From positions 1-48,282 of the forward strand of contig NZ_JANHAV010000013.1 in the NCBI RefSeq assembly GCF_024464655.1: DNA of 48,282 nucleotides, in the 5' to 3' direction. The notes beneath the pieces are model-generated. The model worked only from the letters and a program-made list of their open reading frames with translations. It did not search any database and was not told the DNA's origin. The position numbers and the translations under genes were made by a program. Each line of letters opens with the position of its first letter. Within the stretch, counting starts at the first letter, position 1. The stretch is from Halobellus inordinatus (GTDB lineage: Archaea > Halobacteriota > Halobacteria > Halobacteriales > Haloferacaceae). Positions 1 through 48,282 of the stretch are shown here, in pieces.

Positions 1-267
1 ATGCAGATCAACGAAGGTGCCAGTCGGCACTGGCACCTTCTGATGGCTGCCTACAGTCTCGTTCGTCTTGATCCTGAGTCGAGCGCCTTGGGGACGGTTC
101 GCTCGAAAGCGTCATCGCTTCGAGCGAGCCTCGAACACTCCCTGAAAGAAACCGTGTACAATCTCCTCTCGTGGGTTCGAGACAACGATGATCGTGGCGT
201 CGATGACCTCATGGAAGAGATCGACCACCTCTTCGTTCACTCAACCGCCGCTAACGTGCAAAGCTGA
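1..267 (+). CDS. IS701-like transposase, C-terminal fragment
   Basis: This is the last 88 residues or so of a DDE transposase, open at the window edge. The reading frame runs through residue 88 and its TGA stop lies inside the right terminal inverted repeat, which is usual for compact insertion sequences. The charged, helical tail has no catalytic residues. I assign it by context: the repeat at 253-268 matches the start of the transposase element at the far end of the window. The family (IS701 or IS4-like) is judged by resemblance of that N-terminal part, so the subfamily is uncertain. Whether both fragments come from one copy or two cannot be decided here. Confidence 0.7.
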   Translation: MQINEGASRHWHLLMAAYSLVRLDPESSALGTVRSKASSLRASLEHSLKETVYNLLSWVRDNDDRGVDDLMEEIDHLFVHSTAANVQS

Positions 268-268
268 G
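253..268. repeat. Right terminal inverted repeat of the IS
   Basis: The 16 bases aacgtgcaaagctgag are the exact reverse complement of ctcagctttgcacgtt at 47883-47898. This fixes the right end of the element at 268. The bases outside (atcct) do not match those outside the left end (tacta), so no target duplication is visible between the two ends. Confidence 0.8.
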
Positions 269-280
269 ATCCTTAACTAA

Positions 281-676
281 ACACGACCATTCAGTAGCGG
301 GCCAAGCTTTTCCGACCACACGGATCGGTTCTTAGACATTGTCGCTGACAGTTCCAACGATGCGAAGCGACGGGATGCGCTGGACAAATTAGCACGTCAG
401 GAGGACGGCGATACGGCGCTGGCGTATTGTGTTGTGGACAAATCCCTCCACGGAGGAGATCATTTCATCCGTGAAGAAGCGATTGAGAAGATGGAATATA
501 TGCGAGCCGAAGAAGAGCTGGATAAGCTGCTTGATGACAATATCGACGATCGGTATAAACTTGCAGCAATTGAGGCACTCGGCTCAATCGGGGCTGATGG
601 GAAGTTGGGCGAGATTGCTCACCACTTCGATGGCAAAAACGAGAAGTTGAGTCGCAAAGCCTTCCAGTACCTCTAG
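281..676 (+). pseudogene. HEAT-repeat protein remnant next to the IS end
   Basis: An open frame from 281 to 676 encodes about 131 residues of alternating amphipathic helices. Its pattern is typical of HEAT repeats: KRRDALDKLA, REEAIEKM, YKLAAIEALGSIG. No ATG lies at the start; the first possible start codon is GTG at 434, in the middle of the repeat. The helical pattern clearly continues upstream of it to about 320. A stop at 278-280 lies only 10 bases beyond the insertion-sequence end. I therefore read it as a 5'-truncated gene. HEAT repeats bind proteins, and no substrate can be inferred. Confidence 0.55.
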
Positions 677-749
677 CGACACCCCCTGCCTTCCATCCAG
701 CGGTCATTTTTCCAAGCAATAAATGTGTTCTGATGATTAATTTGAAGCT

Positions 750-1226
750 ATGGATGAGGTTTTTCCCAATCTCTATGTTGGAACATTGAGTGATGCGGGT
801 GACCGCTCTCTGCTTCAAGAGCATAGTGTTGACAGAGTTGTTTCGTTGACGTACGGGGACCCTGAGTCTGGGTTCCCTGACTTTGTTTCAGTTTTTCAGT
901 GTGCGATGATGGATGGGCCTCGAAACGACGTCGACGTGTTCCGAGAAGCGGTTGACCACGTTGTGTCTGGCCTAGAGTCTGGCGAGACTGTGTTGGTGCA
1001 TTGTAGTCGTGGTGCTTCTCGTAGTGTTTGTGTTGCTGGTACAGCCGCTGCTATTCATACGGAGATTCAGGTGGAGACTGCTCTGTTGCGGGTGGTTGAA
1101 CGTCGGAATGGTAGCGAGCCGCATAACGAGCTGGTCCAGAATGCCGTGCAGACCCATCAGGAGTTAGCTGAAATAGACGCTCTACACTCAAAGACTGAAC
1201 GTCGTCACTGTGAGCGAGTAGAGTAG
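750..1226 (+). CDS. Dual-specificity protein phosphatase family protein
   Basis: A 158-residue protein with the cysteine phosphatase signature HCSRGASRS at residues 84-92 (nucleophile C85, phosphate-binding R91) and an Asp in MMDGP near residue 55 that could be the general acid. It starts with the segment VFPNLYVGTLSDA, typical of DSP phosphatases. Such enzymes dephosphorylate Tyr or Ser/Thr in proteins, and sometimes RNA or lipids, through a phosphocysteine intermediate. The next gene downstream on the same strand is a PPP-like phosphatase 110 bases away, so two unrelated phosphatases sit in tandem. There is no Shine-Dalgarno sequence before ATG 750, which fits a leaderless mRNA. Confidence 0.85.
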   Translation: MDEVFPNLYVGTLSDAGDRSLLQEHSVDRVVSLTYGDPESGFPDFVSVFQCAMMDGPRNDVDVFREAVDHVVSGLESGETVLVHCSRGASRSVCVAGTAAAIHTEIQVETALLRVVERRNGSEPHNELVQNAVQTHQELAEIDALHSKTERRHCERVE

Positions 1227-1336
1227 GGAGGTAGAGTAGGATAGGGTCGGACAGTTCACGGTTTTCGATGTTGTTGAGTGAACACATATCGTCGAAACAA
1301 CGATACCGACAGCACGACAGTAAATAGATAGCTCTT

Positions 1337-2194
1337 ATGAGTTCCCATCCCCCAGCAGTTGACGCCGTATCCGGAACACCACGAATCGTCCACATTAGCG
1401 ACCTTCACGGATATCTTACGGACGCTCGCAGTGCCCTCACAACAATCGGTGAAACCGATCAGTACCCTCCGCTTGTAACGAGTGACAACGATGGGCGACT
1501 CCACTGGGCAAGGAACGAGTATGTCCTCATCGTTAACGGCGACGTCGTAGACCGAGGGCCAGCAAGCAAGGAGTGTTTGCAACTCGTGTGGCGTCTCCAA
1601 CGCGAGGCACCACCGGGACGTGTTCGCTACCACCTCGGAAACCATGAGTTAGCGATCTTACTCCCGACGTTCGTCCATTGGCCACGGGCTTATTCAACCA
1701 CTCTCAGCGACGAGGAACAGAGGGCGTTCCTCACTCGTGTGGCTGAGGGGGATGTGACAGTAGCGTATGAAGGCTATGAGTACACATACAGCCACGCCGG
1801 TCGCAACAAAGCGTTCCAAGCCGCTGACGTCAACGCCCAGGCCCAAGCTGCTGCGAGCGAACTCTTAGCCGAGGGGTTCGACCAAGCAACACAAAAGCGG
1901 ATTGCGTCGCATTACGCCACAGTCTGTCAACTCGGTCGCAACGGCGGTCGAGGAGCCGACGCCGGTCTCTGCTGGATGGACTTCGCGCATCTTGAGCCAT
2001 CAGCTCCGCCACAGGTCGTCGGCCACTCAAAACGCTTGAAGCCCGTTCGGAAAGGGAACGTCGTCTGCGGGAATGTGATCCGTGCGAATAATGGCACTCC
2101 TGGCGGTGAAGGAGTCTTAATCGAAGAGCCAACAGGGCTTACAGCGATTCGACGTTCACCCGATGGCGGAGTACGCGTGGCACATAATATATGA
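1337..2194 (+). CDS. PPP-type metallophosphoesterase (Ser/Thr phosphatase-like)
   Basis: A 285-residue calcineurin-like phosphoesterase with the metal-binding motifs in order: SDLHG (residues 21-25), GDVVDRG (68-74), GNHE (101-104), SHAG (152-155) and VVGHS near residue 230. This set is typical of PPP protein phosphatases and diadenosine tetraphosphatases, which use a two-metal centre. The first motif is SDLHG where most PPP enzymes have GDxHG. The substrate is unknown; protein phosphate or a dinucleoside polyphosphate are both possible. It follows the DSP phosphatase on the same strand but with a 110-base gap, so it probably has its own promoter. Confidence 0.85.
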   Translation: MSSHPPAVDAVSGTPRIVHISDLHGYLTDARSALTTIGETDQYPPLVTSDNDGRLHWARNEYVLIVNGDVVDRGPASKECLQLVWRLQREAPPGRVRYHLGNHELAILLPTFVHWPRAYSTTLSDEEQRAFLTRVAEGDVTVAYEGYEYTYSHAGRNKAFQAADVNAQAQAAASELLAEGFDQATQKRIASHYATVCQLGRNGGRGADAGLCWMDFAHLEPSAPPQVVGHSKRLKPVRKGNVVCGNVIRANNGTPGGEGVLIEEPTGLTAIRRSPDGGVRVAHNI

Positions 2195-2240
2195 GTAATG
2201 AGTAGGTAATGGGGCTCCTCTACAGATACGCAAGGCGGGT

Positions 2241-2280
2241 GCCTCAGGGCTTGACCTCAAGACGATTCACTGTCGGCGAC
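2241..2280 (+). repeat. Conserved element resembling an IS605-type end
   Basis: The segment cctcagggcttgacc followed by gacgattcac closely resembles the reverse complement of the hairpin element at 14482-14510 (cggggcttgacc ... gaggcgattcac). It lies in the gap between two convergent genes. I know this type of sequence as common next to IS200/IS605 tnpB genes in haloarchaea, from memory. No tnpB gene is present here. Confidence 0.3.
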
Positions 2281-2351
2281 TATGGTATTCTCCCACGGTG
2301 GATCCGTACGAAGGTGTCTTCATTGAGAGGGGTTCGTATTGTTCGGATGGA

Positions 2352-3416
2352 TTATGCTATCCGTCCATATGTATTCGTATACCACTCGATAAATCGCTCA
2401 ATCCCGGTCTCGAGATCGACACGTGGTGACCAATCAAGCGTCTCATTGGCACGTGTCGTATCTGTGATGTAGACTCGTTGGTCCCCTTGCCTCCAATCCT
2501 CGAATGTCACATCGATTTCTCGCCCTTCGATGTCGCTTAATCGTTCAAGAACCTCTAGGAGTGAGACCGAGCGGTTTGGTCCTCCACCAATATTGTATAC
2601 TGACGGCTTTCCGGCCGGATCAGACAGAAATGCGTCGTAGGCTCGAATAAGATCATCGACAAACAAGACGTCACGTACTTGCTTCCCATCTCCATAGACC
2701 GTTATTTGATTATCACGAATGGCGCTGAGAATGAAGTGTGCAAGCCATCCCTGTTCTTCTGTACCAAATTGTCGGGGACCATAGATACAGCTCATCCGAA
2801 AGGCAGCAGCGTCAACGATACCACGTTGAGCGTAGTCTTGGATATAGAGATCAGCTGCTAGTTTCGAGGTGCCGTAAGGTGTATGCTTCGTATTATCTAC
2901 CGGAAACGACTCTGGAATGCCGTCGGCGTATTGGGGACTATCGAATTGATATCGGGTATCAGCTTCTTTGACAGGAATTTCGTTGACGTTTTCGCCGTAG
3001 ACTTTGTTTGTGGAGGCAAATACGACTGCTGGATTTGTGCTCGCAGCGCGTGCCGCTTCGAGTATATTGAGGGTGCCTCTTGCGTTGATGTCAAAATCAC
3101 GGCGCGGGTTTCGGAGGCTTTCAGTTACGGCTACCTGACCAGCTGTGTGGATAATAGCATCGTGGCCGTCGACGAGATCGACCATCCGATCAGCGTCTCT
3201 GATGTCAGCCTCAACAAGCGCGATGTCGGGACAGTTGTCAGATAAATACTGCCAATTGTGTTTCGTAGTGTTTGCTCGCCCTGGCTCGTCGGCGATCATT
3301 TGTTCCCGGGAGCGGGAGTCGACAACAGTGACATCTACCCCTTTCGCATTATAATATGCCGCTGCGTGGCTGCCGACGAACCCTGCGCCCCCTGTGATAA
3401 GTACGTGCTCCACCAT
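2352..3416 (-). CDS. NAD-dependent epimerase, CDP-tyvelose/paratose 2-epimerase type
   Basis: A 354-residue extended SDR. It has the Rossmann motif GGAGFVG (residues 9-15), the active-site segment STNKVYG (135-141) and the YGTSK catalytic Tyr181/Lys185. The stretch HTPYGTSKLAADLY and the block around RMSCIYGPRQFG are characteristic of CDP-paratose 2-epimerase (tyvelose epimerase), which inverts C2 of a CDP-dideoxyhexose. Relatives act on other NDP-sugars, so the true substrate may differ, as no CDP-glucose pathway genes are visible nearby. It probably supplies an activated sugar to the glycosyltransferases of this region. The C-terminus is complete and the ATG at 3416 is preceded by an AT-rich promoter region. 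Confidence 0.8.
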   Translation of the reverse strand: MVEHVLITGGAGFVGSHAAAYYNAKGVDVTVVDSRSREQMIADEPGRANTTKHNWQYLSDNCPDIALVEADIRDADRMVDLVDGHDAIIHTAGQVAVTESLRNPRRDFDINARGTLNILEAARAASTNPAVVFASTNKVYGENVNEIPVKEADTRYQFDSPQYADGIPESFPVDNTKHTPYGTSKLAADLYIQDYAQRGIVDAAAFRMSCIYGPRQFGTEEQGWLAHFILSAIRDNQITVYGDGKQVRDVLFVDDLIRAYDAFLSDPAGKPSVYNIGGGPNRSVSLLEVLERLSDIEGREIDVTFEDWRQGDQRVYITDTTRANETLDWSPRVDLETGIERFIEWYTNTYGRIA

Positions 3417-3603
3417 TTGCTTATTACATCAAATCCTACAGGGGTAGGCGTGAAAATAGTTCGGCGTTGTTGACATCCTCCGTGCAGTGACTGAGGCACC
3501 GTCCATCGGTTCCAGTCCCGGAGTATTCGCCTCAACCGCCTGTAAGGACTGGATCATCGAAAGCTAAAAGAATTGTATTTGCTATATCGTTTATACCAAC
3601 TCA

Positions 3604-4707
3604 ATGAGAGACGAATATGTAGGATCGGCAACGTTCGCGGACGTTGCAGAGCTACGGCGATTCTGTGGCCCCATCGATGAGACCATCCAGCAGGAACTCA
3701 ACCGGGGAGCGTACAACCTTGACACTGTACTTGATTCCAAAACGAGAGGAGAACTACACCGGGCTGTGAATTCGTCCCTACCTGTCGTAGATTCACTATC
3801 AGCAGATCTGACGATTGAGGTTGAAAAAGGGTTATCCAAGCTCACATTTCGGATGGAAGAAACAGAGTTAGAGGTAGATAACCCAGTCGGGATTTGGGCG
3901 TGTCGATGTGACGATCCGACCGAGAGTGACTGTCCAATACATACACATCCTCACGGTGATGCTGTTTTTAATACACTCACTGAAGACATCATTCGGGTTC
4001 ACTACGACGGAATTGATATCTGGTGGGTTGTGACGCCGTCGTTGTTTCCATTATCGAGGGATCCGATCTATGCTTACGAAAATCTGCTTGCCGATGGGAT
4101 CGCGACAGCGAATATATCGTCAGTTTTAGATATTGGTTGCGGAACCGGATTTCTCGGCACAAGTATCGCAGCGAGTAATCCAAACGTCGAAGCAGTCCGA
4201 TTTGGAGATCAGCTTCTGATGCCGGTTATGATCAGTAAGCTCAATCAGCAACGCAACAACCCAGATCAGTCGTGTTACCCTGCATTAACGGATGGATTCA
4301 ACGCTCAAATTGGGTGGGATCACCAACCAACCAAATTGGCGGATGTCTGTGTTTGTAATCCCCCGTATCTTCCCGTAGCAGACGGTGAGGTCAAAACCGA
4401 GTTCTCTCCTGGATTCGTCGACTCTGGGCTATTAGAGGAAGTTATTCGTCGTGGCGATGATGTCGCAGACACCGTCTATCTTCATATCTCTGACCTAGCC
4501 CGGTCGGAAGCTGCTGAAGCTGCAGCGGAATATAACGCGGAGCTAAACGTTGTTGGTGAAAAACGGACTGTCCCGTTTCGGCTCACTGCCGCACTCGATT
4601 CTCCCACCTATGTTGAACACCTACTTGACTGCGGTTTACAAGAGCGCCGCGCCGACAAGTACCAGTACTGGCACGACCTAGCTACCTACCGTATTGACTA
4701 TAACTGA
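3604..4707 (+). CDS. Class I SAM methyltransferase with N-terminal Cys/His-rich domain
   Basis: A 367-residue protein. The C-terminal half carries the SAM-binding motif VLDIGCGTG (residues 174-182) and NPPY (252-255). NPPY is the motif of HemK/PrmC glutamine methyltransferases and of N6-adenine methyltransferases. The first 130 residues form a separate domain with a compact cluster C100, C102, C110, H113, H115, H117, which could hold a metal ion. The family of that domain is not recognised. The gene starts a rightward run with a glycosyltransferase and the transaldolase homologue, so methylation of a glycan or small sugar is plausible, but modification of a protein cannot be excluded. Confidence 0.7.
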   Translation: MRDEYVGSATFADVAELRRFCGPIDETIQQELNRGAYNLDTVLDSKTRGELHRAVNSSLPVVDSLSADLTIEVEKGLSKLTFRMEETELEVDNPVGIWACRCDDPTESDCPIHTHPHGDAVFNTLTEDIIRVHYDGIDIWWVVTPSLFPLSRDPIYAYENLLADGIATANISSVLDIGCGTGFLGTSIAASNPNVEAVRFGDQLLMPVMISKLNQQRNNPDQSCYPALTDGFNAQIGWDHQPTKLADVCVCNPPYLPVADGEVKTEFSPGFVDSGLLEEVIRRGDDVADTVYLHISDLARSEAAEAAAEYNAELNVVGEKRTVPFRLTAALDSPTYVEHLLDCGLQERRADKYQYWHDLATYRIDYN

Positions 4708-4840
4708 CTTCCTTTTCTACCCTACTCGTTCGCGTTGTTTGATCTGTGAGAAAAAGGGTCTTAGCGCCTCAATTCAGGTAAATCACGGTTGAGAACAATC
4801 TGCTATGCTACAGTAGCAGGAGACCCTGGAAAACGGCGGA

Positions 4841-4848
4841 TTTTTTAT
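4841..4848 (+). promoter_or_regulatory. Putative TATA box for the glycosyltransferase gene
   Basis: The run tttttt followed by at is centred about 27 bases before the ATG at 4871, the usual TATA position for a leaderless haloarchaeal transcript. Confidence 0.4.
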
Positions 4849-4870
4849 GTGGACGTAAGTCTGTCAGGGT

Positions 4871-6001
4871 ATGACTTCCACACTCTTTATTCACGTACAA
4901 GATGTCCCTCTCACCGAGACAGACGCCGCCACCGAGAGCTTCGATAACAGCCTCTTTGCAGACCTCGTTGGTGCTGACGTGGGGTTCCCCGTGACTATCA
5001 ACGGAGACACTTTTCTTGAACGTGACCCAGGCGGCAACCCTCCACACCGTGGTCACTACCGTGGTGCGTACTCCCAGATCAGTTCCGCCTACCACGAAAA
5101 TTTCTGTGTGACCGCCGATGCACTTCTCACGGACCGTGTGAAGTTGCTTGATGATACAGTCGTTTCTATTGAAGATTATGACGCCATCGTCGTCGGCCAC
5201 TACTGGGCATATAATTACTATATTCTATATTTACTCGAACAGTATCCGGAGAAGTCAATCATTGGAATCCAAGAAGAATCAGTACAAGACGTCTCGCGGT
5301 ATTCATCACTGCTGTCAGTGTATCACCGCCGAGTCTTAGACAACATAGATGGGTACATCGTGGAAAATGACCAGTTTGAGCAGTACGTCCGACAATTCAC
5401 CGATGACGTACTCAGGGTTCCGCTGCACGTTCCAGAGGGACAATTCGAGTCTGTCACAGGATCCAATACTCGGACAGGAGAGGTTTGTCTCGGCATCACT
5501 TCTTGGAACATCGACTTCTCGAACTTTTATACGAATATCGCAGTTCTCGACCGGCTTCGAGATGATGGCTATCAGCTTAATGGGGAGCTGTTGGGCGTGC
5601 AGGATTTCCAAAAACGGATGACGGCAGACTATGATGAAATTGAGTTCGTGACGACGACAGGGTATGTCGAATCTAACTTTTATGAGTACATCTCACAATA
5701 CGAATTCGGGATCCACTTGACCACAAGAGCAACCTCGGGTCGCGTCTCTGCAGAATTCGCTGGGGTTGGTGTTCCCCTCATTGGGAATAAGAACAATGAC
5801 TTACAGCAGCGGTGCTGGCCAGACCTCAGTATTGACCCATTTGATATTGATTCCGCAATTGAACTCGGGACTCGGTTGCTAGAAGATGACGCCTTCTACG
5901 ACCAGTGCGTGCAACGAGCGTCCGAGACGGTCCAAGAACTGCAGAACTATGAAGAGACTGCTACCGAGGTGAATGCCTTTCTTAACAGCGTCGCGAATTA
6001 G
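4871..6001 (+). CDS. GT-B glycosyltransferase (GT4-like)
   Basis: A 376-residue protein with the two-domain look of GT-B enzymes. An N-terminal half ends in DAIVVGHYWAYN and IIGIQEES; a C-terminal half has an ATSGRVSAEFAGVGVPLIG segment (near residues 290-310), which corresponds to the donor-binding region of GT4 enzymes. There is no membrane segment, so it probably works on the cytoplasmic face, adding a sugar to a lipid-linked or nucleotide-linked acceptor. Donor and acceptor cannot be read from the sequence. The transaldolase homologue follows 86 bases downstream on the same strand. Confidence 0.65.
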   Translation: MTSTLFIHVQDVPLTETDAATESFDNSLFADLVGADVGFPVTINGDTFLERDPGGNPPHRGHYRGAYSQISSAYHENFCVTADALLTDRVKLLDDTVVSIEDYDAIVVGHYWAYNYYILYLLEQYPEKSIIGIQEESVQDVSRYSSLLSVYHRRVLDNIDGYIVENDQFEQYVRQFTDDVLRVPLHVPEGQFESVTGSNTRTGEVCLGITSWNIDFSNFYTNIAVLDRLRDDGYQLNGELLGVQDFQKRMTADYDEIEFVTTTGYVESNFYEYISQYEFGIHLTTRATSGRVSAEFAGVGVPLIGNKNNDLQQRCWPDLSIDPFDIDSAIELGTRLLEDDAFYDQCVQRASETVQELQNYEETATEVNAFLNSVAN

Positions 6002-6087
6002 CCAATGACAGTCAAACAAATCCTCCAAAGTGTGATATAACCAATACGTAGTTTTACTAACCGACGCTCTTACGTGTCAACCGGAAG

Positions 6088-6747
6088 ATGAAGATATTTG
6101 CTGACACTGCTGATGTCGAAGCCATTCGAGAGGCCCACGCCTGTGGGTTCATCGACGGGGTAACGACAAATCCTCAGCTCGTTGCAGATACTGACCAAAG
6201 TTACGAAGCGGTCGTGCGTGGGATTGACGAATTTCTTGAGGGACCGATCAGCGTACAAGTCACCGCGAGCAGTGAAGCGGGGATGATCGAGCAGGCCCGG
6301 GAGTTCGACACGTGGGGAGACGATATCGCAATTAAAATCCCAATGACAAAACCGGGGTTAAAGGCACTGGATACTCTCAGCGATGAGGGATACAAAACGA
6401 ACGCAACGGTTCTATTCTCTCCAGTCCAAGCGTTATTCGCTGCTAAAAATGGCGCAACCTTTGTCTCTCCGTGGTGGGGGGATGCCAACGACGCTGGTTT
6501 CAACGGATTCGATCTTGTTCGGGACGTCATTGAGATATACGACAGCTACGATTTCGATACGGAAGTGCTCGTAGCAAGTATTCGAAACCCACGCTATGTG
6601 GCTGAATCCGCAAAAATCGGAGCTGACATCGCAACAATTCCTCCCTTTGTCTTCGATATGTTCTGGGAGAATCCGATGACGGGTGCGTTCATCGATAATA
6701 TAATGGACCACTGGGGTGACAGAGGCGATCCTGCTGAAGGTGCCTGA
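6088..6747 (+). CDS. Transaldolase / fructose-6-phosphate aldolase homologue
   Basis: A 219-residue short-type transaldolase (the MipB/TalC/FSA size). The Schiff-base lysine is K83 in IKIP. D6 (FADTA) and N28 (TTNP) are in place. Compared from memory with E. coli FSA, Q57 matches the Gln59 that marks aldolases rather than transaldolases. The equivalent of Tyr131 is W129, and the phosphate-binding Arg134 is replaced by D132 in SPWWGD. This suggests a C-C lyase or ligase acting on an altered, perhaps unphosphorylated, substrate. No transketolase is nearby. It sits among glycan genes, so it may build or cleave an unusual sugar. A weak TATA-like tttactaa lies about 30 bases upstream. Confidence 0.8.
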   Translation: MKIFADTADVEAIREAHACGFIDGVTTNPQLVADTDQSYEAVVRGIDEFLEGPISVQVTASSEAGMIEQAREFDTWGDDIAIKIPMTKPGLKALDTLSDEGYKTNATVLFSPVQALFAAKNGATFVSPWWGDANDAGFNGFDLVRDVIEIYDSYDFDTEVLVASIRNPRYVAESAKIGADIATIPPFVFDMFWENPMTGAFIDNIMDHWGDRGDPAEGA

Positions 6748-6765
6748 TAACCTCTACAAATCGTG

Positions 6766-6822
6766 AACTACCCCTGCCTACTCGCTCGCGCTGACGCGCT
6801 CGCTGCTTGAAGAAGGGGTCTT
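6766..6822. repeat. Dispersed haloarchaeal repeat, transposon-associated type
   Basis: The segment aactacccctg ... ctcgctcgcgctgacgcgct ... gaagaaggggtctt contains outward-matching accccT/aggggt arms. It resembles the diverged stretches at about 4721-4772 and 14424-14480. I recall such sequences next to IS200/IS605 elements in haloarchaea. It fills much of the gap between convergent genes and could also act as a transcription end. Confidence 0.3.
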
Positions 6823-6885
6823 GCCCGCCTGGGTTTAAATAAAATACCAAAGCCGAGTACCCCTCCACCGTGACGGGGTAATCAT

Positions 6886-7653
6886 TCACTCTTGGAAGGA
6901 GACAATCGGTGCCTGACCACCATCGACGCGGAGTTCGTGTCCATTGATGTAGTCACTTGCAGGGGCTGCGAGAAATGCAGCGGCTTCAGCGATCTCTTCC
7001 GGCTCAGCAAACCTACCTAACGGGTTCTGATCGGTAATGCGTTCTCGCTGGGTAGGAGATAAATCCGCGGTCATTCTCGTTTTTGCATGTCCTGGTGCAA
7101 CGGCGTTAACTCGAATCCCGAACTGACCAAGTTCGAGAGCGAGGTTTTTAGTCAGTCCGAGAAGTCCGAATTTCGCCACATCATATTGAGGTGTGAATCC
7201 CACTCCGTTTTTTGTATGTATTGAGGTGATATTGATGATCTTCCCGTATTCCTGCTCAGTCATCCCACTGAGCACGTGTTTAATACAGTATATCGAACCC
7301 CAGAGATGTGTCTCGAGATGGTTCGACCACAACTCGTCATCTGGCTCTGCTATCATTGGGGCCGCACCACTTACTCCAGCGTTATTCACCAGAATATCAA
7401 CATTCCCGTATTTTTGTTCAGTCTCTTCGACCATCGCTTCAACCGCCGCCTCATCAGTAATGTCTGCTGCGATTGTATGTGCGGAGCCACCGTTCTCAGT
7501 AATCGCTGTGACCGTCTCCTCTGCGGGCCCACGTTCAATGTCGTTGACAACTACTTTTGCACCGTTCGCTGCGAGTGTCGTTGCGATCGCACGGCCGTTT
7601 CCTCGTCCTGCTCCTGTTACGAGGGCGACCTTCTTGGAAAGATCGACGTCCAT
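6886..7653 (-). CDS. SDR-family NAD(P)-dependent oxidoreductase
   Basis: A 255-residue classical short-chain dehydrogenase. It has the cofactor motif GAGRGNG (residues 14-20), NNAG (90-93), and catalytic S144, Y157 and K161 (YDVAK). The C-terminus has the usual DYINGHELRVDGG block. Members include 3-oxoacyl-ACP reductases and glucose or sugar-alcohol dehydrogenases, and the substrate is not deducible. It lies 89 bases downstream of a Gfo/Idh/MocA dehydrogenase on the same strand, so the two may act in sequence on one sugar-derived substrate. Confidence 0.8.
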   Translation of the reverse strand: MDVDLSKKVALVTGAGRGNGRAIATTLAANGAKVVVNDIERGPAEETVTAITENGGSAHTIAADITDEAAVEAMVEETEQKYGNVDILVNNAGVSGAAPMIAEPDDELWSNHLETHLWGSIYCIKHVLSGMTEQEYGKIINITSIHTKNGVGFTPQYDVAKFGLLGLTKNLALELGQFGIRVNAVAPGHAKTRMTADLSPTQRERITDQNPLGRFAEPEEIAEAAAFLAAPASDYINGHELRVDGGQAPIVSFQE

Positions 7654-7742
7654 CGTACGAAACTATCTGGCATCCAATATAATTTCCCTGAATCGAGGCG
7701 CGAAGGCTTATCCTCAACGGACGAGCGAAGCGAGCAGGTCCG

Positions 7743-8828
7743 CTAGGCTAGTTTACGAGAGTCAACAAGTATGGGGTCACCAGATTCGATCGCTTCGTAC
7801 AGTGCATCGACAACGTACATATCCACTAACCCGTGTTCTCCATCTGCATATAGAGCCGTTCCAGAGAGCACGTGATCGGCGAAATACGCAAACTCCTCAG
7901 TCATTTCGTTGACCCATTCAGAATCGAACGCAGCGCTTGCTCCTCCGCGTTCAACAGTGAGATCTGTTTCCATCTGAAACGCAGGTTCAAAGTTGAGCGA
8001 GCCCTCAGTTCCGATAATTTTGAGTTGACTATCGGAGTACGCGTTTTGGCTCGCTATAAAAGAACCCTGTACGCCGTCATCAAACTTAATCATAAATGAA
8101 GTTCTCTCATCCGGTAGGTCATCAAATGCTTCATTGGGCGATTTTCCCCAAGCAGTCACCTTAGATGGGCTTGCATCCAGTAAGAACCGGGTTGTGTTTA
8201 TCAGGTAGACGCCAATATCAGTTAGTGTTGTTCCGGGGCCAACCAAATCCGAATTTAATCGCCACTGGTCTGGGTTTGGGAACGTGTCTAATAGGTCTAC
8301 AGTAAAATTCCCAACAACTTGAACTGGAGTACCTATAATTCCTTCCTGGAGAAGAGTGCGTGCACGCCGCACACTTGGATTCGTATGCATACGATAGGCA
8401 ACCATAAGCGGCACATCCTGCTGGCTACAGACATTCACCAACTCTTCAGCACGGTCAACCGTCGCTTCAAGAGGTTTCTCACAGAGAACAGCCTTGCCGT
8501 GGACTGCAGCAGTTCGAACGTGTTCTAAATGAGTTCCGTTTGGGGTTGACACATAGACGGCGTCATATAGCTCAGTAGCTTTTCCACTATCATATTCTTG
8601 ATAATCAATAAATTCGTACTGCTCTGATCCGTTGATGTGCTGCTGAGCCCTTGATTTATCACCCGTGACAATAACAGAAAGTTCACAATGCGGGGCCGAC
8701 TGAATCCCCGGAAGTGCCTGTGTGCGTGCCCAATCACCAGCACCGACGATAGCAAACCGGAGCGTACCTGATGGATCTGTCTTCCAGTCACGACGGGAGA
8801 ATCCTTCAAGAACGCTGGCAAGTTCCAT
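7743..8828 (-). CDS. Gfo/Idh/MocA-family dehydrogenase, xylose-dehydrogenase-like
   Basis: A 361-residue two-domain sugar dehydrogenase. The N-terminal Rossmann motif is VGAGDWAR (residues 28-35) and the signature CEKP is at 116-119. The opening FSRRDW followed by LRFAIVGAG, and the MVAYRM block near residue 140, resemble haloarchaeal D-xylose 1-dehydrogenase (Gfo6/XacA), as far as I recall that family. It likely oxidises a pyranose at C1 or a ring hydroxyl with NADP. In this glycan region it may instead modify an activated sugar. It is the first gene of a leftward pair with the SDR. Confidence 0.75.
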   Translation of the reverse strand: MELASVLEGFSRRDWKTDPSGTLRFAIVGAGDWARTQALPGIQSAPHCELSVIVTGDKSRAQQHINGSEQYEFIDYQEYDSGKATELYDAVYVSTPNGTHLEHVRTAAVHGKAVLCEKPLEATVDRAEELVNVCSQQDVPLMVAYRMHTNPSVRRARTLLQEGIIGTPVQVVGNFTVDLLDTFPNPDQWRLNSDLVGPGTTLTDIGVYLINTTRFLLDASPSKVTAWGKSPNEAFDDLPDERTSFMIKFDDGVQGSFIASQNAYSDSQLKIIGTEGSLNFEPAFQMETDLTVERGGASAAFDSEWVNEMTEEFAYFADHVLSGTALYADGEHGLVDMYVVDALYEAIESGDPILVDSRKLA

Positions 8829-8951
8829 ATAATAACCAACAAATTCCCGTAGTTTGAATGTTACCCCGCGAACGGTGAGTTGGGGTGTTCGCCTTACCGA
8901 ACAGTATGAATCTGAATCCCCTCGCTGCAGTTCACCTGGGAAGCACTAATG

Positions 8952-8960
8952 TTATTTAGG
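8952..8960 (+). promoter_or_regulatory. Putative TATA box for the small gene at 8982
   Basis: The sequence ttatttagg is centred about 26 bases before ATG 8982, as expected for a leaderless archaeal promoter. It supports the small downstream reading frame being real. Confidence 0.4.
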
Positions 8961-8981
8961 AATTGACAGTGAGTCACTCCT

Positions 8982-9233
8982 ATGGATAACCCAATGGCCC
9001 TCAATAACGTGAAGAAGCGACACCTAGTTTCGTGGGACGGGACGTCCTCGCTGTACGTCGTCGTTGAAACCACCGACTCGTGGTTTGAGGTTATGGACCG
9101 CAATGAGAACAGATACCGATGTGATCCAGCAGAATCACAGTGTCACAACCTGCAGACGGATACGCAACACTCAATAGATGGTTTTCAGATCCTCGGGGAG
9201 GCCTACGATATTATCACGTGGGCTACTGCGTGA
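8982..9233 (+). CDS. Small protein of unknown function
   Basis: An 83-residue reading frame that does not match any family I recognise. It has a predicted beta-rich pattern (LYVVVETTDSWFEVMD), two Cys residues and acidic composition, consistent with a halophilic protein. A TATA-like box sits at the right distance for a leaderless start at ATG 8982; a second in-frame ATG lies four codons later. It lies between the divergent Gfo/Idh dehydrogenase and the galU gene, on the same strand as galU with a 68-base gap. Confidence 0.45.
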   Translation: MDNPMALNNVKKRHLVSWDGTSSLYVVVETTDSWFEVMDRNENRYRCDPAESQCHNLQTDTQHSIDGFQILGEAYDIITWATA

Positions 9234-9301
9234 AACCTAGACCAACAATACTATCAGATAATAAGTAATATCTCCGTTCAGTGAACGTGTCATAGCGAGT
9301 T

Positions 9302-10165
9302 ATGGATGTCACGAAAGCAGTCATTCCGGCAGCGGGATTCGGCACACGGTTTCTACCGGTGACGAAGGCTCAGCCAAAGGAGATGATGCCAGTCTTGGAC
9401 AAACCGGCAATCCAATATGTAGTTGAGGAAGCAGTTGAGGCTGGGATCGATGATATACTCATTATTACTGGGCGAGGAAAACAAGCTATCGAACGCCACT
9501 TCGGGAAGTCATATGAATTGGAAAAAGAGCTTGATGCCGCTGGGAAAACCGATCGGCTAAATCGCGTGCAAGAAATCGCTGACCTCGCTGATATCCATTA
9601 CGTCCGACAGAAAGAACGCGAAGGTCTTGGCGACGCAGTGCAGTACGCTCAGAAACACGTTGGTAACAATCCATTCGCACTCCTATTAGGAGATACCGTC
9701 ATCGAAAGTGACACTCCGTGCATTGAGACTCTGATTAAACACTCGGAAGAGCACAAAACATCCGTTATATCTCTAGAACGGGTCCCGTGGGCACAAGTCG
9801 CATCATACGGAATCGCTGACGTCGACGCTGACACGACTAGTGGTAGTTTTCCGGTAGCCGATTTTGTTGAGAAACCCTCACGAGATGATGCACCGTCGAA
9901 CCTTGCGATTACCGGACGGTACATCTTCACACCCGACATCTTCGACGCGCTCGCGGCGACAGAGAAGGGAATAAACGGAGAACTGCAATTGACAGATGCA
10001 CTCCGGAAGCTCAATGCGATCCGGGGCGTTGAACTCAGGGGAGATCGTTACGACATCGGCAACATCCCGAGCTGGTTGCAGGCAAATGTCGAAATGGCAT
10101 TACAACATAACGACGGCAAAATGAACGCCGCTGTCGAAGCACTTCTGCAGGATCAGTTCGATTGA
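9302..10165 (+). CDS. galU: UTP--glucose-1-phosphate uridylyltransferase
   Basis: A 287-residue nucleotidyltransferase with the signature PAAGFGTRFLP (residues 9-19) and the lysine motif PKEM (25-28), typical of GalU/AglF-type enzymes. It makes UDP-glucose from glucose-1-phosphate and UTP. UDP-glucose feeds epimerases, oxidation to UDP-glucuronate and glycosyltransferases. That matches the neighbouring ArnA-like decarboxylase, which would need UDP-glucuronate or a related compound. No UDP-glucose 6-dehydrogenase gene is in the window. AT-rich taatat about 35 bases upstream may be its TATA element. Confidence 0.88.
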   Translation: MDVTKAVIPAAGFGTRFLPVTKAQPKEMMPVLDKPAIQYVVEEAVEAGIDDILIITGRGKQAIERHFGKSYELEKELDAAGKTDRLNRVQEIADLADIHYVRQKEREGLGDAVQYAQKHVGNNPFALLLGDTVIESDTPCIETLIKHSEEHKTSVISLERVPWAQVASYGIADVDADTTSGSFPVADFVEKPSRDDAPSNLAITGRYIFTPDIFDALAATEKGINGELQLTDALRKLNAIRGVELRGDRYDIGNIPSWLQANVEMALQHNDGKMNAAVEALLQDQFD

Positions 10166-10251
10166 GCCGACTTTTGATCATACGATTTCTCGAGTTTTTT
10201 GGCTCGCGAACGCCGTTACGCGTCCCGAACCTGTGCAGCTGACCCGATGTG

Positions 10252-11097
10252 TCACTCGGAGCTGCGGTTTGTTTCAACTGTCTCTACGAGTGTCTTTGCC
10301 GCTCGTTTCACGGCCGTAATCGGTCCACGCTGCCGAAGATCTCTGCGGAATCGATAGATTAGGAGTCGAATGAGCCACGGGCGCCAATCGAAAGATTGTA
10401 TCGAGACCCCTGAGAGTGTCTGATGGAATACCCGCGGGACTCCAGTCTCTTCGTTGAGCCGTTCAGCAACTCGATCCGGATTGGGAACCCGACCATGGAG
10501 GATAGCGACGTCTTGTTCGATTACACCAGCGAATGGATACCGACAGTTGTACTCTGTTGGGAGAACTGTCATATTGACAGCTGTTTCGTAGGAGGCTTTC
10601 CGAAAGGCCGGCTGGTCACCAGCAATTCCGGGATTTGGCGCTGTTCGGTGTCCTTGAAAATGGTACTGTCCCCACGCATCTATGAGTCGATGGACAGCCT
10701 CAGTCTGGCGGTAAGCGAGGACTCCGGTATTATATTCAGGATACGCGTCAGGGACGTCCACTGGCTCTGTCTCTCGGTAGGGGTCTTCAGCGACAGCAAG
10801 TTCAAACTCGTCGAGGATATCATAGACTGGATCGAGTTCTCCGCATACAACGGTGTCTGTATCGAGAAACAGTGTCCGATCGTAACTTGAGCGGAGCAAG
10901 CAGTGTATTTTATCTCCCCACGTGTACAGTGGGTCCTGAATTACCTCCACGACGTCAAATAAGGTTGATTCTCTCGGTTCGTCGGTCAGCAGTGTGGCTG
11001 GAAGCTCTGGGTGATGTCTCTTGAGCGACCGCACAGATCGCTGTGCTTCCTGGAAATAATCTTCGCCGGTGGCGACATAGAGCACCCCTCGCGTCAC
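10252..11097 (-). CDS. GT-A glycosyltransferase (GT8-like)
   Basis: A 281-residue protein with the metal-binding DxD motif D79-T80-D81 in LFLDTDTVV, the hallmark of GT-A enzymes. Other typical parts are the opening VLYVATGEDY, the block YNTGVLAYR near residue 124 and HGRVPNP near residue 206, which could provide the late His ligand. The C-terminus is basic and may touch the membrane. It probably transfers a sugar from a nucleotide donor; donor and acceptor are unknown. It is the last gene of a leftward run with the phosphorylase homologue and the ArnA-like enzyme, 115 bases after the former. Confidence 0.75.
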   Translation of the reverse strand: MTRGVLYVATGEDYFQEAQRSVRSLKRHHPELPATLLTDEPRESTLFDVVEVIQDPLYTWGDKIHCLLRSSYDRTLFLDTDTVVCGELDPVYDILDEFELAVAEDPYRETEPVDVPDAYPEYNTGVLAYRQTEAVHRLIDAWGQYHFQGHRTAPNPGIAGDQPAFRKASYETAVNMTVLPTEYNCRYPFAGVIEQDVAILHGRVPNPDRVAERLNEETGVPRVFHQTLSGVSIQSFDWRPWLIRLLIYRFRRDLRQRGPITAVKRAAKTLVETVETNRSSE

Positions 11098-11212
11098 AGT
11101 GCTACAATCCCCCGCGAATCGGGCAATCTCGATTCGTCAACAGGTGTCAGTAGGTCAAAGTGAGGATTGTCAAAGAAGTGAATAACGGGTGAAGCCAAGT
11201 GAGAGGCCATTG

Positions 11213-12079
11213 CTATCGGTACTGATCCCATTCTGGGTGAGTACTTTTCCGCGCCGACGCTTTGTATCCGGTACAGCACTCTCTCGAGTCCAAGGGGAGT
11301 TTAGACACAAGCCGTTCGATCAACCGAGTTGAATTATCGTTATACTGGGACTGTGCATCATCAATAAGTGCGAGCGTTACTGGATCAGCGTCCTGCTGAC
11401 CGATATCACCGATGTCGAAGTCGGTAATCAACGCGAGGTTGAGGAAGCACAGTTCTAGTTCACGAGCGAGGGCGACTTCTGGATACACAGACATATTGAT
11501 GATATCTGCACTGAACGAGCGGTACATATGACTCTCTGCTCGGGTAGCAAACCGGGGTCCCTCAATTACAATAACGATAGCATCGGTGTGCGGTTCCAAG
11601 CCTGCTTCGGGTGCCTCTGCCATCGCGATATCGATCATATCACGGCAGAACGGCGTATCCGAGCTAAAGTGATAGACCGGCTCAGTGTCGAAAAACGTAT
11701 CTTGCCTATTATCAGTCCAATCGATGTAATCGGTCGGGAAGACGACGCTGCCTGGTTCAATATCCTCATTCAGGCTACCGGCTGCAATTGCACTGACAAC
11801 GTGGGTAACCCCGAGTGCGTATAAGGCGAAAATGTTCGCACGGTAGTTGACCGAGTGTGACGGTATTTCGTGGTTATTCCCATGACGAGAGACGAAGGCA
11901 ACGTTCGTTCCTTCAACTTCACCAACGACGAGTGGTCCACTTGGTGACCCAAAGGGCGTCTCAACTTCTATCGTCCGTGTAACGTCAATTGCCGTTGTAA
12001 TTCCTGCTCCACCAGTAATACCAACACTCGCTGCAGGCGGTTCAGCGAGCAATTGGTCCGTGTGAATGACTTCCGTCAT
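11213..12079 (-). CDS. MTA phosphorylase / purine nucleoside phosphorylase family protein
   Basis: A 288-residue phosphorylase of the MTAP family. It shows the phosphate-site SRHG (residues 64-67), NYRAN (78-82), GSL (101-103), the block GPRFATRAESHMYR (174-187) and TDFD with D220 and D222, the Asp pair that recognises adenine in MTA phosphorylases. It would split methylthioadenosine or a purine nucleoside to a base and a sugar-1-phosphate. The substrate loop reads NMSVYPEVALARE, a Ser where MTAP usually has Thr. It lies 38 bases after the ArnA-like gene and before a glycosyltransferase, an unusual setting for a salvage enzyme. A 3' extension of about 20 basic residues is unlike the family. 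Confidence 0.8.
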   Translation of the reverse strand: MTEVIHTDQLLAEPPAASVGITGGAGITTAIDVTRTIEVETPFGSPSGPLVVGEVEGTNVAFVSRHGNNHEIPSHSVNYRANIFALYALGVTHVVSAIAAGSLNEDIEPGSVVFPTDYIDWTDNRQDTFFDTEPVYHFSSDTPFCRDMIDIAMAEAPEAGLEPHTDAIVIVIEGPRFATRAESHMYRSFSADIINMSVYPEVALARELELCFLNLALITDFDIGDIGQQDADPVTLALIDDAQSQYNDNSTRLIERLVSKLPLDSRECCTGYKASARKSTHPEWDQYR

Positions 12080-12117
12080 AGCTAATTGATTTGTTGTATG
12101 TCGGGTTTAGTAGCTAC

Positions 12118-13176
12118 TCAAGGCTGAACATCTAACTCGGATTCGAACTGGTCAATGTAATACTGTATCGACTCCGTGAGTAAATCCTCTAAACTGTAGC
12201 GTGGCTCCCAACCAGCCGATTGGAGTTTATCCGTGTCAGGAATTCGACGCTCACTGTCATCATATCCTTCGCCATAGAATTCTTCACCCGAGATAGTACG
12301 CAGTTCTGGGAGGGTCCCATCCGGACTTAACTCCGCATAGATTGTTCTCATTCGGTTAGCAAATTCTTCGATTGTTACCTCGTTGTTTGGGTGTCCGACA
12401 TTCACGATTTCACGGTCGAATTGGCCACCTTCGTTACGCAGAATGAGCATAATTGCATCGATCGCATCTTCGATGTACGTGAATGTCCGCCTGTTTGTCC
12501 CACCATTCACCAAGTACATCGGGTGGTCAAAGAGTAACGCCGACATAAAGCTCGCGAACACTCTCGGCGTTCCTTCATCGGGTGATTCAACAAGATAGTC
12601 CATCTGTGGACCAATGAAGTTAAACGGACGGATGATGGTGTACTGAAGCTGATTCTCTTGACCGTGTGCGTGAACCATTCGTTCGAGTAACTGCTTCGCG
12701 CAGCTGTAGATCCAGCGCTGATCTTCGATAGGCCCGAGAATTAAATTCGATGAATCCTCAGAGAAGACGATATCATCTCGATTTCCGAGGAGTCCGTACA
12801 CCTCACACGTTGAGAACTGAATTAGCCTCGTGTCCGTTTCCTCACAAAGGTCGACGATTTTCAGATTTTCAAATAGGTTTAATTCGACAACCTCAAGTGG
12901 CTTATCGACGTATTGTTGCGGATTTGCATACGCAATCAGATCGAAGACAACATCTGCCTCTTTAATTACCTCGCGACAAAGCTCATCGTTCTCCTCATCA
13001 GTTATATCTGCTTCGTGGAACGTAAATGAGTCCTCACTGAGCAGGTTCGCTATCTTCTCTGAGTCGATATCAACAGCGACAACTGATTTTCCCTGGTCGA
13101 TTAGTCGTTGACAGAGGTGTGAACCGATAAAGCCACCTCCGCCAAATACAGCAATCACGCCTCTGCTGGCCCCCAC
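12118..13176 (-). CDS. ArnA-like NDP-sugar decarboxylase/dehydrogenase (extended SDR)
   Basis: A 352-residue extended SDR with GGGGFIG (residues 12-18), Y157 and K161 (YSCAK). The block RWIYSCAKQLLERM, then IIRPFNFIGPQMD, and the ending EGYDDSERRIPD, match the C-terminal dehydrogenase domain of E. coli ArnA and related UDP-xylose synthases. ArnA oxidises and decarboxylates UDP-glucuronate to a 4-keto-pentose. The Glu of ArnA E434 is kept as E125 and the Arg619 equivalent is kept in ERRIP. The Ser433 equivalent is C124 (STCEVYG). It likely makes an activated pentose for the downstream glycosyltransferase in the same leftward run. Confidence 0.75.
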   Translation of the reverse strand: MGASRGVIAVFGGGGFIGSHLCQRLIDQGKSVVAVDIDSEKIANLLSEDSFTFHEADITDEENDELCREVIKEADVVFDLIAYANPQQYVDKPLEVVELNLFENLKIVDLCEETDTRLIQFSTCEVYGLLGNRDDIVFSEDSSNLILGPIEDQRWIYSCAKQLLERMVHAHGQENQLQYTIIRPFNFIGPQMDYLVESPDEGTPRVFASFMSALLFDHPMYLVNGGTNRRTFTYIEDAIDAIMLILRNEGGQFDREIVNVGHPNNEVTIEEFANRMRTIYAELSPDGTLPELRTISGEEFYGEGYDDSERRIPDTDKLQSAGWEPRYSLEDLLTESIQYYIDQFESELDVQP

Positions 13177-13491
13177 TTGACCGGCATATTACTTATTAAA
13201 GTGTCAGGACAAAGCATAAAAATTTTCATTGCGCCCGGGATTTCATTTTAATTTATTACATATGTAGGGGCCGGATCCTGCCAACAGCGGCCTTCCTTCA
13301 ACTCTCGCAGGGAGAAAGCCGAATATAAGCCCCAATCTGTATCTTGTTCCAGAAACGTCACCTAGTGCAGACTAATCAATATACAGGCAAGATTTCACGG
13401 CTGATTCGGCTGTGAGATCGTGAAATAAACACCGTGGCAACCCTTCTATGACACCCCAGACCTATACATTCATCCGCTAACAGTTACGTGT
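13177..13491. other. AT-rich intergenic region between divergent genes
   Basis: About 315 bases hold the promoters of the leftward ArnA-like gene and the rightward phosphoesterase. A long A/T stretch runs at 13215-13262. An 8-base inverted repeat atttcacg/cgtgaaat lies at 13392-13399 and 13419-13426. No reading frame with coding character was seen. Confidence 0.5.
13463..13470 (+). promoter_or_regulatory. Putative TATA box for the phosphoesterase
   Basis: The sequence tatacatt is centred about 26 bases before ATG 13492, the spacing of a leaderless haloarchaeal promoter. Confidence 0.45.
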
Positions 13492-14379
13492 ATGAGGGTT
13501 CTCGTCTGTAACGACCTTCACCTCAAACCTGCAGCGAGTGACTACGACATCGACACAATGGAGATCCCAGATGGCGTTGACGCCGTATTCATCGCCGGAG
13601 ATCTCACACATCGCGATGGAACCGATGACATTGCACTCGCACGCCGATTCATCGATCAATTTGATATTGACGTCTTGTACGTACCCGGGAACCACGACCA
13701 TGCTCCAATGCCTGTGCGCGTTGCCGAGGGATTTGAGCACGCGACCAACGGTCACAATGTGACCCGTGAGTATGAGTCGTATTCAGTCGTCGGCTGGGGA
13801 TGTGAGTCTCGATCGCTTGATAATGCGCTCGATCAAGCAGCGTTTCCTACGCTTGACCCTCGGACTGCTCCACGTGGTGAGCGACGGTATCGGGCGGATC
13901 AAACCGCGAATGCCATCGAAAGCGCACTTCATAGTCTCGTCACCAACCAAGTGACCACATCTGCTGCCGCTGATGAACTCGGTATCGCCGACGAGAACAT
14001 TCCGACGTTCCATCAGAGCGTTCACCGCATTCAGGAGACGTATGATCACCTTTCCGATCTTGTTGGCGACAGGTCGAACGTTGTCATCGTCTCTCATCTG
14101 TCCCCATTCAACACGTCTTTCGATCGACACCACTCGACAGGAACGCGTGAAGAGGATCGTGAGGCGTTTCACACCGGCTCTATTGCTCTAAAACTTATCA
14201 CAAAGACCCACGACGTCTACGCAACAGTTAGTGGGCACTCTCACGCCTTTGGGTACGAGACCGGAGATAGCGAGACAGGTGCCCCTCATATACTTAATCT
14301 CGGCTACCGTGGACTCGGTATCGTTGATATCTGTCCCACTACCAACGAGTTCAGCTTTGTTGAGCTGAACACGGGCTGA
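13492..14379 (+). CDS. Calcineurin-like metallophosphoesterase
   Basis: A 295-residue protein with the metal-binding set NDLHL (residues 7-11), AGDLTHRD (near 36-43), GNHDH (near 67-71), VSHLSPFN (near 200) and SGHSHAFG near 250. This motif order marks MPE phosphoesterases of the MJ0936/ICC type rather than PPP enzymes. It hydrolyses a phosphate ester with a two-metal centre; substrates in the family include nucleotides, phospholipids and nucleic acids. An insert of about 80 residues between the third and fourth motifs is unusual and may define specificity. It is transcribed alone, away from the glycan genes. Confidence 0.82.
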   Translation: MRVLVCNDLHLKPAASDYDIDTMEIPDGVDAVFIAGDLTHRDGTDDIALARRFIDQFDIDVLYVPGNHDHAPMPVRVAEGFEHATNGHNVTREYESYSVVGWGCESRSLDNALDQAAFPTLDPRTAPRGERRYRADQTANAIESALHSLVTNQVTTSAAADELGIADENIPTFHQSVHRIQETYDHLSDLVGDRSNVVIVSHLSPFNTSFDRHHSTGTREEDREAFHTGSIALKLITKTHDVYATVSGHSHAFGYETGDSETGAPHILNLGYRGLGIVDICPTTNEFSFVELNTG

Positions 14380-14491
14380 TACAGCTACTCCTGAGCATCA
14401 GTCCGATCACGGGAATAGATCAACTACCCGACCCTGCTTCGCTCACCCCGAAGAGTTCGCTTGTGGAGGGTGAGGCCTGTCCGTGAATCGC

Positions 14492-14510
14492 CTCGGGGTC
14501 AAGCCCCGAG
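14492..14510. repeat. Perfect hairpin, IS605-type end candidate
   Basis: Arms ctcgggg and ccccgag flank a five-base loop. Flanking sequence tgaatcgc and acttcctgc matches what I remember of haloarchaeal IS200/IS605 ends. Related sequence occurs at 2241-2280 and 15396-15415. Confidence 0.35.
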
Positions 14511-14789
14511 ACTTCCTGCATCGATGACACGCTTTGCAGACACCTGAGTGGTGTCCGTAGGGAGCGCAGTTTCCACAGGCGTAGATTCGGGCCGTCCCCG
14601 CGAACCGGTCACCTGACGACCGGTTCTACCGGTAGTCACTGACTGAACAAGCGTTTTCGCAAGTGGCAACGCTGTCGCGTCGGCGGCTGATCACCGCCGT
14701 CAGCAACAGCTTCGCCATCAATCAGCGTTGTTCAACCGCTATCGACGACTCATCACGACAGAACAGGTGGCTCAGGTCAGCCTAACCGG

Positions 14790-14975
14790 CGATGCTTTGT
14801 GAGGTACTGGGTCTGGAAATCGGTGAAATGCGACGACCTCGCGAACTACGTACCCTCCGATCTCGCCGCGCTGAAAGCGCGACTCGATCAGCCGCTCCGA
14901 GCAGTGCAAGATCGACCGGAACTACTCAAGTCCGTTGTCAGATGGGCTAGATTCGATCTTGACGAATCGCATTAG
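14790..14975 (+). pseudogene. IS630-like transposase C-terminal remnant
   Basis: One frame reads FVRYWVWKSVKCDDL, then YVPSDLAALKARLDQ and a PELLKSVV block, ending in TAG at 14973-14975. This resembles the tail of IS630-type transposases after the catalytic Glu (a W-K-x-x-K-x-D-D-L pattern). Nothing upstream in this frame is coding, so only a fragment remains. The assignment rests on memory of the family. Confidence 0.35.
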
Positions 14976-15069
14976 AACTGAAAAGACCAAGTGATGGATT
15001 TCTTCCACTCTGTTGGTTAAGTTTTTCAGCGCCCGCGGAGGGGCGGAGGCGAATTCTGACCTCCGTCGA

Positions 15070-15432
15070 ATGATGACTGGCCGCTATCTCACGACGGTCC
15101 TCGAGGAAGCCGCGCACGTTGCCGAGCAGCACGACCAGGTCGCTCGTACGACAGACAACCAAGCCCACGAGTAGCTCCGATACGCTGTTCTTCGGGTGCT
15201 CGAAGGCGAGGCGGACCACCTCCCAGCAGACTGGACGCCGTTCGACGGCGTGACCGTCGGCTACGGGAGCGACGAGGCGATGTTCGATAGCTGGGACCCG
15301 AAGGTGGCTGCAAGCATCTGCGTCGCGTCGATCACGAGATTAAACGGGGCCGCGTTCCCCGACCAGACGGCCGGCTCTCAACAACCCCAGGGTGAACCGC
15401 CTCGGGGCTTGAGTGGTCTGCATAAGTTCTGA
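15070..15432 (+). pseudogene. Decayed haloarchaeal gene with in-frame stop
   Basis: The frame from ATG 15070 encodes 34 residues (starting MMTGRYLTTVLEEAAHVAEQ) and meets TAG at 15172-15174. The same frame then continues as LRYAVLRVLEGEADHLPADW and on to 15432. The codon usage and acidic character are the same on both sides, so a single base change (for example GAG to TAG) explains the stop. The tail after about residue 85 looks out of frame. The family is unknown to me. Confidence 0.45.
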
Positions 15433-15697
15433 ACTAGTCGGGAGAGACGACGAGAGCCACGACGATCCCAACGGGGTCTCCCGGTTTCTCTGTGTCGTGG
15501 GCAGCGTCCATCAGCGGGTTCAACAGTTCCGCTGATCACTCGTTACCGACGCGCGCCACTCTCTTGCTGGCGCGAATAGACAGCTACCGGAGAAGACGAT
15601 GATTCAGAGGCAGTACGGAACAGGCCTCACTCAGAAGGATAGATTCGCTCAGTACAGCGGGCGCATTTATCGGTGCAGGCTGTGTACGTTCTCCTGT

Positions 15698-15985
15698 ATG
15701 CCTGAAGAAGTCCTGTTCAAATCAGAGAGCAACCAGAGTCGAGAAGAGATCGCATCGTACCTCCGGAAAGTTGCGGACAACCTCGAAAGCGGAGACCCCA
15801 TCAACCTGAAAGCAGGCTCCGAATCTGTAACACTAAACCCCCCTGCCCGGCCGACCTTCGAGGTCAAAGCTGAACGCGAAGGTCCGGCTGGCAACATGAC
15901 TGAACGCAGCATCGAGTTCGAACTCGAATGGGACGAGAACGGCGGTGAAGAGGGTGGCGGAAGTGGTCAGTTAGAAGTCGAGTAG
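15698..15985 (+). CDS. Amphi-Trp domain protein
   Basis: A 95-residue protein that starts MPEEVLFKSE and contains REEIASYLRKVADNLESGD, the typical helix of the amphi-Trp domain. It is followed by two beta strands with an acidic Gly-rich tail. I chose ATG 15698 over the upstream in-frame ATG 15599 because the family begins with this segment and the 33 residues before it are non-acidic. The function of the domain is unknown; it is common in haloarchaea as a small stand-alone protein. Confidence 0.7.
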   Translation: MPEEVLFKSESNQSREEIASYLRKVADNLESGDPINLKAGSESVTLNPPARPTFEVKAEREGPAGNMTERSIEFELEWDENGGEEGGGSGQLEVE

Positions 15986-16142
15986 TCACTCCGCACACAC
16001 GTTCTACCAGTGGTTTCGTATATCTCCACGTCGAAATTAATGATCTTGGGCATTGTTCTATGACACTCTCGGTGGCTGTTCGTACTTCCTCTGGATGTGG
16101 TACAGAACAAGTTCATACCTCTTCAACAACAAACACGGTAGT

Positions 16143-16328
16143 ATGGGTCCCGGATACGGAGAGCAGTCCTCTTGGATCACGACACTCGGCCTCCTCGTTG
16201 CACTTGTCGCGATCGTGGGAACGCAGTTCTTGGACTGGGAGTGGGGATCTGGGCAACTCGTTCCGACGCTTATCGGTGTGGCCGTGGCCGGAATTGCCGT
16301 ATTGGCCGTTATCAGAAGAGCCCGCTAA
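16143..16328 (+). CDS. Small two-helix membrane protein
   Basis: A 61-residue protein starting at ATG 16143. It has two hydrophobic segments (about residues 12-27 and 37-56) and ends in RRAR, so both termini probably face the cytoplasm. An in-frame upstream ATG at 16053 would add a non-acidic leader unlikely to be real. I recognise no family. Another small membrane frame lies 54 bases downstream on the same strand. Confidence 0.45.
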   Translation: MGPGYGEQSSWITTLGLLVALVAIVGTQFLDWEWGSGQLVPTLIGVAVAGIAVLAVIRRAR

Positions 16329-16382
16329 ATCTGCTCGAACATTTGCCGATCAATTACCCGCCGGCCCCGTCGCTGAAACCTC

Positions 16383-16694
16383 TTGTCCGAAAGCGCCACC
16401 CGTGTCGGCAGAAAACGAGGTATCGTGACCAGTAGCCCTCTCGCATCTGGTCTCGCCATCGCCATCGGCACATTAATCGGACTCGTCGTCCTCGGCAACT
16501 CCTCGGTCAAAGTCGGATTACTGGGCGCAATTAGCGCATTTGTCGTTATGGTCGTTTTAAAATCCTATCACGTCGTTCTCGGTGTCCGAACGGCGCCTTT
16601 CTCGCCATCGCAGACCGGCAACGACACCAACGAGGAACAATCCAGCAGCGAGACTCAAGACACCGATCTCTGCTGTCCCCGAGACAGCAGTTGA
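16383..16694 (+). CDS. Small membrane protein of unknown function
   Basis: A 103-residue frame starting with TTG (or a later GTG at residue 15). It has two hydrophobic helices (about residues 21-40 and 44-62) followed by a hydrophilic Ser/Thr/Glu tail. The tail overlaps a leftward membrane-protein frame for 138 bases, so at most one of the two is likely to be expressed over its full length. There is no recognisable family. Confidence 0.35.
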   Translation: MSESATRVGRKRGIVTSSPLASGLAIAIGTLIGLVVLGNSSVKVGLLGAISAFVVMVVLKSYHVVLGVRTAPFSPSQTGNDTNEEQSSSETQDTDLCCPRDSS

Positions 16695-16844
16695 AACCTG
16701 TAACAGGCTGTACGCCAGCCAGAACGAACCCATACACGCCACCATATAGAATTGTTCACGCGACCGATTGCCGCTCGCATATTGATACACGGCGACTCCG
16801 AGAAAATTGTTGGTGTGGGGCCGACGCCCGTGTTTAATCGCCAT
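16557..16844 (-). CDS. Small membrane protein frame, opposite strand
   Basis: A leftward frame of 95 residues. From Met34 (16745) it reads as a two-helix membrane protein (hydrophobic near residues 38-53 and 57-75) ending in a basic-acidic tail RWRERRRSD. The 5' part is not obviously coding. It overlaps the tail of the rightward frame at 16383-16694. Either could be a decayed gene. Confidence 0.3.
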   Translation of the reverse strand: MAIKHGRRPHTNNFLGVAVYQYASGNRSREQFYMVACMGSFWLAYSLLQVSTAVSGTAEIGVLSLAAGLFLVGVVAGLRWRERRRSDTENDVIGF

Positions 16845-17215
16845 ACATCAGGGAGGTAGGGTACTAAATCAAAGGAGTTGACGCGGACTGCTCAATGAAG
16901 CCGAGGGATCGAACTTGCTATGGAAATCGACACCCTCGGCTTCACCCTTCTTAACCGGTAAAATCGGCAGCTAAGATCGCTATTCAACACAGCAGAATGG
17001 ACAACAATTGTGTGCAACCGCACGGTAGACCCACAGTATCACACATCCCATCGTTACCAGTTTCTGAGGCCTTCAATAGAGTCAGCACCGACCATCTCGA
17101 AGTGCCTCCGACCAATCAGACAGAGATCTGTTGTGAACGGAAGCACCTCACGTGTCTAGCGGATCGATAAGAGTTCGCAACGATTAGGCGGTGCCCCTTC
17201 GAACGCGAGGACATT
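16845..17215. other. Intergenic region with a 12-base inverted repeat
   Basis: About 370 bases without a gene. Arms tgaagccgaggg (16896-16907) and ccctcggcttca (16933-16944) form a perfect inverted repeat with a 25-base spacer. It may be an insertion-element remnant or a terminator. The promoter of the ABC operon must lie in the last 100 bases, but I see no clear TATA box. Confidence 0.4.
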
Positions 17216-17992
17216 ATGCCCTCCACGACGGACGATGTCGCCATCCAGGCGACTGATCTCAGAAAAACGTATGGTTCCGAGGTCGCCCTCGATGGAGTCT
17301 CGCTCTCGATTCCGACGGGAACGGTCTATGGATTTCTCGGACCGAACGGCGCGGGAAAGACCACCACGATGCGACTGTTGACTGGATTGTCCCGTCCGAC
17401 ATCTGGAACAGTCAGCATCCGTGGTGTCCCCGTCGACGACCGACGGGACATCGCGACGCTCGTCGGGTATCTCCCCGAAACCCCGCCGCTGTACGAGGAG
17501 TTCAGCGCTCGCGAACAGCTCGAGTACGTCGCCGATCTGCGGGACATTCCACGGTCCACCGCCGGCGAGCGAATCACCGAATATCTCGACCAGTTCGAAT
17601 TGGTCGACGATGCCGACCGGCGCATCAGCGGCTACTCGAAAGGGATGAAGCAGAAAACGGCGTTCATCCAGAGCGTGCTCCACGAGCCTGACGTCCTGTT
17701 CTTGGACGAGCCGACATCGGGACTCGATCCGCGTGCAGCCCGCCGAATTCGTGACTCGATCACCGAGTTCGCTGACGACGGAACGACCGTCTTCCTTTCG
17801 ACGCACATCCTTCCGGTCGTCGAGGCAGTCGCCGACGAGGTCGGTGTCCTCTTCGATGGACACCTCGTCGCCGAGGGGACGCCTGCGGAGTTGCAATCCC
17901 GTGCAGAGACCAGAGAGGGAGGAACACTGGAAGATGCGTTCCTCGCAGTGACCAGCGAGAGTACCACGGAGACGGTGTCGGAGACAGAATGA
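17216..17992 (+). CDS. ABC transporter ATP-binding protein
   Basis: A 258-residue ATPase with Walker A GPNGAGKTT (residues 42-50), signature SGYSKGMKQ (138-146), Walker B LFLDEP (161-166), D-loop SGLD (168-171) and switch His197. It belongs to the drug, lipid or peptide export type (CcmA/NatA-like). It hydrolyses ATP to drive the membrane partner encoded next. The two genes overlap by four bases (ATGA), so they are cotranslated. The cargo is unknown. Confidence 0.92.
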   Translation: MPSTTDDVAIQATDLRKTYGSEVALDGVSLSIPTGTVYGFLGPNGAGKTTTMRLLTGLSRPTSGTVSIRGVPVDDRRDIATLVGYLPETPPLYEEFSAREQLEYVADLRDIPRSTAGERITEYLDQFELVDDADRRISGYSKGMKQKTAFIQSVLHEPDVLFLDEPTSGLDPRAARRIRDSITEFADDGTTVFLSTHILPVVEAVADEVGVLFDGHLVAEGTPAELQSRAETREGGTLEDAFLAVTSESTTETVSETE

Positions 17993-19599
17993 GCGTCCGA
18001 TCTGATCTTCGCCATGGAGCGCGTATCGGACGCGCCGAGTTCCTTCGGAGCGTTCGACGACAGCTCAAAAACAAGCGCCGATTGCTCGGGCTGGCCTTTG
18101 CAGTCCTCTTTTTCGGCGGCAATCTCCTCTTCATCCTCCCGACGGCGTACATCCTCGGGCAGACCGCACGATCCATCACGACAATTCCGTATCTCGCACC
18201 CGCTGCAACGGTATTACCCGCTGGTATTCTCGTACTTGCAATCTTTCGAACGTTGGAACGGATCGGTCGCAGCAACTCGGAAGACCTGTTGTTGACGACA
18301 GTGCACCCTCGAGCCGTCGTCGTAGGACTCATCACAGCGGAGATCGGTCGCGTGACGGTATGGTTCGGTCTTCCCCTGGGAGCAGTGTTCCTCACGTTCG
18401 CGCTCGGGCTCGGTTCACCCTGGCTTCCTCTCGCGGTTAGCTTCGTTCTGCTCCCGATCGTTTGTTGGGCTGCCGTCTGGGGCTACGCGGGTGGACTGGC
18501 TCTCCTGCGCGTGTTCCGACACCTCCCCACCGTTCACCGCACTCTGAAGGTGGGAGGTGTCGTCGCAATGCTCGGCCTGGTCGTCGCATCCCAGTTCGTC
18601 GGTCGATACGTCGTCGAGGAAGGCGTCTCGATACGCGCAATTCTCGAGATGCTCACGTTCGCGCCACTGACGGACTACGTTGCGCTGGCATTCGTCGGGA
18701 CACGACTCGAACAGCCGACGTCAATGGCAGCAGTCGGCGTCCTCAGCGTACTGCTCGCGACGACGCCGCTCGGACTCTCACTCGCGACTCGACAGGCATC
18801 GACGCTGTGGTTCACCGACAGGCCACATTCCAGCGAATCGACAGCACAGACGACATCCACCGGCGGATTCCAAGCACCACGACCGTTCGCGTGGCGAAAG
18901 TCAGGGCGTATCGCGTGGGGGATTCTGATCCGCGGTGTTCGGAATCCCGGAGAACTCGGTCATCTCGTGATGATTCTGTTTTTCATCGGACCGCTGGGCA
19001 CGACGGTCGTCCAGTCGTCAGGCGACGCGCTCGGACCGCTCGTTGCCGGAACTGGTGTGGGAATCGGGACGTATCTCGCGGGCGCGACCTTCGGACTGAA
19101 TCCGCTCGGCGACGACCGGCCGCAACTGCCACTCCTCTTGCTCACCACGACTGAGACCCGGACGGTGGTGCGGGGACGCGTTGTCGCTGGCCTCGCCATC
19201 GGAAATCCGGTTGCGGTGCTCGTTTCTCTCGCTTCTATACTACTCGGAACGGCGCTAAAGTATGCGATCGCGTTCGCTGTCGTCGGTGTTGGGATGTGTC
19301 TCGCAGCAGCTCTGTTTGCCGTCGGGATCGGAGCCGTGTACCCGATCTACGAAGAGCGCGAATTCTGGGGGACCGAGACAGTCGTCCCCTCAACTCTCGT
19401 AATGATCGGATACATGTTTATCGTGGGCGGCGGCACCATCATCGGATTGATTACAACATGGTACACCCTCACCGGGCACGTCACCGTAACACCCGTACTG
19501 GGCATCGGCGTGGGTGTGTGTCTCCTGCTGACGATGGGGATGTCGTATGGCTCATATCGGTATGCTCTGCGGCGATATCGTCGATACACCGTTGATTAA
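17989..19599 (+). CDS. ABC transporter permease
   Basis: A 536-residue membrane protein whose start overlaps the ATPase stop by four bases. Several hydrophobic segments are clear: near residues 32-52, 63-85, 107-160, 186-206, 255-275, 320-380 and 400-535. The long cytoplasmic piece around 270-310 is basic. It probably forms the export channel with the preceding ATPase, perhaps as a homodimer. No family-specific motif shows the cargo. It is not followed by another cotranscribed gene. Confidence 0.8.
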   Translation: MSVRSDLRHGARIGRAEFLRSVRRQLKNKRRLLGLAFAVLFFGGNLLFILPTAYILGQTARSITTIPYLAPAATVLPAGILVLAIFRTLERIGRSNSEDLLLTTVHPRAVVVGLITAEIGRVTVWFGLPLGAVFLTFALGLGSPWLPLAVSFVLLPIVCWAAVWGYAGGLALLRVFRHLPTVHRTLKVGGVVAMLGLVVASQFVGRYVVEEGVSIRAILEMLTFAPLTDYVALAFVGTRLEQPTSMAAVGVLSVLLATTPLGLSLATRQASTLWFTDRPHSSESTAQTTSTGGFQAPRPFAWRKSGRIAWGILIRGVRNPGELGHLVMILFFIGPLGTTVVQSSGDALGPLVAGTGVGIGTYLAGATFGLNPLGDDRPQLPLLLLTTTETRTVVRGRVVAGLAIGNPVAVLVSLASILLGTALKYAIAFAVVGVGMCLAAALFAVGIGAVYPIYEEREFWGTETVVPSTLVMIGYMFIVGGGTIIGLITTWYTLTGHVTVTPVLGIGVGVCLLLTMGMSYGSYRYALRRYRRYTVD

Positions 19600-19686
19600 G
19601 CAATTGTATCATTTAATAGAAGATTCAATAGAGAAATTGGAGAAGGCCAGATCCCCCGTCTAAGTCTTACTATCTATTCCTAGTAA

Positions 19687-20049
19687 ATGCTCCTAGTATT
19701 GAATAGGAGTCCTGGAGCACTTTCTGAGTCGGGGAATTGCGCGGCACTTCACTACGGGAAGCGCGACGGAACCGTCCAGATGTTCGCCGTCTATAATCGG
19801 GAGCACCATCGGTTCGAAGACGCCGCACTAGCCTGGGAGGAGCAGGATTTCCTCGAGAATCGCCGAGCTGTTGGCCGGTGATTGCTCGCTTCAGGAAGCC
19901 GTCGACTGCACCGTCGTTGAGGAGGCTAAGCGCTACACGGTTGCGCAGTGGGCTGCAATCAGAGGGTCACCGAGGACCCCGTTCGCTCGAACATCAACTC
20001 GGCTCGCGAGAAGTTGCTTGCCGAAGAAGATCGCGAATCGAGTGAATAA
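19687..20049 (+). pseudogene. Frameshifted remnant with a helix-turn-helix-like tail
   Basis: Three consecutive frames keep acidic, protein-like sequence: GNCAALHYGKRDG and ALAWEEQDFLENRRAV (to about 19870), then DCSLQEAVDCTVVEEAKRY (to about 19960), then VTEDPVRSNINSAREKL to a TAA at 20047-20049. Joined, they resemble a small haloarchaeal protein with a sigma-like helix-turn-helix at its end. At least two indels would be needed, so it is probably dead. The family name is uncertain. Confidence 0.35.
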
Positions 20050-20113
20050 TCGCCCGAGGTTGATTTTCGCTTGCCGATTCCCATCGGTATCGACAGAGCA
20101 GCGGCCGAAATCA

Positions 20114-22438
20114 CTAATCTGCCGGCCGCGCCTGCTCCGGCGCCGATACATCCGAGAGGCTTGGGACCGAGAGATCGACCCGCCGAAGCAACTGTGCGTT
20201 GATCGCAACGATGACAGTACTCAGAGACATCAGGAGCGCACCGATGGCAGGCGATAGGAGAATCCCGATTGGGGCGAGTACGCCCGCAGCTAGAGGGATA
20301 GCGAAGACGTTGTATCCCGCGGCCCAGGCGATGTTCTCCTGCATCTTCCGATAACTCGCCTTGCTCAGTTTCACGAGTCGGACGACATCCATCGGATTGC
20401 TCTGTACGAGGATGACATCCGCTGACTGGACTGCAACGTCGGTGCCGCTCCCAATAGCGATGCCGACGTCGGCCCGCGTCAGCGCCGGTGCGTCGTTCAC
20501 ACCATCGCCGACCATCCCCACGAGCTTGCCCTGGTCCTGGAGTTCCTGGACTTTCTTGTCCTTATCTTCGGGGAGGACCTCCGCGAATACCGTGTCGATA
20601 CCCAGCTCCTCGGCGACGGCGTCGGCCACGTCCTGGGAGTCGCCAGTCAGCATCGCCACCTCGATGCCGAGGTCGTGGAGCGCATCGACGACACGGTAAC
20701 TCTCTTCACGGATCACGTCGGCCATCGCGAAGGCGGCGGTCAACTCTCCCTCACGGACGAGATACACCACGGTCTGAGCGTTCTGGCCAGCCTCGTCAGC
20801 GAAGCGTTGGAGATGGTCTGGGATCTCGCTATCGAGTTGGGTCAACAGGTTCGGCCCGCCGACGTACACCTCGTTTCCACCGTCGGACTCGTCCGACGAA
20901 CCTCCGGCGAAGCCGGAGACGTCGACGTTCGCGCGGACGCCTCGGCCTTTGATCGCCTCGAAGTCGGTCGCGTCAGGTGCGCTAAGATCACGCTCGTCGG
21001 CTGCCTCGCGGATAGCTCGTGCGATCATATGCTCTGAATCGCTCTCGACGGCAGCCGCCAGCCGGAGTGCGTCATCCTCGTCGACGCCGTCGACGGTCGC
21101 CATATCCACGACGCCGTGCTCGCCTTCGGTGAGCGTCCCCGTCTTGTCGAAGATGATCGCGTCCAGATTCCGCGCGTCCTCCATCGCGATCCGATCGCGA
21201 ACGAGCATTCCGTTCCGAGCGGCGAGTGACGTGTTGATCGCGACAACGAGGGGGATGGCGAGTCCGAGTGCGTGTGGGCAGGCGATGACGAGCACCGTGA
21301 CGACGCGCTCGATGACCGTCGCATCGAACGAGACCGCAAGCGTCCACACGATAGCTGTCACGATTGCCGCCGCGAGGGCGACGTAGAACAGCCAACCCGC
21401 CGCGCGGTCGGCCAACACCTGCGTCTTGGACTTGCTCTGCTGGGCTTCCTCGACGAGTCGCATGATGCCCGCGAGCGTCGTCTCCTCGCCCGTCGCACCG
21501 ACACGGACACGGAGACTGCCGTCACCGTTGATCGTCCCACCGATGACCTCGTCGCCGGGTTCCTTCGAGACGGGCTTGGACTCACCCGTGATCATCGACT
21601 CGTTGACGTCTGAATCTCCCTCCTCGACGACGCCGTCGGCGGGCACGCTCGCGCCCGGCCGGACGAGCACGAGGTCTCCCTCGGAGAGCTCACTCACGGG
21701 GACTTCCTCAGTGTCGCCGTCGTCAGTGATCCGCTCGGCGGTATCGGGCATCAACTTCGCCAGCTCGTCGACCGCGCTCGAGGCCCGTCGCACCGACCGC
21801 ATCTCGATCCAGTGCCCGAGCAGCATGATGTCGATCAGCGTCACAAGCTCCCAGAAGAACGCCGACTGCGTCGGGAAGACCACGCTTGCGAGACTGTAGA
21901 TGAACGCGACGGTAATCGCCATCGAGATGAGCGTCATCATCCCCGGTGCCCGGTCTTTCAGCTCCGGCACCGCCATCTGTAGGAACGGAATCCCACCGTA
22001 CGCGAAGACGATGACCGCGAAGACGGGGTTGATCCATTCGCTCCCCGGGAACACTGGGACGGAGAAGCCGAGCCACTCCTGGAGCATTTCGCTGTACAGG
22101 AGGACAGGGATCGACAGGAGTGTCGAGACGAAAAAGCGCCGGCGGAACATCTGCTCGTGGCTTTCGTGCATCCCGCCATGCCCCTCACCGTGGCCCTCGT
22201 GGGAACCGTGGTCGTGTCCTTCGTCCTCGTGTCCAGCGTGCTCGTGCTGCTCGTGGGACGCCATCTCACCTGCCGCAGCAGGGTGAGCCTCCTCCTCCAG
22301 TAGCTCCTGTTCTACCCTTTCCTCGTCTGATTCAGCGACCGCTTCATCTTGGTCGTCGTGTTCGTGCTGGTGGCTGGTGATATCCTGCTGGTCCTCTCCT
22401 CCCGTGGAATTCTCAGTTGTATCTTTGTGGCCGTCCAT
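20114..22438 (-). CDS. copB: CopB-type copper P1B-3 ATPase
   Basis: A 774-residue metal pump. The first 95 residues are acidic and His-rich ([20 protein letters not shown]), a metal-binding tail typical of CopB. The membrane-site motif is CPH at residues 387-389, which defines P1B-3 ATPases (copper export). Other conserved parts are TGES (284-287) and DKTGT (431-435, phosphorylated Asp431). There is no N-terminal CxxC domain; a separate CopZ-like protein is encoded 132 bases upstream on the same strand. It should export copper across the cell membrane using ATP. The substrate within the copper group (Cu+ or Cu2+) cannot be settled. Confidence 0.9.
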
Positions 22439-22447
22439 AGATCATAT

Positions 22448-22456
22448 TCTCTTTAG
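22448..22456 (-). promoter_or_regulatory. Shared nine-base motif upstream of copB
   Basis: On the minus strand ctaaagaga lies 9 bases before the copB ATG. The identical nine bases occur before the chaperone gene (22790-22798). It may be part of a promoter or a regulator site for copper response. Confidence 0.35.
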
Positions 22457-22570
22457 AGGTGGACCCGCCGGCTCCCTGAATCTTCGCCCCTGAAACCGTA
22501 CAGCAGGACCAGCGTAGGCAAACTCCGAAGGCAACGGTTTGCCGTTGTCTTGAACTGGTCTGTGCTACCC

Positions 22571-22768
22571 TCAGGCGTGAGCGGTATATCCTGCGTCTTC
22601 GACGGCCTCCACGAGGGCCGTGATCTCTGCCTCACCGTCGACACTTGCTTGTTCGCTCTCCCTGTCGACAGTTACGGAAGTCACGCCAGAGACCTCTTCA
22701 AGGGCCTCTTCGACCGTCTGCTCACAGTGACCGCACGACATTCCTTCCACGGTGATGGTCGTCGTCAT
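22571..22768 (-). CDS. copZ: CopZ-like copper chaperone (HMA domain)
   Basis: A 65-residue heavy-metal-associated domain with the metal site GMSCGHC near residues 9-15 and a beta-alpha-beta-beta-alpha-beta pattern. It binds copper with two Cys and would hand it to the copB-type ATPase or buffer it. I chose ATG 22768 (MTTTITVEG), which gives the family's usual length; a Met four codons upstream is possible. It shares the motif ctaaagaga with copB upstream. Confidence 0.85.
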   Translation of the reverse strand: MTTTITVEGMSCGHCEQTVEEALEEVSGVTSVTVDRESEQASVDGEAEITALVEAVEDAGYTAHA

Positions 22769-22789
22769 ACAGAGGTACATACGGCTCCC

Positions 22790-22798
22790 TCTCTTTAG
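22790..22798 (-). promoter_or_regulatory. Shared nine-base motif upstream of the chaperone gene
   Basis: On the minus strand ctaaagaga occurs 21 bases before the chaperone start, in a position compatible with a TATA box or operator. It is identical to the motif before copB. Confidence 0.35.
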
Positions 22799-22852
22799 CG
22801 GATTTCCCCTTCGATCATACTGGTCTCTTGGGGGTCAAACTTTAGAAGATGG

Positions 22853-23206
22853 TCACTCTGATTGTTCGAGCTTGTTTCGGCGGGATTCGAACTCTTCGTC
22901 CGTGAGATCGCCACGGGCGTACGCCAGACGTAATTCTTCCAACGCGGGATTGTGAGACGTTTGTGTTTCGCTCACCCGCCTGAAGAGGAGGAAGCCACCG
23001 CCGAGAAGCACAACGAGGAAGACGAGTGGGACAAGCATTCCGATAACGGGCCACCAGCCGCCGGTACTACCGTACTGGCCCATCATTCCCCCGTATCCCA
23101 TCATCCCACCGAACCCCATCCCCATGGTGAGCAACGGAAGGAGGATGAACGCTCCGAGGATCAGGAGCAGTATCGTCGTTGTGTTCAGTTGATTTGATGA
23201 AGCCAT
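22853..23206 (-). CDS. Met-rich SHOCT-domain membrane protein 1
   Basis: A 117-residue protein. Helix 1 spans about residues 10-29 and helix 2 about 52-75. Between them is a short Met/Gly-rich stretch (M28, M30, M35, M36, M41, M42) that would lie outside the membrane. The C-terminus (88-115) is a SHOCT domain, LEELRLAYARGDLTDEEF. SHOCT is a short helical domain attached to membrane proteins, of unknown role. It starts six bases after the DUF302 gene, so they form an operon. The Met stretch fits binding of Cu(I). A paralogue lies at 28500 and a third relative at 23725. Confidence 0.8.
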   Translation of the reverse strand: MASSNQLNTTTILLLILGAFILLPLLTMGMGFGGMMGYGGMMGQYGSTGGWWPVIGMLVPLVFLVVLLGGGFLLFRRVSETQTSHNPALEELRLAYARGDLTDEEFESRRNKLEQSE

Positions 23207-23212
23207 CGACGA

Positions 23213-23629
23213 TCAGGCCTCTGACGCGGGGTCGAACTCGTTTCTAACGGCTGCCAGTACACGATCAAATCGCTCGGTGACCTCGGTTGCGATGGAATCA
23301 AGCGCGTCGTTATCAGCAATCCCGACCAACTGCTCCGGATCGACCGCACTTACCACGATGTCGCCGTCATCAGTCTCATAGACGATGACGTTACAGGGCA
23401 AGAGCGCACCAAGCTCGATTTCCTCGGTTAACCCTTCGTATGCTAGCGGAGGATTACATGCACCGAGGATGCGATACTGACGGAACTCTTCGCCAAGCTT
23501 CTCCTTGAGTGTCGCCTGAATGTCGATATCACAGAGGACACCGAATCCCTCGTCCGTGAGTGCAGCGTTCGTTGCATCAACGACGTCGTCGAATTCGCCA
23601 GTGACTGTGGTCTGTATTGTGTATTCCAT
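23213..23629 (-). CDS. DUF302 domain protein
   Basis: A 138-residue protein with the DUF302 pattern: an N-terminal beta strand YTIQTTVTGEFDDVV, the helical segment LTDEGFGVLCDIDIQATLKE, then YRILGACNPPLAYE and LLPCNVIVYE. Cys residues are at C33, C58 and C79. DUF302 occurs in many metal and sulfur clusters, with no settled function. It is the first gene of a leftward pair with SHOCT protein 1 (six-base gap). Upstream lies a TATA-like gtataaca. Confidence 0.85.
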   Translation of the reverse strand: MEYTIQTTVTGEFDDVVDATNAALTDEGFGVLCDIDIQATLKEKLGEEFRQYRILGACNPPLAYEGLTEEIELGALLPCNVIVYETDDGDIVVSAVDPEQLVGIADNDALDSIATEVTERFDRVLAAVRNEFDPASEA

Positions 23630-23724
23630 AGAATGTTATACCCTGTCCGCGGGGTTAACGGTTGGGTGCCCAACAGCGATCGTTGGGGAGGGCAGTGTCT
23701 CAGATGGAACAGCAGCCGTTCCGA

Positions 23725-24078
23725 TCATCCAGTCCGTTCGAGCTGTTTTCGCCGCCGTTCGAATTCATCGTCCGAAAGCTCCCCGCGAGCGTATCGCTCG
23801 CGGAGAACCGACAACGACTGCTCATCGTCCCCGCCGGATCCTCGGTTGAGGAGCGCATAGACGAGGTAGAGCGGAACGGCGATGAGGAGCCCCATCCAGA
23901 GGAGTCCCCAGAGCCCCATCGCCCCGCCGAAGAGGCCCCAGCCGCCGCCCATCATGCCGCCGCCGTAGCTCCCACTACCGCGGGCAGCAGCCGTTCCAGT
24001 CGCCGCGACCAGCAGCGGGATGGCGAGGATCGCGAGGCGACGAGCAGTGCGTCCGATGTGAGTGATGGGTTGCGTCAT
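23725..24078 (-). CDS. Met-rich SHOCT-domain membrane protein 2
   Basis: A 117-residue protein. Helix 1 (about residues 14-32, followed by ATGTAAARG) could act as an uncleaved or cleaved signal. Residues 35-55 are Gly/Met-rich (SYGGGMMGGGWGLFGGAM), helix 2 is about 56-77 and a SHOCT domain is at 87-114 (VLRERYARGELSDDEFERRR). It is downstream of the secreted Met/His-rich protein with a 57-base gap. The Met/Gly loop shares character with SHOCT proteins 1 and 3, but the sequence is more divergent. A copper-binding role outside the membrane is inferred. Confidence 0.75.
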   Translation of the reverse strand: MTQPITHIGRTARRLAILAIPLLVAATGTAAARGSGSYGGGMMGGGWGLFGGAMGLWGLLWMGLLIAVPLYLVYALLNRGSGGDDEQSLSVLRERYARGELSDDEFERRRKQLERTG

Positions 24079-24135
24079 TGTCTTGCGGTGGTGAACTTCG
24101 GTGTTCGGTTGAAGCGATCAAAACGGTCAGAGCCG

Positions 24136-24432
24136 TTAGCAGTGGCCCTGCCCGTACATCCCGCCGTTGTAGTCGTTGTCAGCCATGTCTTGGCCCATCT
24201 CGTCGACGGTCACACCCATATGCGACTCCATCCAGTCGACGCTACCAGGGCCCATATGCTCAGTCATCTGCGTCTCCATCCAGGCCGCCCAGTCATCAGC
24301 GGTAGCGTTGTCTGTGGGCGCGTCGTCAGCTGTCGTGTCGGTACCGTGTGCGCTGACCACGGGGGCGGCGAACGCGAGTCCGACGAGCGCGAGCGCCACG
24401 AGCAGCCAGCCGCCGAGTTTGAAGTTGGTCAT
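24136..24432 (-). CDS. Secreted Met/His-rich protein, probable copper binding
   Basis: A 98-residue protein with a clear signal peptide (hydrophobic residues 8-28, ending in AAPVVSAHG). The mature part is acidic and carries many Met and His residues in MTEHMGPG, WMESHMG and DEMGQDM, with a C-terminal YNGGMYGQGHC. Such clusters bind Cu(I)/Cu(II) outside the cell in bacterial systems. A Shine-Dalgarno-like gaggag lies 7-12 bases before ATG. It precedes SHOCT protein 2 on the same strand and the multicopper oxidase lies beyond its promoter. No named family is known to me. Confidence 0.7.
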   Translation of the reverse strand: MTNFKLGGWLLVALALVGLAFAAPVVSAHGTDTTADDAPTDNATADDWAAWMETQMTEHMGPGSVDWMESHMGVTVDEMGQDMADNDYNGGMYGQGHC

Positions 24433-24660
24433 TGTCTTTCTCCTCGGTTACTCGTAGGACCGCTCGGGAGTTATGACGATGGGCGTGAACTCACGCAGGA
24501 GAACGTTCGAGAACGTGTATACAGCGTTTTAATCGTGTTTCAGAAACAAGAGCGTTCATCCGGCTCGAATTCGCCGGGATGGCACTCAACGCCTCGTTCG
24601 GAACGGGACTAAGACCACACGGGCCACAGATTGATCAACCAGAAATCGGGTCTCAACCAC

Positions 24661-26076
24661 TCATTCGACGTATTCCACAACACGCGCCATCCCCGCATCG
24701 AGGTGGTACAGATTGTGACAGTGGAACAACCACCGACCGGGGTTATCCGCGTGGAAGTCCAGCGTCACCTGTCCTCGATGTCCCGGGACGATAACCGTGT
24801 CTTTGATCGCGTTGCCGACCTGGAAGAAGTGGCCGTGAAGGTGCATCGGATGGACGACCGGGCTCTGATTGGTCATCCGAATTCGGACGTGTTCCCCCGG
24901 CTGAATCTGAAGCGGGTCGGCATCCGGATAGGCCTGTCCGTCTATCGTCCACGTGTAGGACTGGTTTCTACCACGTGAGAGCGTCAGGTCGAACGTCCGG
25001 TCTGGATCTCTACTCACACCGTCGAGTGAGGTGCGTGCTCGCAGGTCACCGTATTGCAATCTGTTACTCGAAGATGATGGAGGCTGTGGAGTGATCGAAC
25101 CGTCTGTTGATTCGTACTCGACGACAGCTCTGGCCGGTGGTTCGTTCCCGTCGAGTGCGTTCGCCTGAACGAACCATCGCCCCGGGTTCGTCGCTTCCAC
25201 GACGACATCGTACCGTTCACCAGCACCGAAGACGAACGAGTCGGCCTCGACCGGTTCGACGGGCTGGCCATCGGCGTGGGTCACCGACATCTCGTGTCCA
25301 GCGATTCGCACACCGAAGACTGTCGCACTGCCGGCATTCACGAACCGAAAGCGAACCCGATCGCCCTCCGCTACGTCGAACGTCGGGGGGTTCTCGGGCA
25401 GTTGACCGTTGATCAAAAGCCCCTCGTATGGCGGTCGAACGTCTCCCATCATTCCACCCATTCCACCGCCACCCATCCCACCGTCCGACGGAAGACGGGG
25501 TTCTCTAGAGAGGTAATCGTCAAGCACGACGACATACTCGCGGTCGTACTCAATATGTGGGTCTCGTTCTTCAACGATCAGGGGACCGAGTAATCCACGA
25601 TCGAGTTGGAGTCCGACGTGGCTGTGGTAAAAATACGTCCCAGCGGGTTCGGCACGGAACTTGTATGTGAATGTATCACCGGAGGCAACCGGCTCTTGCG
25701 TCACGTTCGGTACGCCGTCGACTGGATTCGCAACGGGAATCCCGTGCCAGTGAATCATCGTCTCCTCCTGCAAGTCGTTAGCCAGTTCCACGCTGAGCAC
25801 GTCACCTTCCTGCACGCGCAACTCTGGGCCCGGGTACTGTCCGTCGTACAGCCAAGTAGTCGTCGAAGCATCCGAATCTGGTCGAATGGTCCCAGACGTC
25901 GCAGTGAGGCTAACGGAGGTATCCGGGGCAGCTGTGACAGTCGGACGGAGGGTCACCGCACGACCGCCACCATCGTCGGTGCCCGGTAGCGGACTGGCAC
26001 ACCCCGCAAGCGCTCCGAGAGTTGATATCCCCGATAATTGGAGGAGTCTACGGCGAGAAAGTCCCCAGGAGGTCAT
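24661..26076 (-). CDS. Multicopper oxidase, Tat-exported lipoprotein
   Basis: A 471-residue enzyme. It begins with a twin-arginine signal (SRRRLLQLSG, residues 7-16) and lipobox LAGC with Cys26, so it is probably anchored on the outer face of the membrane. Copper-site motifs are HWHG (109-112), HSH (151-153), HPMHLHGH (409-416) and HCHNLYHLDAGM (452-463) with type-1 ligands His409, Cys453, His458 and Met463. A Met/Gly-rich loop (GMGGGGMGGMMG, near residue 200) resembles the copper-binding insert of CueO. It would oxidise Cu(I) outside the cell. TATA-like tttact lies about 30 bases upstream. Confidence 0.9.
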   Translation of the reverse strand: MTSWGLSRRRLLQLSGISTLGALAGCASPLPGTDDGGGRAVTLRPTVTAAPDTSVSLTATSGTIRPDSDASTTTWLYDGQYPGPELRVQEGDVLSVELANDLQEETMIHWHGIPVANPVDGVPNVTQEPVASGDTFTYKFRAEPAGTYFYHSHVGLQLDRGLLGPLIVEERDPHIEYDREYVVVLDDYLSREPRLPSDGGMGGGGMGGMMGDVRPPYEGLLINGQLPENPPTFDVAEGDRVRFRFVNAGSATVFGVRIAGHEMSVTHADGQPVEPVEADSFVFGAGERYDVVVEATNPGRWFVQANALDGNEPPARAVVEYESTDGSITPQPPSSSSNRLQYGDLRARTSLDGVSRDPDRTFDLTLSRGRNQSYTWTIDGQAYPDADPLQIQPGEHVRIRMTNQSPVVHPMHLHGHFFQVGNAIKDTVIVPGHRGQVTLDFHADNPGRWLFHCHNLYHLDAGMARVVEYVE

Positions 26077-26198
26077 TGCCTTCGTTTTCGCGGTCAGCGA
26101 GTAAAGGCCTCGCGATGAGAGAAGTTCATACGGCCATCCTCGTTCCGAGTTTAGTCCCGGCGATACGGTGAACGATCCCGGATTCCCGAGACCCCCCG

Positions 26199-26792
26199 CT
26201 AGTTCGCCTGTTTCTGTTCTAAGTCGTCGCTTGGATAGATGCGATACGTTCGCCCTTGTCGCTCACGGTACAGTAAGCCGCGCTTCTCGAGGGCCCTCAC
26301 CGTCTGACTGACCTTGCTTTTCGAGAAGTTCGAGCGATCCCGGAGTTCGATCTGTGTGATACCGGGCGACGAGAGGACCGGTTCGAGAATTCGGCGTTCG
26401 TCGTCCGGCAAGAGATCCAATACGCGAGCCTGTGGCTGGGACTCCGGATTGATCTTTCCCTCAGATTGAACGGCCTCTTCCTGCGATTCGATACTCTCAG
26501 AATCGGTTGGATTCGCCATCTCAGTCTGTGAGCGATCGGCTACCTCTGTGCTAGTGAGCTCGTCCCGAACCACGAGATAGCCCCCACCAACGACAGCCGA
26601 GACAAGAAGCGTCCCGAGAACGTACAAGAGTGGGTTCGTTCCGTGAACCGCGCCCATCGATGTACCCATCATCGAGCCCATCTGCTCGAAGGCCTGCTGT
26701 TGCTGGTACGCTTGCCAAGTGAGCACACCACCGACGATGAGGACGGCAGCGACCAAGGCACCGGCTACGGTATCGGCTCGCCGTCGATTCAT
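26199..26792 (-). CDS. Membrane-anchored winged-helix regulator with Met-rich loop
   Basis: A 197-residue protein starting at ATG 26792, decided by a Shine-Dalgarno-like ggtggag 3 bases before it and by the basic NRRRAD N-terminus. Helix 1 is about 7-27, a loop follows (28-53) with M38, M41, M42, M46 and H50 (QMGSMMGTSMGAVHG), and helix 2 is about 54-75. The cytoplasmic part ends in a MarR-like winged helix (130-186: ITQIELRDRSNFSKSKVSQT). The positive-inside rule puts the loop outside. I infer an extracytoplasmic copper sensor that acts on DNA directly. It lies between the oxidase and the YHS-permease, both on the same strand. Confidence 0.75.
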   Translation of the reverse strand: MNRRRADTVAGALVAAVLIVGGVLTWQAYQQQQAFEQMGSMMGTSMGAVHGTNPLLYVLGTLLVSAVVGGGYLVVRDELTSTEVADRSQTEMANPTDSESIESQEEAVQSEGKINPESQPQARVLDLLPDDERRILEPVLSSPGITQIELRDRSNFSKSKVSQTVRALEKRGLLYRERQGRTYRIYPSDDLEQKQAN

Positions 26793-26923
26793 CTTCTCCA
26801 CCTCGATCCTCCGAGACACTTGCTCATACGTGAGAGTTCGTGAGACATTGCTGTACCAGTTTTGATTGGCCAACGCAATCACGGGGCTGGCAGCCCCACA
26901 AATTCGATATCTCCAATCGATGT

Positions 26924-28318
26924 TCAATGGTGGTCATGATCCTGAGACGCTCCCGCCTCTGGGTGTTGATGGGCGAATTCATCTGGGTCCTTTTCGAACG
27001 TCTCCTTGCAGGTCTGCGAGCAGAAGTAGTACGTCTCGCCGTCGTGCGTCGCCGATGGCTCGCTGTCGTCAGTCCGCATCCCACAGACGGGGTCGCGGTA
27101 CTGGCCGGGCGCACCGAGGCCGCGACGATAGACGTACAGCAGGAACCCGGAGAGCGCAAACGCGATGAGGTTGAGATAGAACGTGTAGTTGAGCTCGAAG
27201 TACGTCTGCTCGGTCGCCGTCTCGCCGCCCGCCAGATCTGGTACGATTCCCAGCGCGTCGAACAGCAACTCCATGAGGAAGCCGGTGAACGCCATCGTCA
27301 CGAAAAAGACGCCAAGGATGTACAGCATGATCTTCCATCCGTAGTACTTCCGGTAGACGTTCAGCACGGGAATTGTGATGAGATCGGCGTAGACGAACGC
27401 GATGATCCCGGCGAAGCTGACGCCACCGCCCCAGAGCGCGACCGCAAACGGGACGTTGCCCATACTGCCAACGAAACTGAGGACGGCGATGGTGACACCC
27501 ATAATCGCGTTCTCGGCGGTCACGAGAAGCCCGTCGCCCTGGATGAACAGGGTGTTCCAGACCCACTGGGAGACGAAGACGATGACGAACCCAGAAATAA
27601 GGAAGCCAGCGACGATGTCCTTCCAGATCATCGACCACTCCTTGCGGTACTGATTCCCGACTTTGTACCAGCCACCCCACGACAGCAACTCGTCACGCCA
27701 CCCGCCACGACTCGACGTCTCCTGGCGGTAGGTCTCCATACAGCCCTCCGAGCAGAATTTGAGCGTCTCACCGCCGTCGGTCGTGATCGTGTACTCGTCT
27801 TTGCCTTCCATCCCGCAGGTCGGGTCTTCGGTGACGCCCGCCTCACGGTCGCTCTCGTTGAGCGTTTCTCGAACTTCGGCAAAGAGAGTCTCGGGGAGCG
27901 TGAGGTGGACGGTCACCGCCATCACGGCGATGAGGATGAGGCCGCCCAGCAGTTCCGCTAGGAGGAACTCCCAGCCGAGCAGAATCAGAATCATCAGCCC
28001 GAGTTCGACGATCAGATTCGTCGACGCAAACATGAACGCGAGAAAGTTGACCGCGTGCGCTCCCTTCTTGAACAGACCCTTCCCGATGGCGACAGCGCCG
28101 AAACTGCAGCCACTACTGGCCGCGCCGAACGCAGTCGCCTTGGTGAGGCCGCTCAGATCACCGTCGCCCAGCACCTGTGCCATTCGCTCCTTGGAGACAT
28201 AGACTTGGACCAGACTCGTGATCGTGAGTCCCATAATGATCGCCCACGCCGCCGTCCAGAGGAATCCGACACCGATTCGGAGGGCTTCGAAGATACCCTC
28301 GACCATCGTCACCTGCAT
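26924..28318 (-). CDS. DUF318-type permease with two YHS metal-binding domains
   Basis: A 464-residue membrane protein. The permease half-modules (about residues 15-145 and 220-400) resemble the YraQ/DUF318 (ArsP-like) family, with a conserved SSGCSFGA (C71). Between them is a YHS domain (165-197, DPTCGM ... FCSEGC), and a second one follows at 409-450 (DPVCGM ... FCSQTC). The end is His-rich (HQHPEAGASQDHDHH). YHS domains bind metals via Cys, so it may move or deliver copper or a related ion. Its direction of transport is unknown. The regulator gene lies downstream. Confidence 0.8.
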   Translation of the reverse strand: MQVTMVEGIFEALRIGVGFLWTAAWAIIMGLTITSLVQVYVSKERMAQVLGDGDLSGLTKATAFGAASSGCSFGAVAIGKGLFKKGAHAVNFLAFMFASTNLIVELGLMILILLGWEFLLAELLGGLILIAVMAVTVHLTLPETLFAEVRETLNESDREAGVTEDPTCGMEGKDEYTITTDGGETLKFCSEGCMETYRQETSSRGGWRDELLSWGGWYKVGNQYRKEWSMIWKDIVAGFLISGFVIVFVSQWVWNTLFIQGDGLLVTAENAIMGVTIAVLSFVGSMGNVPFAVALWGGGVSFAGIIAFVYADLITIPVLNVYRKYYGWKIMLYILGVFFVTMAFTGFLMELLFDALGIVPDLAGGETATEQTYFELNYTFYLNLIAFALSGFLLYVYRRGLGAPGQYRDPVCGMRTDDSEPSATHDGETYYFCSQTCKETFEKDPDEFAHQHPEAGASQDHDHH

Positions 28319-28499
28319 AGATGTATCATCGTGCGGATCATCTTTTGCAGTTTTCCTTCAGATAGTTCGGGCTAGAGCCGTGATAAGTATGAATTCAAAA
28401 GAATAGCGGTGGGAGTAGCACGAAGGTCTAAGGCACAACCGCATTGAATAGTTAGTGCGTAGTAACACTTGAGACCCAAACTCACGGAGGGATCACAAT

Positions 28500-28871
28500 A
28501 TGGCGACAAATTCAGACGACACGCGACTTGTTACGCTCCTCCTCGTTATCATCGGTTCGTTCGTCATCTTCCCGCTGTTCTTCATGGGCTTCGGGATGAT
28601 GGGGTTCGGCCCAATGATGGGCGGGACGTGGGGCGGTCACATGTGGGGTGACGGGACGATGCCTGGCTGGATGTTCATCGTCGGCATCGTGATGCAGTTA
28701 CTGTTCCTCGCTGCCCTCGTCGGCGGTGGCTACCTCATCTACCGTGCGATTACGGGAAGTGAGCGTAGTTCAGACCAAGCCCTCGAGGAGCTCCGACTCG
28801 CCTACGCCCGCGGTGAGCTGACCGACGAGGAATACGAACAGCGACGCGAAGCACTCGAACGAGATACCTGA
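28500..28871 (+). CDS. Met-rich SHOCT-domain membrane protein 3
   Basis: A 123-residue protein, paralogous to SHOCT protein 1 (both carry ALEELRLAYARG, LTDEE). Helix 1 is about residues 8-29 and helix 2 about 57-82. The loop between them has many Met residues (FFMGFGMMGFGPMMGG and HMWGDGTMPGW). The SHOCT domain is at 94-120. A good Shine-Dalgarno sequence (ggagg) lies about 10 bases before ATG, decided by spacing. It is divergent from the YHS-permease and leads a rightward group with a membrane protein. Copper binding is inferred from the Met pattern. Confidence 0.8.
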   Translation: MATNSDDTRLVTLLLVIIGSFVIFPLFFMGFGMMGFGPMMGGTWGGHMWGDGTMPGWMFIVGIVMQLLFLAALVGGGYLIYRAITGSERSSDQALEELRLAYARGELTDEEYEQRREALERDT

Positions 28872-28894
28872 TTCCCATCCGGCAAGCTTGAACG

Positions 28895-29536
28895 ATGACC
28901 GGCTTCCCCGACCACCGTCAACAGTCGACGCGTCCGGAACTTCCAGCGTGGCTCGACCGATACACGACGCTGGGAGTATACGGACTCCTCGTCGGGACGG
29001 GACTCTGTCTGGTCGCGTTCCTCACGAATCCCGTTCCCGACCCCTCGTTCCCGTGGGCGACTCTGCCCGAGTCTCTACGATTACCGATTGTACAGCCCCG
29101 AATCGAACACTGGCCGGTGACCTACACTATCGGCATCTGGCTGTGGGTCTTCTGCTTTCCCGCACTCTTCCTCGCTGGATACCGGCGATACGGCGACGGG
29201 AATCGTGGAGCAGCGGTGTGGCTCGTCGGGTTGCCGACCGTGGCGATGCTGGGCTGGACCACGTACTGTCGGTTCTTCTGGCCGAAGCTCAATCCACCAA
29301 CCTGGAACGCCCCGGCCTACACGTTCGTTTGCTGGCTGTACTGTTCGACCTACAACGTGCTCTGGAGCAACACCGCATACGTCATTGCGCTATTCGGCAT
29401 CGTCACGACCATCCTCGTCATGCGACACCAAGATAGAGACCGATATGCCCTTCTCGGGTTTGGATTCCTCGCACTTCCTCTTGGGTTACCAGCCCTGTAC
29501 GAAGGATATCGACGGACGACGCGAACCGGAACCTGA
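28895..29536 (+). CDS. Multi-pass membrane protein of unknown function
   Basis: A 213-residue protein with about five or six hydrophobic segments (near residues 27-44, 75-96, 107-125, 137-160 and 175-195). It has W/Y-rich loops such as YTIGIWLWVFCFPALF and FFWPKLNPPTW. I recognise no family. It begins 23 bases after SHOCT protein 3 and is likely cotranscribed with it. The Cys residues are few and there are no obvious metal-binding motifs, so its link to metal handling is only positional. Confidence 0.65.
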   Translation: MTGFPDHRQQSTRPELPAWLDRYTTLGVYGLLVGTGLCLVAFLTNPVPDPSFPWATLPESLRLPIVQPRIEHWPVTYTIGIWLWVFCFPALFLAGYRRYGDGNRGAAVWLVGLPTVAMLGWTTYCRFFWPKLNPPTWNAPAYTFVCWLYCSTYNVLWSNTAYVIALFGIVTTILVMRHQDRDRYALLGFGFLALPLGLPALYEGYRRTTRTGT

Positions 29537-29680
29537 GGATTTGTAACAGGTGACTGTTTTCAACGCTGTTCGAAAAAGTGGTGGGAAGACTGCTAATTCG
29601 AGGAGGAGAGGGTGACCAAGACTCCTTCACTGATCACAGCCCGAAGAAACGTTTTCTGTGGGCAGCTCCTCAACACGAGT

Positions 29681-29902
29681 ATGTCGACGACTGTCTCAAC
29701 ACCCGAAACAGACGAGATATGTGCGTACTGTGAATCCAGGATCTTCGACCACGATCCAATCTGCGTCCGCGATTGCGAGAACGAGTGTGGCTCACCCACG
29801 TATTTCTGTAACTACGCCTGTCTGTCCGCATATATCGACGAGAACGGCCTCACTACCGGGAATGCGTGCGAGTGGACTCCCAACGACACTAGTTGTTGCT
29901 GA
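29681..29902 (+). CDS. Small Cys-rich zinc-finger-like protein
   Basis: A 73-residue protein with ten Cys: CAYC at 14-17, then C28, C32, C36, C43, C47, C63 and the ending CC (72-73). The pattern C-x2-C ... C-x3-C ... C-x3-C suggests one or two metal sites. I chose ATG 29681 because the upstream in-frame region (from 29612) has no Cys and poor coding character. It stands next to metal genes, so metal binding or trafficking is plausible, but a zinc-finger role is equally possible. It ends 38 bases from the convergent P1B-4 ATPase gene. Confidence 0.55.
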   Translation: MSTTVSTPETDEICAYCESRIFDHDPICVRDCENECGSPTYFCNYACLSAYIDENGLTTGNACEWTPNDTSCC

Positions 29903-29940
29903 TCGGCGCTATCGGTCCATTCGTCGCCTTCAGCGACCGA

Positions 29941-32154
29941 TTATTTGCGGAAGCCGAGTAATCGAAGCCCGTTCAGGGACACGAGGACCGTCGATCCCTC
30001 GTGGCCGACCACGGCCAGCGGTAAGGGGATACCGCGTAACAGAATCGTGCCAACCATCAGCGCAATCGCACCAAAGGCGATTGCGAGGTTGACTGTCAGC
30101 GTCCGGCGCGTCCGGCGACCGAGTCCGAGCACGTAGGGAATCTTCCCGATGTCGTCGCCCATCAACACGACGTCAGCCGTCTCTAGGGCAACGTCGGTCC
30201 CGGCGCCACCCATGGCGATCCCGAGAGTCGCCGTCGCCAGTGCCGGTGCGTCGTTCACTCCGTCACCCACCATCGCCACGTTCTCGTATCGCTTGACCAG
30301 CTCTTCGATGGTCGCCACTTTCTCTTCCGGCAGCAGTTCCGCCTGCACCTCGTCGATACCGACTTCGTCGGCGATCTGCTGGGCGACGCGTTCGTTGTCG
30401 CCGGTCAACATAACGATGTGCTCCACCCCGAGCGACCGGAGGTCCTCGATCATTTCTGCAGCCCCGGGGCGGACCGTGTCGGTGAACGCAAGCCATCCCA
30501 GTACCGTGGCGTTGCCGGCGTGCTCGCGGGCGACGAGAACGCTGGTCTTCCCCTCCGCCTCCAGGGTCCGAAGCCGATCGAGACCAGGTTCGAGCCCCTC
30601 GATCGCAGCGTCTTCGAGAACCGTCTCGACGTAACTCCGATTCCCGATGTGGATGGTTCTGTCGTCGACATCGGCGCGAACGCCTTTCCCGGCCTCCGAC
30701 TGAAACCGTCGCGCGTCGGGAACGTCGAGAGCGCGGTCTTCGGCTTCCGAGACGGTCGCACGAGCCAAGTGATGCTCCGAGCGGGCCTGTACGGCGGCCG
30801 CGAGCGAGAGCAGTTCGTCCGGCGTCAGTGACTCGTCCGCGAGGCCGTCACGGACGAACACGTCCGTCAGCTGTGTCTCACCTCGCGTGAGCGTACCGGT
30901 CTTGTCGAACGCGACCGCGTCGATATTCGCTGCCGCCTCGACGTGTTCGCCGCCCTTGAACAGGACGCCCTGCCTGCCGCCGGAGGCGATCGCCGACAAC
31001 ACCGCCGCCGGCGTGGAGATGATGACCGCACACGGCGACGCGGCGACCATCAGGGTCATCGCGCGGTAGAACGTACTGGTGAACTCACTCCCGAGTGCGA
31101 GTGGGATACCGATAGCCGCTATCGTGAGGGCGAACACGCCGATGACGTACGGTTGTTCGAGGCGGTCGATGAGCCGCTGTGTCGGGGCCTTCTCACTTTG
31201 GGCGCGTTCGACCATATGGATGAGGCGACTGATCGCCGATTCGTGGGCCTGCCGCGTGACTTCGATTTCGAGGCTACCACTCTCGTTGATCGTTCCACCG
31301 AACACCTCGTCCTCGGGTTCCTTCGGCACGGGCACTGACTCGCCGGTGAGCGACGCCTGATCGACCGTCCCCTCGCCGGACGTGACGACGCCGTCGAGCG
31401 GGATTCTGTCGCCGGGACGAACGACGAACACGTCACCGACGGCGACGTCGTCGATGGGAACGGTGATTTCCTCGCCGTCGCGTAGCACCTGGGCTTCGTC
31501 CGGTCGCATCTCGACGAGGGACTTGATCGCTCGGCGTGAACGGCCGATCGCGTAGTGCTGGAGCGTGTTCGACAGCGAGAACAGGAACAACAGCATCGCG
31601 CCCTCGAACGGTGCGCCGATCGAGAGCGCGCCGAGCGCGGCGACGATCATCAGGAGGTCGATGTCGACTGCACGGTGGCGCAGCGTCTCGATGGCCCCCT
31701 TGAGCCCGTACCAGCCGCCGAAGACGTATGCGACGGCGTAGCCGGCCCACCTGAGCAGTTGTGGTCCCTCGAGGTACCCGGTCACGAGACCGGTCACCAT
31801 CCCGAGCAGCGTCAGGCCGACGAACACTGCCTCCCGCCTGAGTTCCGAGCGGGTACTCACGTCATCCGCTGCCGTATCGGTGTCGTCCTGGATCGAGACG
31901 TTACGGTCGCGGACTGCGTCTCGAATCGTTTCTTCCGAGGTGACGCTCCCGTCGTAGGTGATCCGCGCGCTCCCCGTTCGAAACGAGACGTCGACGTCGT
32001 GGACGCCGGAGAGACGCTGCAGGTGTCGTTCGAGTGCCCGCGCTCCCGCTTCACCACGACCACCCCGCCGTTCAATTCGAACAGAACACGTCGAGAGAGA
32101 CGGAGATTCAGTAACGGCCACGTTCTCGGTACCTATGGTTTGTGTTGATTTCAC
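29941..32154 (-). CDS. P1B-4-type metal ATPase (SPC motif)
   Basis: A 737-residue metal pump. The membrane site is SPC at residues 373-375 with HEGS at 718-721, the pair typical of P1B-4 ATPases (CoaT/CtpD/PfeT). Those move Co(II), Zn(II) or Fe(II), and not copper. TGES is at 270-273 and DKTGT at 417-421. The N-terminal domain (about residues 20-80) is folded like an HMA domain but lacks CxxC; only C23 remains. It is far from copB in family, so the island likely exports two kinds of metal. It is transcribed toward the Cys-rich protein gene. Confidence 0.85.
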   Translation of the reverse strand: MKSTQTIGTENVAVTESPSLSTCSVRIERRGGRGEAGARALERHLQRLSGVHDVDVSFRTGSARITYDGSVTSEETIRDAVRDRNVSIQDDTDTAADDVSTRSELRREAVFVGLTLLGMVTGLVTGYLEGPQLLRWAGYAVAYVFGGWYGLKGAIETLRHRAVDIDLLMIVAALGALSIGAPFEGAMLLFLFSLSNTLQHYAIGRSRRAIKSLVEMRPDEAQVLRDGEEITVPIDDVAVGDVFVVRPGDRIPLDGVVTSGEGTVDQASLTGESVPVPKEPEDEVFGGTINESGSLEIEVTRQAHESAISRLIHMVERAQSEKAPTQRLIDRLEQPYVIGVFALTIAAIGIPLALGSEFTSTFYRAMTLMVAASPCAVIISTPAAVLSAIASGGRQGVLFKGGEHVEAAANIDAVAFDKTGTLTRGETQLTDVFVRDGLADESLTPDELLSLAAAVQARSEHHLARATVSEAEDRALDVPDARRFQSEAGKGVRADVDDRTIHIGNRSYVETVLEDAAIEGLEPGLDRLRTLEAEGKTSVLVAREHAGNATVLGWLAFTDTVRPGAAEMIEDLRSLGVEHIVMLTGDNERVAQQIADEVGIDEVQAELLPEEKVATIEELVKRYENVAMVGDGVNDAPALATATLGIAMGGAGTDVALETADVVLMGDDIGKIPYVLGLGRRTRRTLTVNLAIAFGAIALMVGTILLRGIPLPLAVVGHEGSTVLVSLNGLRLLGFRK

Positions 32155-32249
32155 GTTTTAGATACTCCAGCAAGCATTCGTCGGACTACATAGATCGACC
32201 CACAGCACCCTCAGAACGCTCTTGGGTGGCAGCCCATTAATAGAAGAGA

Positions 32250-32678
32250 TCATCCAATGATCGTCACCGGGATCTGTGCCCGGCGGGTAACTGTTTCGGC
32301 GACACTTCCGAGGAGCGTCCGGTCGATCCCTGACCGTCCGTGGCTACCCAGAACGATCTGGTCGATCCCGTGATCGCTGGCATATTCGAGGATCGTACGC
32401 GCCGGCCGACCGACTTCTGTGACAGTCTGGAGGTCAATCCCGTGCTCTGCCGCGAGCTTCGTAGCCGCCGTATGAATGTTGGTGGCGCGTTCTTGGGCGT
32501 TGTCATACCAATCCTCAGCGACTGGCAAGCCACCAGCCTCCACGTCGATTACCGAGTCGACCGGATTGATGACGTACAGTGTGGTGATGGTCGCGTCCGG
32601 GAAGTTCTCAAGAGCGTAGGTGAGCGCACGCTCGGCAAGCGGCGAGCCGTCGAAGGCGACGAGAACAGTGTCGGGCAT
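32250..32678 (-). CDS. Universal stress protein (UspA family)
   Basis: A 142-residue protein starting at ATG 32678 (MPDTVLVAFDGSPLAE). It has the UspA ATP-binding pattern: VAFDGS near the start and G-x2-G-x9-G-S/T as GSHGRSGIDRTLLGS near residues 112-126. Longer upstream reading frames add non-UspA sequence and are probably not translated. UspA proteins bind ATP and are induced by stress. It is divergent to the CPBP protease gene with a 75-base gap. Confidence 0.85.
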   Translation of the reverse strand: MPDTVLVAFDGSPLAERALTYALENFPDATITTLYVINPVDSVIDVEAGGLPVAEDWYDNAQERATNIHTAATKLAAEHGIDLQTVTEVGRPARTILEYASDHGIDQIVLGSHGRSGIDRTLLGSVAETVTRRAQIPVTIIG

Positions 32679-32753
32679 ACGAATGGATTTGAGACGAGTT
32701 GAGAAGAGTCTAGTGCCGGGAACACGGCGGCCGGGAGTACCGTTAACTACGAT

Positions 32754-33668
32754 GTGGCCACAAAAGTTGGTGTGTCTAGTATCAGCACGTGGATCGATCA
32801 GCACCGCCTCCTGAGTTTCGTTGTAATCGCGTACGCTTTCACTTGGACGATCCAGGGCGCGCTCGCGTATTCGGGCATAGAAGCCTCCTGGACGCACTCG
32901 ATCCTGATCGGATTCGGCGGGTTCGGTCCACCAATTGGTGCCGCAGTCGTCATCTGGGCCTCCGGTGGGAGCCTCCGAACCTGGGTCGGACAGATGTTCA
33001 AATGGCGAATCGGTGTGAAATGGTGGGCGCTCGCGATTGGACTCCCGTTCATCATCCTCTCACTTGGTGTCCTGCTGTTCGTCCTAGCCGGTGGCCCGAT
33101 CGACCTTACCGAGTTCGAGTCACCGTTCATCTACCTGTTCGCGATGACGTGGGGGACCGTCTGGGGTGGCGGCCAGGAGGATCTCGGCTGGCGTGGCTTC
33201 ATGCTGCCCATACTCCAGAACTCCTACAGCGCGCTGGTGTCGAGTGCGATCGTGGGCGTCACGTGGGCCGCCTGGCACCTCCCGCTGTTCCTGAACGCCA
33301 CGACCACCCACGGCGGCTGGCCGCTCTCCCAGCAACTCCTCTGGATGGTCTCCATCCTTGCAGGCTCGATTCTCTGGACGTGGATGTACAACAGCACCGG
33401 GGGGAGCGTCCTCGCCGTCGCGGTATTCCATGCGGGCGTCAATGCGATGGGAATCTTCCATCCCGCCGATCCGGAAGCGCTCATTCCGAACGGTGTGCCA
33501 GATCCCTGGTTGAACCTGCTCGCCGAAGTCACCGGCGCCGTTCCACTCGTGCTGATCGCGATCTTGCTGGTCTTCGTCTACGGCGCTGACCGCCTCGCGA
33601 ACCGCGACCCACCAACTCCCCAAGACGCCGGCCTCCCACCGGAGACCGAGTCAGAAGACCTTGGGTGA
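32754..33668 (+). CDS. CPBP-family intramembrane metalloprotease 1
   Basis: A 304-residue membrane protein of the CPBP (Abi) family. Motif 1 is QEDLGWRG (residues 141-148; a Glu142-Asp143 pair where most have Glu-Glu, with R147), motif 2 is WAAWHLPLFL (171-180) and a third is VFHAGVNA near residue 225. Eight or so hydrophobic segments are visible. These proteins are thought to be membrane proteases, with roles in immunity or prenylated protein processing in other organisms. It starts with GTG at 32754. A second, distinct member lies 2 kb away. Confidence 0.8.
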   Translation: MATKVGVSSISTWIDQHRLLSFVVIAYAFTWTIQGALAYSGIEASWTHSILIGFGGFGPPIGAAVVIWASGGSLRTWVGQMFKWRIGVKWWALAIGLPFIILSLGVLLFVLAGGPIDLTEFESPFIYLFAMTWGTVWGGGQEDLGWRGFMLPILQNSYSALVSSAIVGVTWAAWHLPLFLNATTTHGGWPLSQQLLWMVSILAGSILWTWMYNSTGGSVLAVAVFHAGVNAMGIFHPADPEALIPNGVPDPWLNLLAEVTGAVPLVLIAILLVFVYGADRLANRDPPTPQDAGLPPETESEDLG

Positions 33669-33692
33669 GCACACCCACCAACAATGGACTCC

Positions 33693-33776
33693 TATAGTAG
33701 CGTTTGCAAGTCTTCACTCACCGAATCGCACGCAGTCGTGCGATTGGCTGTGTAATCAGTTGCAAACGCTACTATA
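33693..33776. mobile_element. MITE-like element with 17-base inverted repeats
   Basis: An 84-base element bordered by perfect 17-base inverted repeats: tatagtagcgtttgcaa (33693-33709) and ttgcaaacgctactata (33760-33776). An inner palindrome aatcgcac/gtgcgatt lies at 33724-33731 and 33738-33745. It has no coding capacity. It sits between two unrelated genes and looks like a miniature element left by a transposase with similar ends, but could also be an RNA hairpin. A target duplication is not clear. Confidence 0.6.
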
Positions 33777-33903
33777 TTACGAGTTCGCAGTTGCTCCAGT
33801 TCGAACCAACACCTCCGTCGCGCCGTGACTGGGCTGGAAGTTCGGGGCCGACTAGAATTTATTGAGTGCCGCAGCGAAGGAGTGTGCAGAGGTGTGAGAA
33901 CAC

Positions 33904-34485
33904 GTGAGTTCCTTTCTGATACTCTACGGGACGGGCGAAGGCCAAACGGCGAAGATCGCAGAGCGGATCGCGACCACAGTCAGCGAGCGCGGCCACGAGG
34001 TGAGCGCGATAGACGTGCATGACCGACCGGACCCGTTCACACTGGAAGAGTACGATGCTGTCGTCGTGGGCGCGTCGATCCACGTCGGCAAACATCAGGA
34101 CGAGGTCCGTGACTTCGTCACCGAGAACCGGGGCGCCCTATCGGGGATACCGACTGCGTTCTTCCAGGTGTCGCTGTCCTCGGCAAACGAGGAGAAGCGC
34201 GAAGAGGCTGCGGGATACGTCGAATCGTTCGTCACGGAAACCGGATGGCATCCGGATCGAATCGGGCAATTTGGCGGCGCGCTTCGGTTCTCCGAGTACG
34301 GGTTTCTCAAACGCCTGATGATGAAGCAAATCGCTAAAGACCTACTCGCCGAGGACCGGAAACCGAAGGGTGATATCGAGTTCACCGACTGGGACGCTGT
34401 CGACGCCTTCGCAGCGGATATCGCCGCGTTCGTCGAAGGCCGTCTCGGCGTTGCCTCGGATACCACCGAGGATCCAGCGGTATGA
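33904..34485 (+). CDS. HemG-like flavodoxin domain protein
   Basis: A 193-residue protein that opens with SSFLILYGTGEGQT, the FMN phosphate-binding loop (T10-T15), followed by a Rossmann-like alternation and VVVGASIHVGKH (near residues 53-64). It matches the flavodoxin-5 family, which includes menaquinone-dependent protoporphyrinogen oxidase HemG. A role in haem formation or another flavin-based redox step is possible. It begins with GTG at 33904 and ends in a four-base overlap with the membrane-protein gene that follows. Confidence 0.75.
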   Translation: MSSFLILYGTGEGQTAKIAERIATTVSERGHEVSAIDVHDRPDPFTLEEYDAVVVGASIHVGKHQDEVRDFVTENRGALSGIPTAFFQVSLSSANEEKREEAAGYVESFVTETGWHPDRIGQFGGALRFSEYGFLKRLMMKQIAKDLLAEDRKPKGDIEFTDWDAVDAFAADIAAFVEGRLGVASDTTEDPAV

Positions 34486-35348
34486 CGGCCTCGAAACCGC
34501 CCCGACGCCTCACTCGGCCCTATCTTGCTGCGTCGACGCTTACCCTCCTGCTCGCGATTATGGGGACTAGCGTTGGCCTATTCGTTCCCGAGTTCTACCG
34601 AGACGCCGAGGTTCTCCTCCCACAGTTGTACGGACAGGACCTGCTGACGCTCGGCATCGCCGTCCCTACACTTGCCGGCGCCCTCTATTACGCGCACCAG
34701 GGGTCACTACGGGGCTATGTCGTTTGGCTCGGTGTCACCGGCTACCTTCTCTATACGTACGCTTCGTATGCATTACTCACAGCGTTCAACGAGCTTTATC
34801 TTGTCTACGTCGCGCTGTTCGGACTGACATTGTTCACGCTCATCGGCGGGATCGCTCGCATCGATCCGACAGACTTGGAAGAGGCATTCGACGATCACCC
34901 GGTTCGTGGCTACGTCGCGTTCCAGCTTCTCGTCGCCGGCCTCGTGGCACTGATGTGGCTCGCCGAGGTCGGTCCGGCGAGCCTCACCGGAACCAGACCC
35001 CCAAGCATAGCCGAAACGACGCTCCCGGTTCCCGTTATCCAGTCACTTGATCTCGGCGTCGTCGTCCCGTCGTTCGCCCTCTCGGCGGCTTTTCTCTGGA
35101 AGCGACGAGCGTGGGGATACGTCTTTACCGGCGTCCTCCTGGTGAAGGGTACCACCCTCGGCCTCGCAGTCCTCGCCATGATTGTATTCATGCTCCAGAA
35201 CGGCCAATCCGTCCCGCTTCCTCAGATCGTATCGTTCGCTCTCCTGAGTCTCGCTGGTCTCACCCTTGTGGCCCGTTTCATCCGAGCCATCCCTTCTAGT
35301 GCTTCTATAACCCATCCTCCCACCGGAGGTGGTACACAAACAGACTGA
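34482..35348 (+). CDS. Multi-pass membrane protein of unknown function
   Basis: A 288-residue protein with about eight hydrophobic segments (near residues 18-36, 57-75, 85-100, 105-125, 147-165, 185-205, 210-230 and 245-270). It starts within the stop of the flavodoxin gene (ATGA), so both are translated together and may function as a pair. No motif is known to me. The final 15 residues are hydrophilic. It may serve as a membrane partner for the flavoprotein. Confidence 0.6.
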   Translation: MTASKPPRRLTRPYLAASTLTLLLAIMGTSVGLFVPEFYRDAEVLLPQLYGQDLLTLGIAVPTLAGALYYAHQGSLRGYVVWLGVTGYLLYTYASYALLTAFNELYLVYVALFGLTLFTLIGGIARIDPTDLEEAFDDHPVRGYVAFQLLVAGLVALMWLAEVGPASLTGTRPPSIAETTLPVPVIQSLDLGVVVPSFALSAAFLWKRRAWGYVFTGVLLVKGTTLGLAVLAMIVFMLQNGQSVPLPQIVSFALLSLAGLTLVARFIRAIPSSASITHPPTGGGTQTD

Positions 35349-35645
35349 CCAGAGAACAGACCGATCCAACGCCGACCACAGAGCGAGTGATTACCGCGTG
35401 AGAAAAACTCGGGGGATGACGGTTAATTCTGCTCCGACGTGACAAGGCAAAGCTTCAACACGTTCGAAGCGGGTACCTCCCCTGCAATCTACGTGGACGG
35501 CCGGCAGGGATGGGCCCAGATCGATGGCCATCTCCACGCCGGAATGGGGCGATACGACGGTCCATCTCGGTGAGAATCCACAACACTGGCGCGTGAGCGA
35601 CGACAGTGAAACCACTTTTTTCGTTGCACTGAGATTCAGCATCGT

Positions 35646-36458
35646 ATGTCTCCAACCGAGCATGCCTCCTCCTCCTTCGCAAAGCCGTTCGGCGTGACGC
35701 TGCTAGCCGGTACGCCTGGAATCGTCGCCCTCAGTGGGTACATTTATCTCACGACGCCGACGACGGCCATCCCGGCCGGTCTATCGCTTCCACTCTTCGC
35801 TGTGTCTGCCGGGGTCAACTCACTTCTTCTGCTCGCCGTCGCGTGTCTAATCGGTACGTACACGGCTCCGCGAGTAGAGCTGCCATCGTACCTTATTGAC
35901 TGGGCAAGGACAGGCGACGACGTCTGGCGACGCCTCCGGCCCGAGATTCGACTTGCCGTCGGCCTCGGCGTTATCGGGGGACTACTGATTCTACTTCTCG
36001 ATGTCGCGCTGGCACCGTTCATCGCTCAGAACCTGCCCCAGTCAGCGATCGAGGCGACCGACGCGACTGTGGTGAACGTCCTCGCGTATGCACCGGTCAG
36101 GTTCCTCTATGGTGGCATCACGGAGGAGCTACTGCTCCGCTACGGACTCATGTCGGCGCTCACATTCATCGGCTGGGTGCTCACCGGCCGTCGGTCGGAC
36201 GGCCCCGGATCGGGAGTCATGTGGGTCGCGATCGTCATCTCTGCAGTGCTGTTCGGGATCGGCCATCTCCCGGCGCTCGCACAGTCCGTCGGCCTAACCC
36301 CAGCACTCGTCGCCCGGACAATTCTTCTGAACGCGATCGCAGGCGTCCTCTTTGGGTGGCTGTACTGGCAACGGAGCCTCGAAGCGGCGATGGTGGCCCA
36401 CGCCGCCTTCCACGTCCCCTTGGTAGCACTCTCGCTCGTACAAGTCGCGCTACCCTGA
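35646..36458 (+). CDS. CPBP-family intramembrane metalloprotease 2
   Basis: A 270-residue membrane protein with motif 1 TEELLLR (residues 159-165: the canonical Glu160-Glu161-x3-Arg165), motif 2 GIGHLP near residue 205 and a late VAHAAFH near 255. Several hydrophobic segments flank them. It is only distantly related to CPBP protein 1 at 32754. Function is unknown. A 297-base gap before it contains one short stretch with coding character (about 35450-35573, ending in TGA), but no gene I can name. Confidence 0.75.
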   Translation: MSPTEHASSSFAKPFGVTLLAGTPGIVALSGYIYLTTPTTAIPAGLSLPLFAVSAGVNSLLLLAVACLIGTYTAPRVELPSYLIDWARTGDDVWRRLRPEIRLAVGLGVIGGLLILLLDVALAPFIAQNLPQSAIEATDATVVNVLAYAPVRFLYGGITEELLLRYGLMSALTFIGWVLTGRRSDGPGSGVMWVAIVISAVLFGIGHLPALAQSVGLTPALVARTILLNAIAGVLFGWLYWQRSLEAAMVAHAAFHVPLVALSLVQVALP

Positions 36459-36542
36459 CTGTAGTGAATCCCGCCCCTCCACCTATCACGGTGGCCCCAA
36501 TTTATCAGAGGTGCAGTCTCACAACATATCAAGAACATCGGA

Positions 36543-37000
36543 ATGGAGCTGAGAGCATACATCCGAGAACAACGGTGGACGACAGTAGCCGGCTACGGCC
36601 TCTTCGTCGCGCTGATGGTCGCCGGTTACTACTACAACATCACGTTCGTCCAGCTCGGACTCATCGACCTCGGGACACGCCTCGTTGGGCTGTCCGAGAC
36701 GGCCGTCTCGATGTGGATGGCGGCGCTCGCGCTCGTGACGCTCGCCGTCGCCATCGCGACCGGTATGACGATGGACCGCCGCGGGTGGAGCACGGACCTC
36801 CGCACGAAACTCCGACTCCTGCTCGGCGTGGTCTGCCTCCAGTTCGCACTCACGCTCGTTGCCCCGATGGTTCGGACCGTTCCCGCCTTCGGTGCATAGA
36901 TAATCTTGGCGTCGCTTGGGCTCGGTATCGGATTTCCAGTCTCGTTCTCACTCGCAATCGATCTCATTCCCGTTCCGGACCGGGGCTACGTCGCCGTCGG
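36543..37000 (+). pseudogene. MFS-like membrane protein, stop-interrupted and truncated
   Basis: The frame from ATG 36543 encodes a 118-residue membrane segment ending at TAG 36897-36899. The same frame continues after the stop as LASLGLGIGFPVSF and AIDLIPVPDRGYV, which completes a typical membrane-transporter sequence. It stops resembling it at about 36998, where a leftward gene fragment (36986-37150) begins. A nonsense change and a truncation both seem present, so it is not functional. Identity with MFS is inferred from sequence style. Confidence 0.55.
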
Positions 37001-37150
37001 CTCGCTCACGAGGGCGCGGTCGGCGATCTCGGCGGCTGACTGCCCGTCGTGGGTCTGTTCGACGATTTCGTACACTCGCTCAAACGGCGTGGTGTCGTCT
37101 CTCCAGTCCGCTTTGACCTGCTTGTTGACGTCGTCCCACGTCTCGGTCAT
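36986..37150 (-). pseudogene. DUF7342-like winged-helix gene fragment, 5' end only
   Basis: A leftward reading frame from ATG 37150 gives about 54 residues, including TTPFERVYEIVEQ and AEIADRALVSEPTA. This is the N-terminal and first helix-turn-helix part of the DUF7342 family, as I recall it. It ends at a stop at 36986, at the truncation point of the MFS-like pseudogene. It joins that gene end to end, so the two broken parts were likely fused by a deletion or insertion. A complete family member lies at 45184-45717. Confidence 0.5.
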
Positions 37151-37332
37151 ACTGGAGCTACGCCATTCAGAAACAAATAGTTCCCTACAAAAAATTATGT
37201 TTTGGTGCATCCGTACGGGAGCGTTGTCAGGGGCCGCTGGATGGCAAATATCGTAAACGCCCGCATAATGGTTGGCGTAACATCCCCGGACTCGGCGATA
37301 CAGATTACCGTCCCGAGCATCTATCGATCGTA

Positions 37333-37710
37333 ATGACACAACGATCCGTTCTGGTTCGTGCGCTATGGTTCGTGTTCGTCGGCTGGTGGGTGACACCGAT
37401 CGTCGTCAACACTGCGTGGCTGCTGAACGTCACGGTCGTCCTGCTCCCGATCGGGATCAAACTGATCAACCTCGTGCCAACGGTGCTCACTCTCGCGGAG
37501 CCGCGGTCCCTGTCGGAACCCGACTCGACGCGAGGGCAACGCTCGCTCGCCGTCCGGGCGATTTACTTCGTCTTCGTCGGCTGGTGGCTCAGCCTGCTGT
37601 GGGCGAACGTGGCGTCGTTCCTCGCACTCACGGTCGTGGGACTCCCAGTCACAATCTGGATGCTCAACCGACTGCCATACGTCACGTCGCTGTACCGATT
37701 TCACGGCTGA
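37333..37710 (+). CDS. YccF-like membrane protein with two repeats
   Basis: A 125-residue protein made of two similar halves. Each begins with RALWFVFVGWW or RAIYFVFVGWW and ends in a hydrophobic strand and Pro-rich turn (LLPIGIKLINLVP; GLPVTIWMLNRLP). This matches the YccF domain (DUF307), which consists of such a repeat. It is a small inner-membrane protein of unknown role. It lies between the pseudogene junction and the convergent TFB gene and has no obvious partner. Confidence 0.75.
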   Translation: MTQRSVLVRALWFVFVGWWVTPIVVNTAWLLNVTVVLLPIGIKLINLVPTVLTLAEPRSLSEPDSTRGQRSLAVRAIYFVFVGWWLSLLWANVASFLALTVVGLPVTIWMLNRLPYVTSLYRFHG

Positions 37711-37741
37711 TCCGGACATCCCTGATCGGTCGAATCCTGAT

Positions 37742-38661
37742 TCAGACGATTTGTACTTCGAGCGTGTTGCGGTGGATCCTGACGATCGCCGTCGACGTGT
37801 TAGACACCTTGGCGATATCAGTCTGGGTCAGCCAGCGACCCGACTCCTGTCCGGACTTGTAGAGGCAGGCTGCAGCGAAGCCAGCGGGATGGAAGCTGTC
37901 GTCACCCCCGCGTCCTCAGCCGCTTCGGCAAGTGCTCGCGCCCGGCGTCGGATCCGCTCCGGACAGTCGAGGTCGGATGCGAGCCGCAGAATGTATATCG
38001 TCGGGGTCACAGGTGTGGCCAAGAGTCCCAGCTCTTCGTTCAGCGTTTTGTACGCGTTCGTAACCCGTGACTCAGCGACGCGGGCCATCTCGCTGACGTC
38101 GTCCACCAACTGCGAGCGGCCGTTGCACCGGCAGGCGCCGTACACGCTGGCCGCGGCGATGGCTTCGATAGATCTGCCACGAAGCAGGTCCTCGTTCTGG
38201 GCACTCCGGAAGGGCTGGCACGCTTGGTCACGGACCGAATCGGAGATCTCGAGGACGCTCGCTAACCGGCTGACTTTGCCCAGCCCGTGTGCGAGATTTC
38301 GGTCGGCTTTCGACTGGAACCGACCACGAGTCTGTTCACGCCGCATTCGGTATAGCCGCTGACGCTTTCGTCCGGAGAGTTCGTTCCCGTTTGCATCTTT
38401 CCAGCGACCGATCTCGGTCGACAACCCTCGGTCGTGACGTGCCGCAGTCAGTGGAGCGCCCGTCCGCTTTCGCTGGTCCTGATCGTGAGTTCTCCATTCA
38501 GGACCGTGGTCGATTCGTTGTTCGTGAATAACGAGTCCGCAGTCCTCACAGCTTGTTTCAACGCTGTTCGTTCTCACTTGGCCGCTGCATTTGGGACACG
38601 GCGTATTGTCGTTCGATACGTCTTCGTCGAAGCCGGTTTCGTAGACATTCTTTGTTACCAT
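37742..38661 (-). pseudogene. tfb: Transcription initiation factor IIB, frameshifted near C-terminus
   Basis: Translation from ATG 38661 gives a zinc ribbon (C22, C25, C38, C41) followed by the first cyclin fold and most of the second. After the helix RRARALAEAAEDAGVTTAS the frame runs to a stop at 37828. In the next frame, from about 37890, the sequence AGFAAACLYKSG and RWLTQTDIAKVSNTS continues to a stop at 37742-37744. That is the expected final helix of TFB. A one-base deletion near 37890 explains it. The protein would lose its DNA-contacting end, so it may be non-functional, unless the indel is a sequence error. TFB recruits RNA polymerase to promoters. Confidence 0.75.
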
Positions 38662-38753
38662 CTTGGACAGCGAGGCACTCTACACGCACCTCGCACACCT
38701 CTCAGGGGACAATAAACAACCGCAGACGTGGCGGTGTGTGGATGTGTACCGAG

Positions 38754-39182
38754 CTACTTGGGGAAGCTTCGGCGATCAGCGCATACACACTCCGAGCAGG
38801 GAAAGTCGGCGGCTAGGCCCTCATTATCGCACTGTGTTGTGTCTGTGTCGCTGGATTGGCCTGCCAGTCGATCACCATCGGTTACAACGCCGCCATAGGC
38901 GACAGCCCGCATCTTCGTTGCAATATCAAGGATTCGAGGTCGGATGGCGACAGCGACCCGGTGCTTACACGGACCACCGTATGCTGCGTCAGCGGGACAC
39001 TCACAAGCTGCTGGAACACCGTCGACGACAGTGACGCGGTATTCGTGCTCCGAAGGATTTTGATGACTATTGTTGCGAACGCAAACGTCGCCATCGAGAA
39101 GCGAAAATTCGAAGGCTTCGTACTGGGCACGTTTGAGTACACGAGTCGTTGGTTCGAGACTATCGAGTAGTGTTTTGGGCAT
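38754..39182 (-). CDS. SWIM zinc-finger protein
   Basis: A 142-residue protein beginning at ATG 39182 (MPKTLLDSLE). Residues 60-74 form a SWIM motif, C60-x-C62 ... C72-x-H74 (CECPADAAYGGPCKH). A second Cys pair near the C-terminus (FPCSECVC) could bind another ion. SWIM domains bind DNA or proteins. In haloarchaea these proteins are common on plasmids and next to the OB-fold protein family seen upstream here, but with no known role. The upstream extension to 39248 is not supported. Confidence 0.75.
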   Translation of the reverse strand: MPKTLLDSLEPTTRVLKRAQYEAFEFSLLDGDVCVRNNSHQNPSEHEYRVTVVDGVPAACECPADAAYGGPCKHRVAVAIRPRILDIATKMRAVAYGGVVTDGDRLAGQSSDTDTTQCDNEGLAADFPCSECVCADRRSFPK

Positions 39183-39396
39183 TATGGGACACGGCGACTG
39201 GTGTGCGCCGCACCCCTCCAAGGCTGGATAAAACCTGTCAAATCGCACACTGATTTCTAGGATAACTGTTTAGACCAGTACTCGAGGTTGTGGCTGCGCG
39301 CGCAGCGACCTCTAGGAGCGAGCACGGAGCGGAGGGTGGGGCGGTGGGGCTTGGGTCGGTCCGGCACGTGACAAAAAAGGAGGGTACGACAACCGG

Positions 39397-40274
39397 CTAT
39401 TCCCACCACCGTCCGCGCTCTGGGAACATAACGGTGCTCCACCCAGTGACGGCCAGTGAGACGCGTCCTTCGTACCAATTTCTCGCCGCTCACCTTCTTC
39501 GATCCAGGGGGCATTCGACTTCTCCCAGATCGTCACCTTCGTTTTCCCGCTTTCGTCTGCTATCAGGCCGACTTGTGCAATCGCTGGCGACGTCGCATCC
39601 CAGAGTTCCTCAACACACCCTTCGATGCTCACCTCTTTGCGATTGACGTCCTCGAGCTTCCCGATGGGAACTACCTGTCCCGGCGCCGTCTGCAACTCCT
39701 CGAACACCCCGACGACCGCACTCATCATGTCTTTCCCACCGACCACGGCTTCACCTAACCGCCGACCAATCGCTGCTCGCGACCAGCCATCCAGCTTCTT
39801 CGCCAGCCGCATCGACTGCGTGTTCACCGCCGCCAACTGCTCCTGCGTGAGTTCTGCACGAGGATCGTCTCGCTCTGGGTCCGCCATCGGGTTTACGCTT
39901 GCCGCCCGCTTCTGGAACTCTGCTCGTCGCTCAGCGCTCCGCTTCGCCGCGATGTCTCGCGTCCGTTTCTCCCGACCGTCTTGCGTCCCCAGCTCTGCCT
40001 GGGCACTGATGCGCTCCAGCTCGGCTTCCCGCGCCCGAATGCGCTCTTCCTGTTCGAGGGTCGCACCGTAAATCCGCTCGTCACTGGTGTCGACCATCCC
40101 GTCCGGGTGGTTTGCATCGACCTTTGCTTGCACCTCCATCTGCACCGTCGCCTGGAACTCCGGCGTCTCATCGACGACCTCGAAGCCGTCTTCGTCGACT
40201 GCCGCTTCGTCCGCGTTTTCGAATGCCTGTTCATCGACCGAAACTACATTACTGGCTGCGTTGTTACTTGACAT
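39397..40274 (-). pseudogene. OB-fold single-strand-binding-like protein, frameshifted
   Basis: ATG 40274 opens a frame with an acidic N-terminus, a long charged helical stretch (REAELERISAQAE, then DIAAKRSAERRAEFQKR) and a C-terminal OB-fold (VIPIG-like strands, VNRKEVSIEGCV, then ADESGKTKVTIWEKSNAP). Near 39485 the frame shifts; the continuation in another frame, RNWYEGRVSLAVTGW and FPERGRWWE, ends at a stop at 39397-39399 and fits an OB-fold end. A small deletion accounts for this. Without it, translation runs in a wrong frame to 39312. It probably binds ssDNA as a plasmid replication-associated protein. Confidence 0.6.
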
Positions 40275-40961
40275 TGGATCTCACTGATCCGAAGGCGCTC
40301 AGCTCCCGACACCGCGATGCTCCAACATCGCGGTTCTTCGACGACAACGCCCGACAGAACCATCTACGCGCTCTCGCTCGCGCCTTCGTGAGCGCCCCCT
40401 GGGGCGCGAGCGAGAGCGCCAAAGGAAGGTCACTCAACCAGAACCGCGCGCCGTCCTGCCGAGCGCAGCGAGGCAGGGCTTGGAAGACGAACGGAGTGAG
40501 TCTTCCAGCGACCCGCCCGGAGCGAGCGGCCAGCTTTAAGCCGTTTCTCGTGTCCGGCCCGCGAGGGGCGCAACCGAAAACGCGCTTAATGCTGGCGTCG
40601 AGACCAGATTCAATTTAGCCCGGAACGGGCGCTCGCGGTGCGGAGAGCGCCCGCACGCCCGGAATGGTCGGTCGCGAGCGACGCGGAGGGCGGAAGCGGC
40701 GAGCGGGGCGGGCCGTAACAAAGAACCTGTTCAACCGGGCTCGACGCTCAGTCACACAGATGACATCCTGGTGGACTCAGAAAGGGCGAGGGCGTCTCGG
40801 TCGTCCCCCGACCCCGCAAGCACCACAGGCACGAGGAGCGCAGTGTGGGTCGGGGGATGCCGAGCGGCCGAGGGCTTTCGAGACGGTAACGGCCATCGCT
40901 GGCGGGCCGATATCGAATTTTGTTCCGCAGTGATCGGTGTGCGGACCCAACGAGGAGCGGC
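40275..40961. other. GC-rich, hairpin-rich non-coding region
   Basis: About 690 bases upstream of the OB-fold gene. Perfect hairpins are at 40392-40407 (gcgcccc/ggggcgc), 40455-40477 (cctgcc/ggcagg), 40481-40507 (tggaagac/gtcttcca) and 40804-40857 (tcccccgaccc/gggtcggggga). An AT-rich stretch lies at about 40588-40620. One copy of an 80-base direct repeat lies at 40674-40752. I see no protein-like reading frame. A replication origin or a structured RNA are possible, but not shown. Confidence 0.45.
40674..40752 (+). repeat. Imperfect direct repeat, copy 1
   Basis: The segment gcgagcgacgcg followed by gcggcgagcggggcgg and ttcaaccgg recurs, with scattered changes, at 42132-42205 in the same orientation. 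It lies in the hairpin-rich region. Its role is not known. Confidence 0.45.
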
Positions 40962-41462
40962 CTACTCGAGAAGATCTTCCACGAAGCGGAAGCCGTTCAC
41001 GTACGTGACTGAATCTCCGTAGCCCTCACTGGCGAAGACATTCTCAGCCCCTTCTCCAGCGAGGGTATCTGTCGTGTAGATGTAAGCGTGGTCAGCGGTC
41101 TCGTCGACGAACGCTTGAGCGGCGACCCCTGCCAGCGCTGGATCCGCACGTTCGATCTCGTCGGCAGGGCGGTCATCAGCGTTCGCGATGTATCGCTGCA
41201 CGCCGTCCATCGTCCGGGAAACTAGTGCGTTCGTGTATTCCAACGGGGCTGCGACTCGGGCCCACCCTTCGTCGATTGCCGTGTCGATTGGCGGTGTTTC
41301 GACGTCGGGTGCGTTGACGGTCAGTTCGTCGTAGACACGTTCCGGGAGGACGAACGTCATGTCGTTCCGGCGTGCAAACGTCCGGACGACCTGATACCGA
41401 CGGTTCGACGGTTGCCCCATCGCGACGAACAGACCGGTATCAGCGATATAGATGGCGCTCAC
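40962..41462 (-). CDS. PIN-domain-like toxin
   Basis: A 166-residue protein with an N-terminal YIADTGLFVAMG (residues 5-16, candidate catalytic D8), a charged helical middle including Glu, and a C-terminal YIYTTDTLAGEG with a further Asp. This spacing resembles PIN ribonucleases of VapC type. It starts with GTG at 41462, overlapping by four bases the stop of the winged-helix gene just upstream, which is a typical antitoxin-toxin order. It would cleave RNA when released from its partner. Confidence 0.6.
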   Translation of the reverse strand: MSAIYIADTGLFVAMGQPSNRRYQVVRTFARRNDMTFVLPERVYDELTVNAPDVETPPIDTAIDEGWARVAAPLEYTNALVSRTMDGVQRYIANADDRPADEIERADPALAGVAAQAFVDETADHAYIYTTDTLAGEGAENVFASEGYGDSVTYVNGFRFVEDLLE

Positions 41463-42061
41463 GCGTCGTCGCCGGCGATGTCCCGGTCGACACCCTCGAT
41501 ATCCGCGACCGACGCGCCTGCCTCCTCGATATCGAAGTGCTCGTGGACGACGGGGCGGAGCGCCTGCAGGATGATTTCGGCGGCGAGCGGCGAGATGTCG
41601 AGATCACGGGCCATTAGCCGGTGGGTGACCTCGCCACGTTCCCGGTCGACGGTGTAGGTGAGTGCCGTTGCGAGTCCGGCGATGCCGTGGCGGTCGATGT
41701 AGGTATCGATGTCGTCGTCGGTCGTGCGACGGGCGATGGCGTCGATGAGCACGGGCGTGATTGTGTACTCGCGAGCGCCATCAGCTGCTGTGACGGTCAG
41801 ATTGATGTCGCGGGCGACGTACACCCGGGGTTGCTCGTCGGTGGTCGCCTCGATGACGCCGGCGTCGACCAGCCGGTTCACATAGGTGTAGGCCGTGCCC
41901 TGCGCGAGGTCGAGCTCGTTCATGAGTTCCTGGACGGTTGCTTCCTCCTCTCGGGCGAGATACGCGTACAGTTTGGCGAGCTGTGGCTCCTCAAGGAGGT
42001 CCGCGACCGAGAGGAAGTCGCGGATAACGTCGCCGTTGGTTCGGTTTGACGTGCGTGACAT
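41459..42061 (-). CDS. Winged-helix antitoxin/regulator (PIN partner)
   Basis: A 200-residue protein starting at ATG 42061 (MSRTSNRTNG). An N-terminal winged helix with ATVQELMNELDLAQGTAYTYVN and LVDAGVIEATTDEQPRVYVA is followed by a second acidic helical part. It fits a haloarchaeal winged-helix family (DUF7437-like, from memory) that pairs with PIN toxins. It overlaps the toxin by four bases and is expected to repress the operon and neutralise the toxin. The earlier in-frame TTG is not needed. Confidence 0.6.
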   Translation of the reverse strand: MSRTSNRTNGDVIRDFLSVADLLEEPQLAKLYAYLAREEEATVQELMNELDLAQGTAYTYVNRLVDAGVIEATTDEQPRVYVARDINLTVTAADGAREYTITPVLIDAIARRTTDDDIDTYIDRHGIAGLATALTYTVDRERGEVTHRLMARDLDISPLAAEIILQALRPVVHEHFDIEEAGASVADIEGVDRDIAGDDA

Positions 42062-42131
42062 GAGCAATTGGGCGTTTACAGTTTACAGGGAATCAGTAAA
42101 GAGTGTTGCGGTCAATCTATCCGGACTAGGT

Positions 42132-42205
42132 GCGAGCGACGCGAAAGGGTGGCCGCGGCGAGCGGAGCGGACCGTAGAGAAACACGGTTCAACCGGACTT
42201 GACAC
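42132..42205 (+). repeat. Imperfect direct repeat, copy 2
   Basis: This matches copy 1 at 40674-40752 with scattered changes. It lies just upstream of the winged-helix/PIN operon start (42061) and downstream of the UPF0175-like pair, so it may be a promoter-linked or mobile segment. Confidence 0.4.
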
Positions 42206-42303
42206 ACACAGCGACTCAGCCGCTATACTCTTGGTACGGTGCCACCAGCGAAATTCTGAGCAGGGTCAACAAGGGGGATCAACGGGTGCGACGCTGTAAG
42301 AGG

Positions 42304-42471
42304 TCACGCGTCAGTCACTTCGTTAATGAAGTCCTCGTCCAACTGCTGTTTCAACACCCGGAGGCTCGCCGCCGTTTCGGCGCCGACGAGCTCTGTGAGC
42401 TGGTCGATGGTTATTTCGTCATCGTAGTAAGCGGCCGCGATCTCCTGGATGCCCGCGTCCTCGTCGGTCAT
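42304..42471 (-). CDS. UPF0175-like small antitoxin
   Basis: A 55-residue protein, ATG 42471 to TGA 42304. It has IAAAYYDDEITIDQLTELVG near residues 11-30, a helix-turn-helix-like pattern of UPF0175 proteins, which are small DNA-binding antitoxins. Its start overlaps the stop of the upstream gene by four bases (ATGA), so they form an operon. It is short, acidic and typical of haloarchaeal TA partners. No toxin gene follows directly; the next gene lies 242 bases downstream. Confidence 0.55.
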   Translation of the reverse strand: MTDEDAGIQEIAAAYYDDEITIDQLTELVGAETAASLRVLKQQLDEDFINEVTDA

Positions 42472-42698
42472 CGGCCACGCACCCGACTGCGAGCGGCCGC
42501 GAACCGAACCGGATCGGTGTCGCTAGCCGCATCCATCTCGTTTGCCGACTGGAGCTGCGAGTCGATGAGCCGATTCTGCTGACGTGACCACTCACTATCA
42601 TCGTGCGTCCGAACGTACTGGGCCCACTGTTTAATCATCACACGGCGTTGCTCGATATTCTGGCGTTGATCGCCTTCAAATTCATGTGAATTCAGCAT
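42468..42698 (-). CDS. Small conserved haloarchaeal protein, TA-linked
   Basis: A 76-residue protein from ATG 42698 (MLNSHEFEGDQRQNIEQRRV). It is highly charged and helical, with WAQYVRTHDDSEWSRQQNRL near residues 28-47. I remember similar small proteins next to UPF0175 and PIN genes on haloarchaeal plasmids, with no named function. Its last codons overlap the UPF0175-like gene. The 24 bases upstream of this ATG in the same frame look less likely to be translated. Confidence 0.5.
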   Translation of the reverse strand: MLNSHEFEGDQRQNIEQRRVMIKQWAQYVRTHDDSEWSRQQNRLIDSQLQSANEMDAASDTDPVRFAAARSRVRGR

Positions 42699-42779
42699 CG
42701 TAGTCCTCCACTCCAAGCTCATTGACGTATACTGGCTGCTCCGTCGATAGCCACGGAAGCACTGAGTAAGCGTGACGAA

Positions 42780-42950
42780 TTACTCGTCTTCAAGTGCTGC
42801 ATAGATCTCCGCGTGGCGGCGTCCATCAAGCTCCCCCATTTCGAGGGTGATCCCGCGACGTTCGGCGTCGCTCTCGGCCGCCTGATACCGCTCGTAGAGC
42901 TGGCGGACCTCGTCGTCGACCGCCGTCGAGGAATCGGTGCTGGACGCCAT
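42780..42950 (-). CDS. Small acidic protein
   Basis: A 56-residue frame from ATG 42950 (MASSTDSSTAVDDEVRQLYE), with a charged helix (YQAAESDAERRGI) and a DGRRHAEIYAALEDE end. It is rich in Glu and Asp as expected of halophile proteins. There is no family I can name. It lies 81 bases upstream of the 42698 gene on the same strand, and 60 bases after the Doc remnant. Confidence 0.4.
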   Translation of the reverse strand: MASSTDSSTAVDDEVRQLYERYQAAESDAERRGITLEMGELDGRRHAEIYAALEDE

Positions 42951-43010
42951 TGTTCTATTGCGCATACTCTGTGTGTCCCTTTATCAGTTGTGACGAGCAC
43001 AGGCCCGGAA

Positions 43011-43186
43011 CTAGATGACTGCAGTCTCTGTGTCGACTGCGGCTTCGTCAGTTGCGAAGCGGTACAAAAGGGCCCGAATTTCATCACTGTACTCGAACGT
43101 GTACCCGTCCATCATATAGAAAACGACCACCGTTCGGAGCGCTGTTTGTTTGTTTCCGTCGACGAATGGACGTTCCGCAACGAGCA
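43011..43186 (-). pseudogene. Doc/Fic toxin C-terminal remnant
   Basis: A leftward frame after the PemK stop reads VAERPFVDGNKQTALRTVVV, then FYMMDGYTFEYSDEIR and ALLYRFATDEAAVD, and ends at TAG 43011-43013. It corresponds to the C-terminal part of Doc-like Fic proteins, whose motif HPFxxGNKR is here RPFVDGNKQ. The catalytic His is Arg. No upstream part exists in this frame. It is probably the dead end of a lost toxin gene. Confidence 0.6.
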
Positions 43187-43192
43187 GTCACC

Positions 43193-43534
43193 TCAAGACG
43201 ATATGTAGTCGATCAACTGGCTCGCCACATCCTCAGTTCGTTCGTCGACGAGAGAGGTCAGATAGTGCTCTACGTCCGCAGCACTGTTGAGGGTCGCGAG
43301 CGACCACGGGAGGACGTGACTTCGTTCTCCGAGTGGGTCGCCCTCGTAGTCGTCGTCTCGGAGTGGGAGTGCCTCCTCGTGGTAGGTCTTCGTGGAGAGC
43401 AGGATCGTGATGAGTTGGGTACCGTGGTTCGGGAGTTGAGGCGCTCCCAGAATGAGCATCGGGCGACCTTTATCCGAGAGTGGGTCACTCGCCCAGACGA
43501 TGTCGCCACGTTCCAAGTCCTCGAACGCAGTCAC
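43193..43534 (-). CDS. PemK/MazF-like toxin
   Basis: A 113-residue protein with LERGDIVWASDPLSDKGRPML at residues 7-27 and a beta-rich core, typical of PemK/MazF mRNA endonucleases, which cleave RNA at short sites. The starting codon is GTG 43534. The frame overlaps the upstream winged-helix gene by four bases (GTGA), a common order for antitoxin-toxin operons. A remnant of another toxin (Doc) begins directly after its stop. Confidence 0.7.
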   Translation of the reverse strand: MTAFEDLERGDIVWASDPLSDKGRPMLILGAPQLPNHGTQLITILLSTKTYHEEALPLRDDDYEGDPLGERSHVLPWSLATLNSAADVEHYLTSLVDERTEDVASQLIDYISS

Positions 43535-43890
43535 TGTACTTTTTCCATCTCGTCGGTCTGGAGTTCCTCAAGACGCTCCTCACTGTATTGTTCGTCTGCA
43601 GTCTCGTAGTGTCGGTGTAGCCGGTAGGCAGATTGGAGCAGTTCCTCGTCGTCCGTGATCGCCCAGTACGGGCGCTTGTGCCGCACGAGACCGCGCTCCT
43701 TCAATCGCGAGAGAATCGCACTGACGGCGTCTCTCTCCAGCCCGAGGTGCTCGGCGATCGTTGCCGCCTTCCACGCCCTGTCGTTATTCTTGTCGAGGAA
43801 CAGCACGATCCGCTCGGTATCATTCCGTTCCTCGAATTCGTCGGCGTCAGCGTTCTCGAACTCGTCGATATCGATGGTGCCGCTCGACAT
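43531..43890 (-). CDS. MarR-like winged-helix antitoxin
   Basis: A 119-residue protein with acidic N-terminus, then a winged helix (TERIVLFLDKNNDRAWKAA, then HLGLERDAVSAILSRLKERGL near residues 49-69). It overlaps the PemK-like gene by four bases and should be its antitoxin and autorepressor. The ATG at 43890 is preceded by an AT-rich stretch. The exact family is not certain. Confidence 0.65.
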   Translation of the reverse strand: MSSGTIDIDEFENADADEFEERNDTERIVLFLDKNNDRAWKAATIAEHLGLERDAVSAILSRLKERGLVRHKRPYWAITDDEELLQSAYRLHRHYETADEQYSEERLEELQTDEMEKVQ

Positions 43891-43979
43891 AGACTAGTGT
43901 TGGGACTGTTGGAGCATAGTTGTTTGGCATGTTTGCTACCGTGGATAAGTGTTTCCATGCCCAGAAATGTGGGAGGGGG

Positions 43980-44315
43980 TTACTCCGCTGGTGTCGAGAC
44001 GAGATGTTTCTCGAGGTCGCGCGTCCAGTACGTCGCGAGCCCACCGGGGCTACACCGCTCGCAGAGCTGCAACGGGCCTTCGAGATGGCCAACTTCCACT
44101 CGGAACCGCGTCAGCGCCGCGATCGTGTCGACGACGAGGCCACAGCCGTCACAGGCGTGGTGATCGCGCTCGCCGGGATCCGACCGCGTCTGGATAGCGC
44201 AGTCGACGCAGATCGGGTGGGTGACCCGCTCGTCTTGGCCCCAGGTGTGCGCCTCGCCAGTCTCGGTGCCAGGCGGGGCGTCGCAGAAGGCACAACCAAC
44301 GAGCGTTTGCTGCAT
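43980..44315 (-). CDS. Small zinc-finger protein
   Basis: A 111-residue protein from ATG 44315 with three Cys clusters: CAFC (residues 8-11), CVDC (near 36), CDGC (near 55) and CERCSPGG (near 85). It overlaps the stop of the next gene upstream by one base (TGATG), so they are cotranslated. I know similar small multi-zinc proteins from haloarchaeal plasmids; their role is unknown. The Met at 44315 is favoured because the longer frame adds a basic non-haloarchaeal leader. Confidence 0.55.
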   Translation of the reverse strand: MQQTLVGCAFCDAPPGTETGEAHTWGQDERVTHPICVDCAIQTRSDPGERDHHACDGCGLVVDTIAALTRFRVEVGHLEGPLQLCERCSPGGLATYWTRDLEKHLVSTPAE

Positions 44316-44605
44316 CACTCGTCCTCCTCGCCGGCGTCGCTGGCGGCCGTCCAACCACGGTGGAAGACAGCCAACTGCGTGGCTGAATCGAACGCGGCGC
44401 CGCTCGGCTCGTGAACGAGGACGCTGTCCTCGGGAACGGGTGTGACGACGTCCCCGTCGACGAGATCGCCGACCACGCTGCGGGCCATCGTGTCGTCGAT
44501 GTCCGCCGTGTCGATCCTGGCGGCGTCGTGGTCTTGGGCGAGCAACTCTTTCTCGAACTGTTCGTAGTCAGCACTCGTGTCGTCGTGCGGATCGGGAGTA
44601 ACCAT
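44315..44605 (-). CDS. Small acidic protein, zinc-finger operon partner
   Basis: A 96-residue acidic protein (start ATG 44605, MVTPDPHDDT) with a helical middle ADYEQFEKELLAQDHDAARI and a beta-like VVTPVPEDSVLVHEPSGAAF. There is no recognised family. It overlaps the next gene by one base, so the pair is cotranslated. It could be a toxin or antitoxin, but nothing in the sequence shows this. Confidence 0.5.
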   Translation of the reverse strand: MVTPDPHDDTSADYEQFEKELLAQDHDAARIDTADIDDTMARSVVGDLVDGDVVTPVPEDSVLVHEPSGAAFDSATQLAVFHRGWTAASDAGEEDE

Positions 44606-44654
44606 AGTGAGTCACGCCGCGCACGCTGTCGCGCGCTGCACGCCTTCTGGCGTT

Positions 44655-44704
44655 AACGAGACGCCTCGCGTCTCGTTCGCACACCAGAACGCTCCGCGTT
44701 CTGG
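44655..44704. terminator. Tandem perfect hairpins
   Basis: Two adjoining hairpins: aacgagacgc/gcgtctcgtt (44655-44677) and ccagaacgc/gcgttctgg (44684-44704), with three-base loops. They lie between two leftward genes (stop 44741, start 44605). They could end the TumE-like transcript or act as an attenuator. Confidence 0.4.
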
Positions 44705-44740
44705 GGACGCCGACAAACAGCCCACGTGAGACCGTAGCCC

Positions 44741-45175
44741 TTACTCGCTCCAGAGGGCCGTGATTCGGTCTTTGATCTCCTCGAGGACGAGCGCAACGAC
44801 GTCACGATGGTCGTCTGGCCACGATGCATCCTCACCGGGCCTCGGGGCAGTGGGCGGGGGATGGAAATGGTCCCGCGTGTTGTGCGGATTCGGGTGCCGG
44901 TCCCACCGGCACTCCCAGGCGTTGTCCGCGTGCTGCTCTCGATAATGAAGTTTGAAGTCGTCGTTCGTGTACCAACGGACCGTTAACTGCGCCTCGTCGA
45001 CAGCTTTTGGGTAGTACGACGGCGCAAAGACGACGTGGAGTTCCAGATGGCCGCTGGCGTCCGTGACGGTCGCTCGGGAGACCTGCCTCGTCGCTTGGAG
45101 CCGCGTCTGGAGGAACTCGAGGATTGGACGATCGATGGGGGCAGGGCTCCCGCCATCGCCTGTCGGTGGCACCAT
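44741..45175 (-). CDS. TumE-like toxin (DUF6516-like)
   Basis: A 144-residue protein. The segment KLHYREQHADNAWECRWDRH followed by PNPHNTRDHFHPPP (near residues 76-110) resembles the core of TumE toxins (YHWQDADG ... RWDNAPHH ... HH). The rest includes a beta-rich N-terminal domain and a C-terminal helix. It follows the DUF7342 gene by eight bases, as expected for an antitoxin-toxin pair. Activity is not known from the sequence. Confidence 0.6.
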   Translation of the reverse strand: MVPPTGDGGSPAPIDRPILEFLQTRLQATRQVSRATVTDASGHLELHVVFAPSYYPKAVDEAQLTVRWYTNDDFKLHYREQHADNAWECRWDRHPNPHNTRDHFHPPPTAPRPGEDASWPDDHRDVVALVLEEIKDRITALWSE

Positions 45176-45183
45176 CGAGCAGG

Positions 45184-45717
45184 CTACCCAGACGCCTGTT
45201 CGCGCTCGCCACCCGCGAGTTGCTGGCGCGCGCGTTCGTAACGGCCACGCTCCTCACGGGCGGTCGCCCAGTCGGCGAGGTCGCTGTACACGTCGTCGAT
45301 GGTCCGCTCGTCGCTGGCCTCCGCGGCGTCGACGGCGTCGACTGCGGCCGGTGACGCGGCGTCGTACGTCGCCTCGTACTCGGTGATGCGCGTCGTCAGC
45401 TCACGAACGCGATCCTGCAGGTCCTCGACGGAATGGTCGGCCGCGAGCTGGTTGATGCGTCGCCACTCAAAATACGCGTCATTCCGTTCGTAGGTGGCTG
45501 GATGGCCATCGTGCCGGGTGACGATTCCCAAATCGTCGAACCAGCCAAGGTACTTCCGGGCGGTCTTGGGGTCACAGTCGGCGCTGTCGGCGATCGCGCT
45601 CGCCGTCGTCGGCTTGCGGGTCTGTAAGATGGTGCCGTAGACGCGCTGTTCGACGTCGTCGCTGCTGAACGCGTCCTCGAAGGGGGGCGGACCATCGGCG
45701 GCGTCTGTTTCGGACAT
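45184..45717 (-). CDS. DUF7342-like winged-helix antitoxin
   Basis: A 177-residue protein from ATG 45717 (MSETDAADGPP). It has a winged helix (TASAIADSADCDPKTARKYL, near residues 42-61) and then a coiled-coil helical part (LQDRVRELTTRITEYEATYD). I recognise it as the DUF7342 family, which often precedes a TumE-like toxin. The longer reading frame beyond this ATG, up to 46152, belongs to other decayed genes. A truncated copy of a relative lies at 36986-37150. Confidence 0.65.
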   Translation of the reverse strand: MSETDAADGPPPFEDAFSSDDVEQRVYGTILQTRKPTTASAIADSADCDPKTARKYLGWFDDLGIVTRHDGHPATYERNDAYFEWRRINQLAADHSVEDLQDRVRELTTRITEYEATYDAASPAAVDAVDAAEASDERTIDDVYSDLADWATAREERGRYERARQQLAGGEREQASG

Positions 45718-45874
45718 ACTCGGAATTGCAGGTCGAAGGATATAGTTCTTACATCGGGGAATAGTTTCCTGATTAGAGTAGCGTACAGGGTGCCGCCTGA
45801 TTGGCTTCAAAAGGTGCACGATGTTAACTAATAACAAGTCGTGACTCAGGGAGTTGTTGGTTAACCCACGCAGG

Positions 45875-46268
45875 TCAGTGCATCCGGAGCTTTCGCGCAG
45901 GTTTGACGCTGAACGTATCTGGGTTGTCGACCGGCACGTCGTGACTGCGATCAGTTGCCTGTGACGACGACCGGGTGAGCCGAGTGATGAGATCCTCACG
46001 AACAGCCCGCCGACTGACTGTTGACTCGTGCCATCCAAGTCGCTCGTCGTAGTGCCGTTTCCGGAATATCTCGCCGTTTTCGTCGATGGGGATGAACTGT
46101 GTTCGCTTCGCTCCCCACCACGTTCGTAGAGGCCAGTTGTCGGGACCTGCACAACGAGGCGGTCATCGAGTGCGATTCCGCACCGTTCTCGATAGCGGTC
46201 GCAGAGCCGAGGAGATCTTGCAGTTCATCGTCCTAATCAGCGTTGTCGGACGGTGCTTTGTAGGTCAT
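45875..46268 (-). pseudogene. Decayed plasmid gene with frameshifts
   Basis: Pieces in two or three frames keep protein character: YRERCGIALDDRLVVQVPTT and GLYERGGERS, then RTQFIPIDENGEIFRKRHYD and ERLGWHESTVSRRAV to a stop at 45875-45877. The start would be ATG 46268, but a stop occurs after 11 codons. It resembles a protein that is conserved on haloarchaeal plasmids, without known function. At least two indels break it. Confidence 0.5.
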
Positions 46269-46502
46269 ATCCCCTCGATGCTCGCTGGGTCAACTCGACG
46301 AGTGCCCATTCGGGCTCTTCGTCGGCTTCCGAGGTCCCATCAGAGTTGACAATGCACTCGCCGTTTGCGAGGCAGTTAGCTCGCCCTTGGCCGGCTGCAG
46401 CGGCCGCTGCAGCTGGCTGAACTTGGTTTCGGGGGTGTTTGCACCAGTGTCGATCAGATCGAGTTCGTTGAGGTACGCCTCAGATTTCGTGCAGCGCGTC
46501 AC
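46237..46502 (-). pseudogene. Frameshifted small gene after the primase
   Basis: GTG 46502 overlaps the primase stop by four bases. The frame encodes TRCTKSEAYLNELDLIDTG, while the second half continues in another frame as NCLANGECIVNSDGTSEADE and EPEWALVELTQRASRGYD to a stop at 46237-46239. A single indel near 46390, in a repetitive gcagcggccgctgcag stretch, would join them. The intact protein would be about 90 residues. Its function is unknown. Confidence 0.4.
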
Positions 46503-47762
46503 TCGTCATCCGCGAAAAAGCGCTTTGTTCGCGTCCACACCGTTTGTGTGGCTGATTCGCTCTCTTCGACGTCGCCGCTGGCAGCGTCGCCGGCGTCGCC
46601 GATGTCTCCCTGATCACTGCGCTGCTCTCCGGATTCACGCTCAGCAAGCGTTTCCTGAAGCTCACGAACTGTCGATTCCAACGTGTTGATGCGGTCGTTC
46701 TTCTGCGCAAGCAGCCCCTCGAGTTCAGTGACGCGCTCTTTGAGGAGTTGATTCTTCTCGCTCAGGTACGGCTGCGCTCGCTGTCCTCTCGATGGTGCAC
46801 TGGCACCGTTATGGCCTTGGACGTCATCTTCCGTCTCTTGGCTCTGTGCGGCAGCGGGTTCATAGAACTCCGAGGTGCCGGCAATCGCCCGTTCGATGGT
46901 CTTCTCGCCGTAGGTCGAGCCCTCAGCGTAGTGGACGTCGTCCCATTTCTCGCGCATCAGCCCTGACTGCCGGAAGAGATGATCCATTTGTTTGGCATCG
47001 CCGCCGGTCCAGAAGGCAAGCAGAGCACAGAGCGCCATATCCGCCTCGGAGTGGCTCTCATAGCCCAGCGTATTCCCATTCCAGAGCCGCTCGAATTTCT
47101 CCCCGTTTCTCGCATTTTTCGCCTTCTCGAGGAGTTCCTGATCATCGAGCGCACTGTCTTGCGCTGACTCGCGGGCAGGGGCATCACCTCCAGTTTTGTG
47201 TGTTTGCTCAACGGGGTCTTCTTGGACGTACTCACGATGGAGTGCGTCGAGCGCATCCTGTCGCGTCGCGATCCTCGATGGTGTTTCGGTGACGTGCTCG
47301 CCGGTCACCGTGAAGAATCGCGCGGTATCGTACATCTCGATTGTCCCTTTCCGGTTTCGCCCATCAGGGAGTTCACCCCGTATGAGCACGTGAAATCCGG
47401 TTCCCGACGGCGAGCGTTCTGTGTAGGAGTCAAGCCGGTCGGTGATATCTGCTGCTGTCTCCGCGACGGCGCCAGTGTCCCGATCGCGACAGTCATCCAG
47501 ATCCACGCCGACGAAGGGATCATCCTCAGTGAAGACGAAGCCAATTCCATCAGCGTCTCTTGACTCGGCGCCTGCAAGCGCGTCCTCGAAGGATGTCCAC
47601 GTTTGCGCATCCGTTGCGGAGGCGAACTCGCCCCGGCCGGGCGTGATGGGAACTTTCGTCGGCTTTCCGTCGCGCTCCTGTTCGCGCCAGCAGATCCACT
47701 GGTCGTATTCGATGAGTGCCGTCGGAAGGACCGACGTCTCAAGTGTATATTGGGTAAGTCAT
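46499..47762 (-). CDS. Primase-polymerase, NrS-1-like
   Basis: A leftward frame of about 419 residues. The N-terminal part (ALIEYDQWICWREQERDGK, VPITPG, DADGIGFVFTEDDPFVGVDL and RSPSGTGFHVL) matches archaeal-phage primase-polymerases. The middle (LWNGNTLGYESHSEADMALC, then TGGDAKQMDHLFRQSG) matches the helical domain of the NrS-1 polymerase family. A coiled coil (LLKERVTELEGLLAQKNDRI) and an acidic tail follow. The best ATG, at 47762, is out of frame by one (it meets a stop after seven codons), so the start is frameshifted or uses another codon; the first in-frame GTG is at 47506. It probably primes plasmid DNA. Confidence 0.65.
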
Positions 47763-47882
47763 ATTTCTAGAGTGTCCTCTTCAGCGACCTCGATCCCTTT
47801 CGGGGTCGAGGATAAACTCTCACCTGCTGTGGGCCATCGATTCAAAACCGCGGTTCCAACGGGGTACCCCCTGTCTATACTA

Positions 47883-47898
47883 CTCAGCTTTGCACGTT
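47883..47898. repeat. Left terminal inverted repeat of the IS
   Basis: The 16 bases ctcagctttgcacgtt are the exact reverse complement of the repeat at 253-268. The element begins at 47883. The flank is ctatacta. Confidence 0.8.
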
Positions 47899-47934
47899 GA
47901 AGTAGGAGCGTGACGTAGGCGGTGGCAAGGACGG

Positions 47935-48282
47935 ATGATGCCGATTACGGACTTCTTGTCGTGTACGCGCGTGTTCGACGAGTTCGAGTCGCTGTCACCA
48001 GCACAACGTCATCACGCGAAAACCTACGCCACCCGTCTTGTTGCGGCCAGCAACAAGACCGTGGCGGGTATCGCACGCGAAGTCCTTCCAGCTCAGGGGA
48101 AACGCGCCCTCAACAAGTTCCTCACCCAGTACGACTGGGACGAACAGGAGTTCAACCACGAATGCCTCGAAGAGCTTCAGAAACACGGTGAAACGCGCTG
48201 GTCACAGGATGGCTACATCATCCTCGACGATACGATCACCGAGAAAGCCGGGGACGAAGTCCCCGGCGTCGGCCGATTCTAC
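47935..48282 (+). CDS. IS701-like transposase, N-terminal fragment
   Basis: A frame from ATG 47935 (or 47938) runs off the window end after 116 residues. It includes KTYATRLVAASNKTVAGIAR and ALNKFLTQYDWDEQEFNHEC, and a first catalytic Asp in YIILDDTITEKAGDEVPGVG. The LDDT-x3-K-x-G pattern is the DDE-site of the IS701/IS4-like group. Its 5' leader contains the terminal repeat. The same orientation and family as the fragment at 1-267 suggests either a circular replicon opened within an element, or two copies. Confidence 0.75.
   Translation, partial: MMPITDFLSCTRVFDEFESLSPAQRHHAKTYATRLVAASNKTVAGIAREVLPAQGKRALNKFLTQYDWDEQEFNHECLEELQKHGETRWSQDGYIILDDTITEKAGDEVPGVGRFY

Follow-up and report, generated by a model that had tools for sequence, protein, structure and literature searches.

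The window analysed here, a whole contig of 48,282 bases, carries a gene for a protein of the TAL/FSA family in which the arginine that binds the substrate phosphate has been replaced by aspartate. We consider it rather probable that the protein is a natural Schiff-base aldolase, using a donor of the dihydroxyacetone (DHA), hydroxyacetone or glycolaldehyde type and an unphosphorylated partner, and that it works with the enzymes of a shared gene cassette in a pathway of their own. It is a real, unusual natural variant within a known enzyme family; a new kind of system is not indicated on present evidence. The gene and its altered loop are:

6088-6747, plus strand: TAL/FSA-family class I aldolase variant (profile, alignment and structure model), key residues Q57, K83, W129, W130, D132, N134, S164 and R166.
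6466-6492, plus strand: codons of the SPWWGDAND loop, D132 being the GAT codon at 6481-6483.

The open reading frame translates into 219 amino acids with no stops inside, and a profile search matched it to Pfam TAL_FSA (PF00923) at 2.5e-45 (155 bits, cut-off 27). An AlphaFold model gave an intact barrel with a mean pLDDT of 94.8, and Foldseek placed it at TMq ~0.92-0.93 to 3r8r, 1vpx and 3s0c (0.93 for 3r8r). Among solved structures, 1vpx and 4xz9/3s0c, both small transaldolases, come closest in sequence. We aligned the protein with 57 homologues and three references using MAFFT. The Schiff-base Lys83 is present with its partners D6, T26, N28 and T107, and the correspondence with Escherichia coli FSA is Q57=Q59, K83=K85, T107=T109, S127=A129, W129=Y131, D132=R134 and S164=S166. 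The initial annotation had read D6, N28, Q57 and K83 as kept, with W129 in place of Tyr131 and D132 in place of Arg134, and the alignment bore out each of these assignments. Judged from these residues and the modelled fold, the protein is probably a catalytically active aldolase of class I (Schiff-base type) with the barrel of the small transaldolases.

The small transaldolases of Thermotoga maritima (TM0295, 1vpx), Thermoplasma acidophilum (Tal, 3s0c) and Bacillus subtilis (3r8r), at 42-44% identity and TMq ~0.92-0.93, share with the window protein the Schiff-base Lys and the positions of Asp6, Asn28, Asn105, Ser127, Ser164 and Arg166. In contrast to them, the window protein has Gln57 for Glu, Trp129 for Phe, Asp132 for the phosphate Arg and Asn134 for Asp137 (T. 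acidophilum numbering), and no transketolase partner. The transaldolase pair of Glu and Phe (T. acidophilum E60/F132) is thus absent, with Q57 and W129 instead. E. coli FSA (1l6w) has the acid-base Gln, the Lys and the Thr109 equivalent in common with the window protein but differs at Tyr131 (Trp129), Arg134 (Asp132) and Lys168 (Arg166), so that of the fructose 6-phosphate (F6P) aldolase pair (E. coli Q59/Y131) the Gln is kept and the Tyr has become Trp. Overall the protein is nearer to the transaldolases than to FSA. The proposal that Gln57 marks an aldolase is consistent with PDB entry 4xz9, a T. acidophilum transaldolase E60Q/F132Y with a DHA Schiff base and G3P, whose Glu-to-Gln change the window protein has naturally.

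The arginine at the D132 site (E. coli Arg134, TalB R181) is invariant in 55+ other TAL/FSA relatives, the only exceptions being the window protein, with Asp, and its closest relative, with Thr in the loop STWWGT. It was also present in 11 haloarchaeal and 1 viral-contig homologues aligned later, twelve sequences that include repeat fetches of some of the same genes. The loss of the phosphate arginine, as first proposed, is thereby confirmed. The phosphate site of TalB consists of two Arg and one Ser (PMC3962226); two of these three known ligands are kept as Ser164 and Arg166, at positions invariant across the family. A search for another Arg that might fill the vacated site gave Arg169 as the sole candidate, and a weak one: it is the only Lys or Arg common to both variants and rare elsewhere, and E. 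coli FSA has it along with R134. With Ser164 and Arg166 still in place, and Arg169 common to both variants, some phosphate binding could persist through these three residues. The Asp itself may not matter, as the relative has Thr. The initial annotation had held that an acid at this site argues against a sugar-phosphate substrate. The TalB variant F178Y/R181E, which has at least 2-fold better affinity for the unphosphorylated acceptor D-glyceraldehyde (PMC3962226), favours this view, although the gain is modest and, with Ser164, Arg166 and the shared Arg169 in place, exclusion of phosphate is plausible rather than certain.

The closest relative, clearly ahead of all others at 64% identity, is a protein (L002/L071) from a genome of another genus within the same family (G347; the window's own genome is G000). 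Both proteins have Q57, W129, W130, N134, N195 and I205, most of which are rare or absent elsewhere; among them are joint changes from D136 to N134, from H198 to N195 and from F208 to I205 (the latter two in T. acidophilum numbering). In a tree the two sisters form their own clade (100/98), apart from the haloarchaeal transaldolases with Glu and Phe and also from the FSA-like proteins of haloarchaea with Gln and Tyr. An NG86 comparison gave dN ~0.28, dS ~2.9 (saturated) and dN/dS ~0.1; the gene is under purifying selection between the two genera. At >60% identity the aldolase occurred in 2 of 170 family genomes, G000 and G347 only, and searching further genomes, in the family of G318, added no third one. 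When viral contigs were scanned for the aldolase and for two of its cassette partners described below, the MTAP-like and UAXS-like proteins, the only return was L096, a distant transaldolase with the Arg.

The nearest group after the sister comprises haloarchaeal transaldolases (L003-L010 and L059; 50-58% identity), all of which, unlike the window protein, have Glu, Phe and Arg. A separate haloarchaeal FSA-like group (L011-L020 and L060-L063) has Gln and Tyr with the Arg intact, mostly as APYVGR, and the Woesearchaeal and nanoarchaeal transaldolases L044, L054, L055 and L056 carry a loop FWAR with one Trp, the Arg kept and ED for DD. The sulfofructose transaldolase BmSF-TAL (8c4i) has the same family fold with a changed acceptor anion. 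A sulfonate also needs a positive charge and Asp gives none; on this and on the identity of only 33%, we rejected a sulfosugar transaldolase.

Could the lost arginine be trivial? A sequencing artefact is unlikely because the sister lacks the Arg independently, the WWGD codons are clean (TGG TGG GGG GAT) and dN/dS against the sister is low; on the intact reading frame, the sister's Thr and the dN/dS value, we rejected both sequencing error and a pseudogene. That the protein has decayed into a non-catalytic homologue, which the loss of an otherwise invariant substrate-binding residue might suggest, we regard as scarcely credible in view of the retained Lys83, Asp6, Asn28 and Thr107, the selection across two genera and the conserved cassette. 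More weight is due to an ordinary F6P aldolase or transaldolase that can do without one Arg and holds the phosphate by Ser164, Arg166 and perhaps Arg169. The kept, family-invariant Ser164 and Arg166 speak for it, as do strong matches to Pfam and to the fsa_talC_mipB equivalog TIGR00875. However, the latter scores (224.3 bits for the window protein, 240.8 for the sister) both lie below the curated cut-off of 245.95, all other aligned relatives keep the Arg, and here its change to an acidic or neutral residue comes together with several shared pocket changes. Neither genome has a convincing transketolase: profile searches gave only a 95-codon Transketolase_N match in G000 (24.7 bits, marginally above the family cut-off) and a short, weak match in G347 (19.6 bits, below it), both probably belonging to other thiamine enzymes. 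Taken together, we judge an ordinary enzyme of this kind unlikely, though not far-fetched.

The same searches bear on the pentose phosphate pathway. The haloarchaeal transaldolases that were checked (L059, G318 and G021) lie beside transketolase, with full matches adjoining the TAL gene in both G318 and G021, and with TK genes adjoining it in L059; they appear to serve that pathway. Since ordinary haloarchaeal transaldolases adjoin transketolase, and since G000 has neither a second transaldolase nor, like G347, a convincing transketolase, such a role for the window aldolase is unlikely and we rejected it. Dak1 (DHA catabolism) was absent from G000 and present in G347, which is not decisive.

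A gene-by-gene comparison found five proteins common to the window and the G347 contig. Besides the aldolase these are:

6886-7653, minus strand: SDR sugar/polyol dehydrogenase, cassette member, 68% identical to its L071 counterpart.
7743-8828, minus strand: Gfo/Idh/MocA oxidoreductase, cassette member, passing the haloarchaeal Gfo6 (D-xylose 1-dehydrogenase) model.
11213-12079, minus strand: second, divergent MTAP-like nucleoside phosphorylase homologue, cassette member, below the MTAP equivalog cut-off.
12118-13176, minus strand: UDP-apiose/UDP-xylose-synthase-like (UAXS-like) NAD-dependent enzyme, cassette member, 62% identical to its sister.

The remaining identities between the two genomes were 55-56% for the Gfo6-type dehydrogenase and 45-46% for the MTAP-like protein. 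The cassette spans ~7 to 14 kb in each genome; it is not one operon, because gene order differs and the genes lie on both strands. At E<=1e-60 the UAXS-like enzyme was found in 2 of 167 family genomes, again only G000 and G347, and the MTAP-like match of G347 scored 260 bits against ~185 bits or less for the housekeeping matches in all other genomes. Independent coincidence is an unlikely cause of this five-gene sharing; a common function or a joint transfer would account for it simply. The initial annotation mentioned neither the cassette nor the kept Ser164 and Arg166, nor the changes N134, N195 and I205.

The two MTAP-like proteins scored 240.2 bits (window) and 228.0 bits (sister) against the MTAP equivalog TIGR01694, both below its cut-off of 274.85. 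They keep the Arg-His pair and the EGPRF segment, together with what we take to be the nucleoside-site residues of human MTAP. The genes (11213-12079 and L071:5011-5925, both on the minus strand) differ from each other, and both differ from human MTAP, at residues that probably belong to the phosphate site; T18, presumably phosphate-binding in the human enzyme, is Ala or Tyr in the pair. From these residues, the protein may be either a hydrolase or a phosphorylase with an altered specificity.

The best solved relative of the UAXS-like enzyme is the Arabidopsis UDP-apiose/UDP-xylose synthase AXS1 (6h0n), at 297 bits compared with 233 for ArnA, and at 46% identity over aligned residues compared with 37% for ArnA/U4kpxs. 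In a 9-sequence tree the enzyme grouped with AXS1 and UAS-like bacterial proteins (100/100). For the signature residues, including the roles of Cys100 and Cys140, we relied on the summary in PMC12820599. The equivalents of AXS1 Tyr105, Cys140 (Cys124 here) and Glu141 are kept; Cys100 is replaced by Ala84, as in ArnA, so that the product may be UDP-apiose, UDP-xylose or a UDP-4-keto-pentose. The same combination, Cys at the position of Cys140 and Ala at that of Cys100, recurs throughout a haloarchaeal clade (window 12118-13176, minus strand; L071:11413-12471; L097:13947-15023), whilst the bUAS-type homologues L124 and L125 have the opposite pattern. The Halomarina copy (L097) is annotated merely as an NAD-dependent epimerase. 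According to PMC5607165, bacterial UDP-apiose synthases have no conserved neighbours; archaea are not mentioned there.

Under the preferred reading of a natural aldolase with an unphosphorylated partner, Lys83 would bind the donor, a small hydroxy-carbonyl compound akin to dihydroxyacetone, hydroxyacetone or glycolaldehyde, as an imine, with Gln57 and a water as the acid-base pair. Gln57 in place of the transaldolase Glu would bias the enzyme towards plain aldol cleavage or synthesis and away from transfer. The acceptor pocket would be rebuilt by the two Trp, Asn134 and Ile205, and an unphosphorylated aldehyde or ketone would there meet Asp132 (Thr in the sister) and the two Trp; we infer that this partner is not a sugar phosphate because of the changed main phosphate Arg and the rebuilt pocket. 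The enzyme would then serve a special pentose pathway with the UAXS-like enzyme, the two sugar dehydrogenases and the MTAP-like phosphorylase.

A more specific formulation, that the aldolase acts on an unphosphorylated branched pentose (apiose to and from DHA and glycolaldehyde) or on an aldehyde derived from a nucleoside, within a haloarchaeal cassette not described before, strikes us as improbable as it stands. Its first half would have the aldolase interconvert free D-apiose with dihydroxyacetone and glycolaldehyde, in a pathway starting at the UAXS-like enzyme. The carbon skeleton of apiose is that of DHA plus glycolaldehyde, engineered FSA is known to take glycolaldehyde as a donor, and the kinship of the UAXS-like enzyme with AXS1 and the plant and bacterial UAS-like proteins points the same way. 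Nevertheless, the Ala at the Cys100 site leaves UDP-xylose or a UDP-4-keto-pentose as possible products, a ketone acceptor is unusual in the TAL/FSA family, and Halomarina has the UAXS-like enzyme on a plasmid (L097) on which neither an aldolase nor an MTAP-like gene was detected, an empty result that covers the plasmid only and is weak. We therefore place little confidence in a role in apiose metabolism. For a nucleoside-derived aldehyde, the two Trp would stack on the base, the MTAP-like protein would handle the nucleoside and the dehydrogenases would make the aldehyde, with a nucleoside or a high-carbon sugar as the product. In favour, the MTAP-like paralogue is confined to the cassette and has its nucleoside-site residues, and the sister locus additionally carries a UshA/5'-nucleotidase-like gene. 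However, SDR relatives at ~60% and Gfo6 relatives sit in sugar-catabolism loci; a nucleoside substrate seems very improbable.

The window also holds nucleotide-sugar and glycosyltransferase-like genes around the aldolase, for none of which the sister contig showed a homologue:

2352-3416, minus strand: GalE/dTDP-glucose-dehydratase-like nucleotide-sugar enzyme.
4871-6001, plus strand: weak glycosyltransferase-like protein, encoded upstream of the aldolase.
9302-10165, plus strand: GalU-type UTP--glucose-1-phosphate uridylyltransferase.
10252-11097, minus strand: weak GT8-like glycosyltransferase candidate.

The glycan-gene setting described in the initial annotation is thus real, with the two glycosyltransferase calls weak. 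The surface sugar that it proposed as a product is no more than possible, since the conserved partners would suit a pathway for pentoses or nucleosides at least equally. The sugar genes are flanked by a dual-specificity phosphatase and two calcineurin-like phosphoesterases (750-1226, 1337-2194 and 13492-14379), which might supply dephosphorylated substrates. GC content is ~0.49-0.54 over the first 14 kb, rising to 0.56-0.65 for the most part beyond, which suggests that the low-GC part is an acquired sugar-gene island. Further along lie a metal-handling region (20114-32154) with two P-type ATPases, a multicopper oxidase, an ArsP-like permease with a YHS domain and a MarR-like regulator, and, at 46499-47506 on the minus strand, a protein with an NrS-1 phage polymerase-type domain (PF22763), possibly a mobile-element replication gene.

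Enzyme engineers have swapped this same Arg to obtain aldolases for unphosphorylated substrates, which are wanted in synthesis. Like the window protein, TalB F178Y/R181E has an acid at the Arg and a change at the same Phe, and T. acidophilum Tal E60Q/F132Y has Gln for the same Glu, again with that Phe changed; the window protein differs from both in being natural, in having Trp instead of Tyr at the Phe site and in its other pocket residues. Evolution in a halophile appears to have made a related change with further changes in the pocket, and we know of no report of the latter. Should the apiose reading be true, this would be, to our knowledge, the first archaeal pathway of that type. More generally, a rare five-enzyme archaeal cassette with a UAXS-like enzyme may represent a new sugar or nucleoside pathway, and one that is directly testable.
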